Virus record (IMG/VR): IMGVR_UViG_3300009149_000033
Coordinates: 1-63,143 of that record
DNA: 63,143 bases
Source of the DNA: a virus
Reading direction: 5' to 3' (one strand)
The first letter of the stretch is position 1; each line of letters begins with the position of its first letter. The notes below the pieces were generated by a model. That model made no database searches, had not been told where the DNA came from, and was given only the letters and a program-made list of their open reading frames with translations. The translations under genes and the position numbers were made by a program. Of this stretch, positions 1-63,143 are shown in pieces.

Positions 1-80
1 ATAGTACAGTCCGCAACTACGTGAATAGACTGAACGAGCTTACACTCTAGTTCTGGTATAGACCTAGCTCCCCACTTCAT
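1..80 (-). CDS. Partial N-terminus, possible M15-family cell-wall peptidase
   Basis: Only the first 26 codons are inside the window; the frame stays open to the left edge. The start ATG shares an ATGA with the stop of the upstream 29-codon ORF, so translation is probably coupled; its own ribosome site (GAGAAG) is weak. The visible peptide begins MKWGARSIPELE and continues through KLVQSIHVVADCT. That resembles the start of phage L-alanyl-D-glutamate / D-Ala-D-Ala peptidases of family M15, which open with a W/F-G-x-R-S motif, a helix and a D-C/F-T strand. The catalytic His/Asp zinc site would lie outside the window, so the assignment rests on a short match and is tentative. If right, it would be an endolysin or virion peptidase. 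Confidence 0.35.
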   Translation of the reverse strand, partial: MKWGARSIPELECKLVQSIHVVADCT

Positions 81-166
81 ACTCTTCTCGCTGAATCAAT
101 AAGCATATTACTTTGAAAGTTTTCTGTAGAAAAAGCTGACCCGCTACCTAAGAATGTAAGTTTCAT
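77..166 (-). CDS. 29-codon ORF resembling the N-terminus of an MBL-fold hydrolase
   Basis: A strong ribosome site (AGGAG, 6-nt spacing) precedes an ATG opening a 29-residue peptide that starts MKLTFLGSGSAFSTENFQSN and ends NMLIDSARRV before TGA. The MKxTFLGSGSAF...SNMLI pattern is typical of the first strand-turn-strand of metallo-beta-lactamase-fold hydrolases (RNase Z / UlaG-like). The frame then closes long before the HxHxDH metal site. The stop overlaps the next start as ATGA. It could be a decayed gene remnant whose start now leads the downstream gene, a genuine micro-peptide, or the 5' part of an interrupted (frameshifted or spliced) gene. The sequence here does not decide between these. 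Confidence 0.5.
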   Translation of the reverse strand: MKLTFLGSGSAFSTENFQSNMLIDSARRV

Positions 167-199
167 TTTTATCTCCTATTTTATGTGTTATAAATACAA

Positions 200-370
200 C
201 TATTTTTTTCTGCGCACAAGAGAGTTCCTTAAAAACTGTAACATTTTGAGAGCTTTAGGATAAGAAAATGAATCTGGCAAACTTTCAGGATTAGTCCTAT
301 AAATCTTAAGATCCTTTTTTACTCTGTTTATTTCAACTATTACATCTTCCCTTGTCTTTTTTTTAATCAT
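200..370 (-). CDS. Small hypothetical protein, 56 aa
   Basis: A 56-codon ORF (ATG at 370, TAG at 200) fills most of the gap after the sigma-like gene and overlaps its last 8 bases, a spacing that suggests translational coupling. A GGAAAAG element lies a few bases upstream of the ATG. The product starts MIKKKTREDVIVEINRVKKD and ends RNSLVRRKK. It is strongly basic, looks mostly helical, and has no membrane segment or recognisable motif. The position is consistent with a small nucleic-acid-associated phage protein, but the function is unknown. Confidence that it is a real gene comes from the coupling and from how well it fills the gap. Confidence 0.6.
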   Translation of the reverse strand: MIKKKTREDVIVEINRVKKDLKIYRTNPESLPDSFSYPKALKMLQFLRNSLVRRKK

Positions 371-1067
371 GGTAACTTTTCCACTCGCGATACTTTTCTT
401 TCAACTCGTTTTTAATCAAACGAATCATAGCGGTAGACAAACTAAGCATACTTGCTATGTCAGTGCCAAGGCATCCTTCTCTCTTCCTGTCTATATACAT
501 TACCATTCTTTCTGCTTTATTCTTTGGCTCAGTACGTTTAATGTAGCGTTTAAACTCTTCCAATTCTCTGTTAAACTCAGCCTCTTTCGCAGAATCAATA
601 GCAGGGCAACTAAACCTGCAGTCTACCTTAAAACTTACTGAAGAGGTTTTATCTGCCGTGCTACGCTCTTCATCTTCTTCAGTTTTTTTAGACACACGTT
701 TCTTTGGCTCAAAGTCTACGGTATGTGTGCTCTTACTACTAATAAAATCCCACACATCTACGTTCTTTTGAGTGCTATTACAGCCCGCAACAGTAACCGA
801 TGAAAAAACATCAAAATTAACCCTAAAATTATCTCTCCTAGACTTAGGTAGGGTCCAGAAAAAAAGATTAGTGATGTAAGTCTTGAAAGTACCGGCTTCT
901 TCATCATAAATTTCAAGAGCTCTAGTCTCTATAAGTTTTACGTAGAAGTCCTGTATAGATTCATCTACTAGATCTTTATCGAATATACCTGTCTTATAGT
1001 TCATAAGACGACGTAAATCACCTTCATTCTTTCTTGCAAAATCTTCAACCGAGCGAACTACAACCAT
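363..1067 (-). CDS. Sigma-70-like RNA polymerase sigma factor
   Basis: A 234-aa protein with the layout of a compact phage or ECF-like sigma factor. Residues about 1-80 look like region 2: an acidic helix (DLVDESIQDFYVKLIE) followed by YDEEAGTFKTYITNLFFW, matching the region 2.2-2.4 pattern of core-binding helix then the 'tfkty' promoter-melting helix. Residues about 100-165 are a charged, Ser/Thr-rich linker. Residues about 180-234 contain a helix-turn-helix like region 4 (GTDIASMLSLSTAMIRLIKN). The ribosome site GGAGG lies 6 nt before the ATG. It sits 21 bp downstream of the DNA polymerase gene, so it is probably made with the replication genes and could redirect host polymerase to a later class of phage promoters. 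The sequence is divergent; a non-sigma HTH regulator is the alternative. Confidence 0.65.
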   Translation of the reverse strand: MVVVRSVEDFARKNEGDLRRLMNYKTGIFDKDLVDESIQDFYVKLIETRALEIYDEEAGTFKTYITNLFFWTLPKSRRDNFRVNFDVFSSVTVAGCNSTQKNVDVWDFISSKSTHTVDFEPKKRVSKKTEEDEERSTADKTSSVSFKVDCRFSCPAIDSAKEAEFNRELEEFKRYIKRTEPKNKAERMVMYIDRKREGCLGTDIASMLSLSTAMIRLIKNELKEKYREWKSYHD

Positions 1068-1088
1068 TAGTAACCTCCGAAATTTGGA

Positions 1089-4000
1089 TTAAATATTATA
1101 CCAAAGGCACAAGGACTGAAAAGCATCAACAGAGACTTTATTATAAACTTTATGCAGCACACTCCCGTCCGGAGCGACAAGCTTTATCCGACATTTAGGG
1201 CCTATCAACTGGCTGTCGTACTCATTTAGCATGTCTATTATATTCTTCAAATGGTTTGATACCATAGGAACAATAGATTTTATTTCATATACGTAAAAGC
1301 CCAAATCATCTAAGTAGTTTTTTAGCCTGTCGTCTGCTAGGGCTTTTTCGTCCACTTCTACATCTTTATCTTTAGACTGCACTACTTTATCATTTTTAGT
1401 CTCAGAAAAAGTAACAGTAAAATTTATGTACGGGTCTGTGCCGTTACTCTCTGAAATAAAACTATGCTTCTGAATCTCATGCGACTGATTTGAGTGCCCT
1501 TCTTGCTCCGTTTGAGTGTCCTTTCTCTTAATATCTGGCTCTTCTTCTTTTTCTTCCGGAACCTCCTTTTCTTCGGGTTTTTCTATCTCAGGTTCTATTT
1601 CAGCCCCTGGCTCTTCTTCAGAAGAATGTTCTGTAGAATTAAACTCATTTTTAATATCAGGCAGTGCTGAGCCCTCTGCATTAGCTTCTTTTTCTAGCTG
1701 TGCTTTTTCTTTAAAATAATCGTTTGTAATAGAGAAGCTGTCGCCGTACTCAGCATCAACCTCTAAACCTACGGGCCATTTTAAACGTTCAGTAAACTCT
1801 CTTAGCTTCATTATTTCAGATATATTTTCTATAAAATAACCAAGCATGTCTTCTTTTACTTCATATACAATTTCATCATGCACAGGCATTAAGATACGGA
1901 TTTGATCGTCACCAAAACCGTTGCTATGTATCCATTTCCATACACGGTACAAAGCTATCTTAATAATATCCGCCCCTCCACCCTGAATGCAGCTGTTGAT
2001 TGCGCAACGGTCACCACGAGCCATAATCTGACGATCACTACTTCTGTAAAACTCAGTAAGAGGACGCCGACGACCAAAAGCGGTTTTACTATACCCTCTT
2101 TTCTTAGCTCTTTTAGCTTCATCTACTAACCACTTCGCTAATACATCATATTTTTTAAAAAAGTTAAATAGCATCTTCTTCGCGATGTCTACAGAAAGTT
2201 TAGCACGTACAGCAAATCCTCCCGCACCCCCACCATAAATTGTGTGGAAGTTAAGTGTATTGTGAGTTACTAAGCCCTCCGCAACATAGGTGTGGTCTCC
2301 TTTTATAGTAAGGTCCATTAACTCTACTGAATCATGAAACTCTTTTCCTTTTACCTTAGTTACCCATTCTTGACCCTTAAGAGTTTTTGCGGCCTTTGGT
2401 TTATCTATTAGTGCCTGTAGTTTAGCTTTCTTTATATTACTAATAAAACCTATATTCTTATAAAATTCCTCGGCACCTGCTCTACCAAATTGAACCTGGT
2501 AATAAACCCTGTCGTATCTTTTGGAAAGTTTTTCATATATATAAGATTTTACGTCAAATTGAGCCAGCAACAAAACTACGTCTCTAGCCAAGTCTATGTC
2601 TTTGGTACATATAGAAACGGTACCGGACTTATCAACTGTGCCATCCGTCTCAAAAAGAGCTTGTAAAAACCCTCTAGATACATCTTTAGTTGACCTTAAA
2701 ATCCAATCAGGTACTTTAAAAATCTTTTTATGCCTGCCTGAAAATCCTATTCTTTCACAAAATCTAGAAAAAACAGTAGACCCTACATTAATTTCCCATA
2801 AAGCCTGGTAACTTTCTGGCTTGTCTTTTCTTTTACGTAACTTTGCGCTACAAGGTAATCCTAGGCCCTCAGCAGTTCTAATAATATCTTCTTTTACGTC
2901 GGAGTATTTTTCAGAGCAAATAATACCGGCATGGTACCTGTGTATATGCCCATCTCCTAAAAGATACCCTAATAGCTTTCCCCACTGATAATTAGGCTTA
3001 ATGTAAGGTAAACTATCGCTAATGTTGTTATCTTTTCCTTTTGCCCAGAAATTAAAATGAATATCAGGAGAAACCTTTGGGTTAATTAACTTACAAGAAC
3101 TTGAGAGTATTTCTTGCCCTAGTTTTAAATCCTCTGCTCTTACCCACTCTCCTGCTGGAGTGAGGAATCTATGGTTGTATCCACATTTTATTTTATGGCC
3201 AGAAGAGGATATTATTGTTACCGCTTTTTTTACTCCCATATCATGTATAGCTTCTATCTTTTTAAGCTTACCGGTATGAGTAATTACTTTGTCTTTAAGT
3301 GTAAGCTCTTCTACAGGTATCCACCCTCTTTGTGTTGCTATCCTAGTACCTTTAGCTACGCACTTACCTAACCCACGTTCCTGCTTATTAATTTCTTCTT
3401 TGCCGTGGATAATCTTACCAGTAATAGTATGCAGATCTGCAGAGCCGTGATTAAACTCCTGGATCCATTTAGGCTCCCTAGACATGTTAGCTGCGATACG
3501 AAGTTCTTCACCACTATAGTCAATGGTAAATATCTTATATCCAGGGCGGGCTATTACTGCTCTACGCATATCTATAGAATCCGGGTCATTCTTATTATAG
3601 GTAGGTATGTTTTGGCAGTTGACTCCACAACACCCATCTACTTTTATACCCCTACCACCACTAGCAGAAAAACGTCCTGTATCCGCTCGTACCTGATTGA
3701 GTTGGAACTTTGCGTAATTATCCTCGTCAACATTATTTAAGAAATTTTCTATGTACGTGCCGAGAAGTTTAGTGTATCCGCGATAAGATAAAATCTTTTT
3801 TACGATAGGAGCTTCTTGTTCTATCAACACAAGAGTTTTTTCATCAGTCTTATACTGACCGCTTGCGCTCTTTTCTTTAAGAGGATAACGAATCTTAAGC
3901 TCGTCAAAAAGCAGTGTACCGAGCTGTTTAGGACTATTTATATCAAACTCACGCCCTGCTATAGCGTGTACATCTTTTAATATATTTTTCATACGACTTT

Positions 4001-4817
4001 GGACATCTTCTTTTATTTTAAGAAGATACTCGCGGTCTATCAAAACATGGTTGCGCTCCATCTCCATTGTAACGAAAAGACAACGCTTTTCAATCTTATA
4101 GATATACCAAGGACCTTGCTTACCGTCAGGATCTTGTTGGTCGATACTTTTCTTAAATACCAGGTATAACCCCAGCGTATTCATGGCATCACTAGCACCA
4201 TAGTATACAGCGGTCTGAGGAGGAACCATGTCAAACGCAACTACCTTCTTTTTAGAACCGGTAACCCCGAGCTCAGAAATTTCTATCATGGGACGTTTTA
4301 AAATATGCTCTGAAAGCCATTTTAATCCTTTATCTTTACGGGAGGCATCCTGAATAGCAGCCATAAGATAAGTATCTTCATATAAGTCTTCATCCTCAAT
4401 AATGATGCCATGATTCCTTAATACTTCTCCATCGTATTTAAAATTATGATAGACACAAATACAATTAGCTGTTAGTCTTTTTAGTTGCTGTACCATAAAT
4501 TTATATGGCACATTATACTCTTTATCCTCATGGGATACTGGTATGTATACTCCTTCGTTAGGAGATATAGCCAAACAGACTCCAACTATTTTTGCATATA
4601 CTCCCCCATTTTTTTTCCTACGTGTATTAAGACTCGTGGTCTCTAAGTCAAGCCCGCAAATACCTTTTTCGATAAGACGGTCTATATATTCTTCTACCTC
4701 TGTAGGTTTTGTAAGAAGTAAAAAAGTTTTATCTTGCATCCAAGGGCGAAGGTCTAATAATTCCTTGACGGCATCCTCAGTAAAAACATCTAGCATTCCG
4801 GTGGCAATATCACCCAT
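1089..4817 (-). CDS. polA: Family A DNA polymerase with 3'-5' exonuclease, intein-interrupted
   Basis: Replicative DNA polymerase, 1242 aa as translated and about 874 aa after splicing. Exonuclease domain: GLDLETTSL (D57, E59), HNFKYD (D129) and YGASD (Y206, D210). Polymerase motif A is TIDYSGEELRI (D433). Motif B is split: R481-G-L-G-K485 before the intein and TLNFHTIYG after it. Motif C is PVHDEIVYE (H980-D981-E982). There is no 5'-3' exonuclease domain. After the polymerase core (about residue 1035) comes a long Glu/Pro/Lys-rich linker and an extra folded-looking domain (about 1120-1242) that I do not recognise. I chose ATG at 4817 rather than the in-frame GTG at 4826 because AAAGG sits 8 nt before the ATG and the start overlaps the primase stop by 8 nt. 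Confidence 0.95.
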   Translation of the reverse strand: MGDIATGMLDVFTEDAVKELLDLRPWMQDKTFLLLTKPTEVEEYIDRLIEKGICGLDLETTSLNTRRKKNGGVYAKIVGVCLAISPNEGVYIPVSHEDKEYNVPYKFMVQQLKRLTANCICVYHNFKYDGEVLRNHGIIIEDEDLYEDTYLMAAIQDASRKDKGLKWLSEHILKRPMIEISELGVTGSKKKVVAFDMVPPQTAVYYGASDAMNTLGLYLVFKKSIDQQDPDGKQGPWYIYKIEKRCLFVTMEMERNHVLIDREYLLKIKEDVQSRMKNILKDVHAIAGREFDINSPKQLGTLLFDELKIRYPLKEKSASGQYKTDEKTLVLIEQEAPIVKKILSYRGYTKLLGTYIENFLNNVDEDNYAKFQLNQVRADTGRFSASGGRGIKVDGCCGVNCQNIPTYNKNDPDSIDMRRAVIARPGYKIFTIDYSGEELRIAANMSREPKWIQEFNHGSADLHTITGKIIHGKEEINKQERGLGKCVAKGTRIATQRGWIPVEELTLKDKVITHTGKLKKIEAIHDMGVKKAVTIISSSGHKIKCGYNHRFLTPAGEWVRAEDLKLGQEILSSSCKLINPKVSPDIHFNFWAKGKDNNISDSLPYIKPNYQWGKLLGYLLGDGHIHRYHAGIICSEKYSDVKEDIIRTAEGLGLPCSAKLRKRKDKPESYQALWEINVGSTVFSRFCERIGFSGRHKKIFKVPDWILRSTKDVSRGFLQALFETDGTVDKSGTVSICTKDIDLARDVVLLLAQFDVKSYIYEKLSKRYDRVYYQVQFGRAGAEEFYKNIGFISNIKKAKLQALIDKPKAAKTLKGQEWVTKVKGKEFHDSVELMDLTIKGDHTYVAEGLVTHNTLNFHTIYGGGAGGFAVRAKLSVDIAKKMLFNFFKKYDVLAKWLVDEAKRAKKRGYSKTAFGRRRPLTEFYRSSDRQIMARGDRCAINSCIQGGGADIIKIALYRVWKWIHSNGFGDDQIRILMPVHDEIVYEVKEDMLGYFIENISEIMKLREFTERLKWPVGLEVDAEYGDSFSITNDYFKEKAQLEKEANAEGSALPDIKNEFNSTEHSSEEEPGAEIEPEIEKPEEKEVPEEKEEEPDIKRKDTQTEQEGHSNQSHEIQKHSFISESNGTDPYINFTVTFSETKNDKVVQSKDKDVEVDEKALADDRLKNYLDDLGFYVYEIKSIVPMVSNHLKNIIDMLNEYDSQLIGPKCRIKLVAPDGSVLHKVYNKVSVDAFQSLCLWYNI
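2259..3362 (-). other. Intein with LAGLIDADG homing endonuclease, in polymerase motif B
   Basis: A 368-residue in-frame protein intron (polymerase residues 486-853). Block A starts at Cys1: CVAKGTRIATQRGWIPVEEL. Block B is KCGYNHRFLTPAGEW, with the usual TxxH threonine replaced by Gly. Two LAGLIDADG-type helices are visible, KLLGYLLGDGHI and GFLQALFETDGTV, each ending in the acidic metal ligand (D622 and D725), so the endonuclease looks intact. Block F/G is DHTYVAEGLVTHN, ending in the penultimate His and terminal Asn, and the next extein residue is Thr. All residues needed for splicing are present. It sits directly after the lysine equivalent to E. coli Pol I K758, so unspliced polymerase should be inactive. 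Confidence 0.95.
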
Positions 4818-5364
4818 TAACAGCACCTTTCTTTAATCTAATCACGGCATCTCTTATCTTAATAATAGATTCTTCAAATTTATCTTCGTCCGTGGAGTAC
4901 TTTAACAACATATAAGCAAAAACTAATCTTACGTACTTCTCCTGAGGTATTTCGTTCCTTATATCAGTTATTATATTGTGTAACTTTTCAAGGTATAGCT
5001 TCTTTGTGTCATATTTAACATGCTTAGCTTTTATCCTTTTTTGTTTCGCACCCTCTACCGCATCTGGTACATCAGATATATTTACGTGATACTTACGTAC
5101 TAGCCTATCTAATACTTCCCTAAAATTTGATCCATCTCTTTTAATAATATAGGAAAATAAATCCCAGCGCTCTTTACATGTCCAACAGTACATAGAATCA
5201 GTAGCTTTGTAAAACCGGGCACTTTTCTTCAAGTCTCTACCATGAAAAGGGCACGATATCTGCTCTTCTGAAAAGTCGGAGACAAGGACTCCATCTTCCT
5301 TTAGAACAGTAGCCAAGTTTATATACTCACGTATCTTATCTTTAAGTTTCGTTAAATCTTTCAT
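4810..5364 (-). CDS. Primase zinc-binding domain protein (CHC2 type), no catalytic domain
   Basis: A 184-aa protein that is essentially the DnaG-type CHC2 zinc domain: SCPFHGRDLKKSARFY gives C38 and H41, and MYCWTCKERWDLFSYI gives C60 and C63, followed by the usual 'dlfsyi' helix. In primases this domain reads the template trinucleotide. The TOPRIM/RNA polymerase domain that should follow is missing; instead there is a basic, helical C-terminal region of about 90 residues. The start is joined to the helicase stop (TAATG) and the end overlaps the polymerase start by 8 nt, so helicase, primase domain and polymerase are translationally linked. The catalytic half is either encoded outside this window or supplied by another protein. 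Confidence 0.85.
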   Translation of the reverse strand: MKDLTKLKDKIREYINLATVLKEDGVLVSDFSEEQISCPFHGRDLKKSARFYKATDSMYCWTCKERWDLFSYIIKRDGSNFREVLDRLVRKYHVNISDVPDAVEGAKQKRIKAKHVKYDTKKLYLEKLHNIITDIRNEIPQEKYVRLVFAYMLLKYSTDEDKFEESIIKIRDAVIRLKKGAVNG

Positions 5365-6893
5365 TAGCTATCAAGATCATAAATACTTATCATGTTATCC
5401 ATCATGTCAATATCACTGTCGTCACCAGCGTAATCATATATACATTTAGTTTTAAAATTTATACAGGCGTTGAGTGCTTCAAATAGTCTGTCCCTTCTGT
5501 TCTTCAAATTACATATTTTAAGCATTCCGCTTTTTCTTTCACTTTCTCCAGCAAAGATAGATATGATAACATCAGCTGAACGCTCGGCTTCGTGAGCATT
5601 TGATAGCGCCGTAGAATCGTACATGCCATCATTTTCTTTTGCTTTCCTATATCCATCACGATTAGTCTGAAAAGGAGAAAGCATTCTTATCCCTTTACCG
5701 TTATTAAAGGTCAGACAAAGCCTTTTAAGCCTCTTAATAACAGTGTTGAGATTCTGGTTATAGTCGTTACTTTTCTCGTTACGGTCTACTCCAAGCAAAC
5801 TGATGTAGTCAATGATAACAAACTGTAAATCTTCTCTATCATTCTGTAGCTCATACTGATACTGACTAAGTTTCAGTTCTATATCAGATACAGTAGTTAC
5901 AGCCTTATCTGGTTGCCACGCAAAAAATTTACCGTAGGGATTATTTTCCCTGAAGTCTTTAACTACAAGTTTGTAGTACTCGTATTCTTCATCTGTGAGG
6001 TTACCGTATACAACATCATTGTAATTAATTTTACCTACGTATTTAGCATATTCTGGATGTTTTTCTCGAAATAAAGGATGACAAGAGTGCAGGACATACA
6101 TAGCTCTACGAATCTCAGGCATAGACATTTCAAGGGTTACGAACGCTGTGTTAAATCCTGAGTAAAGAGCACGGTATGCCATATTTAGACAAAAAGTAGT
6201 TTTACAATGCCCTGTATACGCAGCAGCAATCATAAGTTCATGATTCTTTAAACCTTTTAAAGATGAATCTATTTTTTCTATACCGGTAAAGATACCAAGC
6301 ACGTCCGCAGGATTATGCTTTACTTCTTCATACTCTTTAATAGCCTCGTCTGCATCTTCTGCACTATTTATTTGAGATTCAAGTTTAATGTTTGTTATTT
6401 GCTGCTGAAGCTCTTTCGTCTCGCTTGCAAAATAACTTATGCCGTCCATGATCCCTTTAAGATTGCGCTTATTTATGGACATACCTGTAGTTGATACTTG
6501 CAGTGTATTAGTAAGAATACGCTCCATAGAAGATATGTCTTGCTCTTCTTTATACTCCTTTATAACCTGTCTAAAACTCTGACCAACATATGGTCGTTGC
6601 TGTGCGATATCAGACAATGAGGCAAGTACTGCTTCATTGCCCTCAGTACCCTCAAAATAATCCTTTAGGTATTCCAGGCTTGGGAGCTCAGGCCCATCTC
6701 CTCCATCACAACTTTTAAGAAAATCTAGAATAAAATGATAAAGTTTCTTATATGCAGGATCCTCTGGTTCTTTAAGATTTATCTGCTGCAAAGACCTAAA
6801 ATTTTTAACAAGGTCTTGCTGAGTAATAGTAGGCTTACCTTGTGCATTTCTAATATCTACTAAAGAACGAAAAACTGTCGCTAAATTAAACAT
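5364..6893 (-). CDS. DnaB-like replicative DNA helicase
   Basis: A 509-aa hexameric-helicase-type (RecA-fold, superfamily 4) protein. An N-terminal helical domain (about 1-150) is followed by a linker and the ATPase from about 200. The nucleotide loop is AAYTGHCKTTFCLNMA (G228, K231, T232), with Cys230 where family members normally have Gly. The DnaB hallmark FVTLEMSMPEIRRAM follows, the Walker B strand is FVIIDYISLL (D362), the Q-containing DNA-loop region is SPFQTNRDGY, and the arginine-finger region is LKNRRDR. It should form the ring that unwinds the lagging-strand template. The gene lies 11 bp after the loader-like gene and shares a TAATG with the primase-domain gene, consistent with a replisome operon. 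Confidence 0.9.
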   Translation of the reverse strand: MFNLATVFRSLVDIRNAQGKPTITQQDLVKNFRSLQQINLKEPEDPAYKKLYHFILDFLKSCDGGDGPELPSLEYLKDYFEGTEGNEAVLASLSDIAQQRPYVGQSFRQVIKEYKEEQDISSMERILTNTLQVSTTGMSINKRNLKGIMDGISYFASETKELQQQITNIKLESQINSAEDADEAIKEYEEVKHNPADVLGIFTGIEKIDSSLKGLKNHELMIAAAYTGHCKTTFCLNMAYRALYSGFNTAFVTLEMSMPEIRRAMYVLHSCHPLFREKHPEYAKYVGKINYNDVVYGNLTDEEYEYYKLVVKDFRENNPYGKFFAWQPDKAVTTVSDIELKLSQYQYELQNDREDLQFVIIDYISLLGVDRNEKSNDYNQNLNTVIKRLKRLCLTFNNGKGIRMLSPFQTNRDGYRKAKENDGMYDSTALSNAHEAERSADVIISIFAGESERKSGMLKICNLKNRRDRLFEALNACINFKTKCIYDYAGDDSDIDMMDNMISIYDLDS

Positions 6894-6904
6894 CTATATC
6901 TCCG

Positions 6905-7612
6905 TTAAATATTCGCATTATTTATTTGGGCGCTACGTTTTCTATTAACCGATAACTCTTCTGTACTACCGAAGCCGGGGTAAGCAAAGTTCTTGCTTAA
7001 ATCATACTTCTTAAAATGATCCTTTAGTACCTCTCCTAGTCCATCACTGTATTCTTTACTCTGTTGAAGAGAATTTATATCCGGGGCGTATATCCAGGTA
7101 GCTCTATTTACTCTTATTCTATTTTTAACGACATCAAGGATAGTTGTATCCATCGCGTTATTTTTAGCAACACTTATGAAACAAATACCAAGTAATTTAA
7201 AATTCTGTAGGTCATATAAAGTCTTTTCATCCTTACCTACAAAATAGTTATGCACTATTTGTATTCCGTCTAATAACTCAAAAGCTGTTACATTATTCCA
7301 GTAGAAGAGCATAAGAGACTTAAAGACGTAAAAAAATCTTTTTTCGGGGCCGAAAAACAGGCAATTCTTAATGCTACGTTTGTCCTCTTTTATTTCGGTG
7401 AATCTTTTTGCGATACTTATAAATTCTTTGGCGGGAGGGTCAGCTACAGTAAAAAGAGTAGGAAACTTCTTGTTTATTAGGGCTGCGTTTGTGCAGCAGC
7501 AAGGAATGATGGACTCCCCTAGTTTACCTTTTTCTCTATCAGGTTTACCCTGAATATGTAAAAACGAACTGTCCTTACAATAAGGACAAGGGCTTTCCCC
7601 TCGATAACTCAT
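6905..7612 (-). CDS. Helicase-loader-like (DnaC/DnaI-like) protein with degenerate ATP site
   Basis: A 235-aa protein. I start it at the ATG at 7612, with AGAGG 6 nt upstream, rather than at an ATG 90 bases earlier inside the SNF2 gene; this leaves a 22-bp gap. The N-terminus has a zinc-finger pattern: C9-P-Y-C12 and C38-C-C40 around IIPCCC, as in the N-terminal domains of several helicase loaders. The rest follows the loader AAA+ pattern, but where the P-loop (GxxGxGKT) belongs it reads NCLFFGPEKRFFYVFKSL, and the Walker B position reads LLGICFISVAKNNAMD without the DD pair. It therefore looks like a loader that has lost ATP binding. It lies directly before the DnaB-like gene, which supports a loading or adaptor role. 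The fold assignment is an inference. Confidence 0.5.
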   Translation of the reverse strand: MSYRGESPCPYCKDSSFLHIQGKPDREKGKLGESIIPCCCTNAALINKKFPTLFTVADPPAKEFISIAKRFTEIKEDKRSIKNCLFFGPEKRFFYVFKSLMLFYWNNVTAFELLDGIQIVHNYFVGKDEKTLYDLQNFKLLGICFISVAKNNAMDTTILDVVKNRIRVNRATWIYAPDINSLQQSKEYSDGLGEVLKDHFKKYDLSKNFAYPGFGSTEELSVNRKRSAQINNANI

Positions 7613-7634
7613 ACAAGACCTCTTTTTATAAAGC

Positions 7635-9395
7635 CTAATTTTTAAATACAGTTTCAAATAGAGCGTCAATCGAGCTCTCATCATCTTTAAACACGAGTTC
7701 ATCGGCTTTTGTGAACTCTAGTGAGCCCTCAGCTATGTCACCCATAACCTCGGTAATTAAGTCTTTTTTTTCGAACAGTACCTTCAATACGTGTTCATCT
7801 ATAGTACCCCTATTGACCATATGAATCAAATGAATGTGACCATATATACTACCTATACGCTGCGCTCTACCTATTGTTTGATAAAGGTCACCGTAAGACC
7901 AAGGAGTGTCATAGAATAATATAACATTTGCCGCCTGCAAATTGATAGCCGCAGAACCAGCTTGTGTTATAAAAATTGCATTTATATCTTGATTTAAATC
8001 TGAAAAATCTAATCGGGCCTTTTTTCTATCCTTAGAAGATACATCACCGCTAACCTTACGGTGTTTTAATTTAAGGTCATCAAGGATGGCCTCCAGGCGA
8101 GAAATGCCTGACTTAAACCTAGTAAAAACAATAACTTTTTCCGTAAACAATTCCTGCTCGAACAACCTTCTGAATTCCTGCTCTTTCGAGCTTTCTCCCT
8201 CTTCACGCATCCATTCAGGACCGTTTGAGATAAGTTGGCAATAACTAAGGGCTGCCATTTTACTGTTGGCTAAACCTTGCTCTGTCAAAGATTCATCGTA
8301 CTTCTTTTTATAGAACTCAAGCTTCTGGTAGTCTTTTTCACTTGGACCCGCATTAGTACTCATGTATTCTTCAAATTCAAAAAGCTTCCTTTTTACTTCC
8401 TTACGATATATATCGCCGTTAAGCGCTTGCTTATATAATCGTTCCTGGACAGTCGTCATATCAAGAATAACTTTTTTAGACATCAATCTTGGTAGCTCAT
8501 CCGCGACTTCACGAGTTCTTCTAAGAAGGAAATATGGATCTAATAAACTACGGAATTTCTCTAAATTCTTGTACCCAGACACAGTCTTTACATACCGTGT
8601 TTTACCTTTAATAAACCTGGGGACCTTCTTAAACTTCATGAAATTCTTTTCAAATTTAGGGGGTCCGCCAAACAGCCCAGGTACAACTACCCTGTATATA
8701 TTATATGCTTCCTCAAGTCTGTTTTTTATAACAGTGGCGCTCAAGCCATAGACTTTAAGCGCCTTTTCTGAAATCTTGTCCGCACCTAAATGTTTCATAC
8801 CCTTACGGTTTTTAAGCTCCTGAATCTCATCAAATATAACCATGAGCTCTTCGCCGCGATTCTCAATAAGAAAAATATAATCTTGTTGAATAGGGAAATA
8901 CCCACAAACAAGAATATCTGCATCTACTGTGTCATACTGTGCTTTTCTAGCCTCAAAGCCAGTTAATCTACTTACTTGCCCTCTTTTATGCCGGGCCTTC
9001 AACTCATCATAGTCCCCATATTCACCCGTAGCCTTAACCATCCCATAATAATTTTTAAGGGCATGGGAAGTAACACCAGAGGTAAATTTATCTATCTCCT
9101 CGCACCACTGGTCTACTGCAGATTTAGGGGTAGCAACGAGCATCTTAAGTTTTGGGTATTTGCTTCGACTGTAGCAGTAGCCTGCAATGGCCTGAACTGT
9201 TTTTCCTAAACCTACTCCGTCACCAAGTACCATTCTATTTAAAAGGAGGAAATGAAGGGCTCCTATAGCTTGATAGGGCCTTAGCTTGATATCGTCTCGA
9301 AGTAGTGCACAAGGCTTAAGAGAAGCCTTTTTACTTTTTCTCAACTTTTTTATAAAGTCATAGTTAGACGGAACAGCCGAATATTTAGTCGTCAA
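7635..9395 (-). CDS. SNF2-family DNA helicase/translocase
   Basis: A 586-aa superfamily 2 ATPase of SNF2 type. Motif Q is RPYQ (39-42); motif I is LGDGVGLGKTVQAI (K65, T66); motif II is FDEIQ (D189, E190) in place of DEAH; motif III is GLSAT; motif V is TQAGSAAINLQAANVI; motif VI is YQTIGRAQRIG (Q506, R510, R513). A charged insertion of roughly 100 residues separates the two RecA lobes. Such phage proteins are thought to move along duplex DNA in replication, recombination or displacement of bound protein. Translation starts at TTG, with AGAGGAG 6 nt upstream and an in-frame stop a few codons before, so no ATG start is possible. It is the first gene of the replication block. Confidence 0.9.
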   Translation of the reverse strand: MTTKYSAVPSNYDFIKKLRKSKKASLKPCALLRDDIKLRPYQAIGALHFLLLNRMVLGDGVGLGKTVQAIAGYCYSRSKYPKLKMLVATPKSAVDQWCEEIDKFTSGVTSHALKNYYGMVKATGEYGDYDELKARHKRGQVSRLTGFEARKAQYDTVDADILVCGYFPIQQDYIFLIENRGEELMVIFDEIQELKNRKGMKHLGADKISEKALKVYGLSATVIKNRLEEAYNIYRVVVPGLFGGPPKFEKNFMKFKKVPRFIKGKTRYVKTVSGYKNLEKFRSLLDPYFLLRRTREVADELPRLMSKKVILDMTTVQERLYKQALNGDIYRKEVKRKLFEFEEYMSTNAGPSEKDYQKLEFYKKKYDESLTEQGLANSKMAALSYCQLISNGPEWMREEGESSKEQEFRRLFEQELFTEKVIVFTRFKSGISRLEAILDDLKLKHRKVSGDVSSKDRKKARLDFSDLNQDINAIFITQAGSAAINLQAANVILFYDTPWSYGDLYQTIGRAQRIGSIYGHIHLIHMVNRGTIDEHVLKVLFEKKDLITEVMGDIAEGSLEFTKADELVFKDDESSIDALFETVFKN

Positions 9396-9467
9396 CAGAG
9401 ACTCCTCTTCTTTAAACTTAATCTAAATATACTATTTGGTGAATTCAAAATTTAAGTAAAATATCAA

Positions 9468-9502
9468 TAAAAATACACTTAAGCCTTAAACAGCAAGGAC
9501 TT
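9468..9502 (-). terminator. Weak candidate terminator at the structural/replication junction
   Basis: In the 131-bp gap between the 412-aa gene and the SNF2 helicase gene, the minus strand can form AAGTCCTT-GCTGTTT-AAGGCTT, an imperfect stem of about 7 bp with one bulged T and a 7-nt loop, followed some 9 nt later by TTTTTATT. The stem is short and the T-run is not adjacent, so this is a weak candidate. The rest of the gap is AT-rich, with no convincing -35/-10 pair that I can defend. Confidence 0.25.
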
Positions 9503-9526
9503 ATACTTTTTTAAAACGAGTTTAAC

Positions 9527-10765
9527 CTATTTTTCCAGATATTTGGATAAAACATTTTCCACTAAAGATGCTGACGAAGCAACAGTCGCGGTCATTTGTG
9601 TATTAAGTTTATTTACTTGGTCTTGTATCTTTTTCTGTTTTTCACCCAGCTGCTTCAATTTATTTGCATTGTTTATGTTATCATCAGCTTGATTCATATC
9701 GTGAACAGGAATAGAGTTCTTATTCTTCGATGTGTTAATAGTCGAAGTTGGGGCTGTAGGTGAAGTAGGAGAACTTGTTGTGTAGTTAGCCTGCCTTATC
9801 TTCATCCTCTTGTGCTGACGTTTTACTAAATCTTGCATAATGCTATTATCCCTTGCATATCTATTCGTAACATCTTCTTTAGAAGTAGGATGCTGTTCAT
9901 CTACTGGTGTATTAACCGTCTCTTCCTCTTCTTTAGGCTGTACTTGCTGCAATTCATCTTCTGGTTTTTCTTGTACTTCTTTAGATATAGCTTCTTTTAA
10001 TTTATTCATCTGTGTAGTATCTCCTGTAAAAGCTATATTTTCTCCCATAAAATTATCCGCTTGAGCATTAGGTACATTATACATAGGACCTATTAATATG
10101 TTACTAGTATTAGACAGCCCCGGTATACTTATCCCGGAAGTTATTAAACGCATACGATATTGACTAGGACCAAATTCTTGCTCAAAAACATTTTTATTAT
10201 AAACTTCTCCTGGGACTCTCTGGCCTTTAAAAATACGTACTAAATCTCCTGATTCTGGAGCAGTACTCCTTTTAAAGACAGGATTAAAATCAAAAGAAAG
10301 TTTATTATCTTTAAAGGCTTTTGAAACTATTTTATTTAAAACAGAATCATAGTCTTCAGTATTGTTGTTATCTAAAACTTTATTATCACTATTTATTATT
10401 TTTTGATCCGGGGCAATTAAACTCCCGTCTCCACTTAATTTAGATGTTAAAATATATGACTTTTTTGGGTCTACAGGAGACGCCCCATAATCATTAGTTT
10501 TTATTACTATATGATTCCAAAAGAAATTACCGCTCTGAATTTTTTTTATTAAAGCATTACCTTGTTTTTTTACTTCTTCATAAATATTAGAATAATTTAT
10601 AGGATCATTTTTATCCGCCGTAAAATATAGAGTAACAGATGTATCCTCGTCCGCTGTAGAAGTACTAGGCTGCGGTATCTTTTCATTCTTTTCTTCTTGA
10701 GTTTCTTCTTCTTCGACAGCATACCTTTTTTTCAAAACATTTTGCGCAGATATCTTTAAATTCAT
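9527..10765 (-). CDS. Unrecognised 412-aa protein, charged and low-complexity ends
   Basis: No family recognised. Residues about 1-45 are Glu/Lys-rich; about 45-240 look folded (includes SGDLVRIFKGQRVPGEVYN and a Gly/Asn-rich stretch with GLSNTSNILIGPMYNVPN). About 240-360 is Glu/Gln- and Ser/Thr/Pro-rich (TTSSPTSPTAPTSTI) and probably disordered, and about 365-412 forms a probable coiled coil (KQLGEKQKKIQDQVNKLN). There is no signal peptide or membrane segment. The start shares one base with the stop of the two-membrane-segment gene (TAATG), preceded by GGGAG, so it belongs to the same translational unit as the two membrane proteins upstream. It is the last gene of the structural block. Confidence 0.8.
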   Translation of the reverse strand: MNLKISAQNVLKKRYAVEEEETQEEKNEKIPQPSTSTADEDTSVTLYFTADKNDPINYSNIYEEVKKQGNALIKKIQSGNFFWNHIVIKTNDYGASPVDPKKSYILTSKLSGDGSLIAPDQKIINSDNKVLDNNNTEDYDSVLNKIVSKAFKDNKLSFDFNPVFKRSTAPESGDLVRIFKGQRVPGEVYNKNVFEQEFGPSQYRMRLITSGISIPGLSNTSNILIGPMYNVPNAQADNFMGENIAFTGDTTQMNKLKEAISKEVQEKPEDELQQVQPKEEEETVNTPVDEQHPTSKEDVTNRYARDNSIMQDLVKRQHKRMKIRQANYTTSSPTSPTAPTSTINTSKNKNSIPVHDMNQADDNINNANKLKQLGEKQKKIQDQVNKLNTQMTATVASSASLVENVLSKYLEK

Positions 10766-11130
10766 TACAACTTCTCCCTAGGAATACTTTGACCTTTTTC
10801 TTTTATCATAGATACAATACTTAAATTCTTTAAATTATTTGAAAGGTCTTTATTTTGTTTACTTCTTCTTATTCTTTCAAATAAATAGATACCAAAAAGA
10901 AGAGCACCAAACAGGCTTACTATCCCAAGTCCTACAAATAAATGAAAAGTTAGCAACGACCTAAAGTCAAAAATAAAATCTTCGTTTAGCTTATATTTCT
11001 GAAGCAAAGAAACTAAATCAGTATAAATTATAAAAGATTGCGTTATTAGAGCCATAAACAGAGCCACAACAAGAATTGGACTTATACTAAGCCACCCTAG
11101 TCTACTTCCTTTATTAAACAGCTTATCCAT
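10765..11130 (-). CDS. Small protein with two membrane segments; holin-like topology
   Basis: A 121-aa protein with two clear hydrophobic helices, about 15-38 (ISPILVVALFMALITQSFII) and about 62-87 (FHLFVGLGIVSLFGALLFGI), then a strongly basic tail beginning ERIRRSKQNK. Two segments plus a charged tail is the layout of class II holins, but many phage membrane proteins share it and no holin sequence family is recognised. The start overlaps the upstream 297-aa gene by 8 nt, with AGGA just before the ATG, and the end overlaps the next start by one base. The three genes are therefore expressed together. Confidence 0.75.
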   Translation of the reverse strand: MDKLFNKGSRLGWLSISPILVVALFMALITQSFIIYTDLVSLLQKYKLNEDFIFDFRSLLTFHLFVGLGIVSLFGALLFGIYLFERIRRSKQNKDLSNNLKNLSIVSMIKEKGQSIPREKL

Positions 11131-12016
11131 TTATTCCTGCTATTCTACTAACGAACTGTTTTAACCTTTTTTCCATCTCTTCTATTTTCTTTTGTGACCT
11201 AATTGCTACGTCTCTAGCGTCATTAAAAATATCCTCTACTATTGATCTAATTTCTAAAAAAGTAGAATTATGAAGTTCCATAACACTGCTCTGTTTAATT
11301 TCCCAGTTACCCATGTACATTTCAATAGTAGTATCATTTATGACGTTTTTTATGCTTTCGAACTGTTTTTCTATATAATCATTGTACTGGCCCTGGCTTT
11401 TAAAATCAGCTAGATGGTTGTTCAAAAGAGCCGCTCGTATAATAAGATCTTTTATATCTTGTAACATTATACGGGTAAGAGCCTGATAAAACTTATAAGC
11501 TACTAAATTGTCTCCACTTATTTGATCCTGTTCATTAGCCTTTCTCGCTAATAAAAAACGATACTTATTCTGTAAAATAGTTCTCATTCTAATAAGGTGC
11601 TGGTCAGCTTTAAACATCTGCTCAGACATGCAGCCTTTATACTTAATCTCAGATATTACAGATACAACATTAGTAGTCTCTGTAATAATTAGAATGAAAT
11701 CATTAACATGAGGACAGCCTGAATGAACAGACACCCGATTCCCTGTAGGAAATTCTTTTTTAAAAGAATTTGTATCCTCCACAGTAGAAACTTCTTTATT
11801 ATCTGCTCGCGCCCTTTTCTTACTAAGGGTAAAGGAGCCACTATCCTTCAGCTGCACATCTAATAAGTTTCTTCCAAACATAGATATAGTTAAATTTCTT
11901 TTATACATCATGGCGACCAAAACAAGTATAAAAACCACAGAAAATAAAACTAAGTAAGTTTGTGGATGCTGCAATGATGCCGGAATTATATCTAAAAAAG
12001 ATGCCTCAGAATTCAC
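11123..12016 (-). CDS. Membrane-anchored protein with long helical domain, function unknown
   Basis: A 297-aa protein with one N-terminal membrane helix at about 20-39 (TYLVLFSVVFILVLVAMMYK) followed by a basic stop-transfer YKRN. Residues about 50-90 are polar; about 95-130 contain two cysteines (SGCPHVND and KGCMSE); about 135-297 is mostly helical, ending in a likely coiled coil (RSQKKIEEMEKRLKQF). The start codon is GTG at 12016, chosen because AAGGAG lies 5 nt upstream and the preceding gene stops just before. No family recognised. Coupling to the two-segment membrane protein downstream suggests the two act together at the host inner membrane, for example in lysis or infection, but that is a guess. 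Confidence 0.75.
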   Translation of the reverse strand: MNSEASFLDIIPASLQHPQTYLVLFSVVFILVLVAMMYKRNLTISMFGRNLLDVQLKDSGSFTLSKKRARADNKEVSTVEDTNSFKKEFPTGNRVSVHSGCPHVNDFILIITETTNVVSVISEIKYKGCMSEQMFKADQHLIRMRTILQNKYRFLLARKANEQDQISGDNLVAYKFYQALTRIMLQDIKDLIIRAALLNNHLADFKSQGQYNDYIEKQFESIKNVINDTTIEMYMGNWEIKQSSVMELHNSTFLEIRSIVEDIFNDARDVAIRSQKKIEEMEKRLKQFVSRIAGING

Positions 12017-12025
12017 CTTTACTCC

Positions 12026-15000
12026 TTATAATTTTATTAAAGGACGACCTATCAGCTCAAACAAATCAATAGTGTCTTTGTCCGTGTAATTATTAATTTT
12101 TGTTTCAACTGTGTCATTTTTAGACTCACTAGATATTACAGCCATATAAGGCTTGGTTACCCCGTTACTATCAATCTTTAAATATAAATATGGTTGAAAT
12201 ACTTTTTTATATATAGTTCCAGAAGTCGAAACAGTTGTGTATTGAATAGATGGTCTCTTGAAAGACAATTGAAAATTAGAGTCATTAGGATCAGAGGATA
12301 AAATAATATCAGAAACCCCTCTACTAGTCTGGTTATTAAGATTAGAGGCAGATCCTATAACAAAAGTCCCCGGCGTAGCTTTAAGAGGATCCTGTATGTA
12401 ATTAACAGCATCAGTATAAATAAAAGAAGAGGATACTCCAGAAACAGTCATTAAAGTAGACTCTCCTTTGTAGTCCTCGTATAAAAAAGTAGGCATACGA
12501 TCAATAGTGTTGCTTACGTTATCACTAGGAACATCTTCTCTTATTATCTCGTATTCATCCCCTGCAGAAGAGGGAGCGACCAAATCTTGCCTAAAGGGTT
12601 GGTTCAAAACAACCCACCCAGTCCTACCTACTCCAGAAGCAAACTTCTCTATTTTAAAACTTGTGGCGTCATTTTTAATACGTATAAAATATGTATAATT
12701 ATCTAAGTCTAGGTAAGATGTCCAATCTGGTACTCCACTACCATCACTTATAGGCTGTACGAATCTAGAAGAGACAATAAATTTAGCCTTTCCACCAATA
12801 AGACTATCCGTGCCTATTACTATACTAGATTCTCTTCCGCTTCCCTTAGAACTTATATTAGCTTGAGTACTTGACAAAAACTCCCCGGAAACGACACTGG
12901 TAGGGGATAATAACCCTTGGTACGGAATAAATTCATAGTTGAAGTTGTACGGCTGCTCGTTAGACGATACGTAGCTTTTAACTAACAAAGGAACTTTTAT
13001 ATAGTTACCTGTTATGCTTGAGCTTGTATCTTGTACCTTTATACGGGTAGGAGTCTTTTGAGTAGAGTAGGCGTCAGAAGTTAATATAGGTAAAATACTA
13101 TTTATTTGAGCTGTCCCTGCAACTTTTATGCTATCAAAAACATTACCGGAAGAATCGTACACATAAGGCACCCCAGTTAAATAGGTCCCTTCCGCGTCAC
13201 TCGAAGAAGTAGCTTTAGTAGCTATCTTTATAATTGGCTTATCTACAGTATCAGCAATAAAAAAATCAGTAGAACCGTCTCGTTCGGCAACTACTTCAAT
13301 CATTTCAAAAATATCAATAATTCCTCTAGCCTGCCTATTAAATTTAAAAAACTTTAGGGCGTTGATTTCATCTTTTACTATTTGCTGAGTGGCAACTTTA
13401 TAGTAGTCTGGCTTAGACCCAACCACTAAAGTTATCTTAAATTCCTTGGCCCCAGTATTAGCTACGCTGTTTATACTAAGCCTATAAGCTGTAATTTCTT
13501 TCTCATCAGGGTTAGAAGGAGTAACAGCAACTTCATCCCTGATATGGTTAAAAGTTCTTAGTACCCAATCAGGACTAGCTGTAGTTCCTACATTTTCATA
13601 GACACTCTTAACACCAAGAATATAATAACCATACAATTTACTTTCTGTTAAATTGATAGTAAACTGAGAAGGAACCACTCCTATAGGCCTATGTATAAGT
13701 AAATCCATACCAAAATCTACAGTTTCCGTAAAACTATTATGAGCGTTCTGTATAAAGTCTCTACTATCTGTTTCCCCGTCATTTATATCTTTACCGTTAC
13801 TACCGTAACAAACAGCTATACCCGTAAGATTATATCTTAATGAAACTGGAACTCCGGAGGCAGAGATAGGATTTTTTATACTTTTATTAACTTCAAATAT
13901 CTTTTCCGGCACATTCCTTAATCCATTGTTGCCTGCAATGTATGTTAAATCTACTTCTAAATAAATAGTTGAAGAAGTACCTATAATATTGCTACCCTCA
14001 GAAATAGTAATCTCTTTGTTTGATGTACTATATGAGGATAAAGTAACTTCCCCTAAAGAAGGCTCATATATGCCTTGTGCAGTAGTAATAGTAACTAACG
14101 AAGTAGAGGGTATATAGCTTGAAAGGTCAAAAGTCCCGGCACTCCAGGTCGAACCACCAGATGCCGCTACTGGTATAGAGACTATATTAAAAGAAGTAGA
14201 AATAGCTGCATTAGCGTATACACTTCTTTTAAAATAAGATGTACTACTTTCTCCTGATGACAAATTAGGTATATCGTTTCCTCCGGCACCATTTATCTGC
14301 TCTATCTTAAATTGTTTAGATGCGCCAGAATAAATCGCTTTACCTCCAGAAAAATTAGTAAATCCTTTGCCTATGTTAGTGCTAACACCTCCAGTTACTA
14401 ACTTCTTAAAAGTATTCTCCATTATGTCTTTAGACTGTGACGCATTAACAAGTATTCTATGCCTGTAGTCTACTATATCGCTTTTATAAATAACATCCAA
14501 TAGCTTACCGTCGGGCCTATCAGAACGATACCCACTTAGGTAGCTCTGGCGGGTTGTAGCAGACGAGTGTATAGCTCCTGTATTAAAGGAACCTTGTTTT
14601 CTTCTATATACCATAAACATAGGTATAGCATAAACATACCCATCCACGGTGTTCAGAATAGTTTGATCCGCAGAAGACCCACTACCTGAAATATAAAGTC
14701 CTACATCATCGCTCCCTTTAACCCTAAATTTATATGAAGGAAATTGATACGCAGAAGTTCTTCCCCCTATAGGGTAGATACTTGTGAGGTCAAAACCTTC
14801 GTTAAAATTAGAAATAGAAGTAATTTTTTGTGTGCGTATACGATACTGTATCTGTACCCTCTTTGTAGTTTCTACTCCTACTACATCGTAAACTAATTCA
14901 TTGTCAGTGTAAGGAGTGGCGGTAACATTTCCGTGTGGGTATATTGGATCGTTTTCACCTGTAAGTTTTTTCCAAACTTCCAGGAAAACAAAATCATATC

Positions 15001-15409
15001 TATAAGAATCTGCTGTAGGAGCATCCAGTTCGATGATATTATCCGTACCAGTTGAGTTATACCCAGCAATACAAATAGGCCAACCATTAACAACAGCCGT
15101 AGCACCAGTATCGTTACTCATCAATTTAAAGGTATTTGCGCTATATGTTAAAGAAGTAAAAATATCACCTACTGAGGCATTTGTTTCAGAGACGCTCATA
15201 TCTTCTAAAGACTTTACATCCCCTACTTGCACCCAACCGGAAGGAGTAAAAGAAGATACAGCATCTTTTATCTTCTGATTACCTATTTGATTAATAAGAT
15301 TCCACTCAGAAGAAAGAGGAGGAGTTTTATATTGAAAAACTATATTATCTAAACTTCTATCTTCTGTGCTTAATACCCTAGGTTGACCAGAGCCAAAATT
15401 ATCACTCAT
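12026..15409 (-). CDS. Large virion structural protein, propeller-less paralogue of the 1473-aa protein
   Basis: A 1127-aa protein sharing a set of landmarks in the same order with the 1473-aa protein encoded at 35035-39456: VNGWPI (about residue 105), FLEVWKKL (about 140), [16 protein letters not shown] (about 174), NTVDGYVYAIPMF (about 252), a QSYLSGYRSDRPDGKLLD-type stretch, and a C-terminus ending DLFELIGRPLIKL. The segment between FLEVW and VGVETTKR is only about 30 residues here, against nearly 490 in the paralogue. The rest is beta-rich and Ser/Thr-rich, as expected for a tail or baseplate appendage. No enzymatic motif is visible. AAAGGG lies upstream of the ATG; the gene begins one base after the preceding stop. 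Confidence 0.85.
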   Translation of the reverse strand: MSDNFGSGQPRVLSTEDRSLDNIVFQYKTPPLSSEWNLINQIGNQKIKDAVSSFTPSGWVQVGDVKSLEDMSVSETNASVGDIFTSLTYSANTFKLMSNDTGATAVVNGWPICIAGYNSTGTDNIIELDAPTADSYRYDFVFLEVWKKLTGENDPIYPHGNVTATPYTDNELVYDVVGVETTKRVQIQYRIRTQKITSISNFNEGFDLTSIYPIGGRTSAYQFPSYKFRVKGSDDVGLYISGSGSSADQTILNTVDGYVYAIPMFMVYRRKQGSFNTGAIHSSATTRQSYLSGYRSDRPDGKLLDVIYKSDIVDYRHRILVNASQSKDIMENTFKKLVTGGVSTNIGKGFTNFSGGKAIYSGASKQFKIEQINGAGGNDIPNLSSGESSTSYFKRSVYANAAISTSFNIVSIPVAASGGSTWSAGTFDLSSYIPSTSLVTITTAQGIYEPSLGEVTLSSYSTSNKEITISEGSNIIGTSSTIYLEVDLTYIAGNNGLRNVPEKIFEVNKSIKNPISASGVPVSLRYNLTGIAVCYGSNGKDINDGETDSRDFIQNAHNSFTETVDFGMDLLIHRPIGVVPSQFTINLTESKLYGYYILGVKSVYENVGTTASPDWVLRTFNHIRDEVAVTPSNPDEKEITAYRLSINSVANTGAKEFKITLVVGSKPDYYKVATQQIVKDEINALKFFKFNRQARGIIDIFEMIEVVAERDGSTDFFIADTVDKPIIKIATKATSSSDAEGTYLTGVPYVYDSSGNVFDSIKVAGTAQINSILPILTSDAYSTQKTPTRIKVQDTSSSITGNYIKVPLLVKSYVSSNEQPYNFNYEFIPYQGLLSPTSVVSGEFLSSTQANISSKGSGRESSIVIGTDSLIGGKAKFIVSSRFVQPISDGSGVPDWTSYLDLDNYTYFIRIKNDATSFKIEKFASGVGRTGWVVLNQPFRQDLVAPSSAGDEYEIIREDVPSDNVSNTIDRMPTFLYEDYKGESTLMTVSGVSSSFIYTDAVNYIQDPLKATPGTFVIGSASNLNNQTSRGVSDIILSSDPNDSNFQLSFKRPSIQYTTVSTSGTIYKKVFQPYLYLKIDSNGVTKPYMAVISSESKNDTVETKINNYTDKDTIDLFELIGRPLIKL

Positions 15410-15410
15410 C

Positions 15411-16409
15411 TTATGATCCCTTTATTTCATTTAACATCTGCAATCTTACAAAATCTAGCGGGTCTAATACTTTAGACTCTATAGTAGGAGAAAGGCATAA
15501 AAATTTTATAAGAACATTAAATCTATTCTGAGTCTGCTCAATTATTTCATCAGATATAAAAAATTTTGCGGGATAACTTGTTTTCTCCGTAAATGTTTTA
15601 TCCATCAGAATCAACGGGGCCAGTAGCGTGACTAATCTAATTACTACGTCTTTTATTTTTGCGTAGCTTTCAATTATGTCTGGGATCAAAACTCCCACCA
15701 CCATTTTCTTTTCTTCAAAACACTCTTCATCGAATATACTTTTAAATTTATAGACTAACCTATCAATTGATTTTTCAATTAATTCCAAACTAACGTACGC
15801 CTGATTCCAACATTTATTTAAAAACTCGGAGCGTAAACTGTCTAAAATTTGTTGCATAGGTTTTGCTCCCCACATACTATCTTTTAATTTTCTTCTAGTA
15901 AACGTACTAGCTACATCTAATGATTCTTCTAAATCAGAGCTTAAAGCTGATATTTTCTTTTTTAACACCTCTAAATTATTCATTAAAATTTCAGTTGGTA
16001 TACAACCCTCTGCCGAAAAACCAGAAGCAGCCCTCAATCTAATATCTCTCTCTTCTTTAGGTTTATTTCTTATTATAACTACAGGATTTCCTACACTATC
16101 GTTAAGGTTGGGGATTATCTCTTCTAACAAATTTACAGAAGATTCTTTTATATTTTTCCACTCACTTTTATATAGTCTAATCTTTTTATCTTCGCTACTT
16201 TTAAACATATAATCTAATACAGAAGCTATAACTATGCCCGCCTCTTTAAACCGAGGGTCTTTCTCTGATATGCTATAAACCTCATACCCATCAAGGAAAC
16301 CCTTAATAGAGTTTCCTTTTCTAATAAGATTAAAAGTTTTTCCCCCTATAGATGAATAACCTATAGCTTCTGAATTTAGTACAGATATCCTTTTTATTAA
16401 ATGCTTCAT
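15411..16409 (-). CDS. Hypothetical protein, 332 aa, tail-region
   Basis: No family recognised. The N-terminal 60 residues look beta-rich (IGGKTFNLIRKGNSIKGFLD); the remainder looks helical, with a central heptad-like stretch near LKKKISALSSDLEESLDVAS and a hydrophobic helix around VVIRLVTLLAPLILMD that is probably part of a folded core rather than a membrane segment. There is no signal peptide or catalytic motif. The start shares one base with the stop of the 192-aa gene (TAATG), and the gene ends one base before the 1127-aa gene, so all three are probably translated together. Structural or assembly function is inferred from position only. Confidence 0.75.
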   Translation of the reverse strand: MKHLIKRISVLNSEAIGYSSIGGKTFNLIRKGNSIKGFLDGYEVYSISEKDPRFKEAGIVIASVLDYMFKSSEDKKIRLYKSEWKNIKESSVNLLEEIIPNLNDSVGNPVVIIRNKPKEERDIRLRAASGFSAEGCIPTEILMNNLEVLKKKISALSSDLEESLDVASTFTRRKLKDSMWGAKPMQQILDSLRSEFLNKCWNQAYVSLELIEKSIDRLVYKFKSIFDEECFEEKKMVVGVLIPDIIESYAKIKDVVIRLVTLLAPLILMDKTFTEKTSYPAKFFISDEIIEQTQNRFNVLIKFLCLSPTIESKVLDPLDFVRLQMLNEIKGS

Positions 16410-16987
16410 TAAGAAGTTATCCTAAAAATTACAGTAAGGGTCATAGTATTTGTTTTTGAAATAACCGGAAAAGTCCTCCAGTTAACCATTGTACCACTGT
16501 TAGGCTCTTCTGTAGCATCCCCACCAAACAAAGATAGCTCCATTATAGGCCCTACAGCCTCAGCCTCCCCAAAAGAAATAGAATAATCCACAATATTGGT
16601 TTGAGTTTCTGTAGGCTCACCAGTATCTGGATCTACAAAAGTTGCTAAGTCTATGGATTTTCTATATAACTCGTTTTCAAGTCTTGTCTGAGAAGTTGTA
16701 GGAGCAGGAGGGTCTAATAACTGCCAGGAAGAATTGCCGCTACCGACAGCTAAATAAGAAATACCGTTGGTAGGCTCTGAGTTATCTTTTAACAATCTAG
16801 CTATTAGTATAGATGCTGTGTTTACTATAATATTAGATTTACGGTACTCGTGGACTAGTTCACCATTCTCATAGGCTTTAAGGTACAATTCTCCTTTTAA
16901 TTTTGTAGAATCGTCCTCATACTTGAGAGTAGGGCTCATCTTCATTAAATTAAAAAATCTTTGGATTCTTTCCTTAAAAATTGCCAT
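16409..16987 (-). CDS. Putative virion structural protein, 192 aa
   Basis: A beta-rich protein with a pattern seen in tail-fibre/baseplate-associated phage proteins: a charged N-terminal helix, then a strand-rich body containing KSNIIVNTASILIARLL, a Gly-rich turn ISYLAVGSGNSSW, a 'sqTrLenElyRk' segment and a final strand TMTLTVIFRITS. No catalytic residues are evident. It has a good ribosome site (AGAGG). It is the first gene after a 99-bp spacer that holds a possible promoter, so it may begin a sub-operon with the 332- and 1127-aa genes. I know of similar proteins only as structural proteins of unspecified role. Confidence 0.7.
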   Translation of the reverse strand: MAIFKERIQRFFNLMKMSPTLKYEDDSTKLKGELYLKAYENGELVHEYRKSNIIVNTASILIARLLKDNSEPTNGISYLAVGSGNSSWQLLDPPAPTTSQTRLENELYRKSIDLATFVDPDTGEPTETQTNIVDYSISFGEAEAVGPIMELSLFGGDATEEPNSGTMVNWRTFPVISKTNTMTLTVIFRITS

Positions 16988-17058
16988 ACTTGTTTCCTCT
17001 TAAAAGTTTGTTATTTAAATATGGGTATAAACCTTATAATAGCTAGAATTATTAATAG

Positions 17059-17086
17059 ATTATGATTGAGCTTTAGACTCTCACAA
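17059..17086 (-). promoter_or_regulatory. Weak candidate sigma-70-like promoter
   Basis: In the 99-bp gap before the 192-aa gene, the minus strand carries TTGTGA (4 of 6 matches to TTGACA), a 16-nt spacer and CATAAT (5 of 6 matches to TATAAT). It begins immediately after the stop codon of the 1544-aa gene. In DNA this AT-rich such pairs occur by chance, so confidence is low; the unusual length of the gap in an otherwise gapless block is the main supporting point. Confidence 0.2.
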
Positions 17087-20000
17087 TTATATCGGTTCAT
17101 ACTGCCGTATTTCAGTTACTCTAAAGCTGTTGTCGTGCAACAACTCTCGAATTATAAGTTGGCGATGCTCGTAGTTGGTGTCATTTAAATTAAACTCAGG
17201 ATACTCAACTACAGGATCTAATCCTTCCCTATATGCCGATGATATTACCCTAGCCTGGTAATTGTTTAGAGGTACCAGAGCATCGCTGTAGGTAGCCTTA
17301 GGTACTGATGCTTCCACGCTTTCAGAGCTTTCAATAACAGAACCAAAAAAGTACATATCAACTATCCCCGTTGCCCCTGCGTCATAGTTATCTGTGCTCC
17401 AGAAACTCCTTTTAATACCTTCACCTATGTCATCTAACATGTTTACAGGATCTTCTACTAAAATACCTTGCTGTCCAGTTTCTGCTCCAGTCTCTCCAAA
17501 ACCAATAATAAGCATATCCTGATCCCAATTCCTCCACTGAACGCGATATTCAGACTCACTATACGATAAAAATATGCCACTCTCAGCAGAAGGAATATTA
17601 TAAACAGGATCGTTATCTAAAGAAGGTACCCTGGGGTTAGGAGTTCCTACAGGACCGGTTAATCCTAAATCGACTGCACCACTAGGCCCAGTAAAGCCAC
17701 TAATCCCTGTTGCGTAAGTTGAACCATCAGTATATATTACTTCTGATGTCAAAGGCACTTGAGTTTCTTGCCCCGTATAATCAGTAAATAAAGTATTAGG
17801 ATCTCCAGTAGGAAGCCCTGTAATTTCTGGGTTATCTGGATTACGCGGGTATGGGTCTGGATCCGGATCTGAAAAATTCAAAACAAAATTAATACCTGTA
17901 TCTCCATACCCTGGATAATGTTGTAACAGGCTGTCAGGCAAAGAGTAAGAGTGAGAGATAAGACCATTAAGTACAAGCTTCCTTTGAACTTCATTAAGCC
18001 TAACATCGACGTTAAAGACTACATCCCTTTCAAGCTCAAAATTATATTCATTACTAGCACCGCTAAACGGTTTGTTTATCTCTGCGGTCTCATGATCAAT
18101 AATATTTGTTATAACATACCTTTGGTCTTCGTAAAATACTCTATTAGACAGAGTAATCGGGTCCCACTTAATAACTGCAACATTTTTGACAGTTATTGTG
18201 TCACCTCTTCTTGTACTTCTTAAATCTGTTAACCTGGATTTTATTATCCTACTACTCCCTAGTAACTTTACAGAACCATATTTAAGGTCATCCGGAACCT
18301 TATTTACAAAGTCTAAATAATCATTTACTCTTAACTCTCTATTAGGATAATACTGTTCGATCATTGTTGTAGAGATAGGTAAAGTTTTACTTCCCTCATT
18401 TATAGTAGAAAGAGGTAGGTCTGTGCCAGAACTATTAAACTTTTTTATTTCTAGGTCTGAGTATAAATTAATGTTTCTATGAGTTTTATAGTCACAGACT
18501 CTATTGTATTCTATATCCCCCGACTTGTCTTGGCCTATAATAGTAAAACCTGCCTGTAAATCTTTATGCGCAGCGGTTTGACCCTCATACGTATTTACAG
18601 GAGTGTCAGGATACTCAGAATAAACAAAGTGAGCGTCATCGTTATATGTCTGTACAAAAGGAGGAGTGCCCTTATACAGTTGAGTGCTCGCAGGGATATT
18701 TTTATCTAAATACTTATCATTAAGTACTATATTATTATCTGTGTCCTCTAAATACTCCGGACTAAACATAAGTTCAAACTCATTTAAATTACCGCTATTA
18801 TTCTTAAAAGAACCTTGAGCTCCTTGCTTTTCAAAAGAATTTAAAGAAAAAGTGTCAGAAGAATTTAAAACAGAAGAATTAGAAAGATTAAAGACTCTGT
18901 ACCTATACCCTATTTTAAGGACTGTCTCATCTTCTGTGTATGGATATAAAGAATTATACGTAGGACTTAAATCAGGTATGATGGTGTAGTTGTCATAAGA
19001 ATTAAATACTGTATCAGGTATAGAACCCTCTAATTCGTCCGGGGTCATGACATACTTACGATTATAATGCGTATAGTAAAAATCAAACTTTAAAAAACTG
19101 CATGATGGAGGTATAAAATTTAATCTAATATGACCTAATAAAGGTTTGATAGAAAAAACAGCATTTTCAACTTCTAAAAAATTTATAATCCTATAAGGGA
19201 ATATATCAGATCCTTTATTGGGTGGCACAAGATCTGCTGGAGGAAACTCAGAGCTAAGTAGTATGGTATTAGAGTCTATTACTTCTTCGACAGTATATAC
19301 TAGAGTGCTATCTAAATAATTTACAGCTGTTATGATTATTGTATCGTCTACAGCAACCGAAGAAAAATCAGCTGAAGTATCGACAACTATATTTGATCCC
19401 CTAGTAATTACTAAATTACCGTTTTCTACTAAAGACCCTACTGACACAACTACGTCGCTAGCTGTAGCAAGTTTACCCTTATTGGTCATTATAGGAAACT
19501 TATTCACTTGATGATCTAGAGTATCCCCGGATAAACTTGGGTCTTCTACGTTAAAAGGCCATAAAAGTTTATTTATAACAACATCAGTTCCTATTATTGT
19601 ATACTCTGCCCCTAAATTGTTATCTCCAGGAGCATCCTGTATTTCTGTCCTAAACTCTTTTATATAACTATTGGGCTTAGGGTACCTATCCGCGTAATAA
19701 TAGTCTACTCTTATTGTGCTATTAAAAGGCGGCAAAAAATTAAAAGTTACTATTCCCGTCCAAGGATCCAGGGAAAATATAGAATCATCTACCTTTAAAC
19801 CATTCACATAGACTATTAGATCTGACTCAGAAGCAGGGTTGCCTGCTGAGTCTAAAACTGGAAGTAAAGGCATTACGTATTGGTCTGAGTCCTCGGATAT
19901 AGCGTAATAAGCTGGTACGTTTTCCTCTCCAGGATTGTTTTGAATATCCCAGTCCTGAAACAATACTATAAACCCAGAAGTTAATCTAACCTCTGGCCAC

Positions 20001-21721
20001 GACCAATATTTTCTTGTGTCTTCATAAAAGGGAATAAGCTGGCATTCTGCGTCTCTATCGCAAGCTTGTGTTTCTTCCTCAACTGATTCTATAATAGAGT
20101 TATTTGTGGAATCGAAAAGTTTTGATGTTTCAGAGACTCTTATACTATAATTGGTACTAGAATTTTCTAGTTCAGAGTAACCATATTGATTAATAAATAT
20201 TTCTTTAGCTTGAGAACTAGAGATAGGCTCCTGCGGCTCTGTTATAGAAAATTGAGCTCCGGACTGAAAAGTATCATCAATAAAAAGGCTATAAATATAT
20301 ACTTGTTTTTCTATAAAATTTTTAGTGTCTTTTCTAGCGTAAAACCTACTTTCTACGTCAACTACTTTTACGACTCCATCCTCAACTATTACATGATAAC
20401 CCTCAGGTAACCCGTCCCGTGTACTTAAAACTTTTTTAACATTTTTTTGAAAATAGGGCAGGTCAATAATCTCTTGGTCAAATTGTTTATAGCTGTTGTC
20501 CTGTACTTGTTCAGGGATATTATAAAAGTCAAAAGTTTCCGTATACTTTTTACCCTTAAATATTAGCTCATTGCTAGGGTATAAATCTGATAAATTTATT
20601 CTATACTCGCCGTCTCCGTCTCTTGTATATACTAGAGTGTTGCTATTATAAACAACGCTGGAAGAGTCAGATAAAGTTATTACTTCGTCGGTACTGTTTA
20701 TAGAACTTATTGTCCCTGTATATTCCCACTCTGAAGATATTAAAGTAGAAGTAGACGAAGAATCCTTTGTTGCGAAATATTTAATTTCATCCCCTATTTC
20801 TAACACTGTAGGACTTATTAGAGAATCGTTTCCCTGCGCGTTTCTACTGTAAAACTTTGTACTGCTTGTGTAAACAACTATCTTATTGTTTGTAAGTTTT
20901 ATAACTCTTGTGTCCAGGTCTATAGAGTGTAAGACACCAGTACTCCACCCCTCTTGCCCTGTCTCTACTGCCGTAAGATAAACTCTAGAGGCAACATAAG
21001 TTACGACGTACATCTTATCAGAATAATAAACTATCTCGCTACTAGAATTAGTCTCATATTCAGGAGTACAATCTCCTCTTTTATCAATATTTTCTGTCCA
21101 TACTAATCTTGTGTCATAGAGGACGTGTGCTGGTCTTATTAAATCCAGGAAAAACTTTAAGTCACTTATTATAGAGCCAATGTCACTAGAACTACCTACG
21201 TTGTCCATAGCAATATCAAAAAACATTTTATGCGTGTCTTTAACTGTATAAGATGTTTTTTTTATTCTAAGAGAAAGATAAACTTCTTTTAAAATTACAG
21301 GAAGGCTTAATATGTCTGATACTGTTGCTTCTAGATTATCCGGACGGCTGCCTCCAAAATATCCATTCCTAACATTTATTAAAAAGTCTCGATACTCGGT
21401 ATCCGCAAGATTCTCGTTTATAGAGCGCTCACCAAGAAAAAGCATATCACCAAGAACCAAAAATAGATTTTCTGCCCTGGTTTCAGTGTGAAATTTATCA
21501 TCACTGACTTCGGAAGAGGAAAACTCAAAACGAGCAAATTCTTCTGCCACCGATCTAAAGAATTCAGCTAGATTAGTGTTTGTACTTCTAGTATAGTTAC
21601 TAGGCAGCTTATCAAGCATACTAGCTTGAATAGTACGAACTCTACTCAATAGACTCTTCTGGTACTCTACTCCTGTGCCAAATCTTTGTCCTTCAACCTT
21701 ATTCTGTGTACTATTATCCAT
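17087..21721 (-). CDS. Large baseplate/tail protein with gpI-like N-terminus
   Basis: A 1544-aa protein. Residues about 20-230 have the layout of tail protein I / XkdU-like baseplate proteins: LLSRVRTIQASMLDKLPSNY, a helical region, and FLDLIRPAHVLYDTRLVW, matching the 'kPahv.y' end of that domain. The rest is a chain of beta domains; one repeated type has a strand, a 'V-D' turn and a terminal G-x-V/I-x-F strand before a P...VxYxY strand (DLIVYVNGLKVDDSIF, GIVTFNFLPPFNSTIRVDYY, and again near GHIRLNFIPPSCSFLKFDFY). A short Gly-Thr/Pro tract (about 1345-1390) contains TGISGFTGPSG and GLTGPVG, echoing the collagen-like proteins upstream. It follows the adhesin block and probably links appendages to the baseplate. 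Confidence 0.75.
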   Translation of the reverse strand: MDNSTQNKVEGQRFGTGVEYQKSLLSRVRTIQASMLDKLPSNYTRSTNTNLAEFFRSVAEEFARFEFSSSEVSDDKFHTETRAENLFLVLGDMLFLGERSINENLADTEYRDFLINVRNGYFGGSRPDNLEATVSDILSLPVILKEVYLSLRIKKTSYTVKDTHKMFFDIAMDNVGSSSDIGSIISDLKFFLDLIRPAHVLYDTRLVWTENIDKRGDCTPEYETNSSSEIVYYSDKMYVVTYVASRVYLTAVETGQEGWSTGVLHSIDLDTRVIKLTNNKIVVYTSSTKFYSRNAQGNDSLISPTVLEIGDEIKYFATKDSSSTSTLISSEWEYTGTISSINSTDEVITLSDSSSVVYNSNTLVYTRDGDGEYRINLSDLYPSNELIFKGKKYTETFDFYNIPEQVQDNSYKQFDQEIIDLPYFQKNVKKVLSTRDGLPEGYHVIVEDGVVKVVDVESRFYARKDTKNFIEKQVYIYSLFIDDTFQSGAQFSITEPQEPISSSQAKEIFINQYGYSELENSSTNYSIRVSETSKLFDSTNNSIIESVEEETQACDRDAECQLIPFYEDTRKYWSWPEVRLTSGFIVLFQDWDIQNNPGEENVPAYYAISEDSDQYVMPLLPVLDSAGNPASESDLIVYVNGLKVDDSIFSLDPWTGIVTFNFLPPFNSTIRVDYYYADRYPKPNSYIKEFRTEIQDAPGDNNLGAEYTIIGTDVVINKLLWPFNVEDPSLSGDTLDHQVNKFPIMTNKGKLATASDVVVSVGSLVENGNLVITRGSNIVVDTSADFSSVAVDDTIIITAVNYLDSTLVYTVEEVIDSNTILLSSEFPPADLVPPNKGSDIFPYRIINFLEVENAVFSIKPLLGHIRLNFIPPSCSFLKFDFYYTHYNRKYVMTPDELEGSIPDTVFNSYDNYTIIPDLSPTYNSLYPYTEDETVLKIGYRYRVFNLSNSSVLNSSDTFSLNSFEKQGAQGSFKNNSGNLNEFELMFSPEYLEDTDNNIVLNDKYLDKNIPASTQLYKGTPPFVQTYNDDAHFVYSEYPDTPVNTYEGQTAAHKDLQAGFTIIGQDKSGDIEYNRVCDYKTHRNINLYSDLEIKKFNSSGTDLPLSTINEGSKTLPISTTMIEQYYPNRELRVNDYLDFVNKVPDDLKYGSVKLLGSSRIIKSRLTDLRSTRRGDTITVKNVAVIKWDPITLSNRVFYEDQRYVITNIIDHETAEINKPFSGASNEYNFELERDVVFNVDVRLNEVQRKLVLNGLISHSYSLPDSLLQHYPGYGDTGINFVLNFSDPDPDPYPRNPDNPEITGLPTGDPNTLFTDYTGQETQVPLTSEVIYTDGSTYATGISGFTGPSGAVDLGLTGPVGTPNPRVPSLDNDPVYNIPSAESGIFLSYSESEYRVQWRNWDQDMLIIGFGETGAETGQQGILVEDPVNMLDDIGEGIKRSFWSTDNYDAGATGIVDMYFFGSVIESSESVEASVPKATYSDALVPLNNYQARVISSAYREGLDPVVEYPEFNLNDTNYEHRQLIIRELLHDNSFRVTEIRQYEPI

Positions 21722-21858
21722 TTACGCTCTTCACAATGCTGTTTAGATAGTTATAAACTTCTATCAAATTTGTACCTAAATATCTTTTAACTTCTACCTT
21801 TTAATAAACTCTATAGTATTATTAGCTATATAATAAAAAAATTTTATAAAAAGGAATC
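21722..21858. other. 137-bp AT-rich intergenic spacer
   Basis: This is the longest gap in the structural block, between the 296-aa collagen-like gene and the 1544-aa gene. It holds no ORF of note. On the minus strand it starts with T-rich sequence (CCTTTTTATAAAATTTTTTT) that could assist termination, but there is no GC-containing stem. An AGAG-type ribosome site for the 1544-aa gene lies at the far end. No defensible promoter was found. Confidence 0.4.
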
Positions 21859-22749
21859 CTACTCCACTTCTATATAGTTTACCTTTACCTCTATATCTTC
21901 ACCGGCTTCATTAGCAACTTTTAACGAAACAGTATATGTTCCAGGAGTCGTGTAGATATTTTGAGGGCCTGTCTCAGAAGAACCGCGACCATCCCCAAAA
22001 GTCCAATCGTACTCCTCTAAACTTTCACCAGCACTTAAATCTGTAAAATCTACAGCTAACGGAGCACTACCCGATAAGGGTGTGCCCGAAAACTCAGAAC
22101 CAGGTTTAACTTGCCTTACTATCGTAGGCTTCGGCACGGACTCTCCCTCAGCGCCACGAGGCCCTGTTTCTCCTACTATCCCTACTCCAGGAAGTCCTGT
22201 ATGGCCCCTACTACCTTGCACTCCTTCTATACCTGTTACACCTAATATACCTGTTATACCTGTATAACCTGTTTCACCCTTTGGTCCTGTCTCTCCGCGA
22301 GGGCCTTCTAACGTGAAATTCCCATAACCCTTATATACTTCTATATCTTCCGGTTTTACTCTTTTTATACCTGTCAACCCAGCAGTACCATCTTGAGTCA
22401 ATTTAACCAACAGCAAAGGAACCTTCCCAGAGATATTAGCAAAGACTCTAATCTCGCCCGAAGACACTTTATTGTAAGAAATACTGGGAACAACTTCTAT
22501 CTGACCCTTATCCGTCAAAACTATAAGAGCATAAAGTATTCCATTTACTTCATTAAAGATTCTACTTGAGAGAGTCTTCATGTAGTTTGTTACTGTTTGC
22601 TGTACATCTATTTTTAGATCGTTGAAAAAAATCCAACGGTTATTTACTAAGGTAGAGCCGCCTTTGATAGTGTACACACTATCTCCATATACATTTCTAT
22701 CTTTTTCCTTTAAACCGAAGCTTTGTTTTTCTATTCTTTTAAGTCCCAT
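21859..22749 (-). CDS. Collagen-like fibre protein with PKD domain, 296 aa
   Basis: Three parts. Residues about 20-145 form an N-terminal domain shared with the 214-aa and 383-aa collagen-like proteins (GGSTLVNNRWIFFNDLKI aligns with SGSVVIDNKWVSYKSINY in the 214-aa protein, and both have a 'vkltQDGTaglt' / 'ilvQDGTndl' segment). Residues about 149-204 are uninterrupted or nearly uninterrupted Gly-X-Y triplets rich in GET, GPK, GIT and GVT; such tracts form a trimeric collagen triple helix. Residues about 217-296 form a PKD domain with the core DWTFGDGRG and a final TYTVSLKVANEAG strand. This suggests a short trimeric fibre with an adhesive tip. The ribosome site is poor (AGG at 8 nt). It follows the 214-aa gene by 27 bp. 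Confidence 0.9.
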   Translation of the reverse strand: MGLKRIEKQSFGLKEKDRNVYGDSVYTIKGGSTLVNNRWIFFNDLKIDVQQTVTNYMKTLSSRIFNEVNGILYALIVLTDKGQIEVVPSISYNKVSSGEIRVFANISGKVPLLLVKLTQDGTAGLTGIKRVKPEDIEVYKGYGNFTLEGPRGETGPKGETGYTGITGILGVTGIEGVQGSRGHTGLPGVGIVGETGPRGAEGESVPKPTIVRQVKPGSEFSGTPLSGSAPLAVDFTDLSAGESLEEYDWTFGDGRGSSETGPQNIYTTPGTYTVSLKVANEAGEDIEVKVNYIEVE

Positions 22750-22776
22750 ATTAAAACCTAAATTATTATAAGATTA

Positions 22777-23421
22777 TTAACTAAACGATTGAAAGGGAAA
22801 ATGAATAGTCCAACTAACACCAGTCAATCCTTGCTCCCCTATTTCTCCTTGGGCACCTATACCGTCTATTCCTGTCTCTCCTATATGCCCTGTTATCCCC
22901 CAGGGTCCCATTTGCCCTATTACCCCTGTTACTCCTCTAAGACCTGTATCTCCAGGCTCTATACCGCTCATACCTTGTGTACCAACTATATTCTTGTCTT
23001 TTATATTACCCGCGCCTGAAAAGACAACAATACTTGAGTCCGTTATACTTTTAAATGAATTAAGATCGTTAGTTCCATCCTGTACAAGTATAATCCCTAC
23101 AAAAGGTAAAAAAGTTGTGATTGCCGGAACAGGCACTCCGTTATTAGAAGAGTACTTAACTTGAGTACCTTCTGCCGTTCTAATCGTACCAAAGCTATCT
23201 ATTCCTATAACGAGCATCACGGAATAGCTTCTGTTTAAGAAAAATCTAGTACGAGGGGAAACTACTACATCCTTTATATAGTCCCTTATCTTATAATTTA
23301 TACTCTTATAAGATACCCATTTATTATCAATAACAACAGAACCAGAGCTTATGTTAACGGTATCCTCTGATATAGCTCTTACTTTTTTACCAGTTATTAA
23401 ATTATTATTAATCTTAATCAT
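22777..23421 (-). CDS. Collagen-like fibre protein, 214 aa
   Basis: N-terminal beta domain (about 15-140) of the type shared with the 296- and 383-aa proteins, including VVIDNKWVSYKSINYKI and VGIILVQDGTNDLNSF, followed by a Gly-X-Y tract (about 147-201; GLRGVTGVIGQMGPWG and GETGIDGIGAQGEIGEQG) and only about 13 residues after it (WTIHFPFQSFS). The 296-aa sister carries a PKD domain at that point, so this protein looks like a tip-less version, or one whose tip has been lost. AGGAAG precedes the ATG. It is probably trimeric and attached to the tail through the shared N-terminal domain. Confidence 0.85.
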   Translation of the reverse strand: MIKINNNLITGKKVRAISEDTVNISSGSVVIDNKWVSYKSINYKIRDYIKDVVVSPRTRFFLNRSYSVMLVIGIDSFGTIRTAEGTQVKYSSNNGVPVPAITTFLPFVGIILVQDGTNDLNSFKSITDSSIVVFSGAGNIKDKNIVGTQGMSGIEPGDTGLRGVTGVIGQMGPWGITGHIGETGIDGIGAQGEIGEQGLTGVSWTIHFPFQSFS

Positions 23422-23433
23422 ATTATCTTCCTA

Positions 23434-26400
23434 TTAATCAAATATCAAAGAAGGTCCTTTTTTACGGACAAAACCTGAAGGTGAAATCTCATTAGAGCCT
23501 AATGGTATATAAACTGTAACACCTCCATTTTCACACTCAGTTAAAGACCCAGACCCCTTAAAAACTGCTGCTGAAGCTTCTATGTCTGTGCCATCTACTG
23601 AGCTGTCTATTGTAGTGGTTGTATCTGTAACTATAATAGACCTTGTTACGGATTCTGTTTGGCTAAAAGAGTCAACTACAGTAAGCGTAACATTGTAGGT
23701 GCCTGTATTATTAAATACGTAAGAAAAAGTCTGAGCGCTAGAAACCGTACCTATACCAGATATCTCCCAAGCCCAAGTAGCTACCGAGTTATTAGATATA
23801 CCGTTAAATAGCACAGTTAAAGGAACTTTACCTGTAGATGGAGTCGCAAGAAATCCTATCTTTAGGTCAGAAGACCCAACAGTTATCTGAGCCGTTTTAT
23901 TTACAGTTATTAAAGAAGTTTCTTCTACGTTTAAATACCATATAATATCTACAGATACTGTATAAGTTCCGATGTTACTGTACACGTAGCTAGGTGTAAA
24001 CTCCTCAGAGTCAACTACACCGTCATTTGTAAAGTCCCACTGCACTTCACTTATAGTACTTGGCTGTCCATTAAGTAATGAAAAATTAACCGTTAGAGGA
24101 GCTTCTCCTGAAGAAGTAGAAGCAAATATGTATATATCCTCTACCACAGTAAAAGGCTCTACTACTGTGTATACTGTACTCTCCGTATCGGTAGCTTCAA
24201 GTTTAATGCTATAGGTTGCAGGAGCCAATATTTGTTGTGTAAAAACTTTATCCAGCGGATCAGTCGTACTCTTTGAAAAAACAACAATCTCTCCTAAACT
24301 AGGATCATCATAAATAATTTCCCAATCCCATTGTACTATACCAGAATCATTCACAGGAGTAATAATAAAAGTTTGTGGTACGTTCCCAGGAGTAGGAGCT
24401 ATGCTTATTTCAAGAGCGTCCGTTACGGTAACAGTTTTAGATACACTTGCATTAAACCCATATATATTATATACAGTCATTAAAGGATTAAACACCCCTA
24501 CTCCCGTATATGTGTGTAGAATAGTAGAACTTATAGTAGCACCTGTAAAACCATCCCCAAAGTCCCACTCCCAACCTGTTGGAGACCCTATGCTAGCATC
24601 TGTAAATAATCCAGTAAATGGTGTCTTGCCGCTATCTGGGGTAACTGTAAAATCAAGACTTAAGTCAGACACAAAAACTCTTAGTTCTGAAAGATTTGAA
24701 TCTCCCGCATTATAGTTAAAAACTGCTTCCGTAGGTAAACCTTCATCTAAGGTTAAAACAGCATCAAAAATACCTGCGGTAGTAAAGGTATGACTAACGC
24801 TGTAAGTAGCTCCTGGATTTGCTTTAAAATGGACCGGAGAACTATCCCCAAAATCCCACTTTAAAGTGTTAGGAGGTCCTCCTAAAATAGTAGTGGTGTA
24901 GGATACTGGATTATTTATGTACAAAGCATTAGGGTTAACAGTTATAGTAAGACCGATAACTACTAACTCAGTTGACGAGGATACAGTCTGTTTAGTGTAG
25001 TCTAATCCAGACACTCCAATATCTCTAGCAATAGCTTCTACCGTATAAGTACCTTCAGTGAGGTACCCACTATACTGCAATCCCGTAACATTAGAATCAG
25101 TATCTCCATTACCTAAATCCCAGGAGAAAGCCTCATACGGAGGGTCTGGTATAGGGTCTAAGGGTCTAGTAGCTCCTGTTACCCCGATATCAAAAGTTTT
25201 AGGCACACCCCCGTACCAGGCATCAGGGTAAGCTATAACACTATAACTTAATTCTTTTACAACTACAATGTATCCTACTTTAGTTTCGGTTGTTCCAGTA
25301 TCTCCATTTATATAAAGAGAAACAGTATAAACTCCCTCTCCTACGTATTCGTGCGTAGGACTTCTAGTAGTAGAAGTACCGCCATCACCAAAGTCCCAAT
25401 TCCAGGAAGTAGCTCCCGTATCATATAGGGGCTCAAACGAAACATTTACAGCATAATTAGCCCCTCCAAAAGTAGCTTTAGCTACTATCTCATTATCTAC
25501 ATCTTTGTAAATAAAATTTGTAGCATCCCCTTTAAGGCTTAAAACTAACCCGAAATAAAATGCTCCAACACCAGTTCTAGACTCACCCCACAAACCTACA
25601 GGATAGTTTGTATAAGATCCAGACCCAGGGATAGAAATACTAGAACCTATCCTAATGTAAGAAAAGCCTTCTTTTGTATCGGAGATAATAGAAGTAAAAG
25701 AGGGCCACGATATTCCTAAATTTTGTTGATTAGTACCTGTATATGTTATTCCTGTTCCAGACCATGTCGTGTCTGTTTGAGCTACATCTTGTAAATCTAT
25801 TGAATTGTAGGTCCAGGAACCGGGTGTAACCGCAGGAGTATCAATAACAGAATCTAGTATATCCGTGTCGCTATCTTTTGAACCATAAGGAAAACTACTA
25901 GAATCTCCGGGAGTAACACCTTCTGCTTGAAACTTAAAACACCCCATACCGTGATTATCAGCACCTTCAGCATTTAAATAAAAAGCATCTGAGTAACTAT
26001 GGGACCCGGTCACTGCTATCCAGTCATAAGGATTATCTACAGAATACTCTGCAGTAATAACACCACTAGTACGAGTAAGCCTACAATAGACTTTTCTAAA
26101 AGGAGAATAACTTACTGTAGCAGAGCCTATATTATCAAAAGTTAAAGTACCTGGATCGTACGTGAATCCTGTTTCTACAGCATCAGTAGAAGAATTTATA
26201 ACCAATATTTTTTGAGATATATTACCTGTATTTACATCTGCTAGAGCAAAGCACATTTCTAGTATAAAATCGCCGGTTAATGAAATACCCGCTGGAGTTA
26301 GTTGTACGCTAGTATTCCCATTCTGTACCGCTACATAACTACCGGAACCCACAGGCCTTTCCTCAAGCTCAAACTTATTAGCATCAGTAGTAAACTCAGA

Positions 26401-28407
26401 GTTCCACCAACTATCAAATTCTCCAGCAAAAGGATCTTCTATATATGCCCACCCATCTTCTACCCAAGAAGGGATTTCTTCGAAAAATGCTATAGGAGAC
26501 CCAGAGGAAATTAGGTTACAACCCATTATATCTTTACTACCTGAACCTACCTTAACTTGCCCAGAAGCATTAAAGAACATATCTTTAATTTCTGTATTAC
26601 CTACATAAGGATAAACCACATAACCAGACAGGCTTATATCAGTGTCCGTATATACTACTCCATTGTATAAACTAATACCTGAAAAAGTTGCGCTATTTGC
26701 TTTAATACCCCAAGGCCCGTTTGTACCGTTATCCCAATCAATTACTTTATTATTTGAAAAAGGATTTAATTCGTTACGCCACACTAAATCGTCAGTTGAT
26801 TCTAAAGTTATATCCCTATACCCTTTAGCACAAAAAATAGATCTATTTTTAAGAGATACTACATCTGATAGATAAGCGTAAGTTGCCGGATAAGAAGAGT
26901 CAGACCCGTCTGTTACCGAAGTATCATTACTTGTGCTTATATCCACATAATAGTAAGACGGAAAATTAATAACACCGTATATAGACTCTCCTATAGCGAA
27001 CTCCTCTAAATCTATTTCAGAAAAAGACGGAAGCGAAGGAGTAGACCAGCTATACTCATTCCCTCCTCCATCAACATACGTTCCTGAAGGATCCCCTTGT
27101 ATATCTGAAAAGTCTGATCCTCCAAATTTAGTATTAGAAATAGTAACGGTAGTATTATTTTGAGCGCTTACAGAAGTACTACCAGAAGAAGCCCCCTCTA
27201 TTAAGCACCCATCTACGTTTAAGTCACTTGCTATGTTTGAGATATAGGCGTCACCCACCAAAGTAGAATTTACCATGTCCCCGAAATACATATACAATAT
27301 GACAGGACCAGAACCTACGTATACATACATATTTTCTATTTCTGCCAAATTTAGCGACGAAACTAAATTATAGAGTATTCCGTTTTTTGTAGTAGCGTAC
27401 AGGCTTGAGGAGCTATCAAAAGAATAAGATCCTCCAAAATCTATCCTCCAAGGACCATATTTGCCGAGATTCCAAGCTTCTATAGTATATCTACTACTAG
27501 CGAGAGGAGTATAATCAGAAGATAAAGTTTTTGATCCTCTACATTTAAAAGTAAGACCGTCTGTGGTTATAGCTATAAACTCATCCCAACCTATACAATC
27601 TTCCCCATAATAACCGTTATTCCCTGTTGAAGATTCATTAAAATTTACATAATATGTTTTACCGTTAGCCCAACTATCCCCATAACCAACCCCTCCTATA
27701 GATGTTATGTCAGAAGGAGTTCCTCCTCCTAAAGAAAAATCTGTGAGGTTTTTAGAAGTTATAGTAGGCTTAACAGGAGGAGTCCAACCATAAGTAATAT
27801 TAGACTCGTTTATTGTCCCAGTGCCCGGGAACAAAAAAGCTGCAGAATCCGCTAGGTCAGTTATACAATTACTTATATTTAGAGTAGCAGATCCCTCTAT
27901 ACCTATAGGTTTTCCAATAAAAGCGCATCTAGATATATTATTCACACTACTATAAAAACCTACCTTAGTGGATATAGATGGAGACACAGAATAAAAAGTG
28001 CAGTCTTCAACATCTCCATTAATGCGGGAACTGCCTCCTACCAAAATATCAAAATACATCCTTTTAGCGCCGACAGGTCCATTTAAATATATAGAACCAG
28101 CCTGAATTATCCCGTCCTCTAAATAAGTTGAGGTAGAGAAAGCATTAACACTTGGAATATTTATACGCCAAGGACCATATTCGTCTAAATCCCAAGCAAT
28201 AAGAGATACATTGGTAAAAAAGGTATAAGTAAGAACATAAGTACTATAATTCTTAGTGCCTCTTAATAAAAACACAGTATTATTTGTTGAAGAATTCGAT
28301 AAAGAAGTTATCATCTGTTCCGCAGAATAAGGGTCAGTACTAGTACCTACGTGACCTACACTTGTATAACTGTCGTCTAAAAAAACATATATTCTTCTTT
28401 GCGCCAT
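23434..28407 (-). CDS. Giant fibre/adhesin with three GPW modules, LamG-like domain and seven PKD domains
   Basis: A 1657-aa secreted-adhesin-like virion protein. Three copies of a module begin near residues 5, 248 and 483, each running from a YVxx...PYS-like start through an F..(K/R)G strand to a 'W(D/N)....GPW(R/G)I' motif (WDLDEYGPWRI, WNLGKYGPWRI, WDNGTNGPWGI) and then Ser/Thr/Gly-rich beta-helix-like sequence. Residues about 659-860 look LamG/concanavalin-like (SLTGDFILEMCFALADV). From about 955 to 1600 there are seven PKD-type Ig-like domains; the clearest cores are WNWDFGDGG, WDFGDSSP and WEWDFGDGF, with degenerate ones at WDLGNGDT, WDWEIIYDD, WDFTNDG and WAWEISG. The last about 60 residues are a separate tail. 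It probably binds host surface glycans. Confidence 0.85.
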   Translation of the reverse strand: MAQRRIYVFLDDSYTSVGHVGTSTDPYSAEQMITSLSNSSTNNTVFLLRGTKNYSTYVLTYTFFTNVSLIAWDLDEYGPWRINIPSVNAFSTSTYLEDGIIQAGSIYLNGPVGAKRMYFDILVGGSSRINGDVEDCTFYSVSPSISTKVGFYSSVNNISRCAFIGKPIGIEGSATLNISNCITDLADSAAFLFPGTGTINESNITYGWTPPVKPTITSKNLTDFSLGGGTPSDITSIGGVGYGDSWANGKTYYVNFNESSTGNNGYYGEDCIGWDEFIAITTDGLTFKCRGSKTLSSDYTPLASSRYTIEAWNLGKYGPWRIDFGGSYSFDSSSSLYATTKNGILYNLVSSLNLAEIENMYVYVGSGPVILYMYFGDMVNSTLVGDAYISNIASDLNVDGCLIEGASSGSTSVSAQNNTTVTISNTKFGGSDFSDIQGDPSGTYVDGGGNEYSWSTPSLPSFSEIDLEEFAIGESIYGVINFPSYYYVDISTSNDTSVTDGSDSSYPATYAYLSDVVSLKNRSIFCAKGYRDITLESTDDLVWRNELNPFSNNKVIDWDNGTNGPWGIKANSATFSGISLYNGVVYTDTDISLSGYVVYPYVGNTEIKDMFFNASGQVKVGSGSKDIMGCNLISSGSPIAFFEEIPSWVEDGWAYIEDPFAGEFDSWWNSEFTTDANKFELEERPVGSGSYVAVQNGNTSVQLTPAGISLTGDFILEMCFALADVNTGNISQKILVINSSTDAVETGFTYDPGTLTFDNIGSATVSYSPFRKVYCRLTRTSGVITAEYSVDNPYDWIAVTGSHSYSDAFYLNAEGADNHGMGCFKFQAEGVTPGDSSSFPYGSKDSDTDILDSVIDTPAVTPGSWTYNSIDLQDVAQTDTTWSGTGITYTGTNQQNLGISWPSFTSIISDTKEGFSYIRIGSSISIPGSGSYTNYPVGLWGESRTGVGAFYFGLVLSLKGDATNFIYKDVDNEIVAKATFGGANYAVNVSFEPLYDTGATSWNWDFGDGGTSTTRSPTHEYVGEGVYTVSLYINGDTGTTETKVGYIVVVKELSYSVIAYPDAWYGGVPKTFDIGVTGATRPLDPIPDPPYEAFSWDLGNGDTDSNVTGLQYSGYLTEGTYTVEAIARDIGVSGLDYTKQTVSSSTELVVIGLTITVNPNALYINNPVSYTTTILGGPPNTLKWDFGDSSPVHFKANPGATYSVSHTFTTAGIFDAVLTLDEGLPTEAVFNYNAGDSNLSELRVFVSDLSLDFTVTPDSGKTPFTGLFTDASIGSPTGWEWDFGDGFTGATISSTILHTYTGVGVFNPLMTVYNIYGFNASVSKTVTVTDALEISIAPTPGNVPQTFIITPVNDSGIVQWDWEIIYDDPSLGEIVVFSKSTTDPLDKVFTQQILAPATYSIKLEATDTESTVYTVVEPFTVVEDIYIFASTSSGEAPLTVNFSLLNGQPSTISEVQWDFTNDGVVDSEEFTPSYVYSNIGTYTVSVDIIWYLNVEETSLITVNKTAQITVGSSDLKIGFLATPSTGKVPLTVLFNGISNNSVATWAWEISGIGTVSSAQTFSYVFNNTGTYNVTLTVVDSFSQTESVTRSIIVTDTTTTIDSSVDGTDIEASAAVFKGSGSLTECENGGVTVYIPLGSNEISPSGFVRKKGPSLIFD

Positions 28408-28408
28408 A

Positions 28409-29233
28409 CTATATACCTAATTCCTCTTTATCTATGTCCATCAAATCTTTAACCCAAGTATCTGTTAAAGTTACTCCTAAAGCAAATCTCCAATTATATA
28501 AAGTTATGCTCTGACCTGCTTCATACACATAAGGGCACCAAACGTCTCCTCCACCTATTCTTTCTGCTAGGTTATACGCTATTGAGTATTCTAACCCCTC
28601 ACTATCTATACCTTCTCTAGCAGGCACTATTTTATCATCTACAGAATATCTCATAGTACCGATATTATCAACACATACCCACCTTAAAAAATGCCATTGA
28701 TTATCCTCTAAATCTACGCCTACAGATTTATTTATCAGCTGACTCTCAGAATTATTAAAAACAAACTTATAATCCCCATCCTCTCTTAACAACATAAACT
28801 TAAGCGAACTCTCAGACTCCAAAACATCTCCTGCATTATCTTCTACTGCCAGAGGGACCACATAGTCACCGTTTTGGTAGGAAGGAGATTTTATCCACCC
28901 TATAGTAATAAATTCAGTACATGCTTTATATGGGACTGTCTCAGCGCTTGTTCCAGCATAATGCTCGTTGAGTGAAAACTTATTGTCGAAAGAATTAATA
29001 TAAGCTGTTTTTGTTGCTACAGAGGACTCTAAAGTAGAGGTGTTTGTCGCAGTTAGAACAACAGAGTACTGCCCCTCATCCGCATAATAATGGGAAGGGT
29101 TCTCTTCTGTAGAAGTGCTACCATCGCCAAAATCCCAAACGTATGAATCTGCGTTAACAGAATAATTATAAAAAGTTACTTTAAAAGGGTAAACACCCGC
29201 TAAAGGGGAACCACTAAACTTGGAGAGGACCAT
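28409..29233 (-). CDS. PKD plus LamG-like fibre protein, 274 aa
   Basis: Residues about 5-80 are a PKD domain (YVWDFGDGSTST, then GQYSVVLTATN), starting almost at the N-terminus. Residues about 85-270 look like a LamG/concanavalin A-like sandwich (FITIGWIKSPSY near the first sheet, DNQWHFLRWVCVDNIGTMRY in the middle, SITLYNWRFALGVTLTD at the end). There is no N-terminal attachment domain of the kind seen in its neighbours, so it may attach through a partner. The gene follows a 67-bp spacer, with GGGAG 6 nt before the ATG, and ends one base before the 1657-aa gene. Confidence 0.85.
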   Translation of the reverse strand: MVLSKFSGSPLAGVYPFKVTFYNYSVNADSYVWDFGDGSTSTEENPSHYYADEGQYSVVLTATNTSTLESSVATKTAYINSFDNKFSLNEHYAGTSAETVPYKACTEFITIGWIKSPSYQNGDYVVPLAVEDNAGDVLESESSLKFMLLREDGDYKFVFNNSESQLINKSVGVDLEDNQWHFLRWVCVDNIGTMRYSVDDKIVPAREGIDSEGLEYSIAYNLAERIGGGDVWCPYVYEAGQSITLYNWRFALGVTLTDTWVKDLMDIDKEELGI

Positions 29234-29300
29234 CTAAATCTCCCACAAATAAATAAAATATAAGTATCAATTAGAACTGAGATATTAATAGATCATAATA

Positions 29301-31805
29301 TTAGTCGCTTAAACCATCAGCTTTGCCCCATAAACTAGCAAAATAACTGGTAAGGTCCTGTTCCCCGTACCAAATTTTTAACTCATCTATCACAAATGAG
29401 CTATTTAGGGCGGAATAAAGCCTCTTTTTTGTGGGACTCTCTGGTGAGCATGTAGATGTAGTTATCATATTAATCTCTCTAATAAAATTATTTGGATCCC
29501 CTACGTACATTTTATTAGACCCTGGATTAAATTGAACAAACGTCCAATTATTTATATTTATGATCTTATCTACCGACCTATAAGTCACCCTCTCATTCTC
29601 AAAAACAAGATGTCCCTCTTGGTCTAAATAAAAATTCCAGTATCTTCCTTCGCCCTTACTATCTGATTTAGCCATAATTAAATTAGGCTCGGCTATGTCT
29701 GGATTAACCGCTATATAGTTTACCTTAGATTCTATATCAGATGTTACACCGTCAGTAACCGTTAACTGAACGGTATAAATACCGGCACTTTCATAAGTAT
29801 AGATTACGCTCGTGTCATTGCCTGTCAGAGTTGTCCCATCCCCGAATACCCAAGTTCTAGCTGTAATAATACCGCCTGTAGAAGAATCTGTAAAAACTAC
29901 CTGATGAGGAGTTGTTCCTACTCTAGGAGTACCGGAAAAAGCGGCTAAAAGACTTACAGAACCAACAGTAATATAGTCCGTTAAAATTAAGGTGTCAGAA
30001 GTTCCATCCGGACCAGTTATAGTAAGTGTTACGGTATAGGTACCACTAGAAGAGTACACATTAACAGGATTCTGTGCAGTATCTGTGTTAGTGTCCCCAA
30101 AATCCCAAGCATAGCTTAGTATGATACCTGTAGAAGCCTCCGTGAAGCTTACAGACAAAGGAGCGCTACCAGAAGTAGGAGCCCCTGTAAAAGAAGCTGA
30201 AATAGGAGGAAAATAATAAGCGCCCATTCCGTACCTAGAATTACCCGACAAACCAGAACTGTATCCTGTTTTATTTGCGTATAGAGAAGAGGTGTCGTTC
30301 AGTACTGTATATATTTCTGAAGGGTATAGATAGTCATTTTCTGTATAGGTAGTGCTAAATGTAACATCTGAAACATTTACATTAAAAGCAGAGTCATACA
30401 CATTTAGCTCGTTGGCCCCAGGACTCCCAGTAATATCAAAAAAACCCGCGATACTATTAGAGACATAACTAAACACAGAATTTATAGCGTTGTAATAGAG
30501 ATAAACAACAGTACCAATATCTGACGGTCCTACGTCCTTTACGTATGAGTCAACGATATTAATCACTTCAAAAGTAGAGCAGGAACCTATCCTAGAAGGA
30601 ACCCCAGAACTTATAATTGTGCTTCCTTTTACTATATAATAAAAAAAGGTATCTGAATAATTACGTGGGTAAGACGAGGAAAAAACTATTCTGTTTGCAT
30701 TTATGTAGCAGTCATTAATACCGTAAGTAGATAAAATAAAATCATCCTCGGTACGTATAATAGCCCCACTTATTTTTGTACTCTGAAAACTAATACTACC
30801 GTCTCTTTTTACGCCCCAAGGGAGAGACCCCCATTTTTCTAAAGATACAGACTCGTTAGCGACTAAAGCTATGCTTCCTGAAGAGTCATCGAACCCTCTT
30901 ATTTTAACTTTAGTCCCAACACTAAATGATGTAAAACTAGCATAGAATTGAGTTGAGTTGTATGGAGAGAGCTCCGTTCCTGTGCCTGTAGAAGTCCCTG
31001 AATCTAAATCCACATAGACCTCAGTATTAGCCCCACTTCTACTATAAAAGGCTCCTACTGATATTGGTTTTAATTCTCCATCGAAATGAAACTTTGTCTT
31101 AAAAGTGCTACTAGAAACAGTAATGCCTGTAGGTAATTCCGGGTTATCGTCTATGTCCGAAAGTAGCGTAAAGGAAAAAAAGTCTTGATTATTAAATAAA
31201 TTAAACCAGCCAGAAAATCCTGGGTCCGGCGTGATAGCTGTAGTATCATAATTATATGTACAACGACTTATAGCCGCAGAAGACGCAGAAGAAGGTATGG
31301 TTATACCGTTCTCTACGTAAACACAGGTTTCATTTAAACTACCCCTAATTATTTCAAGTATACCATCTACTTGAAAAGTACTACTAAAAAAATTACACCT
31401 TCCAGAAGCTGATCCTAGCGTAAGTTTATCAGAAGCACTTGTTGTCTGTCTATAAAAATTAACATTATAATAATCTTGATAACTAGAGCCACCAAGCGCT
31501 ATATCTCCTGTTTGATTTAGTATAATAATGCCGTCATAGATCTCACCTGAGGAAATAAACTTAGAGATATCTGTTATCTCTAAACGCCACGGCCCAAACT
31601 CTTCAAGATCCCAGGCACATATAGGGGAGCTTCCTGTTAAGGCTGTAGAGGATGAAGATACAGTGGCTTTGCCTTTTATAAAATAATAATAGCTTGATCC
31701 TACAGAATTATAAGAAGAAACAAAATCTTCGTACGAGAAAGGATCTTCTATAGTACCCGAGTAACCGGTACCTGATTTACTAAAATCTGAAAAATAGGAT
31801 GACAT
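29301..31805 (-). CDS. Fibre protein with two GPW modules, two PKD domains and LamG-like C-terminus
   Basis: An 834-aa protein. GPW modules start near residues 3 and 261 (first: DPFSYEDF then CAWDLEEFGPWRLEI; second: SPYNSTQF then a weaker LEKWGSLPWGVK), each followed by Ser/Thr-rich beta-helix-like sequence. Two PKD domains lie at about 537-615 (YAWDFGDTNTDTAQNP) and about 618-697 (TWVFGDGTTLTG). Residues about 700-834 look LamG-like (NWTFVQFNPGSNKMYVG, FVIDELKIWYGEQDL). The start directly abuts the stop of the glycosyltransferase gene (TAAATG), with GGAG inside that gene's end. The role is probably receptor binding. Confidence 0.85.
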   Translation of the reverse strand: MSSYFSDFSKSGTGYSGTIEDPFSYEDFVSSYNSVGSSYYYFIKGKATVSSSSTALTGSSPICAWDLEEFGPWRLEITDISKFISSGEIYDGIIILNQTGDIALGGSSYQDYYNVNFYRQTTSASDKLTLGSASGRCNFFSSTFQVDGILEIIRGSLNETCVYVENGITIPSSASSAAISRCTYNYDTTAITPDPGFSGWFNLFNNQDFFSFTLLSDIDDNPELPTGITVSSSTFKTKFHFDGELKPISVGAFYSRSGANTEVYVDLDSGTSTGTGTELSPYNSTQFYASFTSFSVGTKVKIRGFDDSSGSIALVANESVSLEKWGSLPWGVKRDGSISFQSTKISGAIIRTEDDFILSTYGINDCYINANRIVFSSSYPRNYSDTFFYYIVKGSTIISSGVPSRIGSCSTFEVINIVDSYVKDVGPSDIGTVVYLYYNAINSVFSYVSNSIAGFFDITGSPGANELNVYDSAFNVNVSDVTFSTTYTENDYLYPSEIYTVLNDTSSLYANKTGYSSGLSGNSRYGMGAYYFPPISASFTGAPTSGSAPLSVSFTEASTGIILSYAWDFGDTNTDTAQNPVNVYSSSGTYTVTLTITGPDGTSDTLILTDYITVGSVSLLAAFSGTPRVGTTPHQVVFTDSSTGGIITARTWVFGDGTTLTGNDTSVIYTYESAGIYTVQLTVTDGVTSDIESKVNYIAVNPDIAEPNLIMAKSDSKGEGRYWNFYLDQEGHLVFENERVTYRSVDKIININNWTFVQFNPGSNKMYVGDPNNFIREINMITTSTCSPESPTKKRLYSALNSSFVIDELKIWYGEQDLTSYFASLWGKADGLSD

Positions 31806-32330
31806 TTATATCTCCAAACACCTTCTATGATCTATGTACCCAACCTTCATACCTATATCTGTAATATACTCACAGACACACCGACAATTACAGCTAATTT
31901 CATTATTAAACTCTAAACCTATTAACACGTCTCTTCTTATCAGCATGCATGCAATATCCGTATGAAAATTATCAATCAATTTATAAATTTTTTTAGCCCT
32001 TGTGTTTATCGCGACAGCTGCAAATTCTTTGTTATCTTTTAAAAAATTAATTAAATCCTTTACATCATTCTCCCGCTCTAGGACGACATCTCTATTTAGC
32101 ATCAAAAAATATTCTGCTTCGTATTTTTTTAAAGCTTCATTTTTAATTATATTTCTACATTCCGACATAGACAAGTAACCTTCTTTAGCTCTACCATATC
32201 TGCTACTCATAGGCCTGGATACTGTCATTATATCTATGTCTACTGTTTGCTTGTACAATCCTTCGTATATTTCTTTCCTAATAGCATGCCCATCTTTAAG
32301 TGGTATCATGGCTACCAACCGTTCACTCAT
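31806..32330 (-). CDS. Small GT-A-type (family 2-like) glycosyltransferase
   Basis: A 174-aa protein with the layout of a minimal family 2 glycosyltransferase: an N-terminal beta-strand and helix (VAMIPLKDGHAIRKEIYEGL), a second strand ending in VSRP, a helix with SECRNIIKNEALKKYEAEY, then the strand-loop where the metal-binding DxD belongs, reading YFLMLNRDVVLE, so the first Asp is Asn. A Cys-rich segment (SCNCRCVCEY) and ITDIGMKVGYIDH match the end of the fold. It is much shorter than typical enzymes. It overlaps the 514-aa fibre gene by ATGA and abuts the 834-aa fibre gene. It is the only enzyme-like gene in the adhesin block, so fibre glycosylation is the natural guess. Catalytic competence is uncertain. 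Confidence 0.6.
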   Translation of the reverse strand: MSERLVAMIPLKDGHAIRKEIYEGLYKQTVDIDIMTVSRPMSSRYGRAKEGYLSMSECRNIIKNEALKKYEAEYFLMLNRDVVLERENDVKDLINFLKDNKEFAAVAINTRAKKIYKLIDNFHTDIACMLIRRDVLIGLEFNNEISCNCRCVCEYITDIGMKVGYIDHRRCLEI

Positions 32331-33871
32331 ACCGGCAACTCTCCTATTTCTAGATCATAGATAGAGTTTACTGTTTGAGCTGTTAAAACCTCTTGTGTAA
32401 TAGCAAACCTTGGTTTAGAAATTTCCACAACTTTACCTGCGGATTCTATCCTAGGCATATAAATCCTATAATTAGAACCTGTTGAACTAAGCTCAAACCT
32501 GAAATTAGAGGCAGATAGTAAAGTTTTATCTACATAAACTTTTACGTAATAGCTATTATTTTGGTCTACTGTCATTGTAATTAGATGCCATGTAGTATCT
32601 GTTATATCGTGCGTAAGAGTAACTGTATTTGAGTTAGATACTGTAAGCTGGCTAGAGCCTGTAATCTCTATTTTTGAGTAGGTAATTGTCCCTGTACTAT
32701 CTGTAAGCTCCCAAAGTTTAACACCTGTTACTCCTGTTCTTACCCACGTAGAAAAATTAGCCTTATTAAAGTATGGATCTCCTACCCCAGGTACCGTAAT
32801 GGCAGAGCTAAAACTAGGGAAGGTGCTTGTACCTTTGTAGAGGGAGCCAGACCTAAAAAAAGCAGAATTTTGGTCTGCTGACCTTTTGTAATAAGCTCCT
32901 CCGGAGAATGCTATAAAAACAGCATCTTCTGTAGATTTAATATCGTCTACTTCCATGTCTTCCTGGCTAAACCACCATGCACCTATACCGCTAGAAGCAT
33001 ATTTCCTATTTGTAACAGATCCACTATCAACTTCTCTTATTTCTCCGTGTAGTCCTTGCTCGTACCCTGTATGATCTCCGTCAGATAGCTCTACTGTAAC
33101 AGAACTTGTAGTATAGTTAGGGACTGACGAGGATACTCCCTGAGGAGTTATGAGAATTTGCTCTGATAGTAGGGTATTTATATCTCTTGTCGATGGTGTG
33201 TTACCTGTGTACGGTAACCTTGAATATAAGGGGGCGGTCCATCCGTATTGCGTATCGTCTGATGTACCCTTAGTAATGTTAGTGCCCCCGTAAAATTCTG
33301 ATGCTCCGGTACCGTCCACTAAATTAACTACACAGTTATTCACATTAACAGTAGTTGCTATTAAAGATTCTATAGGATTTTCACATATTACAGTACTATC
33401 TTTTAGCGTAAAAGTAGAAGAAGCAAAAATAGCCCCTACAGTACCTTTTGTTATAAGAGTACTTCCTTCGCAAAGACCGCCCGTAAAAGTAAACTTACTG
33501 TCCGTATCTTGAGCGATAAGCATAACATTTCTTAAAGCCTCTATGCTACACAAATCTGGGGTATTTAGATTTATGACCCCGCCCTCAAAATCCACTAATC
33601 CTAAATCGAGCTCTAATGGAGAATCAATTACCCAAGGACCAAACTCTAAAAGATTCCAGGCAAGTACTGATACATTAAGTAAAGAATCTCTTACTAAAGA
33701 AGGATTGTAGTAATACCCTTTTAAAAAGAATCTATCCGTATCAGCAGAAGAATAACCGTTAACAACGATACCCTGTAACAGATCAAAAAATTGATCTGCA
33801 CTATAGGGGTTATCAGTGCTATTAGCTCCCGTAGCATTTAAACCATTTAAATCTATATACCAACTAGACAT
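32327..33871 (-). CDS. Fibre protein with GPW module and LamG-like C-terminus, 514 aa
   Basis: Residues about 3-100 are a GPW module (NPYSADQFFDLL, then FFLKGYYY, then LAWNLLEFGPWVID), followed by a beta-helix-like stretch of Val/Ile/Thr/Asn-rich turns to about 200. Residues about 340-505 look LamG-like (FSTWVRTGVTGVKLWELT, TWHLITMTVDQNNSYYVKVY). No PKD domain is present, unlike its larger relatives. The ATG is preceded by GGAG at 9 nt; the gene ends with an ATGA overlap into the glycosyltransferase gene. It is probably an adhesin with a sugar-binding C-terminus. Confidence 0.8.
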   Translation of the reverse strand: MSSWYIDLNGLNATGANSTDNPYSADQFFDLLQGIVVNGYSSADTDRFFLKGYYYNPSLVRDSLLNVSVLAWNLLEFGPWVIDSPLELDLGLVDFEGGVINLNTPDLCSIEALRNVMLIAQDTDSKFTFTGGLCEGSTLITKGTVGAIFASSTFTLKDSTVICENPIESLIATTVNVNNCVVNLVDGTGASEFYGGTNITKGTSDDTQYGWTAPLYSRLPYTGNTPSTRDINTLLSEQILITPQGVSSSVPNYTTSSVTVELSDGDHTGYEQGLHGEIREVDSGSVTNRKYASSGIGAWWFSQEDMEVDDIKSTEDAVFIAFSGGAYYKRSADQNSAFFRSGSLYKGTSTFPSFSSAITVPGVGDPYFNKANFSTWVRTGVTGVKLWELTDSTGTITYSKIEITGSSQLTVSNSNTVTLTHDITDTTWHLITMTVDQNNSYYVKVYVDKTLLSASNFRFELSSTGSNYRIYMPRIESAGKVVEISKPRFAITQEVLTAQTVNSIYDLEIGELPV

Positions 33872-33874
33872 TTA

Positions 33875-35026
33875 TTAAAACTCCAGTATTGTGTCCCAAA
33901 TATCAGCGCCTGTTATTGTTACTAGCTTATAAACATAGCTGGTACCGGCTAAGTTTGTTGCTGTTAATTTTACTATATAATCTCCAGTAGTTGCATAATT
34001 ATGCTGAGGATTTTGACTAGTAGAGCTCCCACCGTCCCCAAAATCCCAAACCCAAGAGGTTGGGAAAAATTTAGAGTTGTCCACAAATCTAAATATATAA
34101 TTTACTGCATCTATAGTCTCTACTGAAAAATCTGGTAAAGGAACTTGCTCTAGCTTAACCCAAGCAGATATAGTACCTCCTGTATACCCTTGGGCTCCTG
34201 TTATGCTACCTCCTATACCAAAAGGATAGTAAATAGCTCCAGACTCTCCAAAAGGTAAAAACATATTTCTTTTATAAGCAGAGTAACCGCCGTTATATAC
34301 TACCTTATGAGCATAATCTACTATACCTTCTTCACGTATAAAATAAGATTCTCCTCCAGACAGTCCCCACTGCACACTTCTTTCGTAGATAGAATAATCA
34401 GTTAAGTCAAAGTCATTAGCTTTAAACTTTAGATAAAGCTGTAGTCTTTCATCAGGGTAATATCCTGTCTCCCCTTTTGGACCCGTATCCCCAGAAATGC
34501 CAAAGCCTGTTATACCCTGTAAACCCGTTAATCCTTGTAACCCGTCTTGTCCGGTTTCCCCCTGAGCTCCTGTCTCTCCTTGAGCTCCTGTTTCTCCTAG
34601 TAAACCTTTTACTCCTGTTTCTCCTTGCACCAAGCTATTGCTTATAGAAAAAGTAGACATTTGTGAAAATTCATTCACATGGTCTACCACATAACTTTTA
34701 GACTCTTGCTTTAGAACAAATTGTGCTATAGGAATAGTATTTCTAAAAGCTTGGGCAGAAGCCCTAGAAACATAACGGGTGTAGAGTCCTACCTTTTGGT
34801 ATACGAACTGAACCGGCTTTAATTGATAGTATACATTTACAACAGCATACTTACCTTTATCCTCTGGGAGAGTAAAAAAGTCCCTATTTAAAATAGGTAT
34901 GACCAAGTTGTTAATTTTAATAAATCTATTATTATATACGATAGTGCCTATATTAGCAAGATACTGTACCCCTGTAGAGGTCTCTTTTTTAATAATAGAA
35001 TTGTTATTTGTTATTTTGAGCTCCAT
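33875..35026 (-). CDS. Collagen-like fibre protein with half LamG-like domain and PKD tip, 383 aa
   Basis: N-terminal domain (about 20-130) related to the other two collagen-like proteins ([18 protein letters not shown]). Gly-X-Y tract at about 135-188, rich in GETGAQG repeats. From about 193 a LamG-like beginning is visible ([20 protein letters not shown] through [12 protein letters not shown]) but it stops at about 295, where a full LamG domain would continue. A complete PKD domain follows directly (about 298-373; [15 protein letters not shown], then [15 protein letters not shown]). The joint looks like a recombination product. AAAGG precedes the ATG. It is probably a trimeric fibre. Confidence 0.85.
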
Positions 35027-35034
35027 AGCAGCCT

Positions 35035-38000
35035 TTACATCCTTACAAGAGGTTTATTTGTAAGTCGATAAATATTTATAGCCGTATCTGCCTCTTCAAA
35101 AAATCCTGTTCTGTACTCTTCTCCATTATCTGTGAAAGTACCAACTTTATTCTCGTTTCTAGCTTTGTATACTTTAGAAATTATGATTAATACTAATTCA
35201 CCTCTTAAAAAAGGTTTAGTTATATCAGAACGAACTCTGCCTAATACGGGAACAAATACTTTTCTAGGAGTACTTATTGATAAAGGTAATGCCTCGTATA
35301 TTAAGTCTTTAGAAGCTTCCTCATAAAAAGTTCTGCCTAAACTATCTCCTACATTATTAGGAGAAGAAAAAATAATATCCCCACTATAATTATTAGAAAT
35401 AGTAGCAGGCAACTTTATGAATCCTGTCTCTACTGTAAAGTTAATGAGGTCTATGTCGTCTATATTAGAAAAAATATTATCATTTAAAAAACTATTATCG
35501 TTTACAGCTATATGCTCTATAGGACTCTCGTAAGGCTCAGGGATAATTACACTACTACTCCCCGTACCCAAATTAGACACATAAACAAAGTCTGACCCCT
35601 TTATTATCTCTACGGTCATGGATTCAGGTAGATCTTTTACACTCTGGTAAGGTACATACTTGTAAAAAACATTTGCAGTTGTGTTTGTAGCATCTTGAAG
35701 ACTAGGCAAACTAAATTGCTTTACTATTATAGGTATATAAGCTGTACCGTTTCTAAGATTGACCCGAGAATCTATATTAACCGTTACTATTGAAGTCCCC
35801 AAATTTTCTACCGATGATATAGGTACTGCTGCATAATAATCCATGCTACTCTCTGCCTGATACCATAAATACATCTGTCTGTTTTTTTCCCTTGTAGGAA
35901 AAGAGCTTACCCCCAATACTATACCATTAGCTAATTCTTCTAAACCAGAAGCCGGGTTTAGGAGGTCTACAGTAACTACATTTGTTACATCATTATCTTG
36001 AAGAGCTAAACCACTAACAGGATACATAATAGATTTATAAAATCCTGTTATACCCTTAGAGGTAACCCCATAGTTAGAAACATAACCAGCCCTATAGGCC
36101 CCTATATTCTCTCCCTTGTTAGATACAGTAATGCCTAAATTAGCCTGAACATTATCACTAGGAAACGTCATAACCTCTAAAGTTACTTCAACTATGCTGC
36201 CAGCAGGAATTATGTAGGCATCATCAAGATATACTATAAGATTAGAATCATCGGTAGTAGATTCTACCGTTTCTTCCCTATCTCTTATCGTTTTAAAATC
36301 TTGAAAAGTTGTAGCTACCCTATACTGAGAACCGTTAACATTACGAATATCTTTAACTGCAAATACAGAGTACTCGTTAATATTCTTAGGTACCTTAAGA
36401 ATTTTTGTAGAACTCTCTACACGAGTAAAGTAGTGGTACTCTATTAATGAGCCTCTAAATTGCTGCTCCCTGAATTTGTTTATAGACCTATTGTAGTCTG
36501 GGTCTGTTTCCGAGGCGGTTCCTGCGTCCTGGTACAGAGACAATTCATCAGAGTTTCTTGTATCAATAGCAGAATTTATTACTGTATAGTCTTTATAACC
36601 AGAGACCCTTTCGGTTAACTCTTCTATAATCTCACTAGAAATGTTTTTATTTATACCTCTATAGTAAAGCTTATTAGTAACATCACCAGGAACATACGTT
36701 ATACCTAGAGGTATCTTAGGAACTCTCTTAAGACCTACGCCGCTATAATCTAGATAAGTTGCTTTTAATCTGTAAACAACATTATCTGTCCCACCTGTAG
36801 GCGTATAATTTTGATCTATAGTAAAGGTAACACTGCTTGTTCCTAAACCTTCAAAAACACCCTCTACATCCTCTGTAACAGTTTCTGTACTCTCTACTAT
36901 TCTTACTGCCTGAGCGGAGTAAAAAGAAGGATCGTTATGAAAAAGCCCCTTCTGTATAGGGCCAAAAGTTAATTCTGTAGGAGTAGGAGTAGGATCCGCT
37001 GGTACATCCCTAACTCGCTCTACAAGAGAAGCTTCAGAAGTTACTTGCCCATTTAATAATGGTCCTATTTGAGTGGCTCCTGCATACGTATCCACAGTAA
37101 ACACAGAAGTACCGTATTGACTACCCTCTTGGCTTCTGTTTGATATACTGGTATAAAGACTATTATCCAAAAGATTATTAAAATCTTTTTCTAATAGGTG
37201 ACTGTAGGAATTGATGTTAATTTTTCTACGTATATCTACAATATCTCTTTCTCTAATTTCCTGGTAGGTTTGCAGATCAGGTCGTATAGCCCCGAGATTT
37301 TCATAGGTAGACCCGTTAATGTTAGAGTTAGGATCGAAGGGGGATAAATTTCTTCTTGTTACAAAAAACATAGGCACTGCATAAGCGTACCCGTCGACCG
37401 TGTTTTTACAGCGAGACCTCCATAAACCATAATCTCCGTTCTCAGTTCCCATGTTTTGAAAGAAATAATTTCCTGCACTAGACTCTGTAGTGTTAGGTCC
37501 TAAGCTGTATATATAGTCAGCGCCTAAACCTGCCTCAGGGAAATTAAAGGGGTCAACACCCTCTACGCTCCTTATCCTATACTGTATCTGCATTCTTTTA
37601 GTAGTCTCTACCCCTACCAAAGGATTAATAATATTGTCTATTAGGTATTCCTCTGCCTCGGACTCTATGTTACCTTCTGGGTATACTCTTCCTGAACTTT
37701 TATACACTAAATCTGTAGACTGTTCAGAAAAAATTCCTGCATTATAATTTAAAATTACCCCGTTATTTGATACATACCATCCTAAAGTACCTGTCACGTA
37801 AAAAGCGCTATTAAAAGAATTTCCATAGTCAGTGGACACCGTCTCCCACTTAGACCCACTATTATTAGTTTTTAAAAGAATTCCGTTGGTACCTGTTATC
37901 CAAGCTTTATCCTCTAACGAAAAATCTATAACAGCCGCACTGTCCGAAGTAAAAGAACCTGAGCCAGACCTTAAATCAGAAAGAGTCACGGGTACGTAAT

Positions 38001-39456
38001 TAACTGTTGATGTAAAAACTCTAATTTTTTGTCTAGAGGCTTCTGGAAGAGTTACATCTTCCGCTTTGTATGGGCTCGTTATTGAGTCAATGGCGTTCTT
38101 TAGCTCATCGGAGTTCTCGTAAAGACTTAAATTAAGAACATTTCTATAGCTTTGCCCGTCCAATATTCCATCATATTCTAAAATTAAAGAGTTAGGATAA
38201 TTTGAGGGAGAGATTTGATACTTAAAATTGTTAAAGTACCTTTTATTACCCGGATAAGCTCCGATAGAAAATTCAATAGGAAACTCTTTCCTTATATTAA
38301 CTTTTGTTAAAGTATTAGTATTATTAACATATATCTCATTTAAACTCTTATAAGACCCTCCGTAAAAAATTCTATCAGAGACACACGTCCAAGTAGATCC
38401 GCTATCGGTGCTCTTAAGTATAGTACCGTTATCACCTACCACTATTCCGTCATTAACTGTAAAGAATCCTAAAGAATTTAGGTTTACGTTAACATTTAAA
38501 GATGTAAGGCTATCTTTAACAATTATTTTTGTCCACGACAGACCTCCGTCTAAGGTCCTTATGAGTGACCCGTTTTCTCCACATGCCCAGCCTACAAAGG
38601 AGTCATAAAAATATACACTTTTTAAATTATCTGTTACCCCGTCTACGCTTGTAATAGAGTTAAAAAGAGTACCATCTGTAGATAGCAGCACTGTACCGTC
38701 ATCTCCCACTACACACACTCTACCATCCTCAATAATATAAACGTCATTTAGATTTGAACTTACATCATTAAAAACAATATTCCAGGAATCCCCGCCATTA
38801 TTAGTCTTAATTATATTGCCGCTGTTTCCTACAATATAGCCTAAGTCAGAGGTTTGAAATTTTATAGCATTAAAGTTCGTGTCTACAGGCTTCTCCTGTG
38901 AATTCCATATATTACCGCCATCGGTAGTGTTGAGTATTATACCGTTCTCTCCGCACGCCCAACCTACGCTGTCATTATACATGTAAATATCTCTAATATC
39001 ACCTACTTTAGTAATGGAGTCTGGCTTATTGATACCATCATTTTCACCGGGAGAAATTAAAGATCTCCACACTTCTAAAAACACACCATCTACACGGGAC
39101 CCAGAGTTTAACCCGCTTTGAGATAAATCTATTTTATTAACATGTTTTAATGCTGTCTTTGTATTAGTAATGTGTATAGGCCACCCATTAACTAAAGCCA
39201 CCTCAGGTTTTGAGCCTGTAGGATTTTGCGTGTAAAAGGACTCACTTAGGCTCGAAGAAGTATAATAAGGTCTATAGCTTAACCAACCAGAGGGTAAATG
39301 TGCTGTAGACTTTTGCCTTAGAATCTCTTGAAGCTCTTGAAATAGATTAACCTCGGCATCAAGTATAGACTTACCTTTTTGAAAAACCACTTTATCAAAA
39401 TTATACCCTTCAGCCTCATACACACTGGAAACATCTAATCCTAAATTTTTTGCCAT
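35035..39456 (-). CDS. Large structural protein with inserted seven-repeat beta-propeller
   Basis: A 1473-aa paralogue of the 1127-aa protein, sharing VNGWPI (about 84), FLEVWRSL (about 124), [16 protein letters not shown] (about 611), [13 protein letters not shown] (about 684) and a C-terminus ending in [13 protein letters not shown]. Between FLEVW and VGVETTKR lies an insertion of about 450 residues (about 150-590) with seven YCF48/BNR-type repeats: [102 protein letters not shown] and [16 protein letters not shown]. Seven blades would close one propeller. A separate segment of about 120 residues interrupts it between repeats 5 and 6. It is probably a baseplate-proximal appendage with a binding propeller. 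Confidence 0.85.
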
Positions 39457-39457
39457 T

Positions 39458-42400
39458 TTATAATCCTCGTTTAGTAACTGCTGTATCTATAACATCAATG
39501 CCAGACAGACTAGCGCTATCAACTCTTAAATATTCAGTCTGGTTAGCCTGAATATCTCCTGAAGTGCTCTCATTACCCGCGTAATAAACATAATAAGCTG
39601 CTTTATATTCTTTTGTGTGCGGAGGAGACCCGTCTAACGTACTTACAATTATTTTACCATTAGCTTGTATGTAAGCCCTTCCATAGCCCGCGCTTACTTT
39701 AGAAGCGTCATCTACAAGCTCCAGGGCTATGTTATTCTCGTAAACAGTCCTAAAAAGGTTGTCGGGACCGCCTTTTTCCTGTGTATTATAAGATAAAACA
39801 GAGTTTATACTCCTATAAGAGATAATCCCTAAACTGTTAGATTTACTATAAACCTCAAAAGAAACCGTACCTAAATCGTCTAAAGGTATAAAAGACCCGT
39901 TTCTTTTCATCATCTTTGTTATTGGCATTATTATATCTTTAACGCCAGACACAGACTTAATAGTAGAAAGGACTGTACTTTGAGTTAAAGTCTCACCCAT
40001 TTTTAAATTATTAACTAAATTGGATAAAATAGTTCTTATCCTAGACTTAAGCCTCGAAACGTTTACACCAGGCTGTCTTATAATTTGAAAATTGAAATCA
40101 ATATAATTTCCTACAGCCTGCTTAATAGCAACATCCGCACAGGCGTGTTTAGTGTCTTTTATTTTATCAGCAACAGCATCGATGATACTGTTATACACAT
40201 ACGTAACAAAATAGTTTTGAGCTGCTGTATAGTTTACTGAAACAAGTTCTCCTTGCCTAATCATGCTTCCTGTTTTAAGTTTTATAACTGTACTGTTTAT
40301 TTCATTGCCCACGGTTACTATGTAGTCTACATCCTTTACATAAACAATTGATGTATCTGTAGGGTTATAAACCCTCAGGGTAGATATATCTACTCCTTTG
40401 TAACTGAGACTAGAATCCGTGTTAAAATATAAATTATGTTGCTCATCTGTTACGTTTATAAATTCCTCATCAAAGTCTGCAGTACTGGTGAATATAAACT
40501 CTACACCACCATCAGCTAAATTAGAAAGACCTGTTTGTAAAGGGTCGTCTTTTTTTACTATTTGATATAGATCTTCTCTTATTACATCGTTGTTTGAATT
40601 AACGATAGAAATTATTCTATCGAATGGCTGCTTTGTAAGTTTCAATAAATTGTCGCTTCGATATTTATAGTTCACAGTAATAACATCAAAGGCGCTCATT
40701 CCTATACTCAGATTAGATACGTTTTTTTGCAAAACAAAGGTATCAAAATCTCCTACTATATCTATACCAGTTAAATCGTAACTTTCCCCTTTAGTAACAT
40801 TCCTAACTTCAGAAACAGAAACTATAGGAGAATTACTGCCCACCTTTGGATTTCTACAACGGATTCTATACTCAGAAGCATTTGTCACATCAAACCTCTC
40901 TAAAGCATTTGCTCCTAAAGAATCTGTAGGGTATTCATATTTAAATGCTACTTGATCTACGGTTTGAGCTGACCTATTGTCTTTTATATAAATGTCTACC
41001 TTTCCGCCTACATGCTCATTAGTAGTAGAATAAAAATCTCTCATCATTAGTGGGTCACCGACTTTTTCTACTCGTACTTCTGATACTCCGGGTACCTCTA
41101 AAGAATCTTTTGTATAACCTCCCTCAGTACCGGAGTCGTAAGAAATTATTCCTAGTTTTATCCTATTAGCAAGGTCTCTATTGCTCTCTCTATTTACCCC
41201 AAAATCTGTAGGAGCGTTATTAGTTAACTGTAGGTTAGGGTTTAGGCCATTACCCACAGTTATAGTACCTGCAGGCACGTTACCGACGCTTCCAGCACTA
41301 GTGGCTTCTATATCTACGGTAACCTCGTACCTTTTTAGACTGGAATTGTAATAATATTCTTTACTTTCCGCCTCAATAATGTATGTTCCCACGATTCTAA
41401 ATGTTATAGAACTTCTTCCTGTGTCAGGGTCTGAAGGAGCAGTCAAAATAGTTCCGTCAGATATAAGAATATCACTATTTACAGTAGAAGTAAATAAAGT
41501 TACCGTTCCCCTGGATATTTGAGCCCCTTTTCTTACTAGATTATAATTAGATGCCAATTTATCAAATTGTTGGTTTATAAATATTTGAAAACTGACTTCA
41601 TCAGTAAAACCTAAAGCATCTGCTAATCTCAATTTCTCTACGTTTTGTGATAATGGATCACTAATCCCATCTCCGTCTGAGTCATCAAACGCTATTAAGC
41701 TATCGATAGATAGAGCTTTAAAAACAAAATCTTGTACTACATAATATTTTTCAAACATTAGGGTTATGGGATCTAGCACGTCTCTTATTACAGACCCGCC
41801 TATCACGTTAACCATGCTATTATTTGTTATAAGCCTTTTATTTATAGAGAGTAAAACATCGCTTCTTGTCCTTCTAGGCAAACCTAAGAAACCTACATTA
41901 TACTCTAAAAATTTACCCTCTATTTCTATCGAATAATTACTCTCTATAATCTGATTTGAAGAACTATTATATTTTACTATAGTAGTAACTAAATAGTATA
42001 TGTTATTAGGATCTAAAGTACTATTATCGCTTAAAAATATATTACTTATTTTACCTTCTTGGACCATAAGACTTAAGACAGAGGGGTCTATAGTATAAGT
42101 GTAGTAAGTCTTATTCTCTATTCTTGTTTTTGTTGTCGTTATTTCTAAATCCTCTAGCTCATCGCTATAATTAGAAACTCCCATGACAGTCTCAACAGTC
42201 TCAGAAGAGTCCACAGTATTTATATAGCTATCATTAATTAACTTATAACCGGCAGACCCTCCTCCAGAATTAAGTGAAAGATAAAAATTAACGCCTACAA
42301 AATCTTTCCCTTGTTCTGATGCTACAGATTCAAAAGGTACTAAAACCTTTATACTATCTTGACTTCTTTTAATGCTAACTCCAGTAGGAATGCTTATAGA

Positions 42401-42829
42401 CTCACTTATAGCATCCTCAGAAACTATTTCAGCAATAATTGTAGATACGGTGCTTTCAGTAACTGTATAGCTCAACGCTTGGTTTATTCTTCTTCTTTCT
42501 ACAGTTTTTAACTCAAGAGTTAAAACATCATCTTGCTGTAAATTTATTATTCCATAGCTATTAAATGACCAAGGTACTGATGTAGTATTACTTGTAGTTA
42601 CTCCTACTGTTACCCCAGCAGTAGAGAAAGAAGTATAATCAGAGGTTACACCATTTCTTAATATTTTATATCTTTGCTCTATAGTTAGTATTACGTCTCC
42701 GTCTAAAATATCAGAAACTACCGCAGGCACATCTCCCTGGATAATCTGTGTTAAAGACTCAGAAAAATACTTATTATTAGTACCAGACCAATTTGTTAAT
42801 GGGTATAAGATATTGGGTGAGGAAGCCAT
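39458..42829 (-). CDS. Baseplate wedge protein, J/gp6-like
   Basis: A 1123-aa protein whose middle matches the Baseplate_J pattern: RGTVTLFTSTVNSDILISDG near 440, a SAGSVGNVPAGTI strand-turn, then NRIKLGIISYDSGTEGGYTK and VPGVSEVRVEKVGDP at about 547-590, the 'G...Gt...y...a..v.gV..v.v' signature. The C-terminal part has the matching helical and strand region (LKSRIRTILSNLVNNLKMGE, VSGVKDIIMPITKM). It is about twice the length of P2 J, with extra beta domains at the N-terminus. J-type proteins form the wedge ring joining hub and periphery. The start shares one base with the gp25-like stop, the canonical W-J neighbourhood. Confidence 0.85.
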   Translation of the reverse strand: MASSPNILYPLTNWSGTNNKYFSESLTQIIQGDVPAVVSDILDGDVILTIEQRYKILRNGVTSDYTSFSTAGVTVGVTTSNTTSVPWSFNSYGIINLQQDDVLTLELKTVERRRINQALSYTVTESTVSTIIAEIVSEDAISESISIPTGVSIKRSQDSIKVLVPFESVASEQGKDFVGVNFYLSLNSGGGSAGYKLINDSYINTVDSSETVETVMGVSNYSDELEDLEITTTKTRIENKTYYTYTIDPSVLSLMVQEGKISNIFLSDNSTLDPNNIYYLVTTIVKYNSSSNQIIESNYSIEIEGKFLEYNVGFLGLPRRTRSDVLLSINKRLITNNSMVNVIGGSVIRDVLDPITLMFEKYYVVQDFVFKALSIDSLIAFDDSDGDGISDPLSQNVEKLRLADALGFTDEVSFQIFINQQFDKLASNYNLVRKGAQISRGTVTLFTSTVNSDILISDGTILTAPSDPDTGRSSITFRIVGTYIIEAESKEYYYNSSLKRYEVTVDIEATSAGSVGNVPAGTITVGNGLNPNLQLTNNAPTDFGVNRESNRDLANRIKLGIISYDSGTEGGYTKDSLEVPGVSEVRVEKVGDPLMMRDFYSTTNEHVGGKVDIYIKDNRSAQTVDQVAFKYEYPTDSLGANALERFDVTNASEYRIRCRNPKVGSNSPIVSVSEVRNVTKGESYDLTGIDIVGDFDTFVLQKNVSNLSIGMSAFDVITVNYKYRSDNLLKLTKQPFDRIISIVNSNNDVIREDLYQIVKKDDPLQTGLSNLADGGVEFIFTSTADFDEEFINVTDEQHNLYFNTDSSLSYKGVDISTLRVYNPTDTSIVYVKDVDYIVTVGNEINSTVIKLKTGSMIRQGELVSVNYTAAQNYFVTYVYNSIIDAVADKIKDTKHACADVAIKQAVGNYIDFNFQIIRQPGVNVSRLKSRIRTILSNLVNNLKMGETLTQSTVLSTIKSVSGVKDIIMPITKMMKRNGSFIPLDDLGTVSFEVYSKSNSLGIISYRSINSVLSYNTQEKGGPDNLFRTVYENNIALELVDDASKVSAGYGRAYIQANGKIIVSTLDGSPPHTKEYKAAYYVYYAGNESTSGDIQANQTEYLRVDSASLSGIDVIDTAVTKRGL

Positions 42830-43578
42830 TAAAACGCCACTCTTTCTCTTGTTTGCGCGAACTCTAATAGTTGTTCGTACTGCAGACTCTTTCCGCTTCT
42901 TGCAGTAAATCTAACAAAAACTTTAATAAGAGTAGGATCTTCTTCAGCTCTTTCTAACTCTACTCCTATCAAGTCTCCGAATAACTCTCCAGAGCTTAAC
43001 TGCCTGCCAGTATTTATATGCTGAGTTTGCATCTGCTTTAATTTACTTATCGCTAAATTTATTTGATTAATAACTTCTAATCTAATCGTATCTATATCTA
43101 GGATCTTAGAACTTAACAAATCGTGCAGCGATGTTCCCATCCATTTATGAAAAGAATTACTGCTTACTCTCGTAACTATATATTTCTCAACGGTTTGTAA
43201 TAACAGCAACTCATCTTTAGCTGTTGTTATGTCTCCATTATTATCATATTTAATATCATCTAGAGCTGTCCCTCCGTAACATTTAGGACAATTCTCTTTA
43301 TTTGTAACATAGTTTAATTCTATTAAAGGTAAATAATCCCTATTTCTCCGACTTAAGTATACATACCTTTCTTTTATACTACTTATAAACTGATTAGGCT
43401 TTATAAGTATAAAAAATTGACCTGAACCTAATTCTATACCGTTTATCCTTACACTTACAGAGCTACCAGCTGCTATAGGGTAGTTAGAGATAAGAGTTTT
43501 TCCATCTGTTCCTAGAGAAACCCTCTCCCAAAGGATACGATGATCACACAAATTCTGTATTCTAAAATCAATAGACAT
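42829..43578 (-). CDS. Baseplate wedge protein, W/gp25-like, with extra N-terminal domain
   Basis: A 249-aa protein. Residues about 115-249 follow the gp25/W/XkdS pattern: KDELLLLQTVEKYIVT, a 'k.mGTSLHDLLSSKIL' loop, a long helix LEVINQINLAISKLKQMQTQ and a final pair of strands (GVELERAEEDPTLIKVFV). The N-terminal 110 residues are an added beta-rich domain containing one CPKCYGG knuckle at about 97-103; only one CxxC is visible, so zinc binding would need a second pair from a partner. The adjacent J-like gene supports the assignment: gp25-type proteins start sheath polymerisation next to J/gp6. Confidence 0.7.
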   Translation of the reverse strand: MSIDFRIQNLCDHRILWERVSLGTDGKTLISNYPIAAGSSVSVRINGIELGSGQFFILIKPNQFISSIKERYVYLSRRNRDYLPLIELNYVTNKENCPKCYGGTALDDIKYDNNGDITTAKDELLLLQTVEKYIVTRVSSNSFHKWMGTSLHDLLSSKILDIDTIRLEVINQINLAISKLKQMQTQHINTGRQLSSGELFGDLIGVELERAEEDPTLIKVFVRFTARSGKSLQYEQLLEFAQTRERVAF

Positions 43579-43604
43579 ATTAAGGACCTATTATTAATAG
43601 AGTA

Positions 43605-44624
43605 TTAATAAGCGTCGTAGTTACTATTTCTTATAGCTTTTCTTAATGCCTCTAAAGTTGCTTCGGTCCTAGGCAAATAAATCCCAGACCCAATATTTAT
43701 TACTTCTTCTCTTTTATAGAAAATACCTTTTATTTCGATAGGCTTTTCTTCCTCATCTACTTCATCACAAAAAGGAACATTGCCTCCGTATTTTTTTCTT
43801 ATCCTATCCCTCCAGTACCCCTCAAAAGACTCTTCAAAGTTTTTATCAGACTTTGCAGGCATAATACCAGCGTAAGTTAATCTTTTAAATAATCTTTTAA
43901 ATAGCCTGTTTTCTCCTAAAGTATCTAAAATTATTTCTTGCACAGCATCCGCAGGACGTTCTATAATATCACTAACCCTATTTTTAAAATTATTAACTTC
44001 TTCCACGGACTTATTGTAGTTAACTGATAGTTTGTTTTGCTCTGTTTCTACAGTAGTTTCTTTATCTAAAAAAGAACCAGTTATAGTAGGGTCGTCTAAA
44101 GCATTTAAAATTTTCTGTTTTAAAACCTTTATTCTTTTATCTCTTACGTAGCCCCCTTCATTACCCTGTAAAAAAGCGGTAAGACCTGCCAAAGCTAGTG
44201 CCTTAGCTCTCTTTAGCTTATTCTTGTAAAAAACTAAAGAATTTAAGTAGTCATCTCTATTAATCAGTACTTTAGATAGCTTATATCCGGACAACATTTC
44301 TATGAGTGTTCCGAAATCTTCTACTTCAGAAAAGAAACTTACATTTAATATCGCTTCTGCTGTGTCTAAAGTTGATTTATAATCACTATCATTTATCCTT
44401 TCTTTATACTTAGCTATCTGTATAGAAAGCCATTTTACCCCTCTCCTATATTTTCTATTAACTCTATTTAATTTAATCCTGTACAAAGATTTAAGATCCT
44501 CCCGGGTAATACCCTCAGGAAACTCATTAATGATACTAATAAGATCAAAGGTTTTATACCTCATCATATGATAATTACCCGCAAGGTCGTCCAGTCTTTT
44601 ATAGTCTTCTGATCTATTAGCCAT
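43605..44624 (-). CDS. Hypothetical protein, 339 aa, baseplate region
   Basis: No family recognised. It is mostly helical and basic in the N-terminal two thirds (IKLNRVNRKYRRGVKWLSIQ, YKNKLKRAKALALAGLTAFL), with a heptad-like segment near KSVEEVNNFKNRVSDIIE. The C-terminal part is mixed and ends in ATLEALRKAIRNSNYDAY. There is no membrane segment, signal peptide or metal motif. GAGG lies upstream of the ATG and a 4-bp gap separates it from the preceding gene. A baseplate assembly role is inferred only from position between the FN3-containing and gp25-like genes. Confidence 0.75.
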   Translation of the reverse strand: MANRSEDYKRLDDLAGNYHMMRYKTFDLISIINEFPEGITREDLKSLYRIKLNRVNRKYRRGVKWLSIQIAKYKERINDSDYKSTLDTAEAILNVSFFSEVEDFGTLIEMLSGYKLSKVLINRDDYLNSLVFYKNKLKRAKALALAGLTAFLQGNEGGYVRDKRIKVLKQKILNALDDPTITGSFLDKETTVETEQNKLSVNYNKSVEEVNNFKNRVSDIIERPADAVQEIILDTLGENRLFKRLFKRLTYAGIMPAKSDKNFEESFEGYWRDRIRKKYGGNVPFCDEVDEEEKPIEIKGIFYKREEVINIGSGIYLPRTEATLEALRKAIRNSNYDAY

Positions 44625-44628
44625 ATCA

Positions 44629-45120
44629 TTAATCCTCTATAGAGTTCTCTCTGCTTTCAATATCTTCTATTCTTTTTAACTTTATCATTCTAATCATATA
44701 CTTTTTTTTGATCTCATTCTGATACCAGTCTAATTTTTTTACCAAAGGACCTAATAATTCATCCGCCTCATTTAAAGCTATTGATAGGGGAAAATACGTA
44801 GGATTAGGACTTATAACTTCGCTATTATCTACATAATCATAAGAATTAAAATTAGGAGGTGCCCCTAAATCTGAGAGATCAGAGTAGGGTACTACAGATT
44901 CAGCGTCTATGTCTTCGTCAATTAAATTATTTGTCTCTAAAAAATCTACATACTCTTGTTTCAATTTTTTCATCTCACCCTCTAAAGAAAATACTTGCTC
45001 CTGTAATAGAATAACTTCATGCTCTCTTATTTGAGAAGTATTCTCTACTATCCTATTAGACTCTTCTAAAGAGATAGTGTTGTCGGTACCGTGGACATTT
45101 AAAGGTCTTATACTAGCCAT
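44629..45120 (-). CDS. Hypothetical coiled-coil protein, 163 aa
   Basis: No family recognised. Residues about 15-65 form a probable coiled coil (RIVENTSQIREHEVILLQEQ and the following EGEMKKLKQEYVDFLE). An acidic Ser/Pro/Asp-rich middle (about 70-105) leads to a second helical region ending MIRMIKLKRIEDIESRE. The size and layout suit a connector or trimerisation element in the baseplate, but there is no direct evidence for that. The ribosome site GTAGGA precedes the ATG; the gene sits 8 bp after the 561-aa gene. Confidence 0.7.
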   Translation of the reverse strand: MASIRPLNVHGTDNTISLEESNRIVENTSQIREHEVILLQEQVFSLEGEMKKLKQEYVDFLETNNLIDEDIDAESVVPYSDLSDLGAPPNFNSYDYVDNSEVISPNPTYFPLSIALNEADELLGPLVKKLDWYQNEIKKKYMIRMIKLKRIEDIESRENSIED

Positions 45121-45128
45121 AATTAATC

Positions 45129-46814
45129 CTACTCTGTAGAGGATAAGAGAATACTTTTGTAGATACCAAAAGCTTCTTGAAATTTCTTTATCTTTTCTTT
45201 GTACTCTTCTGCCTGCTCCTCTGGTATAAATCTTTGGTCTAGATCCCCATTACCAAGAACCGGAAAACCGTAAACTATGGCTACACCGGCGTAAAGACCT
45301 TCTTCCTGGCTAATAGTATCATTATCTAACTCAGCATTACTAAACCTTTCTACTAAACCCTGCATACCACCTTCTTCTGGTTCAAGATTTAACAAAAGAA
45401 CAGTACCGCTTAATTTATACGAGAGTATTCTCTGTATTATCTCTTTTATTTTCTGCACTACCTCCAAAAGTTTAGATACTTTTTTAGAAAGAAAATCAAT
45501 ATATTTATCTAGTGCGGATCCCGCACTACTTAAAGACCCACTAAGTCTATCAGCAAAATTATTTAGTAACCTAAATATGCTATTAAACTCTAATGGTAAT
45601 AGATCTCCTAAAGTAAGATTTATCCATTCTTGTGCTAAATCGTCCGTATCTACAGGGTTTCCGTCTACATCTTCTACTAAATATTTTTTTAGCTCACTCA
45701 GTGGAATACAGCTACGAGGCGTAGCGCTCACTCTATTAGACCCTAACGGGCTCTCTACTGCCTGTAAAAACTCAAATTTGTCACTAAAATCAAATCCAGC
45801 TTTACTGAATAACTGGTAATGATATTTTGTCCCTGACTCTACGTCAAAATCAACATACTTATATTTATTCTTAACAAGAAGAGAATCCACTTCTACCGGC
45901 TCTCCTCCATTAAAATCTTCGTCAGAAAAAGCAAACCTTATTACTTTTTTACCATTTACCTCTACTACTTTTTTTAAACCTTTAGCAGCCTTACACCTAT
46001 AGATATAGTAGCCAGTAACCCCCAATACTCCTGATGGTTGCTCCCAACTAATTTCTACCCCTAGTTTCTTCTCTCTTGTTTCATTCCTAAAATAGCCTGA
46101 ATTTGCAGCAACGTTAACAGGCGGAGGCGGCATAGGATTACTAAACCCAAAAAATCTAGATAATACTCCTAAATTCTTAATCATATCAGCTACCGCTCCT
46201 GGATCATTCGTAGAAAATCCAGTAGCAATCACAAAAGCTCCTACGCTGTCCTGCGCTACAAAAGGAGGGGCTGTAGGATCTTTAGAGTTTAAGCATGAAG
46301 ATATAAAAACTGACTTATACTCAGAGAAACCCCCATTTATAGGCAACTCGAATTTAGGTTTCTTAGGGTCCATTTGAGGTATTATTGGTAAAACATATAA
46401 CCCCGTACCCAACAAAGATTCAATAAACTCCTTTAATCCTTTTATAACCTGCTTAACTACTACCTTAATAAGCTTAGATAAAGACTTTAAATCATTACTA
46501 AAGAGCCTCATTATCTTCAGTACTACAGTAACTACCTTTATAATTTTATCTAGGGCTTTTAGTGGCTTCTCTGCTGCTTCAGCCAAAGACTCTATTTTAG
46601 ATAAATCCACATTAATAGTAAAATCAATCCAGGAAGAACCCCCTTCTTCACCGTCTGAAATATTGGAGTCAATCTGACTCCCCTGCCTAAGCACTGGGGG
46701 CAGAGTAGTCGTACCTGAAGAATTAAGGTCTGAGAGCTCAGTGTTACTGGGCTCTTCTGGTAACTCAGGTACTACAAACTCAGATTTAATCTTTGTCCTT
46801 GGTCTTACGCTCAT
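45129..46814 (-). CDS. Structural protein with a fibronectin type III-like domain, 561 aa
   Basis: Residues about 1-60 are low-complexity and acidic; about 65-130 is an amphipathic helical region (LDKIIKVVTVVLKIMRLFSN and following) that could be mistaken for a membrane segment but is punctuated by lysines. A proline run PMPPPP at about 225 precedes a fibronectin type III-like domain (about 229-366; LGVEISWEQPSGVLGVTGYY, then GTKYHYQLFSKAG). The C-terminal 190 residues are helical (LLEVVQKIKEIIQRILS). FN3 domains in phage structural proteins are usually surface-exposed binding modules. The start overlaps the 84-aa gene by 29 nt, with AAAGG upstream. Confidence 0.75.
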   Translation of the reverse strand: MSVRPRTKIKSEFVVPELPEEPSNTELSDLNSSGTTTLPPVLRQGSQIDSNISDGEEGGSSWIDFTINVDLSKIESLAEAAEKPLKALDKIIKVVTVVLKIMRLFSNDLKSLSKLIKVVVKQVIKGLKEFIESLLGTGLYVLPIIPQMDPKKPKFELPINGGFSEYKSVFISSCLNSKDPTAPPFVAQDSVGAFVIATGFSTNDPGAVADMIKNLGVLSRFFGFSNPMPPPPVNVAANSGYFRNETREKKLGVEISWEQPSGVLGVTGYYIYRCKAAKGLKKVVEVNGKKVIRFAFSDEDFNGGEPVEVDSLLVKNKYKYVDFDVESGTKYHYQLFSKAGFDFSDKFEFLQAVESPLGSNRVSATPRSCIPLSELKKYLVEDVDGNPVDTDDLAQEWINLTLGDLLPLEFNSIFRLLNNFADRLSGSLSSAGSALDKYIDFLSKKVSKLLEVVQKIKEIIQRILSYKLSGTVLLLNLEPEEGGMQGLVERFSNAELDNDTISQEEGLYAGVAIVYGFPVLGNGDLDQRFIPEEQAEEYKEKIKKFQEAFGIYKSILLSSTE

Positions 46815-47040
46815 CTAAAATCCTTTTTCCAGTCTTTCTTTCATAGTCCTTAATTTCATATTCTAATGCCTTATTTACAGCGTACAATATAGGGCTTATA
46901 AATTTATCTATAAATTTATTACCCTTTCTTGTTTTAGAAGTATCTACCACTTTCCACTTTACAGGTCCTGAGGAAGTGTCTCCGAGTCCTCTTCGTCCTC
47001 CTGTATCCTCTTGAACAGGTCTCTTGCCTTTTGGTCGCAT
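46786..47040 (-). CDS. Small basic protein, 84 aa, starting inside the giant gene
   Basis: The start ATG at 47040 lies 82 nt inside the 3' end of the 3536-aa gene in another frame, but it has the best ribosome site of the neighbourhood (AAGGAG, 5-nt spacing), so I accept it as the true start. The 3' end overlaps the 561-aa gene by 29 nt. The product is Lys/Arg-rich (MRPKGKRPVQEDTGGRRGLG; KDYERKTGKRILDERK), with a short amphipathic helix around FIDKFISPILYAVNKALEYE. No family recognised. Being overlapped on both sides, it is easy to miss. Confidence 0.7.
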   Translation of the reverse strand: MRPKGKRPVQEDTGGRRGLGDTSSGPVKWKVVDTSKTRKGNKFIDKFISPILYAVNKALEYEIKDYERKTGKRILDERKTKDKD

Positions 47041-50000
47041 CCTATCTCCTTATGAAACTTTAAATAAAGCCATAAATACTTATTACCTACTAATTGCTCG
47101 TCTTGTATACTCTTTTTAATCTCGTTGAATCTAGTGTTTTTCATATACCCTAAAAACTTTTGAGAGTGTATAGCGATTGGATTACCGTCTGTCCCTTCTC
47201 CTGTTCTACCATAATAATCATAGTAATAATTAATGTCGTTGTACCAATCATCCTCAAAAGTTCCATCTTCTTTTAACCAAGGTTTTCCTAGCCTTTGCTT
47301 AATGTTACCTAACTCGGTGTACAAATTAAAATCTGATATTTGATAAAATCTTATGTCTCCTAAGAAACCAAAATTAACATGAGTTGGCTCATTACCGCTT
47401 GCCTTTACAGGTACTGTATCTCTTAAAGCTCCGTACGATATACCCAACACCTTTATAGGTAAAACATCTACACTTCTAAATCCCTCTAAAAAATCTCCAG
47501 TAATAGAGTCTATAAACCCGTCTAAATCCTTGCTTGAGCCCTGATAAAAAGTCTGTGCGCCTAAACTAGTAGTAACACTTAAAGCATCACCTGCTACCTG
47601 GTAGCCGCCTTCATTCTCCATAAAGAGAAGATTTAACGCAGGCTCTGCGCTATAAATTGCACCAAAATCTTTATAACTATATAAGTTATTTAGTGCGTCA
47701 TAGTCGTCACCTTCTGATGGGACTAGATACTTAGCATCTAGTCCTTTATACCCCGGATCTCCTGTAAATAAATAACTAGAACTTACTCCAGTTAAAGGGT
47801 ATTCTGCATTTATGCCATTAACTAAACTCTCTAAAGTACTCGTGGTAGGATATGATCTACTCACAGAAACAGTTGTAGTCACCGTAGTTGTGAAAGTCTG
47901 AGACCCACCACTTCCATTAATTCCTGTGGCTTGTGCAGCACTATAAGCACTGCTAATTATATTAGAGTTAAACAAAGGCGGAAAATATGTTCCATCGTCT
48001 CCTAAAGGATAAATAGAATTTAAACTAGCGGAAACATCAGAAACAGTTTGAGCAATAGAAATGTTTCCGCTGTAACTTCCCGTGTAAACCAGTGTCGCAC
48101 TTAAAGTTAATTTACCTACTGTTACTCTAACCTGAGCACTAGAAATACTAATCCTTGAATCAGCTATAGTAGCCTCAGATATTGATAGAATATTACTACC
48201 TGATATGTCCCTTAGCGTTTCTGGCAGAGTTACGGTACTTGTTACTCTTAATTCTTCAGGGTCCGCAGAAGGCACTATTGCAGTAGCACTAAATAAATTT
48301 ACGTCTGGTACTGTTAACAGTGGGGCTAGTAAGTCGTTTATCCCGTCATAGCTCCCATTACCGTTAATTAACTCTGTTATGCTAGCATAATTACTTAAAT
48401 CTAACTCTACGCTATACTCATAGTTACACTCATAGTCTGTAGCCAACGATATTAAATTAGACCCAGTATTAATGTTGTAGGTAGAGTTGGTTAGAGTGTA
48501 CTGTCCCGTGTTACGGCTAAAATCAAAAACTTTAGCGTCCGAATTAATAGTTAAGTTATTAATAGACGGAGGGTCCGTAACAGGGGTTATTTGGTCCATT
48601 TGGTATTGAGCATTTTCAGCCTTATCAGGATTTAATCTTATTACCTCAGAATCATCAGCCAAATAAATAGTCTCAAGAGTCGATTGTGGCACGGTAGATA
48701 AAACGTTAGGCAAATAAGTATACTCAAAGAAACCTACATTGTTCTCTTCATCAGGTTCTCTAACAAATTTTAGATTAGCATAAAAATATCCTTTAGCATC
48801 TGAAGTATTAATTCTACCTACTAGCTCGCCTACAGTTTCCCCTTCTAGCTCTGGGTAGGTGGCTGAACCACTGATGCTAAAATTATTTATGTCAGATACA
48901 AAAGTTACTGTACCAATAGCCCCGGTAAGAGGTATAGCCGATTTTACTTTATCACTACGCATCAAAAACCAGTTATTTCTTATTTCAAAAGAGGCGTTAG
49001 TGTCCCACGAATACATATCGAAAGGAAGAATGTTAGCATTAGGGTTATCTGAATTTATCTCTAAAGACCGTAATCTAGCGTCTTCTCCTATGAGGGGTCT
49101 GAATCCGTAGGTGTTCCCAGGGCTGTATTCAAGCTCATCATTAAGCTTTAGTGTTATCTGCTGACCTTCGTCTACTGTCCTTATTTCAGGCACCCAACCT
49201 AACAATATATTCTCTTTGTCTAAATAGTATTCATACTCTTCGGTCTCTGGCATAAAAGTAATAGGATTAATAGTGTTTCTCGTATCCGTGTATGGCCCCA
49301 CTTTAAAAGACTTAATAATCGATTCATAAAGTACTTGTATCTCAAAAGAGCTACTTTCACCTTGGTCTAAGGGGTCTCCTATAAGCTCTGCGTCAAACAG
49401 TCTTACAAACTTAGAGTCTGTTATGTCGTCTGAAGTTTTTGCAGGTTGCCATTCATTACTATCGTCTTTATAAAAATAACCGTTCATAGCCGTAACTACC
49501 TCATTAATTGTTCTAAACCTGCGAGTATTAAAACGAACAGTTATTTCTTCTCCAAACTTACTAAGTTTTACAGTTAAAAATTTTATAAATATATCTTTTG
49601 TTCTTTTACTCCTATCTACTTCTTCTATAAAATTATACTCTTCGACACTTATTGTTCCAGTATCGTCTATCTTATTAATAATACTTACCATATCAGAAAC
49701 TTTACTTCTGTCAGGTAGAATTAAATTTAAAGTTTGCTCATTTACAATATCATTAAGTTCATCCTTGTCATACACTGCTGTTACAAGGTAAGAAGTTGTG
49801 TAGTCTGCTTGAACAGATGAGAATCTAATGACATCATAGTATGAAGAAGGAAGCTGTTCCCAGCTGCCAGGTACTTTTAATCCTTGTATAGCTGCCTTTT
49901 TAGGCTGATAATTTTCTGGGCTACTATAGTCGCTGTTAGTCGGATCATTGTAATATGAAATATATGTAGGCCAAGGATTAATGGGGGTTTCACTTGTTAA

Positions 50001-53000
50001 AGCTAGTAAATCTTCTTCCTTTTTTTCTAAAAACAATACTCTTGAGTCATATTGTCGGTGGTCGTCCACATTAAGAACCTCAATAGTGAACCCGTCTGGT
50101 TCTATACCTGTAGCTGAAAAAGGAGAAATCCTTAGTGTAGTATACTCCCCTTTTGGGTAATAATAAAAAACCATTTCAGATGTAAAGAACTGAATACCTA
50201 GAGGAAAATCACTATCGTTTATTGCTCCCACTAAAAGATCTAAAGTAGTATAGTCTTTAAAAAGATATACATATTCAACGTTACCAGACAATAACTCAAC
50301 GTCAGGGTTGTTAAAATCAAGGGGCTGCTCATAAGTTGCGGTGAGTACTAACCTTAGGCATTGATTTACTAAATCGTAGTCTACCTTAGCCTGCGGATCA
50401 GTTATAATAATCTCATCAGAATTTGTGTTATAGTTAATGGTAATAGCGTCTAACAAATTAAATCCAGTGACAACCAAATTATCTACTCTATTGTCTCTTG
50501 CCGATAATTGAAAAACAGTCCCCTCTCTAATACTGAGAATCCATCTGATATATGAATTAGTCCACTGATTAATACTATTAACTATTCTATTATAAAAAGA
50601 ATTTGCTTCTGTAAAAGAACGGGCAAGAAGCAAAGAATATTTGTTAAATGCTTCTAATGTTCTTTCATAAGACTCTTTCATTTCTGCAGAAGGGAAATCT
50701 CGATCATCTATAGGAATGTTGTCTGGCGTACCACTCTCTTGTAAAACCCCCATTATAGAACCAAAATCGTCAGGAGTATTTCTAAGCAAGAACTCTACTT
50801 TATTTTTGTACTTTTCCATCCTTGTTTTAATGATATTTCCTATATCTAAAAGATACTGCCTAAACTGACTATATTCTATATTAGAAGCTACGTTTCCTTC
50901 TGTAACAGCACCAACACCACTATTAAGTATTCCGTCCTTAAAAGCTCTAGCCAATTTTAGCTGAACATCATAAATATCCTCAACAATCAATTGTTCTGTT
51001 AGCCACGCCTGTTTTTCTAGTACAAGCTTCGTGTAAATATTTTCTGGGTCGTAGAAACCTTTTAAAACTAAGTTATTAGGCACACCATAATTAGTATTAA
51101 CATAATCATCAGATGAATTGAGCGGGAAATTAAACCATATATCTCTATTTTTAGTCTTAAAATGTATAGCATCAACATAACCCCTATCAACAGAACTAGT
51201 ATAAAGTTGGTCGAAGTCAAGATCTAAAAATCTATTTAAACCTCTCTGCTCTTGCTCTGGTACTATATCTCCAGGATTTAAAGAAAAATAAGCTGTTCCA
51301 TTTATGTAGGCATACAGATCTCCTTCCTTAAAACCATAATATTTTATACTGTCTATATAAGCGTATTCTCCAGTACTGTCTTCCCTGGCTTGGTCCTCTG
51401 ACACAATACGCATATCACTATCCTTCACGACATCGTTTGAAATAGTATCTAAGTTATCAGATACTTTTCTTTCCTCTATAAAATTTAAAGGACTTAAGTC
51501 TATCTGCTTGTAAGCCTCTGAATCAGTAGGGTCAAAAATATCATTAGCATAGTTATATGAGCCTAAAACATATTCGCCCGTATCTTCATCAAAGGTACCC
51601 CCTGTAAATTCAAATATTTCAGGAGGCTCTTTTAGGAAATTAAAGAAAGGAAAAAACAGAATCTTTAATATCTCTACGGGATGCGGAACTTTGCGTATTC
51701 TATTCCTACCCGTCTTCTGTCCTTTTATCTCGTTATAGCTTAATGTTACTCCATAGTTCCCCCCGTCATCATACACAGGGAAAGACTCTGGCTCTTGTTT
51801 TTTAATATGTATTTTATTCCCTCGATACGGAAAAGCAGTTTCCATAGCCTCAATACTTACATACACGTCTATGAAAACCTTAGGGATATTTATACCCCTT
51901 ACAGAAAAAATATTATTATCATCTTTTTTGTCTTCTCTAATCTTATAAAAATTCCCATTAATGGTCTGTAGCACCCCTCCTGACGCGTCCGTACCTTCTG
52001 TAACAGAACCATCTAGAGTCTTGGTACCGTACTTTGTTATTAAGCCCCCTACAAACTCTTCCTTTTCTCTGTCTGTCGCAAGATATCCGGCGGATAAACT
52101 AAATCTATAAGCATACGTTTCATTTTCAGAAGAGAGCTCATCTTGATATTTACTTGCAAAGTAAGTTTTTATATTTTTTTCTTTAAAGTATTTACCACCC
52201 TCAAGCTCTAAACTCTCAGTGAGTAAATAGTCACTTTGCCTGTTATTAATAGCTCCTATTTTATAGTACGTCTTTTGGTCTTCTAGCTTAATCTGATCTC
52301 CTACTAATACTCTTTTTAAAAACGAAAAAATTGAACTATCAGAATCATATATAAGCTCATCTTTAAACTTAGAATCCTCTACCCTATTACTGCTATATAA
52401 AGGGACATTATACCCTCCCACAAGTTCCGTAGAAGCGTTCTTCAAAACCATATAATCTAAATCCGATGCTTTATCACCAGATTTAGGAGCCCAATAAGGT
52501 TTCCAGGATCTAACTCTACCTACAGTAACGTCATCCTCTTTATAATAGACATTATAGGCATAGACATCCTTATAATCCTTATACTCTCTGCTGAACCTAG
52601 GGTAGTATTTAGGAGCTGCTTTTTTATAATCAAAAGGAAAGAACCTTGAGAAACCTCCGTTTTCAATCTCATCTATCGCGTCCTGTGTGGTTAGAGTATA
52701 ATTGATATCATCTTCTACCAAAGAATCTTGTAAAGAGTAGTATGACCCATTTTTATAGTAATGCGTACTATTAGCAAATTTAAAACCTAATGAAAGTTGT
52801 GCCTCAGAAGCAAAATATCTAAGTCTCTTTTTATACCATTTATATATCTTAAGATATAATAATTTTTTTATTTGCTCATCTCTAAGCAAATAATAAAGAT
52901 TAGCATTCCCAGCCTGGTAATTAGGAAAAGAGTCGTTGCTACCTGAATCGGCTCCAGAGCCTCCTCCCCCACCCTTTTGCTGAAGGAGATCTCCTACTTG

Positions 53001-56000
53001 TGGAACAGTAACTAACTCAAGAAACTTTCTCTCCGTAAGCTTCTGTATATAGTACTGATCGACATTTAGGTAATCCATGTAGGCTTCTACTTTAGAACCC
53101 GCCGACAAAGAACCAAAGTATCTGCAAAAAACGTAAATATCTTTTTCCTCAAACTCTGATAGTGTATTTAAACCTAAATAATTTAATTTATATCTTTCGT
53201 ATCTTTTCAAAGGGCTAGTAAAAGATAATGAACCATTAGACACAGAATAACCTGTGCCTAAAATAAGTCTTCTAAGATTTTGTGGCTCTTGTAAATACCA
53301 GGAAGCGGTGTCTATAGTAGCAGGTATATTCTGACTTAATGTAAGATATTCATCTGTTTGAGTCCTAGGTATGCTGTAGACCCCTCTTGTGAAAAATTCT
53401 ATTGGGTCAAATTCTCCTGTAAAGCTATTTACACTAAAAGGCTGTTCCCCAGTTATAGTAGAAGTTAAATCGTTTATAGCGCTAAACAATTCATATATAG
53501 TAGCGTAGTTTTCATAAGGCAAAACATACTCCTGCTCGACAGGGCCCTCTACATTGTGCACTAGTTCTTCTTTTAAAATTAATCTACCTATTTTACGTTT
53601 TAAACTAGCTGTGCCTGTGTAGTACGAATCCTCTAGAGTATAATCTATCTTAAAAGTACTCTGGGCAACTAAAGCTGTGTAAGGTAGCTTTTTGCTTAAT
53701 GTGTAAGTAGGGACTATAGTGAACTTTTCAAAACCGCCCAATCGGTAAAGACCATCGTATACTTCTACGTTTACATAGTATGGAAAATATCCTGCTATAT
53801 ACGATTCAGTATTATTTATAGCTTCACCAAGTTCGTATATATCCTGATAATTAGAAAACTCAAAAACAGTCTCTTTTGACACGGTCTCAGATCCGTCTAC
53901 GTACTCTAATAAAGTTAGTTTATCATCTTCTATAGATATCTCTGCATAACCGATATGCGCCTGGACTTCAGTGTAAGTAAAAGTCAGAGAAGGCTGATGG
54001 CTGGCTTCATCTAGGTATAAAGGAAGGTCTGTATACTGAAGATATCCAGGATAAAATTCTTCCTTTATTAATAGTGTTTCATTCTTATAGACATCAGGTG
54101 AAAGAGTTACAGTGGTTACATCGTTTTCAAAAACCACAGATTCTACTTTATATACATAAAGTCCTTCAAATTTAAAAAGCATGCTACTTCTTATAGTTCT
54201 AGTTAAATCTCCTTGAAATATCAAGGTTGAACTACTAGAATCTATAGAAAAAGAATCAGCAAGATTTAACCACAAAGGATTATCATATCTGTATAAATAC
54301 GGGTCGGTGAAATTTATCTTAAAATAGTCTTTAATCTCCACTACAGTGTCTTTAAGACCTTCGTTTGTTTCGTTTTCTACCGAAGACGCTCCTTGAACAA
54401 TATGATAATAAATATCTCCGGTAATCTTACTCTTCACAGCTATAAGATTACCCTCGCTGTAGCTAGAAGATACATCTACCTCTTCTATCTTAAAATTCTT
54501 TGAGTATCTTTCGAATAGATTTACTTTCCATTTATATAAATCAGGGTTTATTGTTAATGTGTAAGGTAGTCCCTCTTCTGTGCCCTCTTCAAAAGGCTCT
54601 ATAGTTTGAGTGCTCCAGGCACCGTCACCGAGGTAATACTGCTCTTCTCCTCCAGGACTTATAGTAAAAGGGTAGTAACTTAAACCGATAAAGGTTGAGT
54701 GTGTGCCCTGTATAGCCTTAGCCATAGTATATAAATCAGAATAGTCCTTAAAATAATAAAAGTATGGGCTAGGATTTAAATACCCAGCTACTATCTCTTG
54801 AAGTATTATTTTTTCGTTATCTATAGTTATTAAACCTTTACCGCTAAGCTCTACAGGTTCGGTAGGAGGAACAAAACTTATAGTAAAAGCAGGTTGTAAA
54901 GGATCCGTAAGAACATCTAACTTTGGGAGGACACCCGTTATTCCTTCTTCCCTTACAGGAAAATCTGAAACAAATACGTCGCCCTGTATATAACTTTGCA
55001 AAGGAGGGAATACACTTACTGTAGCTTCTTCATTCTCTATGCTAATACCTAGTACTGAGTATATTTCAGAACCGTCTATCTGAAGCAGACTGTTTGCTTC
55101 TATCTGTTCCGATAATTGAAGTAAATTATTTCTAAATTTTATCTCATTAGATCCCGGAGTTAGACCTTCTACGACTTCAGTGTCTGCAGGTAACCTGGAG
55201 AAGGACACACCACTATCAAATAGGAAAAAATTAGGGTTTCTTATGTCAGAGGCAAAAGAACCTTCAATAACAACTTTTGTGGTCTCACCATCAAAATCTA
55301 CTGATTTTAACTTAACGTAATAAGTCTCTTGAGGGTTAAAATTATCTACTCGAAGTATAGCCCCTGCTTTTAGTAAATCAGTTCTATCTAAACCCTCTAT
55401 ATAAAAATTATTACTTCCTTCAAGTATAACCGGAAATAAAGCCTCCACAGGCTTATAGGGTAGCGTGTCTCCTATGAAACTATAAGTAGCTACTATAACA
55501 TCATTAAAATCAGGTCTAGCTTCGTTTAAAGACTCGTCTAGTCGTATCTCTTTAACTTCGTTATCATAGGTATAACCGTTAGTATCAAATTCAATATCAG
55601 TAATCACCCCAAGTCTGTCTGTAGAAGTAACTCCGGGTTCTAACAATTCTTCATTAACGGTGCCTAACCCGGAACGAACTCGTATACCAACACTTAATAT
55701 GCTACCCTCTATTATTGTACTATTATAAGATACTTTATTAGGGTCATCGTCTGATAAAAAAGGATCGTTTTCCGGCACAGAAACCTGAGGATTTCTTACC
55801 TTAAATTTTAAAGCAAATGGAGACTCTACCTCAAGGGCATCATCAACAATAGTAAATCTATAAGTATTTGAATCTTCTGTGTTAGGTTGAATAATAACAT
55901 TCGTTAAGGCCATTGGTATATAGGAAATATTTAAAGACTTAACATTTTCTCCCACTAAAGAGTCAGCTAATGGTTTAACTACTCCTGTAGTGTTATTTAT

Positions 56001-57569
56001 CTCATAGTCTGTGCCCTCGCTTAAAACAATTGTTTGATCAACATTGTCGACACCGGTATATACTTTTGTAAGCACAGAGCTACCAGCCATAACTGGAAAT
56101 TTTTTAATCCTGAGATCCTCAGCCTCTAATAGATCTTCGTTTTCTTCTTGTACTCCTTCTACATAATAAGTAACAAGAACTGATTCCCCTTCTTCCAGAG
56201 TCTGATTTATTCTTATAGCACCGGCATCATAAGCTAAGATGTAGTCTACATCTTTTTCAAGATTATTTGCATCTGTATCCTCATAGTAAACCGTACCTTC
56301 TATACCCGCTAACCCTGTTATGGGTCTAATAACTAAATCTTCGTTCTTGGTGGGGTTTAGGTCTCCTACTACTTGATCCTCTTTAACCCCTCGGATAACT
56401 GTCACGCCGTCCCACAACAAAGACCTAGGATACGATACAGACTGTATTAACTGCTCGTTATTTATATGCTTGATAAAAGTTATTAATCCAGAACGATAGT
56501 CTATAGAATAATCTTTATTCTTATCTACTATTGATTCTGATACTTTTATTTCCTCAGTGTCCTGTACTATATCTGTTATAGAAGTAACTAGATTGTTAGC
56601 CCCAGGAACTTCTGTTGTTTTAGTTACCGCCACATAACCCTGAAAATCCTCATCAATAGTACCTTGAGACTCATCTAAGTCAAAAAGAAATTTTAAGAAA
56701 GCAACTTGTCTCTCTTCCATAGGAGGAAAAGGAAAAAGAAAGTCAGGATTTTGTGTATAGTTTACAACATAATCTGTCCATTCTTCCTTCTTTGCTAGGC
56801 CTCCATCCTTAGGCCCCCAGTAAACTTTTAGCGTCTCATGAGGGTAAGGTACTGCTGGCAACGACAGGTCGGATACCGGGTCTTTATTGTCATTTACAAC
56901 TGTGAAATTTTCTGACTTAACAGCAGTTATAACAGGTGCCCCGTTTGTAGAAGAGTTTTGAAAAGACGCCACCATATAGTCATCTGAAGGGAACACGTAA
57001 GGATCACTTTGCGTGTCGATAGGACCTTCGGTTTCGAGGCCAGTTATACCCCACTCAAGTCTATCCTGGTTAAAAAATATTTTATTCTCTCCATCTAAAC
57101 TACGGACATACTCAAACTCTGCGTTGCCCATTTTTTCTTTTCTCAAAGTAGCCGAACCAGTAAACGTAGTGCCTTCAAAATTAGTACTAGTATAATCTGA
57201 CAAAAGAGTAATAACGGTGCCTGTTACTTCCTTTATTTCAAAAAAAGTATTATCCAAATCATTGCGAACAATATCCCCTTCTTTTAATCCGCTTATAGGA
57301 TTTGATAAAGTTACTTCTTTGCTGCCCTTCGTAAAAGTAGCCTCAGTTCTAATATTATTACCATCAATGGATCCTTGGAGAAGATACTCTGTATTAACAT
57401 CTCTTTCTCCAGAGTATATACCGGTCTCTCCGGCATAGAACTCTGAGCCTGTGTCGGGAGAAGAAATAACCAACTTAGAAGTAGGGTTATTTTTAAAACC
57501 TACACGAGACTGCCTTATAACGCTTTGCTCAACATCTAAAGTCTTTAGCTTAAAAATTTCTTCTGACAT
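46959..57569 (-). CDS. Giant baseplate/tail structural protein, 3536 aa
   Basis: One uninterrupted 10.6-kb frame. The N-terminal about 900 residues are chained beta domains of a 'VDY....G.I.f...l..g..V.V.Y' type (DVDYILAYDAGAIRINQTL, GTDYEINNTTGVVKP). A repeated segment with the core 'Y-x-(T/D)-(I/L)-x-x-L-x-x-A-I-N' recurs: DYSDLYTMAKAIQG (about 930), NYQDIYELGEAINN (about 1230), NYATIYELFSAIND (about 1350), DYTTLDLLVGAIND (about 2435), RTINEVVTAMNGYF (about 2685), TVGELVGRINTS (about 2915) and TLESLVNGINAEYP (about 3245). A GGGGGSG linker lies near 1530; a helical segment occurs at about 2190-2350. AAGGG precedes the ATG. Position after hub and spike suggests a baseplate rim or arm component. 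Confidence 0.85.
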   Translation of the reverse strand: MSEEIFKLKTLDVEQSVIRQSRVGFKNNPTSKLVISSPDTGSEFYAGETGIYSGERDVNTEYLLQGSIDGNNIRTEATFTKGSKEVTLSNPISGLKEGDIVRNDLDNTFFEIKEVTGTVITLLSDYTSTNFEGTTFTGSATLRKEKMGNAEFEYVRSLDGENKIFFNQDRLEWGITGLETEGPIDTQSDPYVFPSDDYMVASFQNSSTNGAPVITAVKSENFTVVNDNKDPVSDLSLPAVPYPHETLKVYWGPKDGGLAKKEEWTDYVVNYTQNPDFLFPFPPMEERQVAFLKFLFDLDESQGTIDEDFQGYVAVTKTTEVPGANNLVTSITDIVQDTEEIKVSESIVDKNKDYSIDYRSGLITFIKHINNEQLIQSVSYPRSLLWDGVTVIRGVKEDQVVGDLNPTKNEDLVIRPITGLAGIEGTVYYEDTDANNLEKDVDYILAYDAGAIRINQTLEEGESVLVTYYVEGVQEENEDLLEAEDLRIKKFPVMAGSSVLTKVYTGVDNVDQTIVLSEGTDYEINNTTGVVKPLADSLVGENVKSLNISYIPMALTNVIIQPNTEDSNTYRFTIVDDALEVESPFALKFKVRNPQVSVPENDPFLSDDDPNKVSYNSTIIEGSILSVGIRVRSGLGTVNEELLEPGVTSTDRLGVITDIEFDTNGYTYDNEVKEIRLDESLNEARPDFNDVIVATYSFIGDTLPYKPVEALFPVILEGSNNFYIEGLDRTDLLKAGAILRVDNFNPQETYYVKLKSVDFDGETTKVVIEGSFASDIRNPNFFLFDSGVSFSRLPADTEVVEGLTPGSNEIKFRNNLLQLSEQIEANSLLQIDGSEIYSVLGISIENEEATVSVFPPLQSYIQGDVFVSDFPVREEGITGVLPKLDVLTDPLQPAFTISFVPPTEPVELSGKGLITIDNEKIILQEIVAGYLNPSPYFYYFKDYSDLYTMAKAIQGTHSTFIGLSYYPFTISPGGEEQYYLGDGAWSTQTIEPFEEGTEEGLPYTLTINPDLYKWKVNLFERYSKNFKIEEVDVSSSYSEGNLIAVKSKITGDIYYHIVQGASSVENETNEGLKDTVVEIKDYFKINFTDPYLYRYDNPLWLNLADSFSIDSSSSTLIFQGDLTRTIRSSMLFKFEGLYVYKVESVVFENDVTTVTLSPDVYKNETLLIKEEFYPGYLQYTDLPLYLDEASHQPSLTFTYTEVQAHIGYAEISIEDDKLTLLEYVDGSETVSKETVFEFSNYQDIYELGEAINNTESYIAGYFPYYVNVEVYDGLYRLGGFEKFTIVPTYTLSKKLPYTALVAQSTFKIDYTLEDSYYTGTASLKRKIGRLILKEELVHNVEGPVEQEYVLPYENYATIYELFSAINDLTSTITGEQPFSVNSFTGEFDPIEFFTRGVYSIPRTQTDEYLTLSQNIPATIDTASWYLQEPQNLRRLILGTGYSVSNGSLSFTSPLKRYERYKLNYLGLNTLSEFEEKDIYVFCRYFGSLSAGSKVEAYMDYLNVDQYYIQKLTERKFLELVTVPQVGDLLQQKGGGGGSGADSGSNDSFPNYQAGNANLYYLLRDEQIKKLLYLKIYKWYKKRLRYFASEAQLSLGFKFANSTHYYKNGSYYSLQDSLVEDDINYTLTTQDAIDEIENGGFSRFFPFDYKKAAPKYYPRFSREYKDYKDVYAYNVYYKEDDVTVGRVRSWKPYWAPKSGDKASDLDYMVLKNASTELVGGYNVPLYSSNRVEDSKFKDELIYDSDSSIFSFLKRVLVGDQIKLEDQKTYYKIGAINNRQSDYLLTESLELEGGKYFKEKNIKTYFASKYQDELSSENETYAYRFSLSAGYLATDREKEEFVGGLITKYGTKTLDGSVTEGTDASGGVLQTINGNFYKIREDKKDDNNIFSVRGINIPKVFIDVYVSIEAMETAFPYRGNKIHIKKQEPESFPVYDDGGNYGVTLSYNEIKGQKTGRNRIRKVPHPVEILKILFFPFFNFLKEPPEIFEFTGGTFDEDTGEYVLGSYNYANDIFDPTDSEAYKQIDLSPLNFIEERKVSDNLDTISNDVVKDSDMRIVSEDQAREDSTGEYAYIDSIKYYGFKEGDLYAYINGTAYFSLNPGDIVPEQEQRGLNRFLDLDFDQLYTSSVDRGYVDAIHFKTKNRDIWFNFPLNSSDDYVNTNYGVPNNLVLKGFYDPENIYTKLVLEKQAWLTEQLIVEDIYDVQLKLARAFKDGILNSGVGAVTEGNVASNIEYSQFRQYLLDIGNIIKTRMEKYKNKVEFLLRNTPDDFGSIMGVLQESGTPDNIPIDDRDFPSAEMKESYERTLEAFNKYSLLLARSFTEANSFYNRIVNSINQWTNSYIRWILSIREGTVFQLSARDNRVDNLVVTGFNLLDAITINYNTNSDEIIITDPQAKVDYDLVNQCLRLVLTATYEQPLDFNNPDVELLSGNVEYVYLFKDYTTLDLLVGAINDSDFPLGIQFFTSEMVFYYYPKGEYTTLRISPFSATGIEPDGFTIEVLNVDDHRQYDSRVLFLEKKEEDLLALTSETPINPWPTYISYYNDPTNSDYSSPENYQPKKAAIQGLKVPGSWEQLPSSYYDVIRFSSVQADYTTSYLVTAVYDKDELNDIVNEQTLNLILPDRSKVSDMVSIINKIDDTGTISVEEYNFIEEVDRSKRTKDIFIKFLTVKLSKFGEEITVRFNTRRFRTINEVVTAMNGYFYKDDSNEWQPAKTSDDITDSKFVRLFDAELIGDPLDQGESSSFEIQVLYESIIKSFKVGPYTDTRNTINPITFMPETEEYEYYLDKENILLGWVPEIRTVDEGQQITLKLNDELEYSPGNTYGFRPLIGEDARLRSLEINSDNPNANILPFDMYSWDTNASFEIRNNWFLMRSDKVKSAIPLTGAIGTVTFVSDINNFSISGSATYPELEGETVGELVGRINTSDAKGYFYANLKFVREPDEENNVGFFEYTYLPNVLSTVPQSTLETIYLADDSEVIRLNPDKAENAQYQMDQITPVTDPPSINNLTINSDAKVFDFSRNTGQYTLTNSTYNINTGSNLISLATDYECNYEYSVELDLSNYASITELINGNGSYDGINDLLAPLLTVPDVNLFSATAIVPSADPEELRVTSTVTLPETLRDISGSNILSISEATIADSRISISSAQVRVTVGKLTLSATLVYTGSYSGNISIAQTVSDVSASLNSIYPLGDDGTYFPPLFNSNIISSAYSAAQATGINGSGGSQTFTTTVTTTVSVSRSYPTTSTLESLVNGINAEYPLTGVSSSYLFTGDPGYKGLDAKYLVPSEGDDYDALNNLYSYKDFGAIYSAEPALNLLFMENEGGYQVAGDALSVTTSLGAQTFYQGSSKDLDGFIDSITGDFLEGFRSVDVLPIKVLGISYGALRDTVPVKASGNEPTHVNFGFLGDIRFYQISDFNLYTELGNIKQRLGKPWLKEDGTFEDDWYNDINYYYDYYGRTGEGTDGNPIAIHSQKFLGYMKNTRFNEIKKSIQDEQLVGNKYLWLYLKFHKEIGCDQKARDLFKRIQEDEEDSETLPQDL

Positions 57570-57577
57570 TTTTACCC

Positions 57578-58198
57578 TTACGCGATCTTATTAAAAACTG
57601 TGGGTATTCCTGCTGTTGCTATAGGTCCAGCCGGAGAAACAGGAGCAATAGCCCCAGTTACCGTGGCAATAACTGTAGGACTCTGTTTCATATGAGAAAC
57701 AAAGCCAAAACCCACGCACTGAGCTAGCTGTCTTGCGTTTTTACCCTTTATTATCTTACTTAAAAAATTAGCGTACACGAGGTTGCTTACCGGCGCCTCT
57801 ATCATATTTGTGAATCTTCCTGTACCAACCCCAACAGCTAAGCCTGCCGTGCTCCCTGTCACTTGCATAGTACTAAAATGAGAAGCAACTCCATTACTTA
57901 TAGCCTGAAACAATTGAAGAATATTTTTACCCTTAAGTTGCAGGCTTAAAGCCTTAGAATACATCAAAGTGGCCATAACAGACGGAACTATAGGAGCGAC
58001 AGACACACTAGTGACCTGGCCCACAGGACCTACAGTACCACTCAATGTAAATAGTATTAAATTAGGGGTGGAAATAGAGTAAGTAACAAGACCATTAGCT
58101 ATAGCATCCGCTAAATCTTTATCATTTTTACCCGTAAAAGATTTGCTAGCTTCATTGGCTAATATAAGCCCTGATGCTGCCTTCTTAACTAAAGCCAT
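57578..58198 (-). CDS. Three-repeat protein next to the spike, 206 aa
   Basis: The protein is three copies of a unit of about 65 residues, each with a '(T/K)GK(N)xxxLxxxixxGxvsh' core: TGKNDKDLADAIANGLVTYS, KGKNILQLFQAISNGVASHF and KGKNARQLAQCVGFGFVSHM. Each is followed by a Gly/Ala/Thr/Pro/Val strand-turn (GTVGPVGQVTSV, GSTAGLAVGVGTG, GAIAPVSPAGPIATAG). There is no membrane helix despite the hydrophobicity. I do not recognise a named family. Internal threefold repetition beside the trimeric spike gene suggests it may fit the threefold axis as an adaptor or tip-associated protein, which is an inference. It starts one base after the spike gene stop. Confidence 0.75.
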   Translation of the reverse strand: MALVKKAASGLILANEASKSFTGKNDKDLADAIANGLVTYSISTPNLILFTLSGTVGPVGQVTSVSVAPIVPSVMATLMYSKALSLQLKGKNILQLFQAISNGVASHFSTMQVTGSTAGLAVGVGTGRFTNMIEAPVSNLVYANFLSKIIKGKNARQLAQCVGFGFVSHMKQSPTVIATVTGAIAPVSPAGPIATAGIPTVFNKIA

Positions 58199-58199
58199 A

Positions 58200-60248
58200 T
58201 TAACTCGTCGCGCTTACTGTTAAAGAGCCTTTTAGTGTAGCTCCGGTTATATAATCAAAATGAGTCTTATCTGTTACTACTCCTCCACTTATTGGAGTTC
58301 TACCTTTTAGATTAACTTTGGTTCCTTTGATATCTGTAACTATTCCTGCCTCTAAAGTAGCATTACCTCCGGTAGTCTTATAGAGGATGTTTCCAGCAGT
58401 AGTGCTGTTTTCAATGTTACCTGCTCTGGTTGTGTGCGTTATATTACCAGCACCTATTATTTTATACTCGATATCTCCTATTTTAGTCTCAAACTCTCTA
58501 CTACCTGTAGCAGTAATTTTCTCTTTTATACTCCCCAGTTTAAGGGTAGTCTCTTTATTCCCTATAAATTTTATTTTCTCTATTATTTTTCCGGTACCTG
58601 TCTTATTATCTATGATCAATTCAGAATCTCCAGAAGTCACCGTAGTTATCCTACTACCAAAAGTTTCTTTTTTCTCTTGTGTCGCGACCTCAGAATAAAC
58701 CTCACTAACTACAACATTCATATTATTTGCTACAGATATATCAAAATTTTGGGTAATTCTTTCTTCTCTCATACCCTCTATTCTATTCAGCACACTTCCA
58801 TTTACTATAGCCTCACTATTGCCGTCTATTTCCTTTCTTTCCCTACCATTTACTATATCTATCTTTTTATAAGCTCCTGTATTATTTATGAGCTTATCTG
58901 GACTTTCTATGTCATCCCACTCATACAATTTATACTCGCTTAAAAGATCTTCTTCTGGTGCGCCGTAATAAGTAAATATACTTTTTGACGTCCTGATATC
59001 GATACTTTTTTCTTTGTACCTATCGTCAGCTGAGCTATGATTACCTACTATCCACCTTATTCCTCCACGAGTATTTAAATCCCAAGAGTTACCTATATCA
59101 CTATCTAAACCAAATTGTTCTTTTTTTGAACCATCGGCAAGTATAGAGATAGACCTACCAGAACCTAGACCGCCGCCAGAGGCTGACTGAACATACTGAT
59201 AATAATGACCTTCTTTATCTATCCCTAAAAAAGTTCCTTTATTATAATTTCTTGAGCTCGGTTTTAAAATAGTTACCGCTAAGCTATAATATGGGGAAGT
59301 CTCAGAGGAAAGGGCTGTTAAATTAAATTGCCCATTTACATCATCTATATCTTTAAAAAGCTGAACTCCTAAAAGTTTACCATAGGTGTCTGTTTTATTG
59401 GGGCTGTTACCCACAAAATTACCTAGACTAAACACCGCTGCAGGCACCCTTTCTTCGTCTATTGACAAAGAATTTACATTATTATAGGGTATAGTTTTAG
59501 TTGTCTCTTCGTCTACCTCTAATAGAAATTCTGTGAAGTACTTCTTAATAGACTCAGACTTAGGATTAGAAACTAAAGGATATTGATATTTACCCTCAGG
59601 GTCTATCTCCTTCTGAGCAAATTGCCCTTCATTTGTATTTGAATCATCTAAAGAATTTCTGTATATTATCCCAGCGCTATTCCATACACCTCCGCTAAAA
59701 GTATAATTATTTACAGATGTATTTATTATAGAATTATCGTAATTCCTTATTAGAATAGAATCCCCTACTCCATCGTCAATCTTTAAATTGTTATTAAGAT
59801 GTATCTCAGGTCCGTCCGAAGAGCTTATAGCAATCTCTCCTGGGTGCAGCCTCCTATACCTAAAATAATAGTCATTTTTACCTGCATTCTTTATATCGTC
59901 ACTATCCCAAAATGTTATAGCTTTTGAATCTAAAGCAGCGTCATAAGTAGGTAAATAGGTTACAACAAAATATTGATCTGAAACTTTACACAGCAAAACC
60001 ACACTACCTACATCAGGCACGGCAGATATATAGCTGTTAGTCCCGGCAAAAGGCTGAGTAAGGGGTATGTCTACAGAACCCCCATCTTTTTTAAACAAAT
60101 CTACAGATATCTCTTGTTTTTTAAAATTAAAATGAGTAACAGACCCAAATAAAAAATTTAAATTTTTACGCCTAAGACCTTCAGGAGGAGAGTCTCCTTC
60201 AGGTATATATCTTCCAGTGATCCTGAATATATCTTTAAAATTTGCCAT
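58200..60248 (-). CDS. Baseplate spike protein, V/gp5-like with OB fold and beta-helix
   Basis: A 682-aa protein. Residues about 25-115 look like the OB-fold of V/gp5 spikes (LFGSVTHFNFKKQEISVDLF, VPDVGSVVLLCKVSDQYFVV), followed by the typical HPGEIAISSSDGPEIHLNNN strand pair at about 135-155. The middle is beta-rich. The C-terminal about 170 residues carry short repeats with 'G-(N/D/S)-I' turns (IGDIEYKI, AGNITHTTR, AGNIENSTT, AGNILYKTT), as in the triple beta-helix of membrane-piercing spikes. No lysozyme domain lies between OB fold and helix as in T4 gp5; wall-degrading activity is probably supplied by the transglycosylase two genes upstream. GGGA precedes the ATG. Confidence 0.8.
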   Translation of the reverse strand: MANFKDIFRITGRYIPEGDSPPEGLRRKNLNFLFGSVTHFNFKKQEISVDLFKKDGGSVDIPLTQPFAGTNSYISAVPDVGSVVLLCKVSDQYFVVTYLPTYDAALDSKAITFWDSDDIKNAGKNDYYFRYRRLHPGEIAISSSDGPEIHLNNNLKIDDGVGDSILIRNYDNSIINTSVNNYTFSGGVWNSAGIIYRNSLDDSNTNEGQFAQKEIDPEGKYQYPLVSNPKSESIKKYFTEFLLEVDEETTKTIPYNNVNSLSIDEERVPAAVFSLGNFVGNSPNKTDTYGKLLGVQLFKDIDDVNGQFNLTALSSETSPYYSLAVTILKPSSRNYNKGTFLGIDKEGHYYQYVQSASGGGLGSGRSISILADGSKKEQFGLDSDIGNSWDLNTRGGIRWIVGNHSSADDRYKEKSIDIRTSKSIFTYYGAPEEDLLSEYKLYEWDDIESPDKLINNTGAYKKIDIVNGRERKEIDGNSEAIVNGSVLNRIEGMREERITQNFDISVANNMNVVVSEVYSEVATQEKKETFGSRITTVTSGDSELIIDNKTGTGKIIEKIKFIGNKETTLKLGSIKEKITATGSREFETKIGDIEYKIIGAGNITHTTRAGNIENSTTAGNILYKTTGGNATLEAGIVTDIKGTKVNLKGRTPISGGVVTDKTHFDYITGATLKGSLTVSATS

Positions 60249-60261
60249 AGTACTAATTCCC

Positions 60262-62664
60262 TTAAGGTGCCATGCTACTTAAATTATTAGCTGTGTTATT
60301 TATGTCATCATTAGACGTAGAATGAGCTGGAGAAATGTATTGCGGCCTCTGTGGACTACGTCTTGTGTCTTCGTTTTGGTCGTTAACTTCTTGCCTTTGA
60401 TCTACTTCTTGTTGAAAAGCTTGGGGCTCCGCAGACATAGCTTCAAGAAAACCTCCTTCAGTCCCGCCTGTAGGCGTATACCCACTAGAACTTGCTGGAG
60501 ACATACCGTTTAATTCTCTAGCTTCGCTAGCAGAGTCAGCCCCGGGGCTACTCTCCACAAAACCCTTAGGTGTGATTTTTAAGTTTGCCCCGTAAGGGTA
60601 CCCACCTATATGTCTATACCCTTTTATATCTGTGTATGGTATTGTTTCCTTAGACCTTATGTTAGAAACTATCTGCTCATCATCATCAAGAGCAGCAGCT
60701 ACTTCTGTATCATCTGGGAAACTCATCATAATCAATTCGTTAGACACTACTGTTTTTTTTCCACTCTCAAGAATAGAACTCTCTACTCTTGCCTTATCTA
60801 CTTTATAGAAACCTGTCAAATTAGGGCCGCTCATTAAACCGTTTTGCAGCAACTGCAGATACTTTTTCTTTTCGTTCTCAGCTACATCTTCTTCCCCGGG
60901 ATTAGGCTTAAAAGTTTTAAGTGCTTCCGCCATAGCTGCTTCCCTAGTACGATTATTTATCTGAGCTACAGTCTCAAGGGCACTTGTGCTTGATTCTGTA
61001 TCACTGTTAATACTTCTCGCTGCATTATTATACCTGAACACGCAACCGTCTAAAACATCTCCTAGTTCAAACCCGTCAATTGTACCATCACTAAAAATCC
61101 TATCCCTTCTTACCTCTAAAGATAAACTTGTAGTCGAAGAGCTGCCAAATGCTATAGAATGAGATAACCCCGTAACATAATAATAAGAATCTATATGGCT
61201 TAAATAAACTGGATACCCGAGGCGTACCTCAGGCCTCATAGGAATAGAGACACTACCTGTGTACGCTCTGCCATTCATCTTAGCCATTTTAGCAGCAGCT
61301 AATAACCTTAATTGTTCCGCGTTGTTACCATATCTTAAATCTAACTTCTGCCTCCTAATACCAAATCTTTTTATTAGATCAAAATCAAAATGATATGCTA
61401 TAGAGTCTAGTTTTGTGTCAAATTGGTACTTAGGACCAACAACTTGTAGCCAAGTACATATTTGATCTGTGTCCACGCTAGAGTTAAAATTTATAATATC
61501 TTTAGCTTTTATGGTATACTCAGGAGTACTAGCTGTATTTACATCTAAATTATAAAAAGGGGGTTTAAACACGCATGAACCATTGGTATCCATAAAAAAT
61601 TCCATCTCAGACTGCTCGCAAACTTCAGTAGCAATCTCTAGCTTATTATGCTCTAGAGCCGACTTACCCCCATTAAATATATTAAACTGACCGTAAGGTT
61701 GTATCTGAGCTAATAGACTAAAATTAACTCTTAGCTCTTTTACGTTAAACTCTTGACTATTAGACTTGTTTAAATCGTCGTAAGATAGTAAATACTCATT
61801 AATTGATTGATTGGTTAAATCTACTGACTCCAATAGACCAAACATTTCTAAAGTCATTCTATCTGTTGATTTTTGGGCTGTAGCCCCTAACCTATTTCTC
61901 CAGTAGGCGTTATAATCATTAGCGAAATCTGAGAAAAAATCTTCTAAACCGCTACCTTTAAATAGAGAACCAAAACTTGGAAGAACCTTAATACCCTCAG
62001 AGGGTAATGGGTATACGAAATCATATCGGTCTTTATCACTATCCACCCATTTAGTCTGATAAAATAAACTATACATAATTTGCCATATATTTTTATTTCT
62101 AAAAATAGTAGGGAATCCGTCTAAATCGGGAGCAGGTCCTATAGCACCTGTTAATGAGGAAGGGACTATAGTTAACTGCTGATACTTCCAGAGGCTTAAA
62201 AGGTCGTTACAGGTTATAGATATATTATATACTCCGCCACTATAGTCTTCAGACACATCTTTTATATAACCCCAAAAAGCTGGGTAATAAATTGGGTTTC
62301 CGTTTTTTAAATAGTATCCTTTTAAATAAACCTTTATCTCCATCATGGGCTCTATAATGCATTTCCTAACCCCGTTAGGTTGCGTAAAATAATAATCTTC
62401 ATGCAACCCTTTATATATCGGAGCAACTATCTGTATATTAGCTCTATTCGCCCCTGGGGGGCTTACAGCAGCTGTGATATTTATAGACGTTACCCCTCCC
62501 CTAACATCTAAAGACTGGTAACCATTGTTATCAGAAGTAGAAGATAGCGGAGAAACAAATCTTAAACCTATTTGGGTATTAATAGCCATAAATCCATCGG
62601 GAGCTAAACGTAAAACATTTCTCCCTAAAAATTCGGAAAAAGAAAACATACCTGAGTCAGCCAT
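60262..62664 (-). CDS. Baseplate hub protein, D/gp27-like
   Basis: An 800-aa protein. The first 230 residues are beta-rich and include YPAFWGYIKDVSEDYSGGVY and SITCNDLLSLWKYQ, the D/gp27-type 'kG.i..v......g.y.i.c.D...ll' pattern. Residues about 290-520 contain a second domain (VCEQSEMEFFMDTNGSCVFK; RPEVRLGYPVYLSH, then YYVTGLSHSIAFG and a TTSLSLEVRRDR strand), matching the hub's paired barrels. Residues about 545-680 are helical. The last about 110 residues are Ser/Gln/Pro/Asn-rich and probably disordered. The hub would seat the spike encoded next. AGAGG lies 6 nt before the ATG, 14 bp after the transglycosylase gene. Confidence 0.75.
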   Translation of the reverse strand: MADSGMFSFSEFLGRNVLRLAPDGFMAINTQIGLRFVSPLSSTSDNNGYQSLDVRGGVTSINITAAVSPPGANRANIQIVAPIYKGLHEDYYFTQPNGVRKCIIEPMMEIKVYLKGYYLKNGNPIYYPAFWGYIKDVSEDYSGGVYNISITCNDLLSLWKYQQLTIVPSSLTGAIGPAPDLDGFPTIFRNKNIWQIMYSLFYQTKWVDSDKDRYDFVYPLPSEGIKVLPSFGSLFKGSGLEDFFSDFANDYNAYWRNRLGATAQKSTDRMTLEMFGLLESVDLTNQSINEYLLSYDDLNKSNSQEFNVKELRVNFSLLAQIQPYGQFNIFNGGKSALEHNKLEIATEVCEQSEMEFFMDTNGSCVFKPPFYNLDVNTASTPEYTIKAKDIINFNSSVDTDQICTWLQVVGPKYQFDTKLDSIAYHFDFDLIKRFGIRRQKLDLRYGNNAEQLRLLAAAKMAKMNGRAYTGSVSIPMRPEVRLGYPVYLSHIDSYYYVTGLSHSIAFGSSSTTSLSLEVRRDRIFSDGTIDGFELGDVLDGCVFRYNNAARSINSDTESSTSALETVAQINNRTREAAMAEALKTFKPNPGEEDVAENEKKKYLQLLQNGLMSGPNLTGFYKVDKARVESSILESGKKTVVSNELIMMSFPDDTEVAAALDDDEQIVSNIRSKETIPYTDIKGYRHIGGYPYGANLKITPKGFVESSPGADSASEARELNGMSPASSSGYTPTGGTEGGFLEAMSAEPQAFQQEVDQRQEVNDQNEDTRRSPQRPQYISPAHSTSNDDINNTANNLSSMAP

Positions 62665-62678
62665 ACTTAACCTCTATT

Positions 62679-63143
62679 TTAATCTTCACTTTCTTCCTCT
62701 TGGGTTTCTGGTTCTTCTGCCTTAGGCCCGGGCCTATCACTTGAATTATAGTTTACAAGATCAAGATAATCCTGTACAGTGTCTATATTAGGGTTAGATT
62801 CTCGAACCGTTTGAGAGAACATTATTGTAGGACTTGAATCCATATAAGACGGATAAAAAACAGCCATATTTAGTTGCTGTTGATTTCCAGACACATATCC
62901 TTCAGAAGGCGCTCTAAGTCTTAGATATTCTTCCATTAAAGTAACTTGTGCCTCAAAAGATCTGTTTTGTGCTATCATATTTGCAGAGCTAGAATAACCT
63001 AAATCTTCTGCTGCCACATTTGTAAACTGAATAAGACCTATAGCGGTAGATCTAGGGTTAGACGCCTCTATATCATTTTTAGACTCAAACCATATCAGGT
63101 CTTTTAGCTGGTTTGGGTCAAGATTTAATCTATCTGCTACACC
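62679..63143 (-). CDS. Tail-associated lytic transglycosylase (SLT), C-terminal part
   Basis: The frame is open to the right edge, so the visible 154 residues are the C-terminal part of a longer protein. An in-frame GTG at 63017 is not the real start, because the conserved domain extends upstream of it. The visible N-terminal part reads LKDLIWFESKND (catalytic Glu at fragment residue 20), then ASNPRSTAIGLIQFT, the E-S...S-x-A-x-G-L-(M/I)-Q signature of Slt-type transglycosylases. A phage-typical FYPSYMDSS and NPNIDTVQDYLDLV segment follows, with an acidic tail. It would cut peptidoglycan between N-acetylmuramic acid and N-acetylglucosamine during DNA entry. Position before the hub gene supports a tail-tip location; the N-terminal part may be a tape-measure or other virion protein. 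Confidence 0.85.
   Translation of the reverse strand, partial: GVADRLNLDPNQLKDLIWFESKNDIEASNPRSTAIGLIQFTNVAAEDLGYSSSANMIAQNRSFEAQVTLMEEYLRLRAPSEGYVSGNQQQLNMAVFYPSYMDSSPTIMFSQTVRESNPNIDTVQDYLDLVNYNSSDRPGPKAEEPETQEEESED

Follow-up and report, generated by a model that had tools for sequence, protein, structure and literature searches.

An intein interrupts the catalytic helix of the polymerase encoded by polA in a large, uncultured tailed phage, which raises the question of whether the element resides there as a mobile parasite or as a switch on replication. The window analyzed here is the whole stretch of 63,143 nucleotides and corresponds to the entire metagenome-derived IMG/VR virus contig G000. 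The PolA open reading frame encodes a precursor of 1245 residues, intein included, with no stop within the frame. The product was recognized as a family A DNA polymerase by motif A (DYSGEEL), motif B (RGLGKTLNFHTIYG), motif C (VHDE), and a 3'-5' exonuclease domain (PF01612, E=1e-12) that lies wholly within the N-extein. The Pfam match of the exteins to DNA_pol_A (PF00476, E=5.9e-79) comprises two pieces that are split exactly at the intein. No second intein was found in the window.

The surrounding genes are shared by a group of syntenic phages, in which SNF2 helicase, a 265-residue protein, DnaB, primase, PolA, and a 234-residue protein make up the common set. The last of these, at 363-1067 in the window, adjoins PolA throughout the group and is without a significant family match. 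A conserved C-terminal PolA module (window 1092-1400), located behind an acidic linker, is common to the group and apparently also to the LR745208 lineage; Pfam gave no significant match for it. Further along the window lie a series of tail-fibre-like genes (21859-35026), which contain PKD domains and collagen-like GxTG repeats, and, inside a tail/baseplate gene region, one 3536-residue open reading frame of unassigned function (46959-57569).

Table 1. Positions of the polymerase gene, the intein and its motifs, the neighboring cassette, and inteins at site Q. Positions refer to the window unless a contig is named; insertion points are marked by a slash.
Feature	Position	Strand	Remarks
PolA gene (family A DNA polymerase with 3'-5' exonuclease domain)	1089..4826	-	GTG start as listed; exact start uncertain
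N-extein, 488 aa	3363..4826	-	Exonuclease domain, motif A (DYSGEEL), first part of motif B up to RGLGK
Intein, 368 aa, Cys1 to His-Asn, LAGLIDADG endonuclease	2259..3362	-	PolA residues 489-856
Block A, CVAKGTRIATQR	3327..3362	-	Nucleophile Cys1; alignment
Block B, GHKIKCGYNHRFL	3162..3200	-	Gly61 = B:7, His64 = B:10; alignment
LAGLIDADG helix 1, LLGYLLGDG	2949..2975	-	Acidic D137; alignment
LAGLIDADG helix 2, LQALFETDG	2640..2666	-	Acidic D240; Pfam and alignment
Block F, VELMDLTIKGDHTYVA	2280..2327	-	Alignment
Block G, EGLVTHN	2259..2279	-	Terminal His367-Asn368; alignment
C-extein, 389 aa	1092..2258	-	+1 Thr, remaining O-helix (TLNFHTIYG), motif C (VHDE), acidic linker, conserved C-terminal module
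Vacant site Q, QG/GGAD	1979..1980	-	+1 = Gly, no nucleophile
Syntenic replication cassette	4810..9395	-	CHC2 primase-like gene, DnaB-like helicase, 265-aa protein, SNF2 helicase
Site Q intein	L008:3759-5006		
Site Q intein	L010:5280-6527		
Site Q intein	L015:8729-9973		
Site Q intein	L005:6244-7623		

The initial annotation had identified the inserted element as an intein, and this identification held. Pfam profiles matched above their curated cut-offs, with Intein_splicing at E=6.6e-12 (45.9 bits against a cut-off of 35.8), Hint_2 at E=1e-6, and LAGLIDADG_3 (PF14528) at E=8e-20. Cys1 follows directly after GLGK, the block B histidine is present at B:10 (GYNH), THN precedes a +1 threonine at the C-terminal junction, and the exteins join without a gap when compared with E. 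coli PolA and with intein-free relatives. By its sequence, the element is thus a class 1-type, LAGLIDADG-bearing intein. Assignment to class 3, in which there is no position 1 nucleophile and a WCT triplet is found, was ruled out by the presence of Cys1. Block F and the two LAGLIDADG helices are likewise as in other class 1 LAGLIDADG inteins, from which this one differs by having glycine in place of the more usual threonine at B:7, a residue that assists but does not strictly define the class; it is otherwise ordinary. The annotated impression that the endonuclease helices are intact also stands, as both acidic residues are retained, no stop breaks the frame, and the profile is matched strongly, and the endonuclease is predicted to be competent for cutting. 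Predicted masses are 100.4 kDa for spliced PolA and 41.7 kDa for the intein, and the GC content of the intein is 36.5%, compared with 38.5-38.7% for the exteins. An AlphaFold model of the intein built from a six-row alignment reached a pLDDT of 47 and was discarded as too poor.

The glycine in block B had been regarded as unusual and as a possible influence on the rate of splicing. Gly61 is real, but the argument built on it fails. Across 32 aligned inteins, B:7 is variable (Thr 12, Ser 11, Gly 3, Asp 3, Leu 2, Asn 1), so that threonine occupies it in only 12. Threonine at B:7 is an assisting residue (PMC4031507), and a functional block B of the DxxH type has been described (PMC6195587). Because the homologous intein of contig L010, only 58% identical, has glycine as well, Gly61 is not a recent lesion, nor is it unusual, and a block B “defect” was rejected.

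To place the insertion point, we joined the exteins of the window and its relatives and aligned them with the PolA sequence of E. coli. The joined sequence R-G-L-G-K/T-L-N-F-H-T-I-Y-G corresponds one to one, and without gaps, to E. coli R754-R-S-A-K758/A-I-N-F762-G-L-I-Y766-G. The intein therefore lies directly after the equivalent of E. coli Pol I K758, and Arg-754, Lys-758, Phe-762, and Tyr-766 are conserved across the two exteins. Both the insertion exactly after the motif B lysine and the restoration of an unbroken O-helix on joining of the exteins, as originally proposed, are borne out by this alignment up to G767. In Pol I, Lys-758 contacts the phosphates of the incoming dNTP, and the O-helix closes over the nascent pair. 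Because the established structure of Pol I places Lys-758 and the O-helix at the dNTP, an insertion of 368 residues at motif B should abolish polymerization in the precursor. We infer that the window PolA is spliced and that its precursor is inactive.

This position, referred to here as site B, is occupied by inteins in at least seven other PolA lineages (L010, LR745208, L038, L040, L041, L043, and L044), with extein identities of 19-54% among the carriers. Most of these were recovered by scanning IMG/VR for the C-terminal junction with a degenerate DNA pattern, HN-[S/T/C]-x-N-F-x3-Y-G-G. The scan returned 11 contigs, all 11 of which encode PolA with an intein at exactly site B; L038, L040, L041, L043, and L044 were new lineages, whereas L039, L042, and L047 are LR745208-like. 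The start of the L040 intein was later obtained in full. Further carriers may escape these patterns, which require NF at 761-762 and the given junction. The junction pattern was far more productive than searches of IMG/VR with intein sequence, in which the window intein alone gave no match and a three-intein alignment matched only the L010/L011 contigs; a scan of genome contigs using the intein alignment turned up no relative. A related junction pattern yielded 11 matches in 84,980 bacterial and archaeal genomes, all in unrelated or too-short open reading frames, and no cellular PolA carrier of a site B intein was found in that set. Bacillus phage SBSphiC, which appeared as a junction carrier with an E=7 match, was rejected on finding that its PolA is uninterrupted.

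Several characterized elements resemble this intein in part. The DNA polymerase I intein of Silviavirus phages (Romulus, Remus, KSAP7/11; PMC7497331) is also a LAGLIDADG-bearing intein of a phage PolA, but is located in the TGR motif (TGTA then TSRLS), ∼90 residues upstream of motif B, and is ∼24% identical or less. In the Romulus PolA itself (L003:781-6318), the intein occupies this third site, TGTA/TSRLS, and farther downstream, at the place of a reported group I intron, the reading frame is interrupted. An intein at motif B, belonging to the same intein clade, is present though unannotated in the PolA of LR745208.1, a 485-kb uncultured phage; it differs in being ∼24% identical, in its +1 Ser, and in being accompanied by an additional intein at QG/T. 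The mycobacterial inteins DnaBi1 and DnaBi2 (PMC6195587) likewise interrupt a replication enzyme at its active-site motifs, in one case at the P-loop GK/S, but DnaBi1 is a class 3 intein with demonstrated redox control, unlike the class 1-type intein of the window. The group I intron in the DNA polymerase I gene of SPO1 (PMC2814812) is similarly a mobile element at a conserved spot of a phage PolA, but it acts at the RNA level and is inserted at N675/L676 (E. coli numbering) rather than at motif B. No description of a PolA intein at motif B was found in the open-access literature searched, in which coverage of intein papers is partial and an earlier description is possible. Motif B of phage PolA is therefore a recurrent and apparently undescribed intein site, although the kind of intein is itself known.

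The site B inteins fell on one side of a branch supported at 94/94 in a tree with phage inteins of TerL, portal, RNR, tape measure, and other PolA sites as outgroups, and they remained together (90/88) after addition of the SNF2, TerL, RecD, DnaB, and RNR inteins of related phages. An HMM made from four other, distant site B inteins scored the window intein at 93 bits and that of L010 at 60 bits, compared with at most 41 bits for any non-site-B intein included at that stage. These sequence comparisons give moderate support to common descent at the site. The PolA of L038 groups with that of the SPO1-like phage SBSphiC, whereas its intein groups with huge-phage inteins. This suggests horizontal movement within the family, to be read with caution as L038 is a long branch.

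The large phages related to that of the window are rich in inteins, which occur in the SNF2 P-loop (L069, L073, and L075), at a second SNF2 site (DE/CQ in L069), in the P-loops of TerL (L068) and of a RecD-like protein (L071, with a second site), in DnaB (L070), and in RNR (L072), with the TerL, RecD-like, and RNR names resting on motifs read by eye rather than on profile searches. The SNF2 helicase of the window itself has a Walker A motif, GVGLGKT, without an intein. Several of the insertions lie at Walker A GK/T or GK/S, like that at PolA motif B in the window group. Because those in SNF2, terminase, and the RecD-like helicase match the motif B position, it might be supposed that motif B (G-x-G-K then T-L in the window clade) mimics a Walker A P-loop and that inteins jumped between ATPase P-loops and the O-helix via GK/T. 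This we consider improbable. The best match of the window intein outside site B is the TerL intein of the phage of L009, at 78.8 bits compared with 73.7 bits for the site B intein of L038, but close kinship to the Walker A inteins was rejected because the tree keeps the site B inteins together.

Evidence on mobility came from PolA relatives of the synteny group in IMG/VR, which were read by hand at site B and at a second position, site Q, located after a conserved QG (E. coli QG/TAAD). Site B is filled and site Q vacant in the window; both are filled in L010/L011 and also in the huge-phage record LR745208; site Q alone is filled in L008/L009 and L015/L016; and both are vacant in L007, L014, and L018. 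The site B intein of the window is 58% identical to that of L010/L011, and the exteins of the window and L010 are 54-58% identical. In the L010 intein, of 292 residues, LAGLIDADG helix 1 lacks its acidic residue and the next ∼75 residues are missing, but the splicing residues are all retained. L010 and the empty-site L008/L009 form a sister clade supported at 100/100, and the extein tree of the site B phages calls for four or more gains or losses. As read from these genes, invaded, decayed, and vacant sites make up a textbook homing cycle. Mobility, which the initial annotation had proposed, is thus indicated at least for the past because carriers and vacant sites are interspersed. Recent movement of the window copy did not find support, and a near-identical phage with a vacant motif B site, the sign of recent homing, was not found among the relatives compared.

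The element is very probably a selfish, autocatalytically splicing, mobile LAGLIDADG intein of class 1 type in a phage PolA. Under this proposal, polA would be translated as the full-length precursor, Cys1 would attack the Lys-Cys bond, and the acyl group would move to the +1 Thr. The terminal Asn would then cyclize and the exteins join to a product of ∼100 kDa, in which the O-helix, and hence dNTP binding, would be restored. The released 42-kDa intein would then function as a homing endonuclease, cutting the intein-less polA of co-infecting phages, and repair of the cut gene would copy the intein in, with the family at site B cycling through invasion, endonuclease decay, and loss. Motif B would serve as the site because an essential motif tolerates no imprecise loss; retention of an element because its imprecise loss would kill the polymerase is the argument of PMC2814812.

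The proposal that splicing acts as a switch on replication did not fare so well. In such a scheme, the intein would be domesticated, and conditional splicing, responding to redox state, temperature, or timing, would delay phage DNA synthesis until conditions suit. There is precedent among the inteins of replication proteins, as splicing of Msm DnaBi1 is reversibly blocked by oxidation (PMC6195587), and the intein of the window has seven cysteines, including Cys60 in block B. However, cysteine at this position (B:6) is found in 19 of 32 aligned inteins and, being common in unrelated inteins, is no special sign, and a cysteine trap looked for at extein position -3 of the window PolA is absent (LGK precedes Cys1). 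The location in the catalytic helix means that the precursor should be polymerase-dead with a complete exonuclease domain, but an exonuclease-only polymerase would be of little gain to a lytic phage. Phages of the synteny group replicate without a site B intein, and L010 has retained its intein after decay of the endonuclease, as expected of a parasite. Nothing here separates a switch from a parasite, and there is no positive evidence, regulatory feature, or specific sequence feature for a switch, which we regard as quite unlikely.

Less readily set aside, though still doubtful, is the view that the intein is an old resident, inherited vertically and no longer homing, with an endonuclease that only looks intact. 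The window and L010 inteins have diverged about as much as their exteins, which would fit long-standing vertical inheritance of these two copies rather than recent homing; intein and exteins are similar in GC content, and the L010 intein shows that such loss of the endonuclease is possible. Against this stand the preserved LAGLIDADG acids, open frame, and profile match, the several losses that empty sisters inside the clade would need without homing, and the presence of a site B-family intein in the very distant PolA of L038, which points to horizontal movement. That the gene is an assembly chimera or a pseudogene with non-functional splicing is scarcely credible: the record is a metagenome-derived viral contig, but all 1245 codons are open, the catalytic residues of polymerase and intein are intact, and the identical junction recurs in independent contigs of different metagenomic origin.

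Beyond this single intein, whose mechanism is ordinary, the catalytic O-helix of phage family A polymerases emerges as a recurrent intein home, with at least eight lineages including that of the window. Within one syntenic phage group, PolA genes with both sites empty, either filled, or both filled, together with one decayed endonuclease, exist side by side, and the homing cycle, as well as whether active-site inteins ever act as switches, may thus be tested in one enzyme. The finding also calls for caution in polA-based virome surveys, in which residue 762 types are read from the very stretch that such inteins interrupt.
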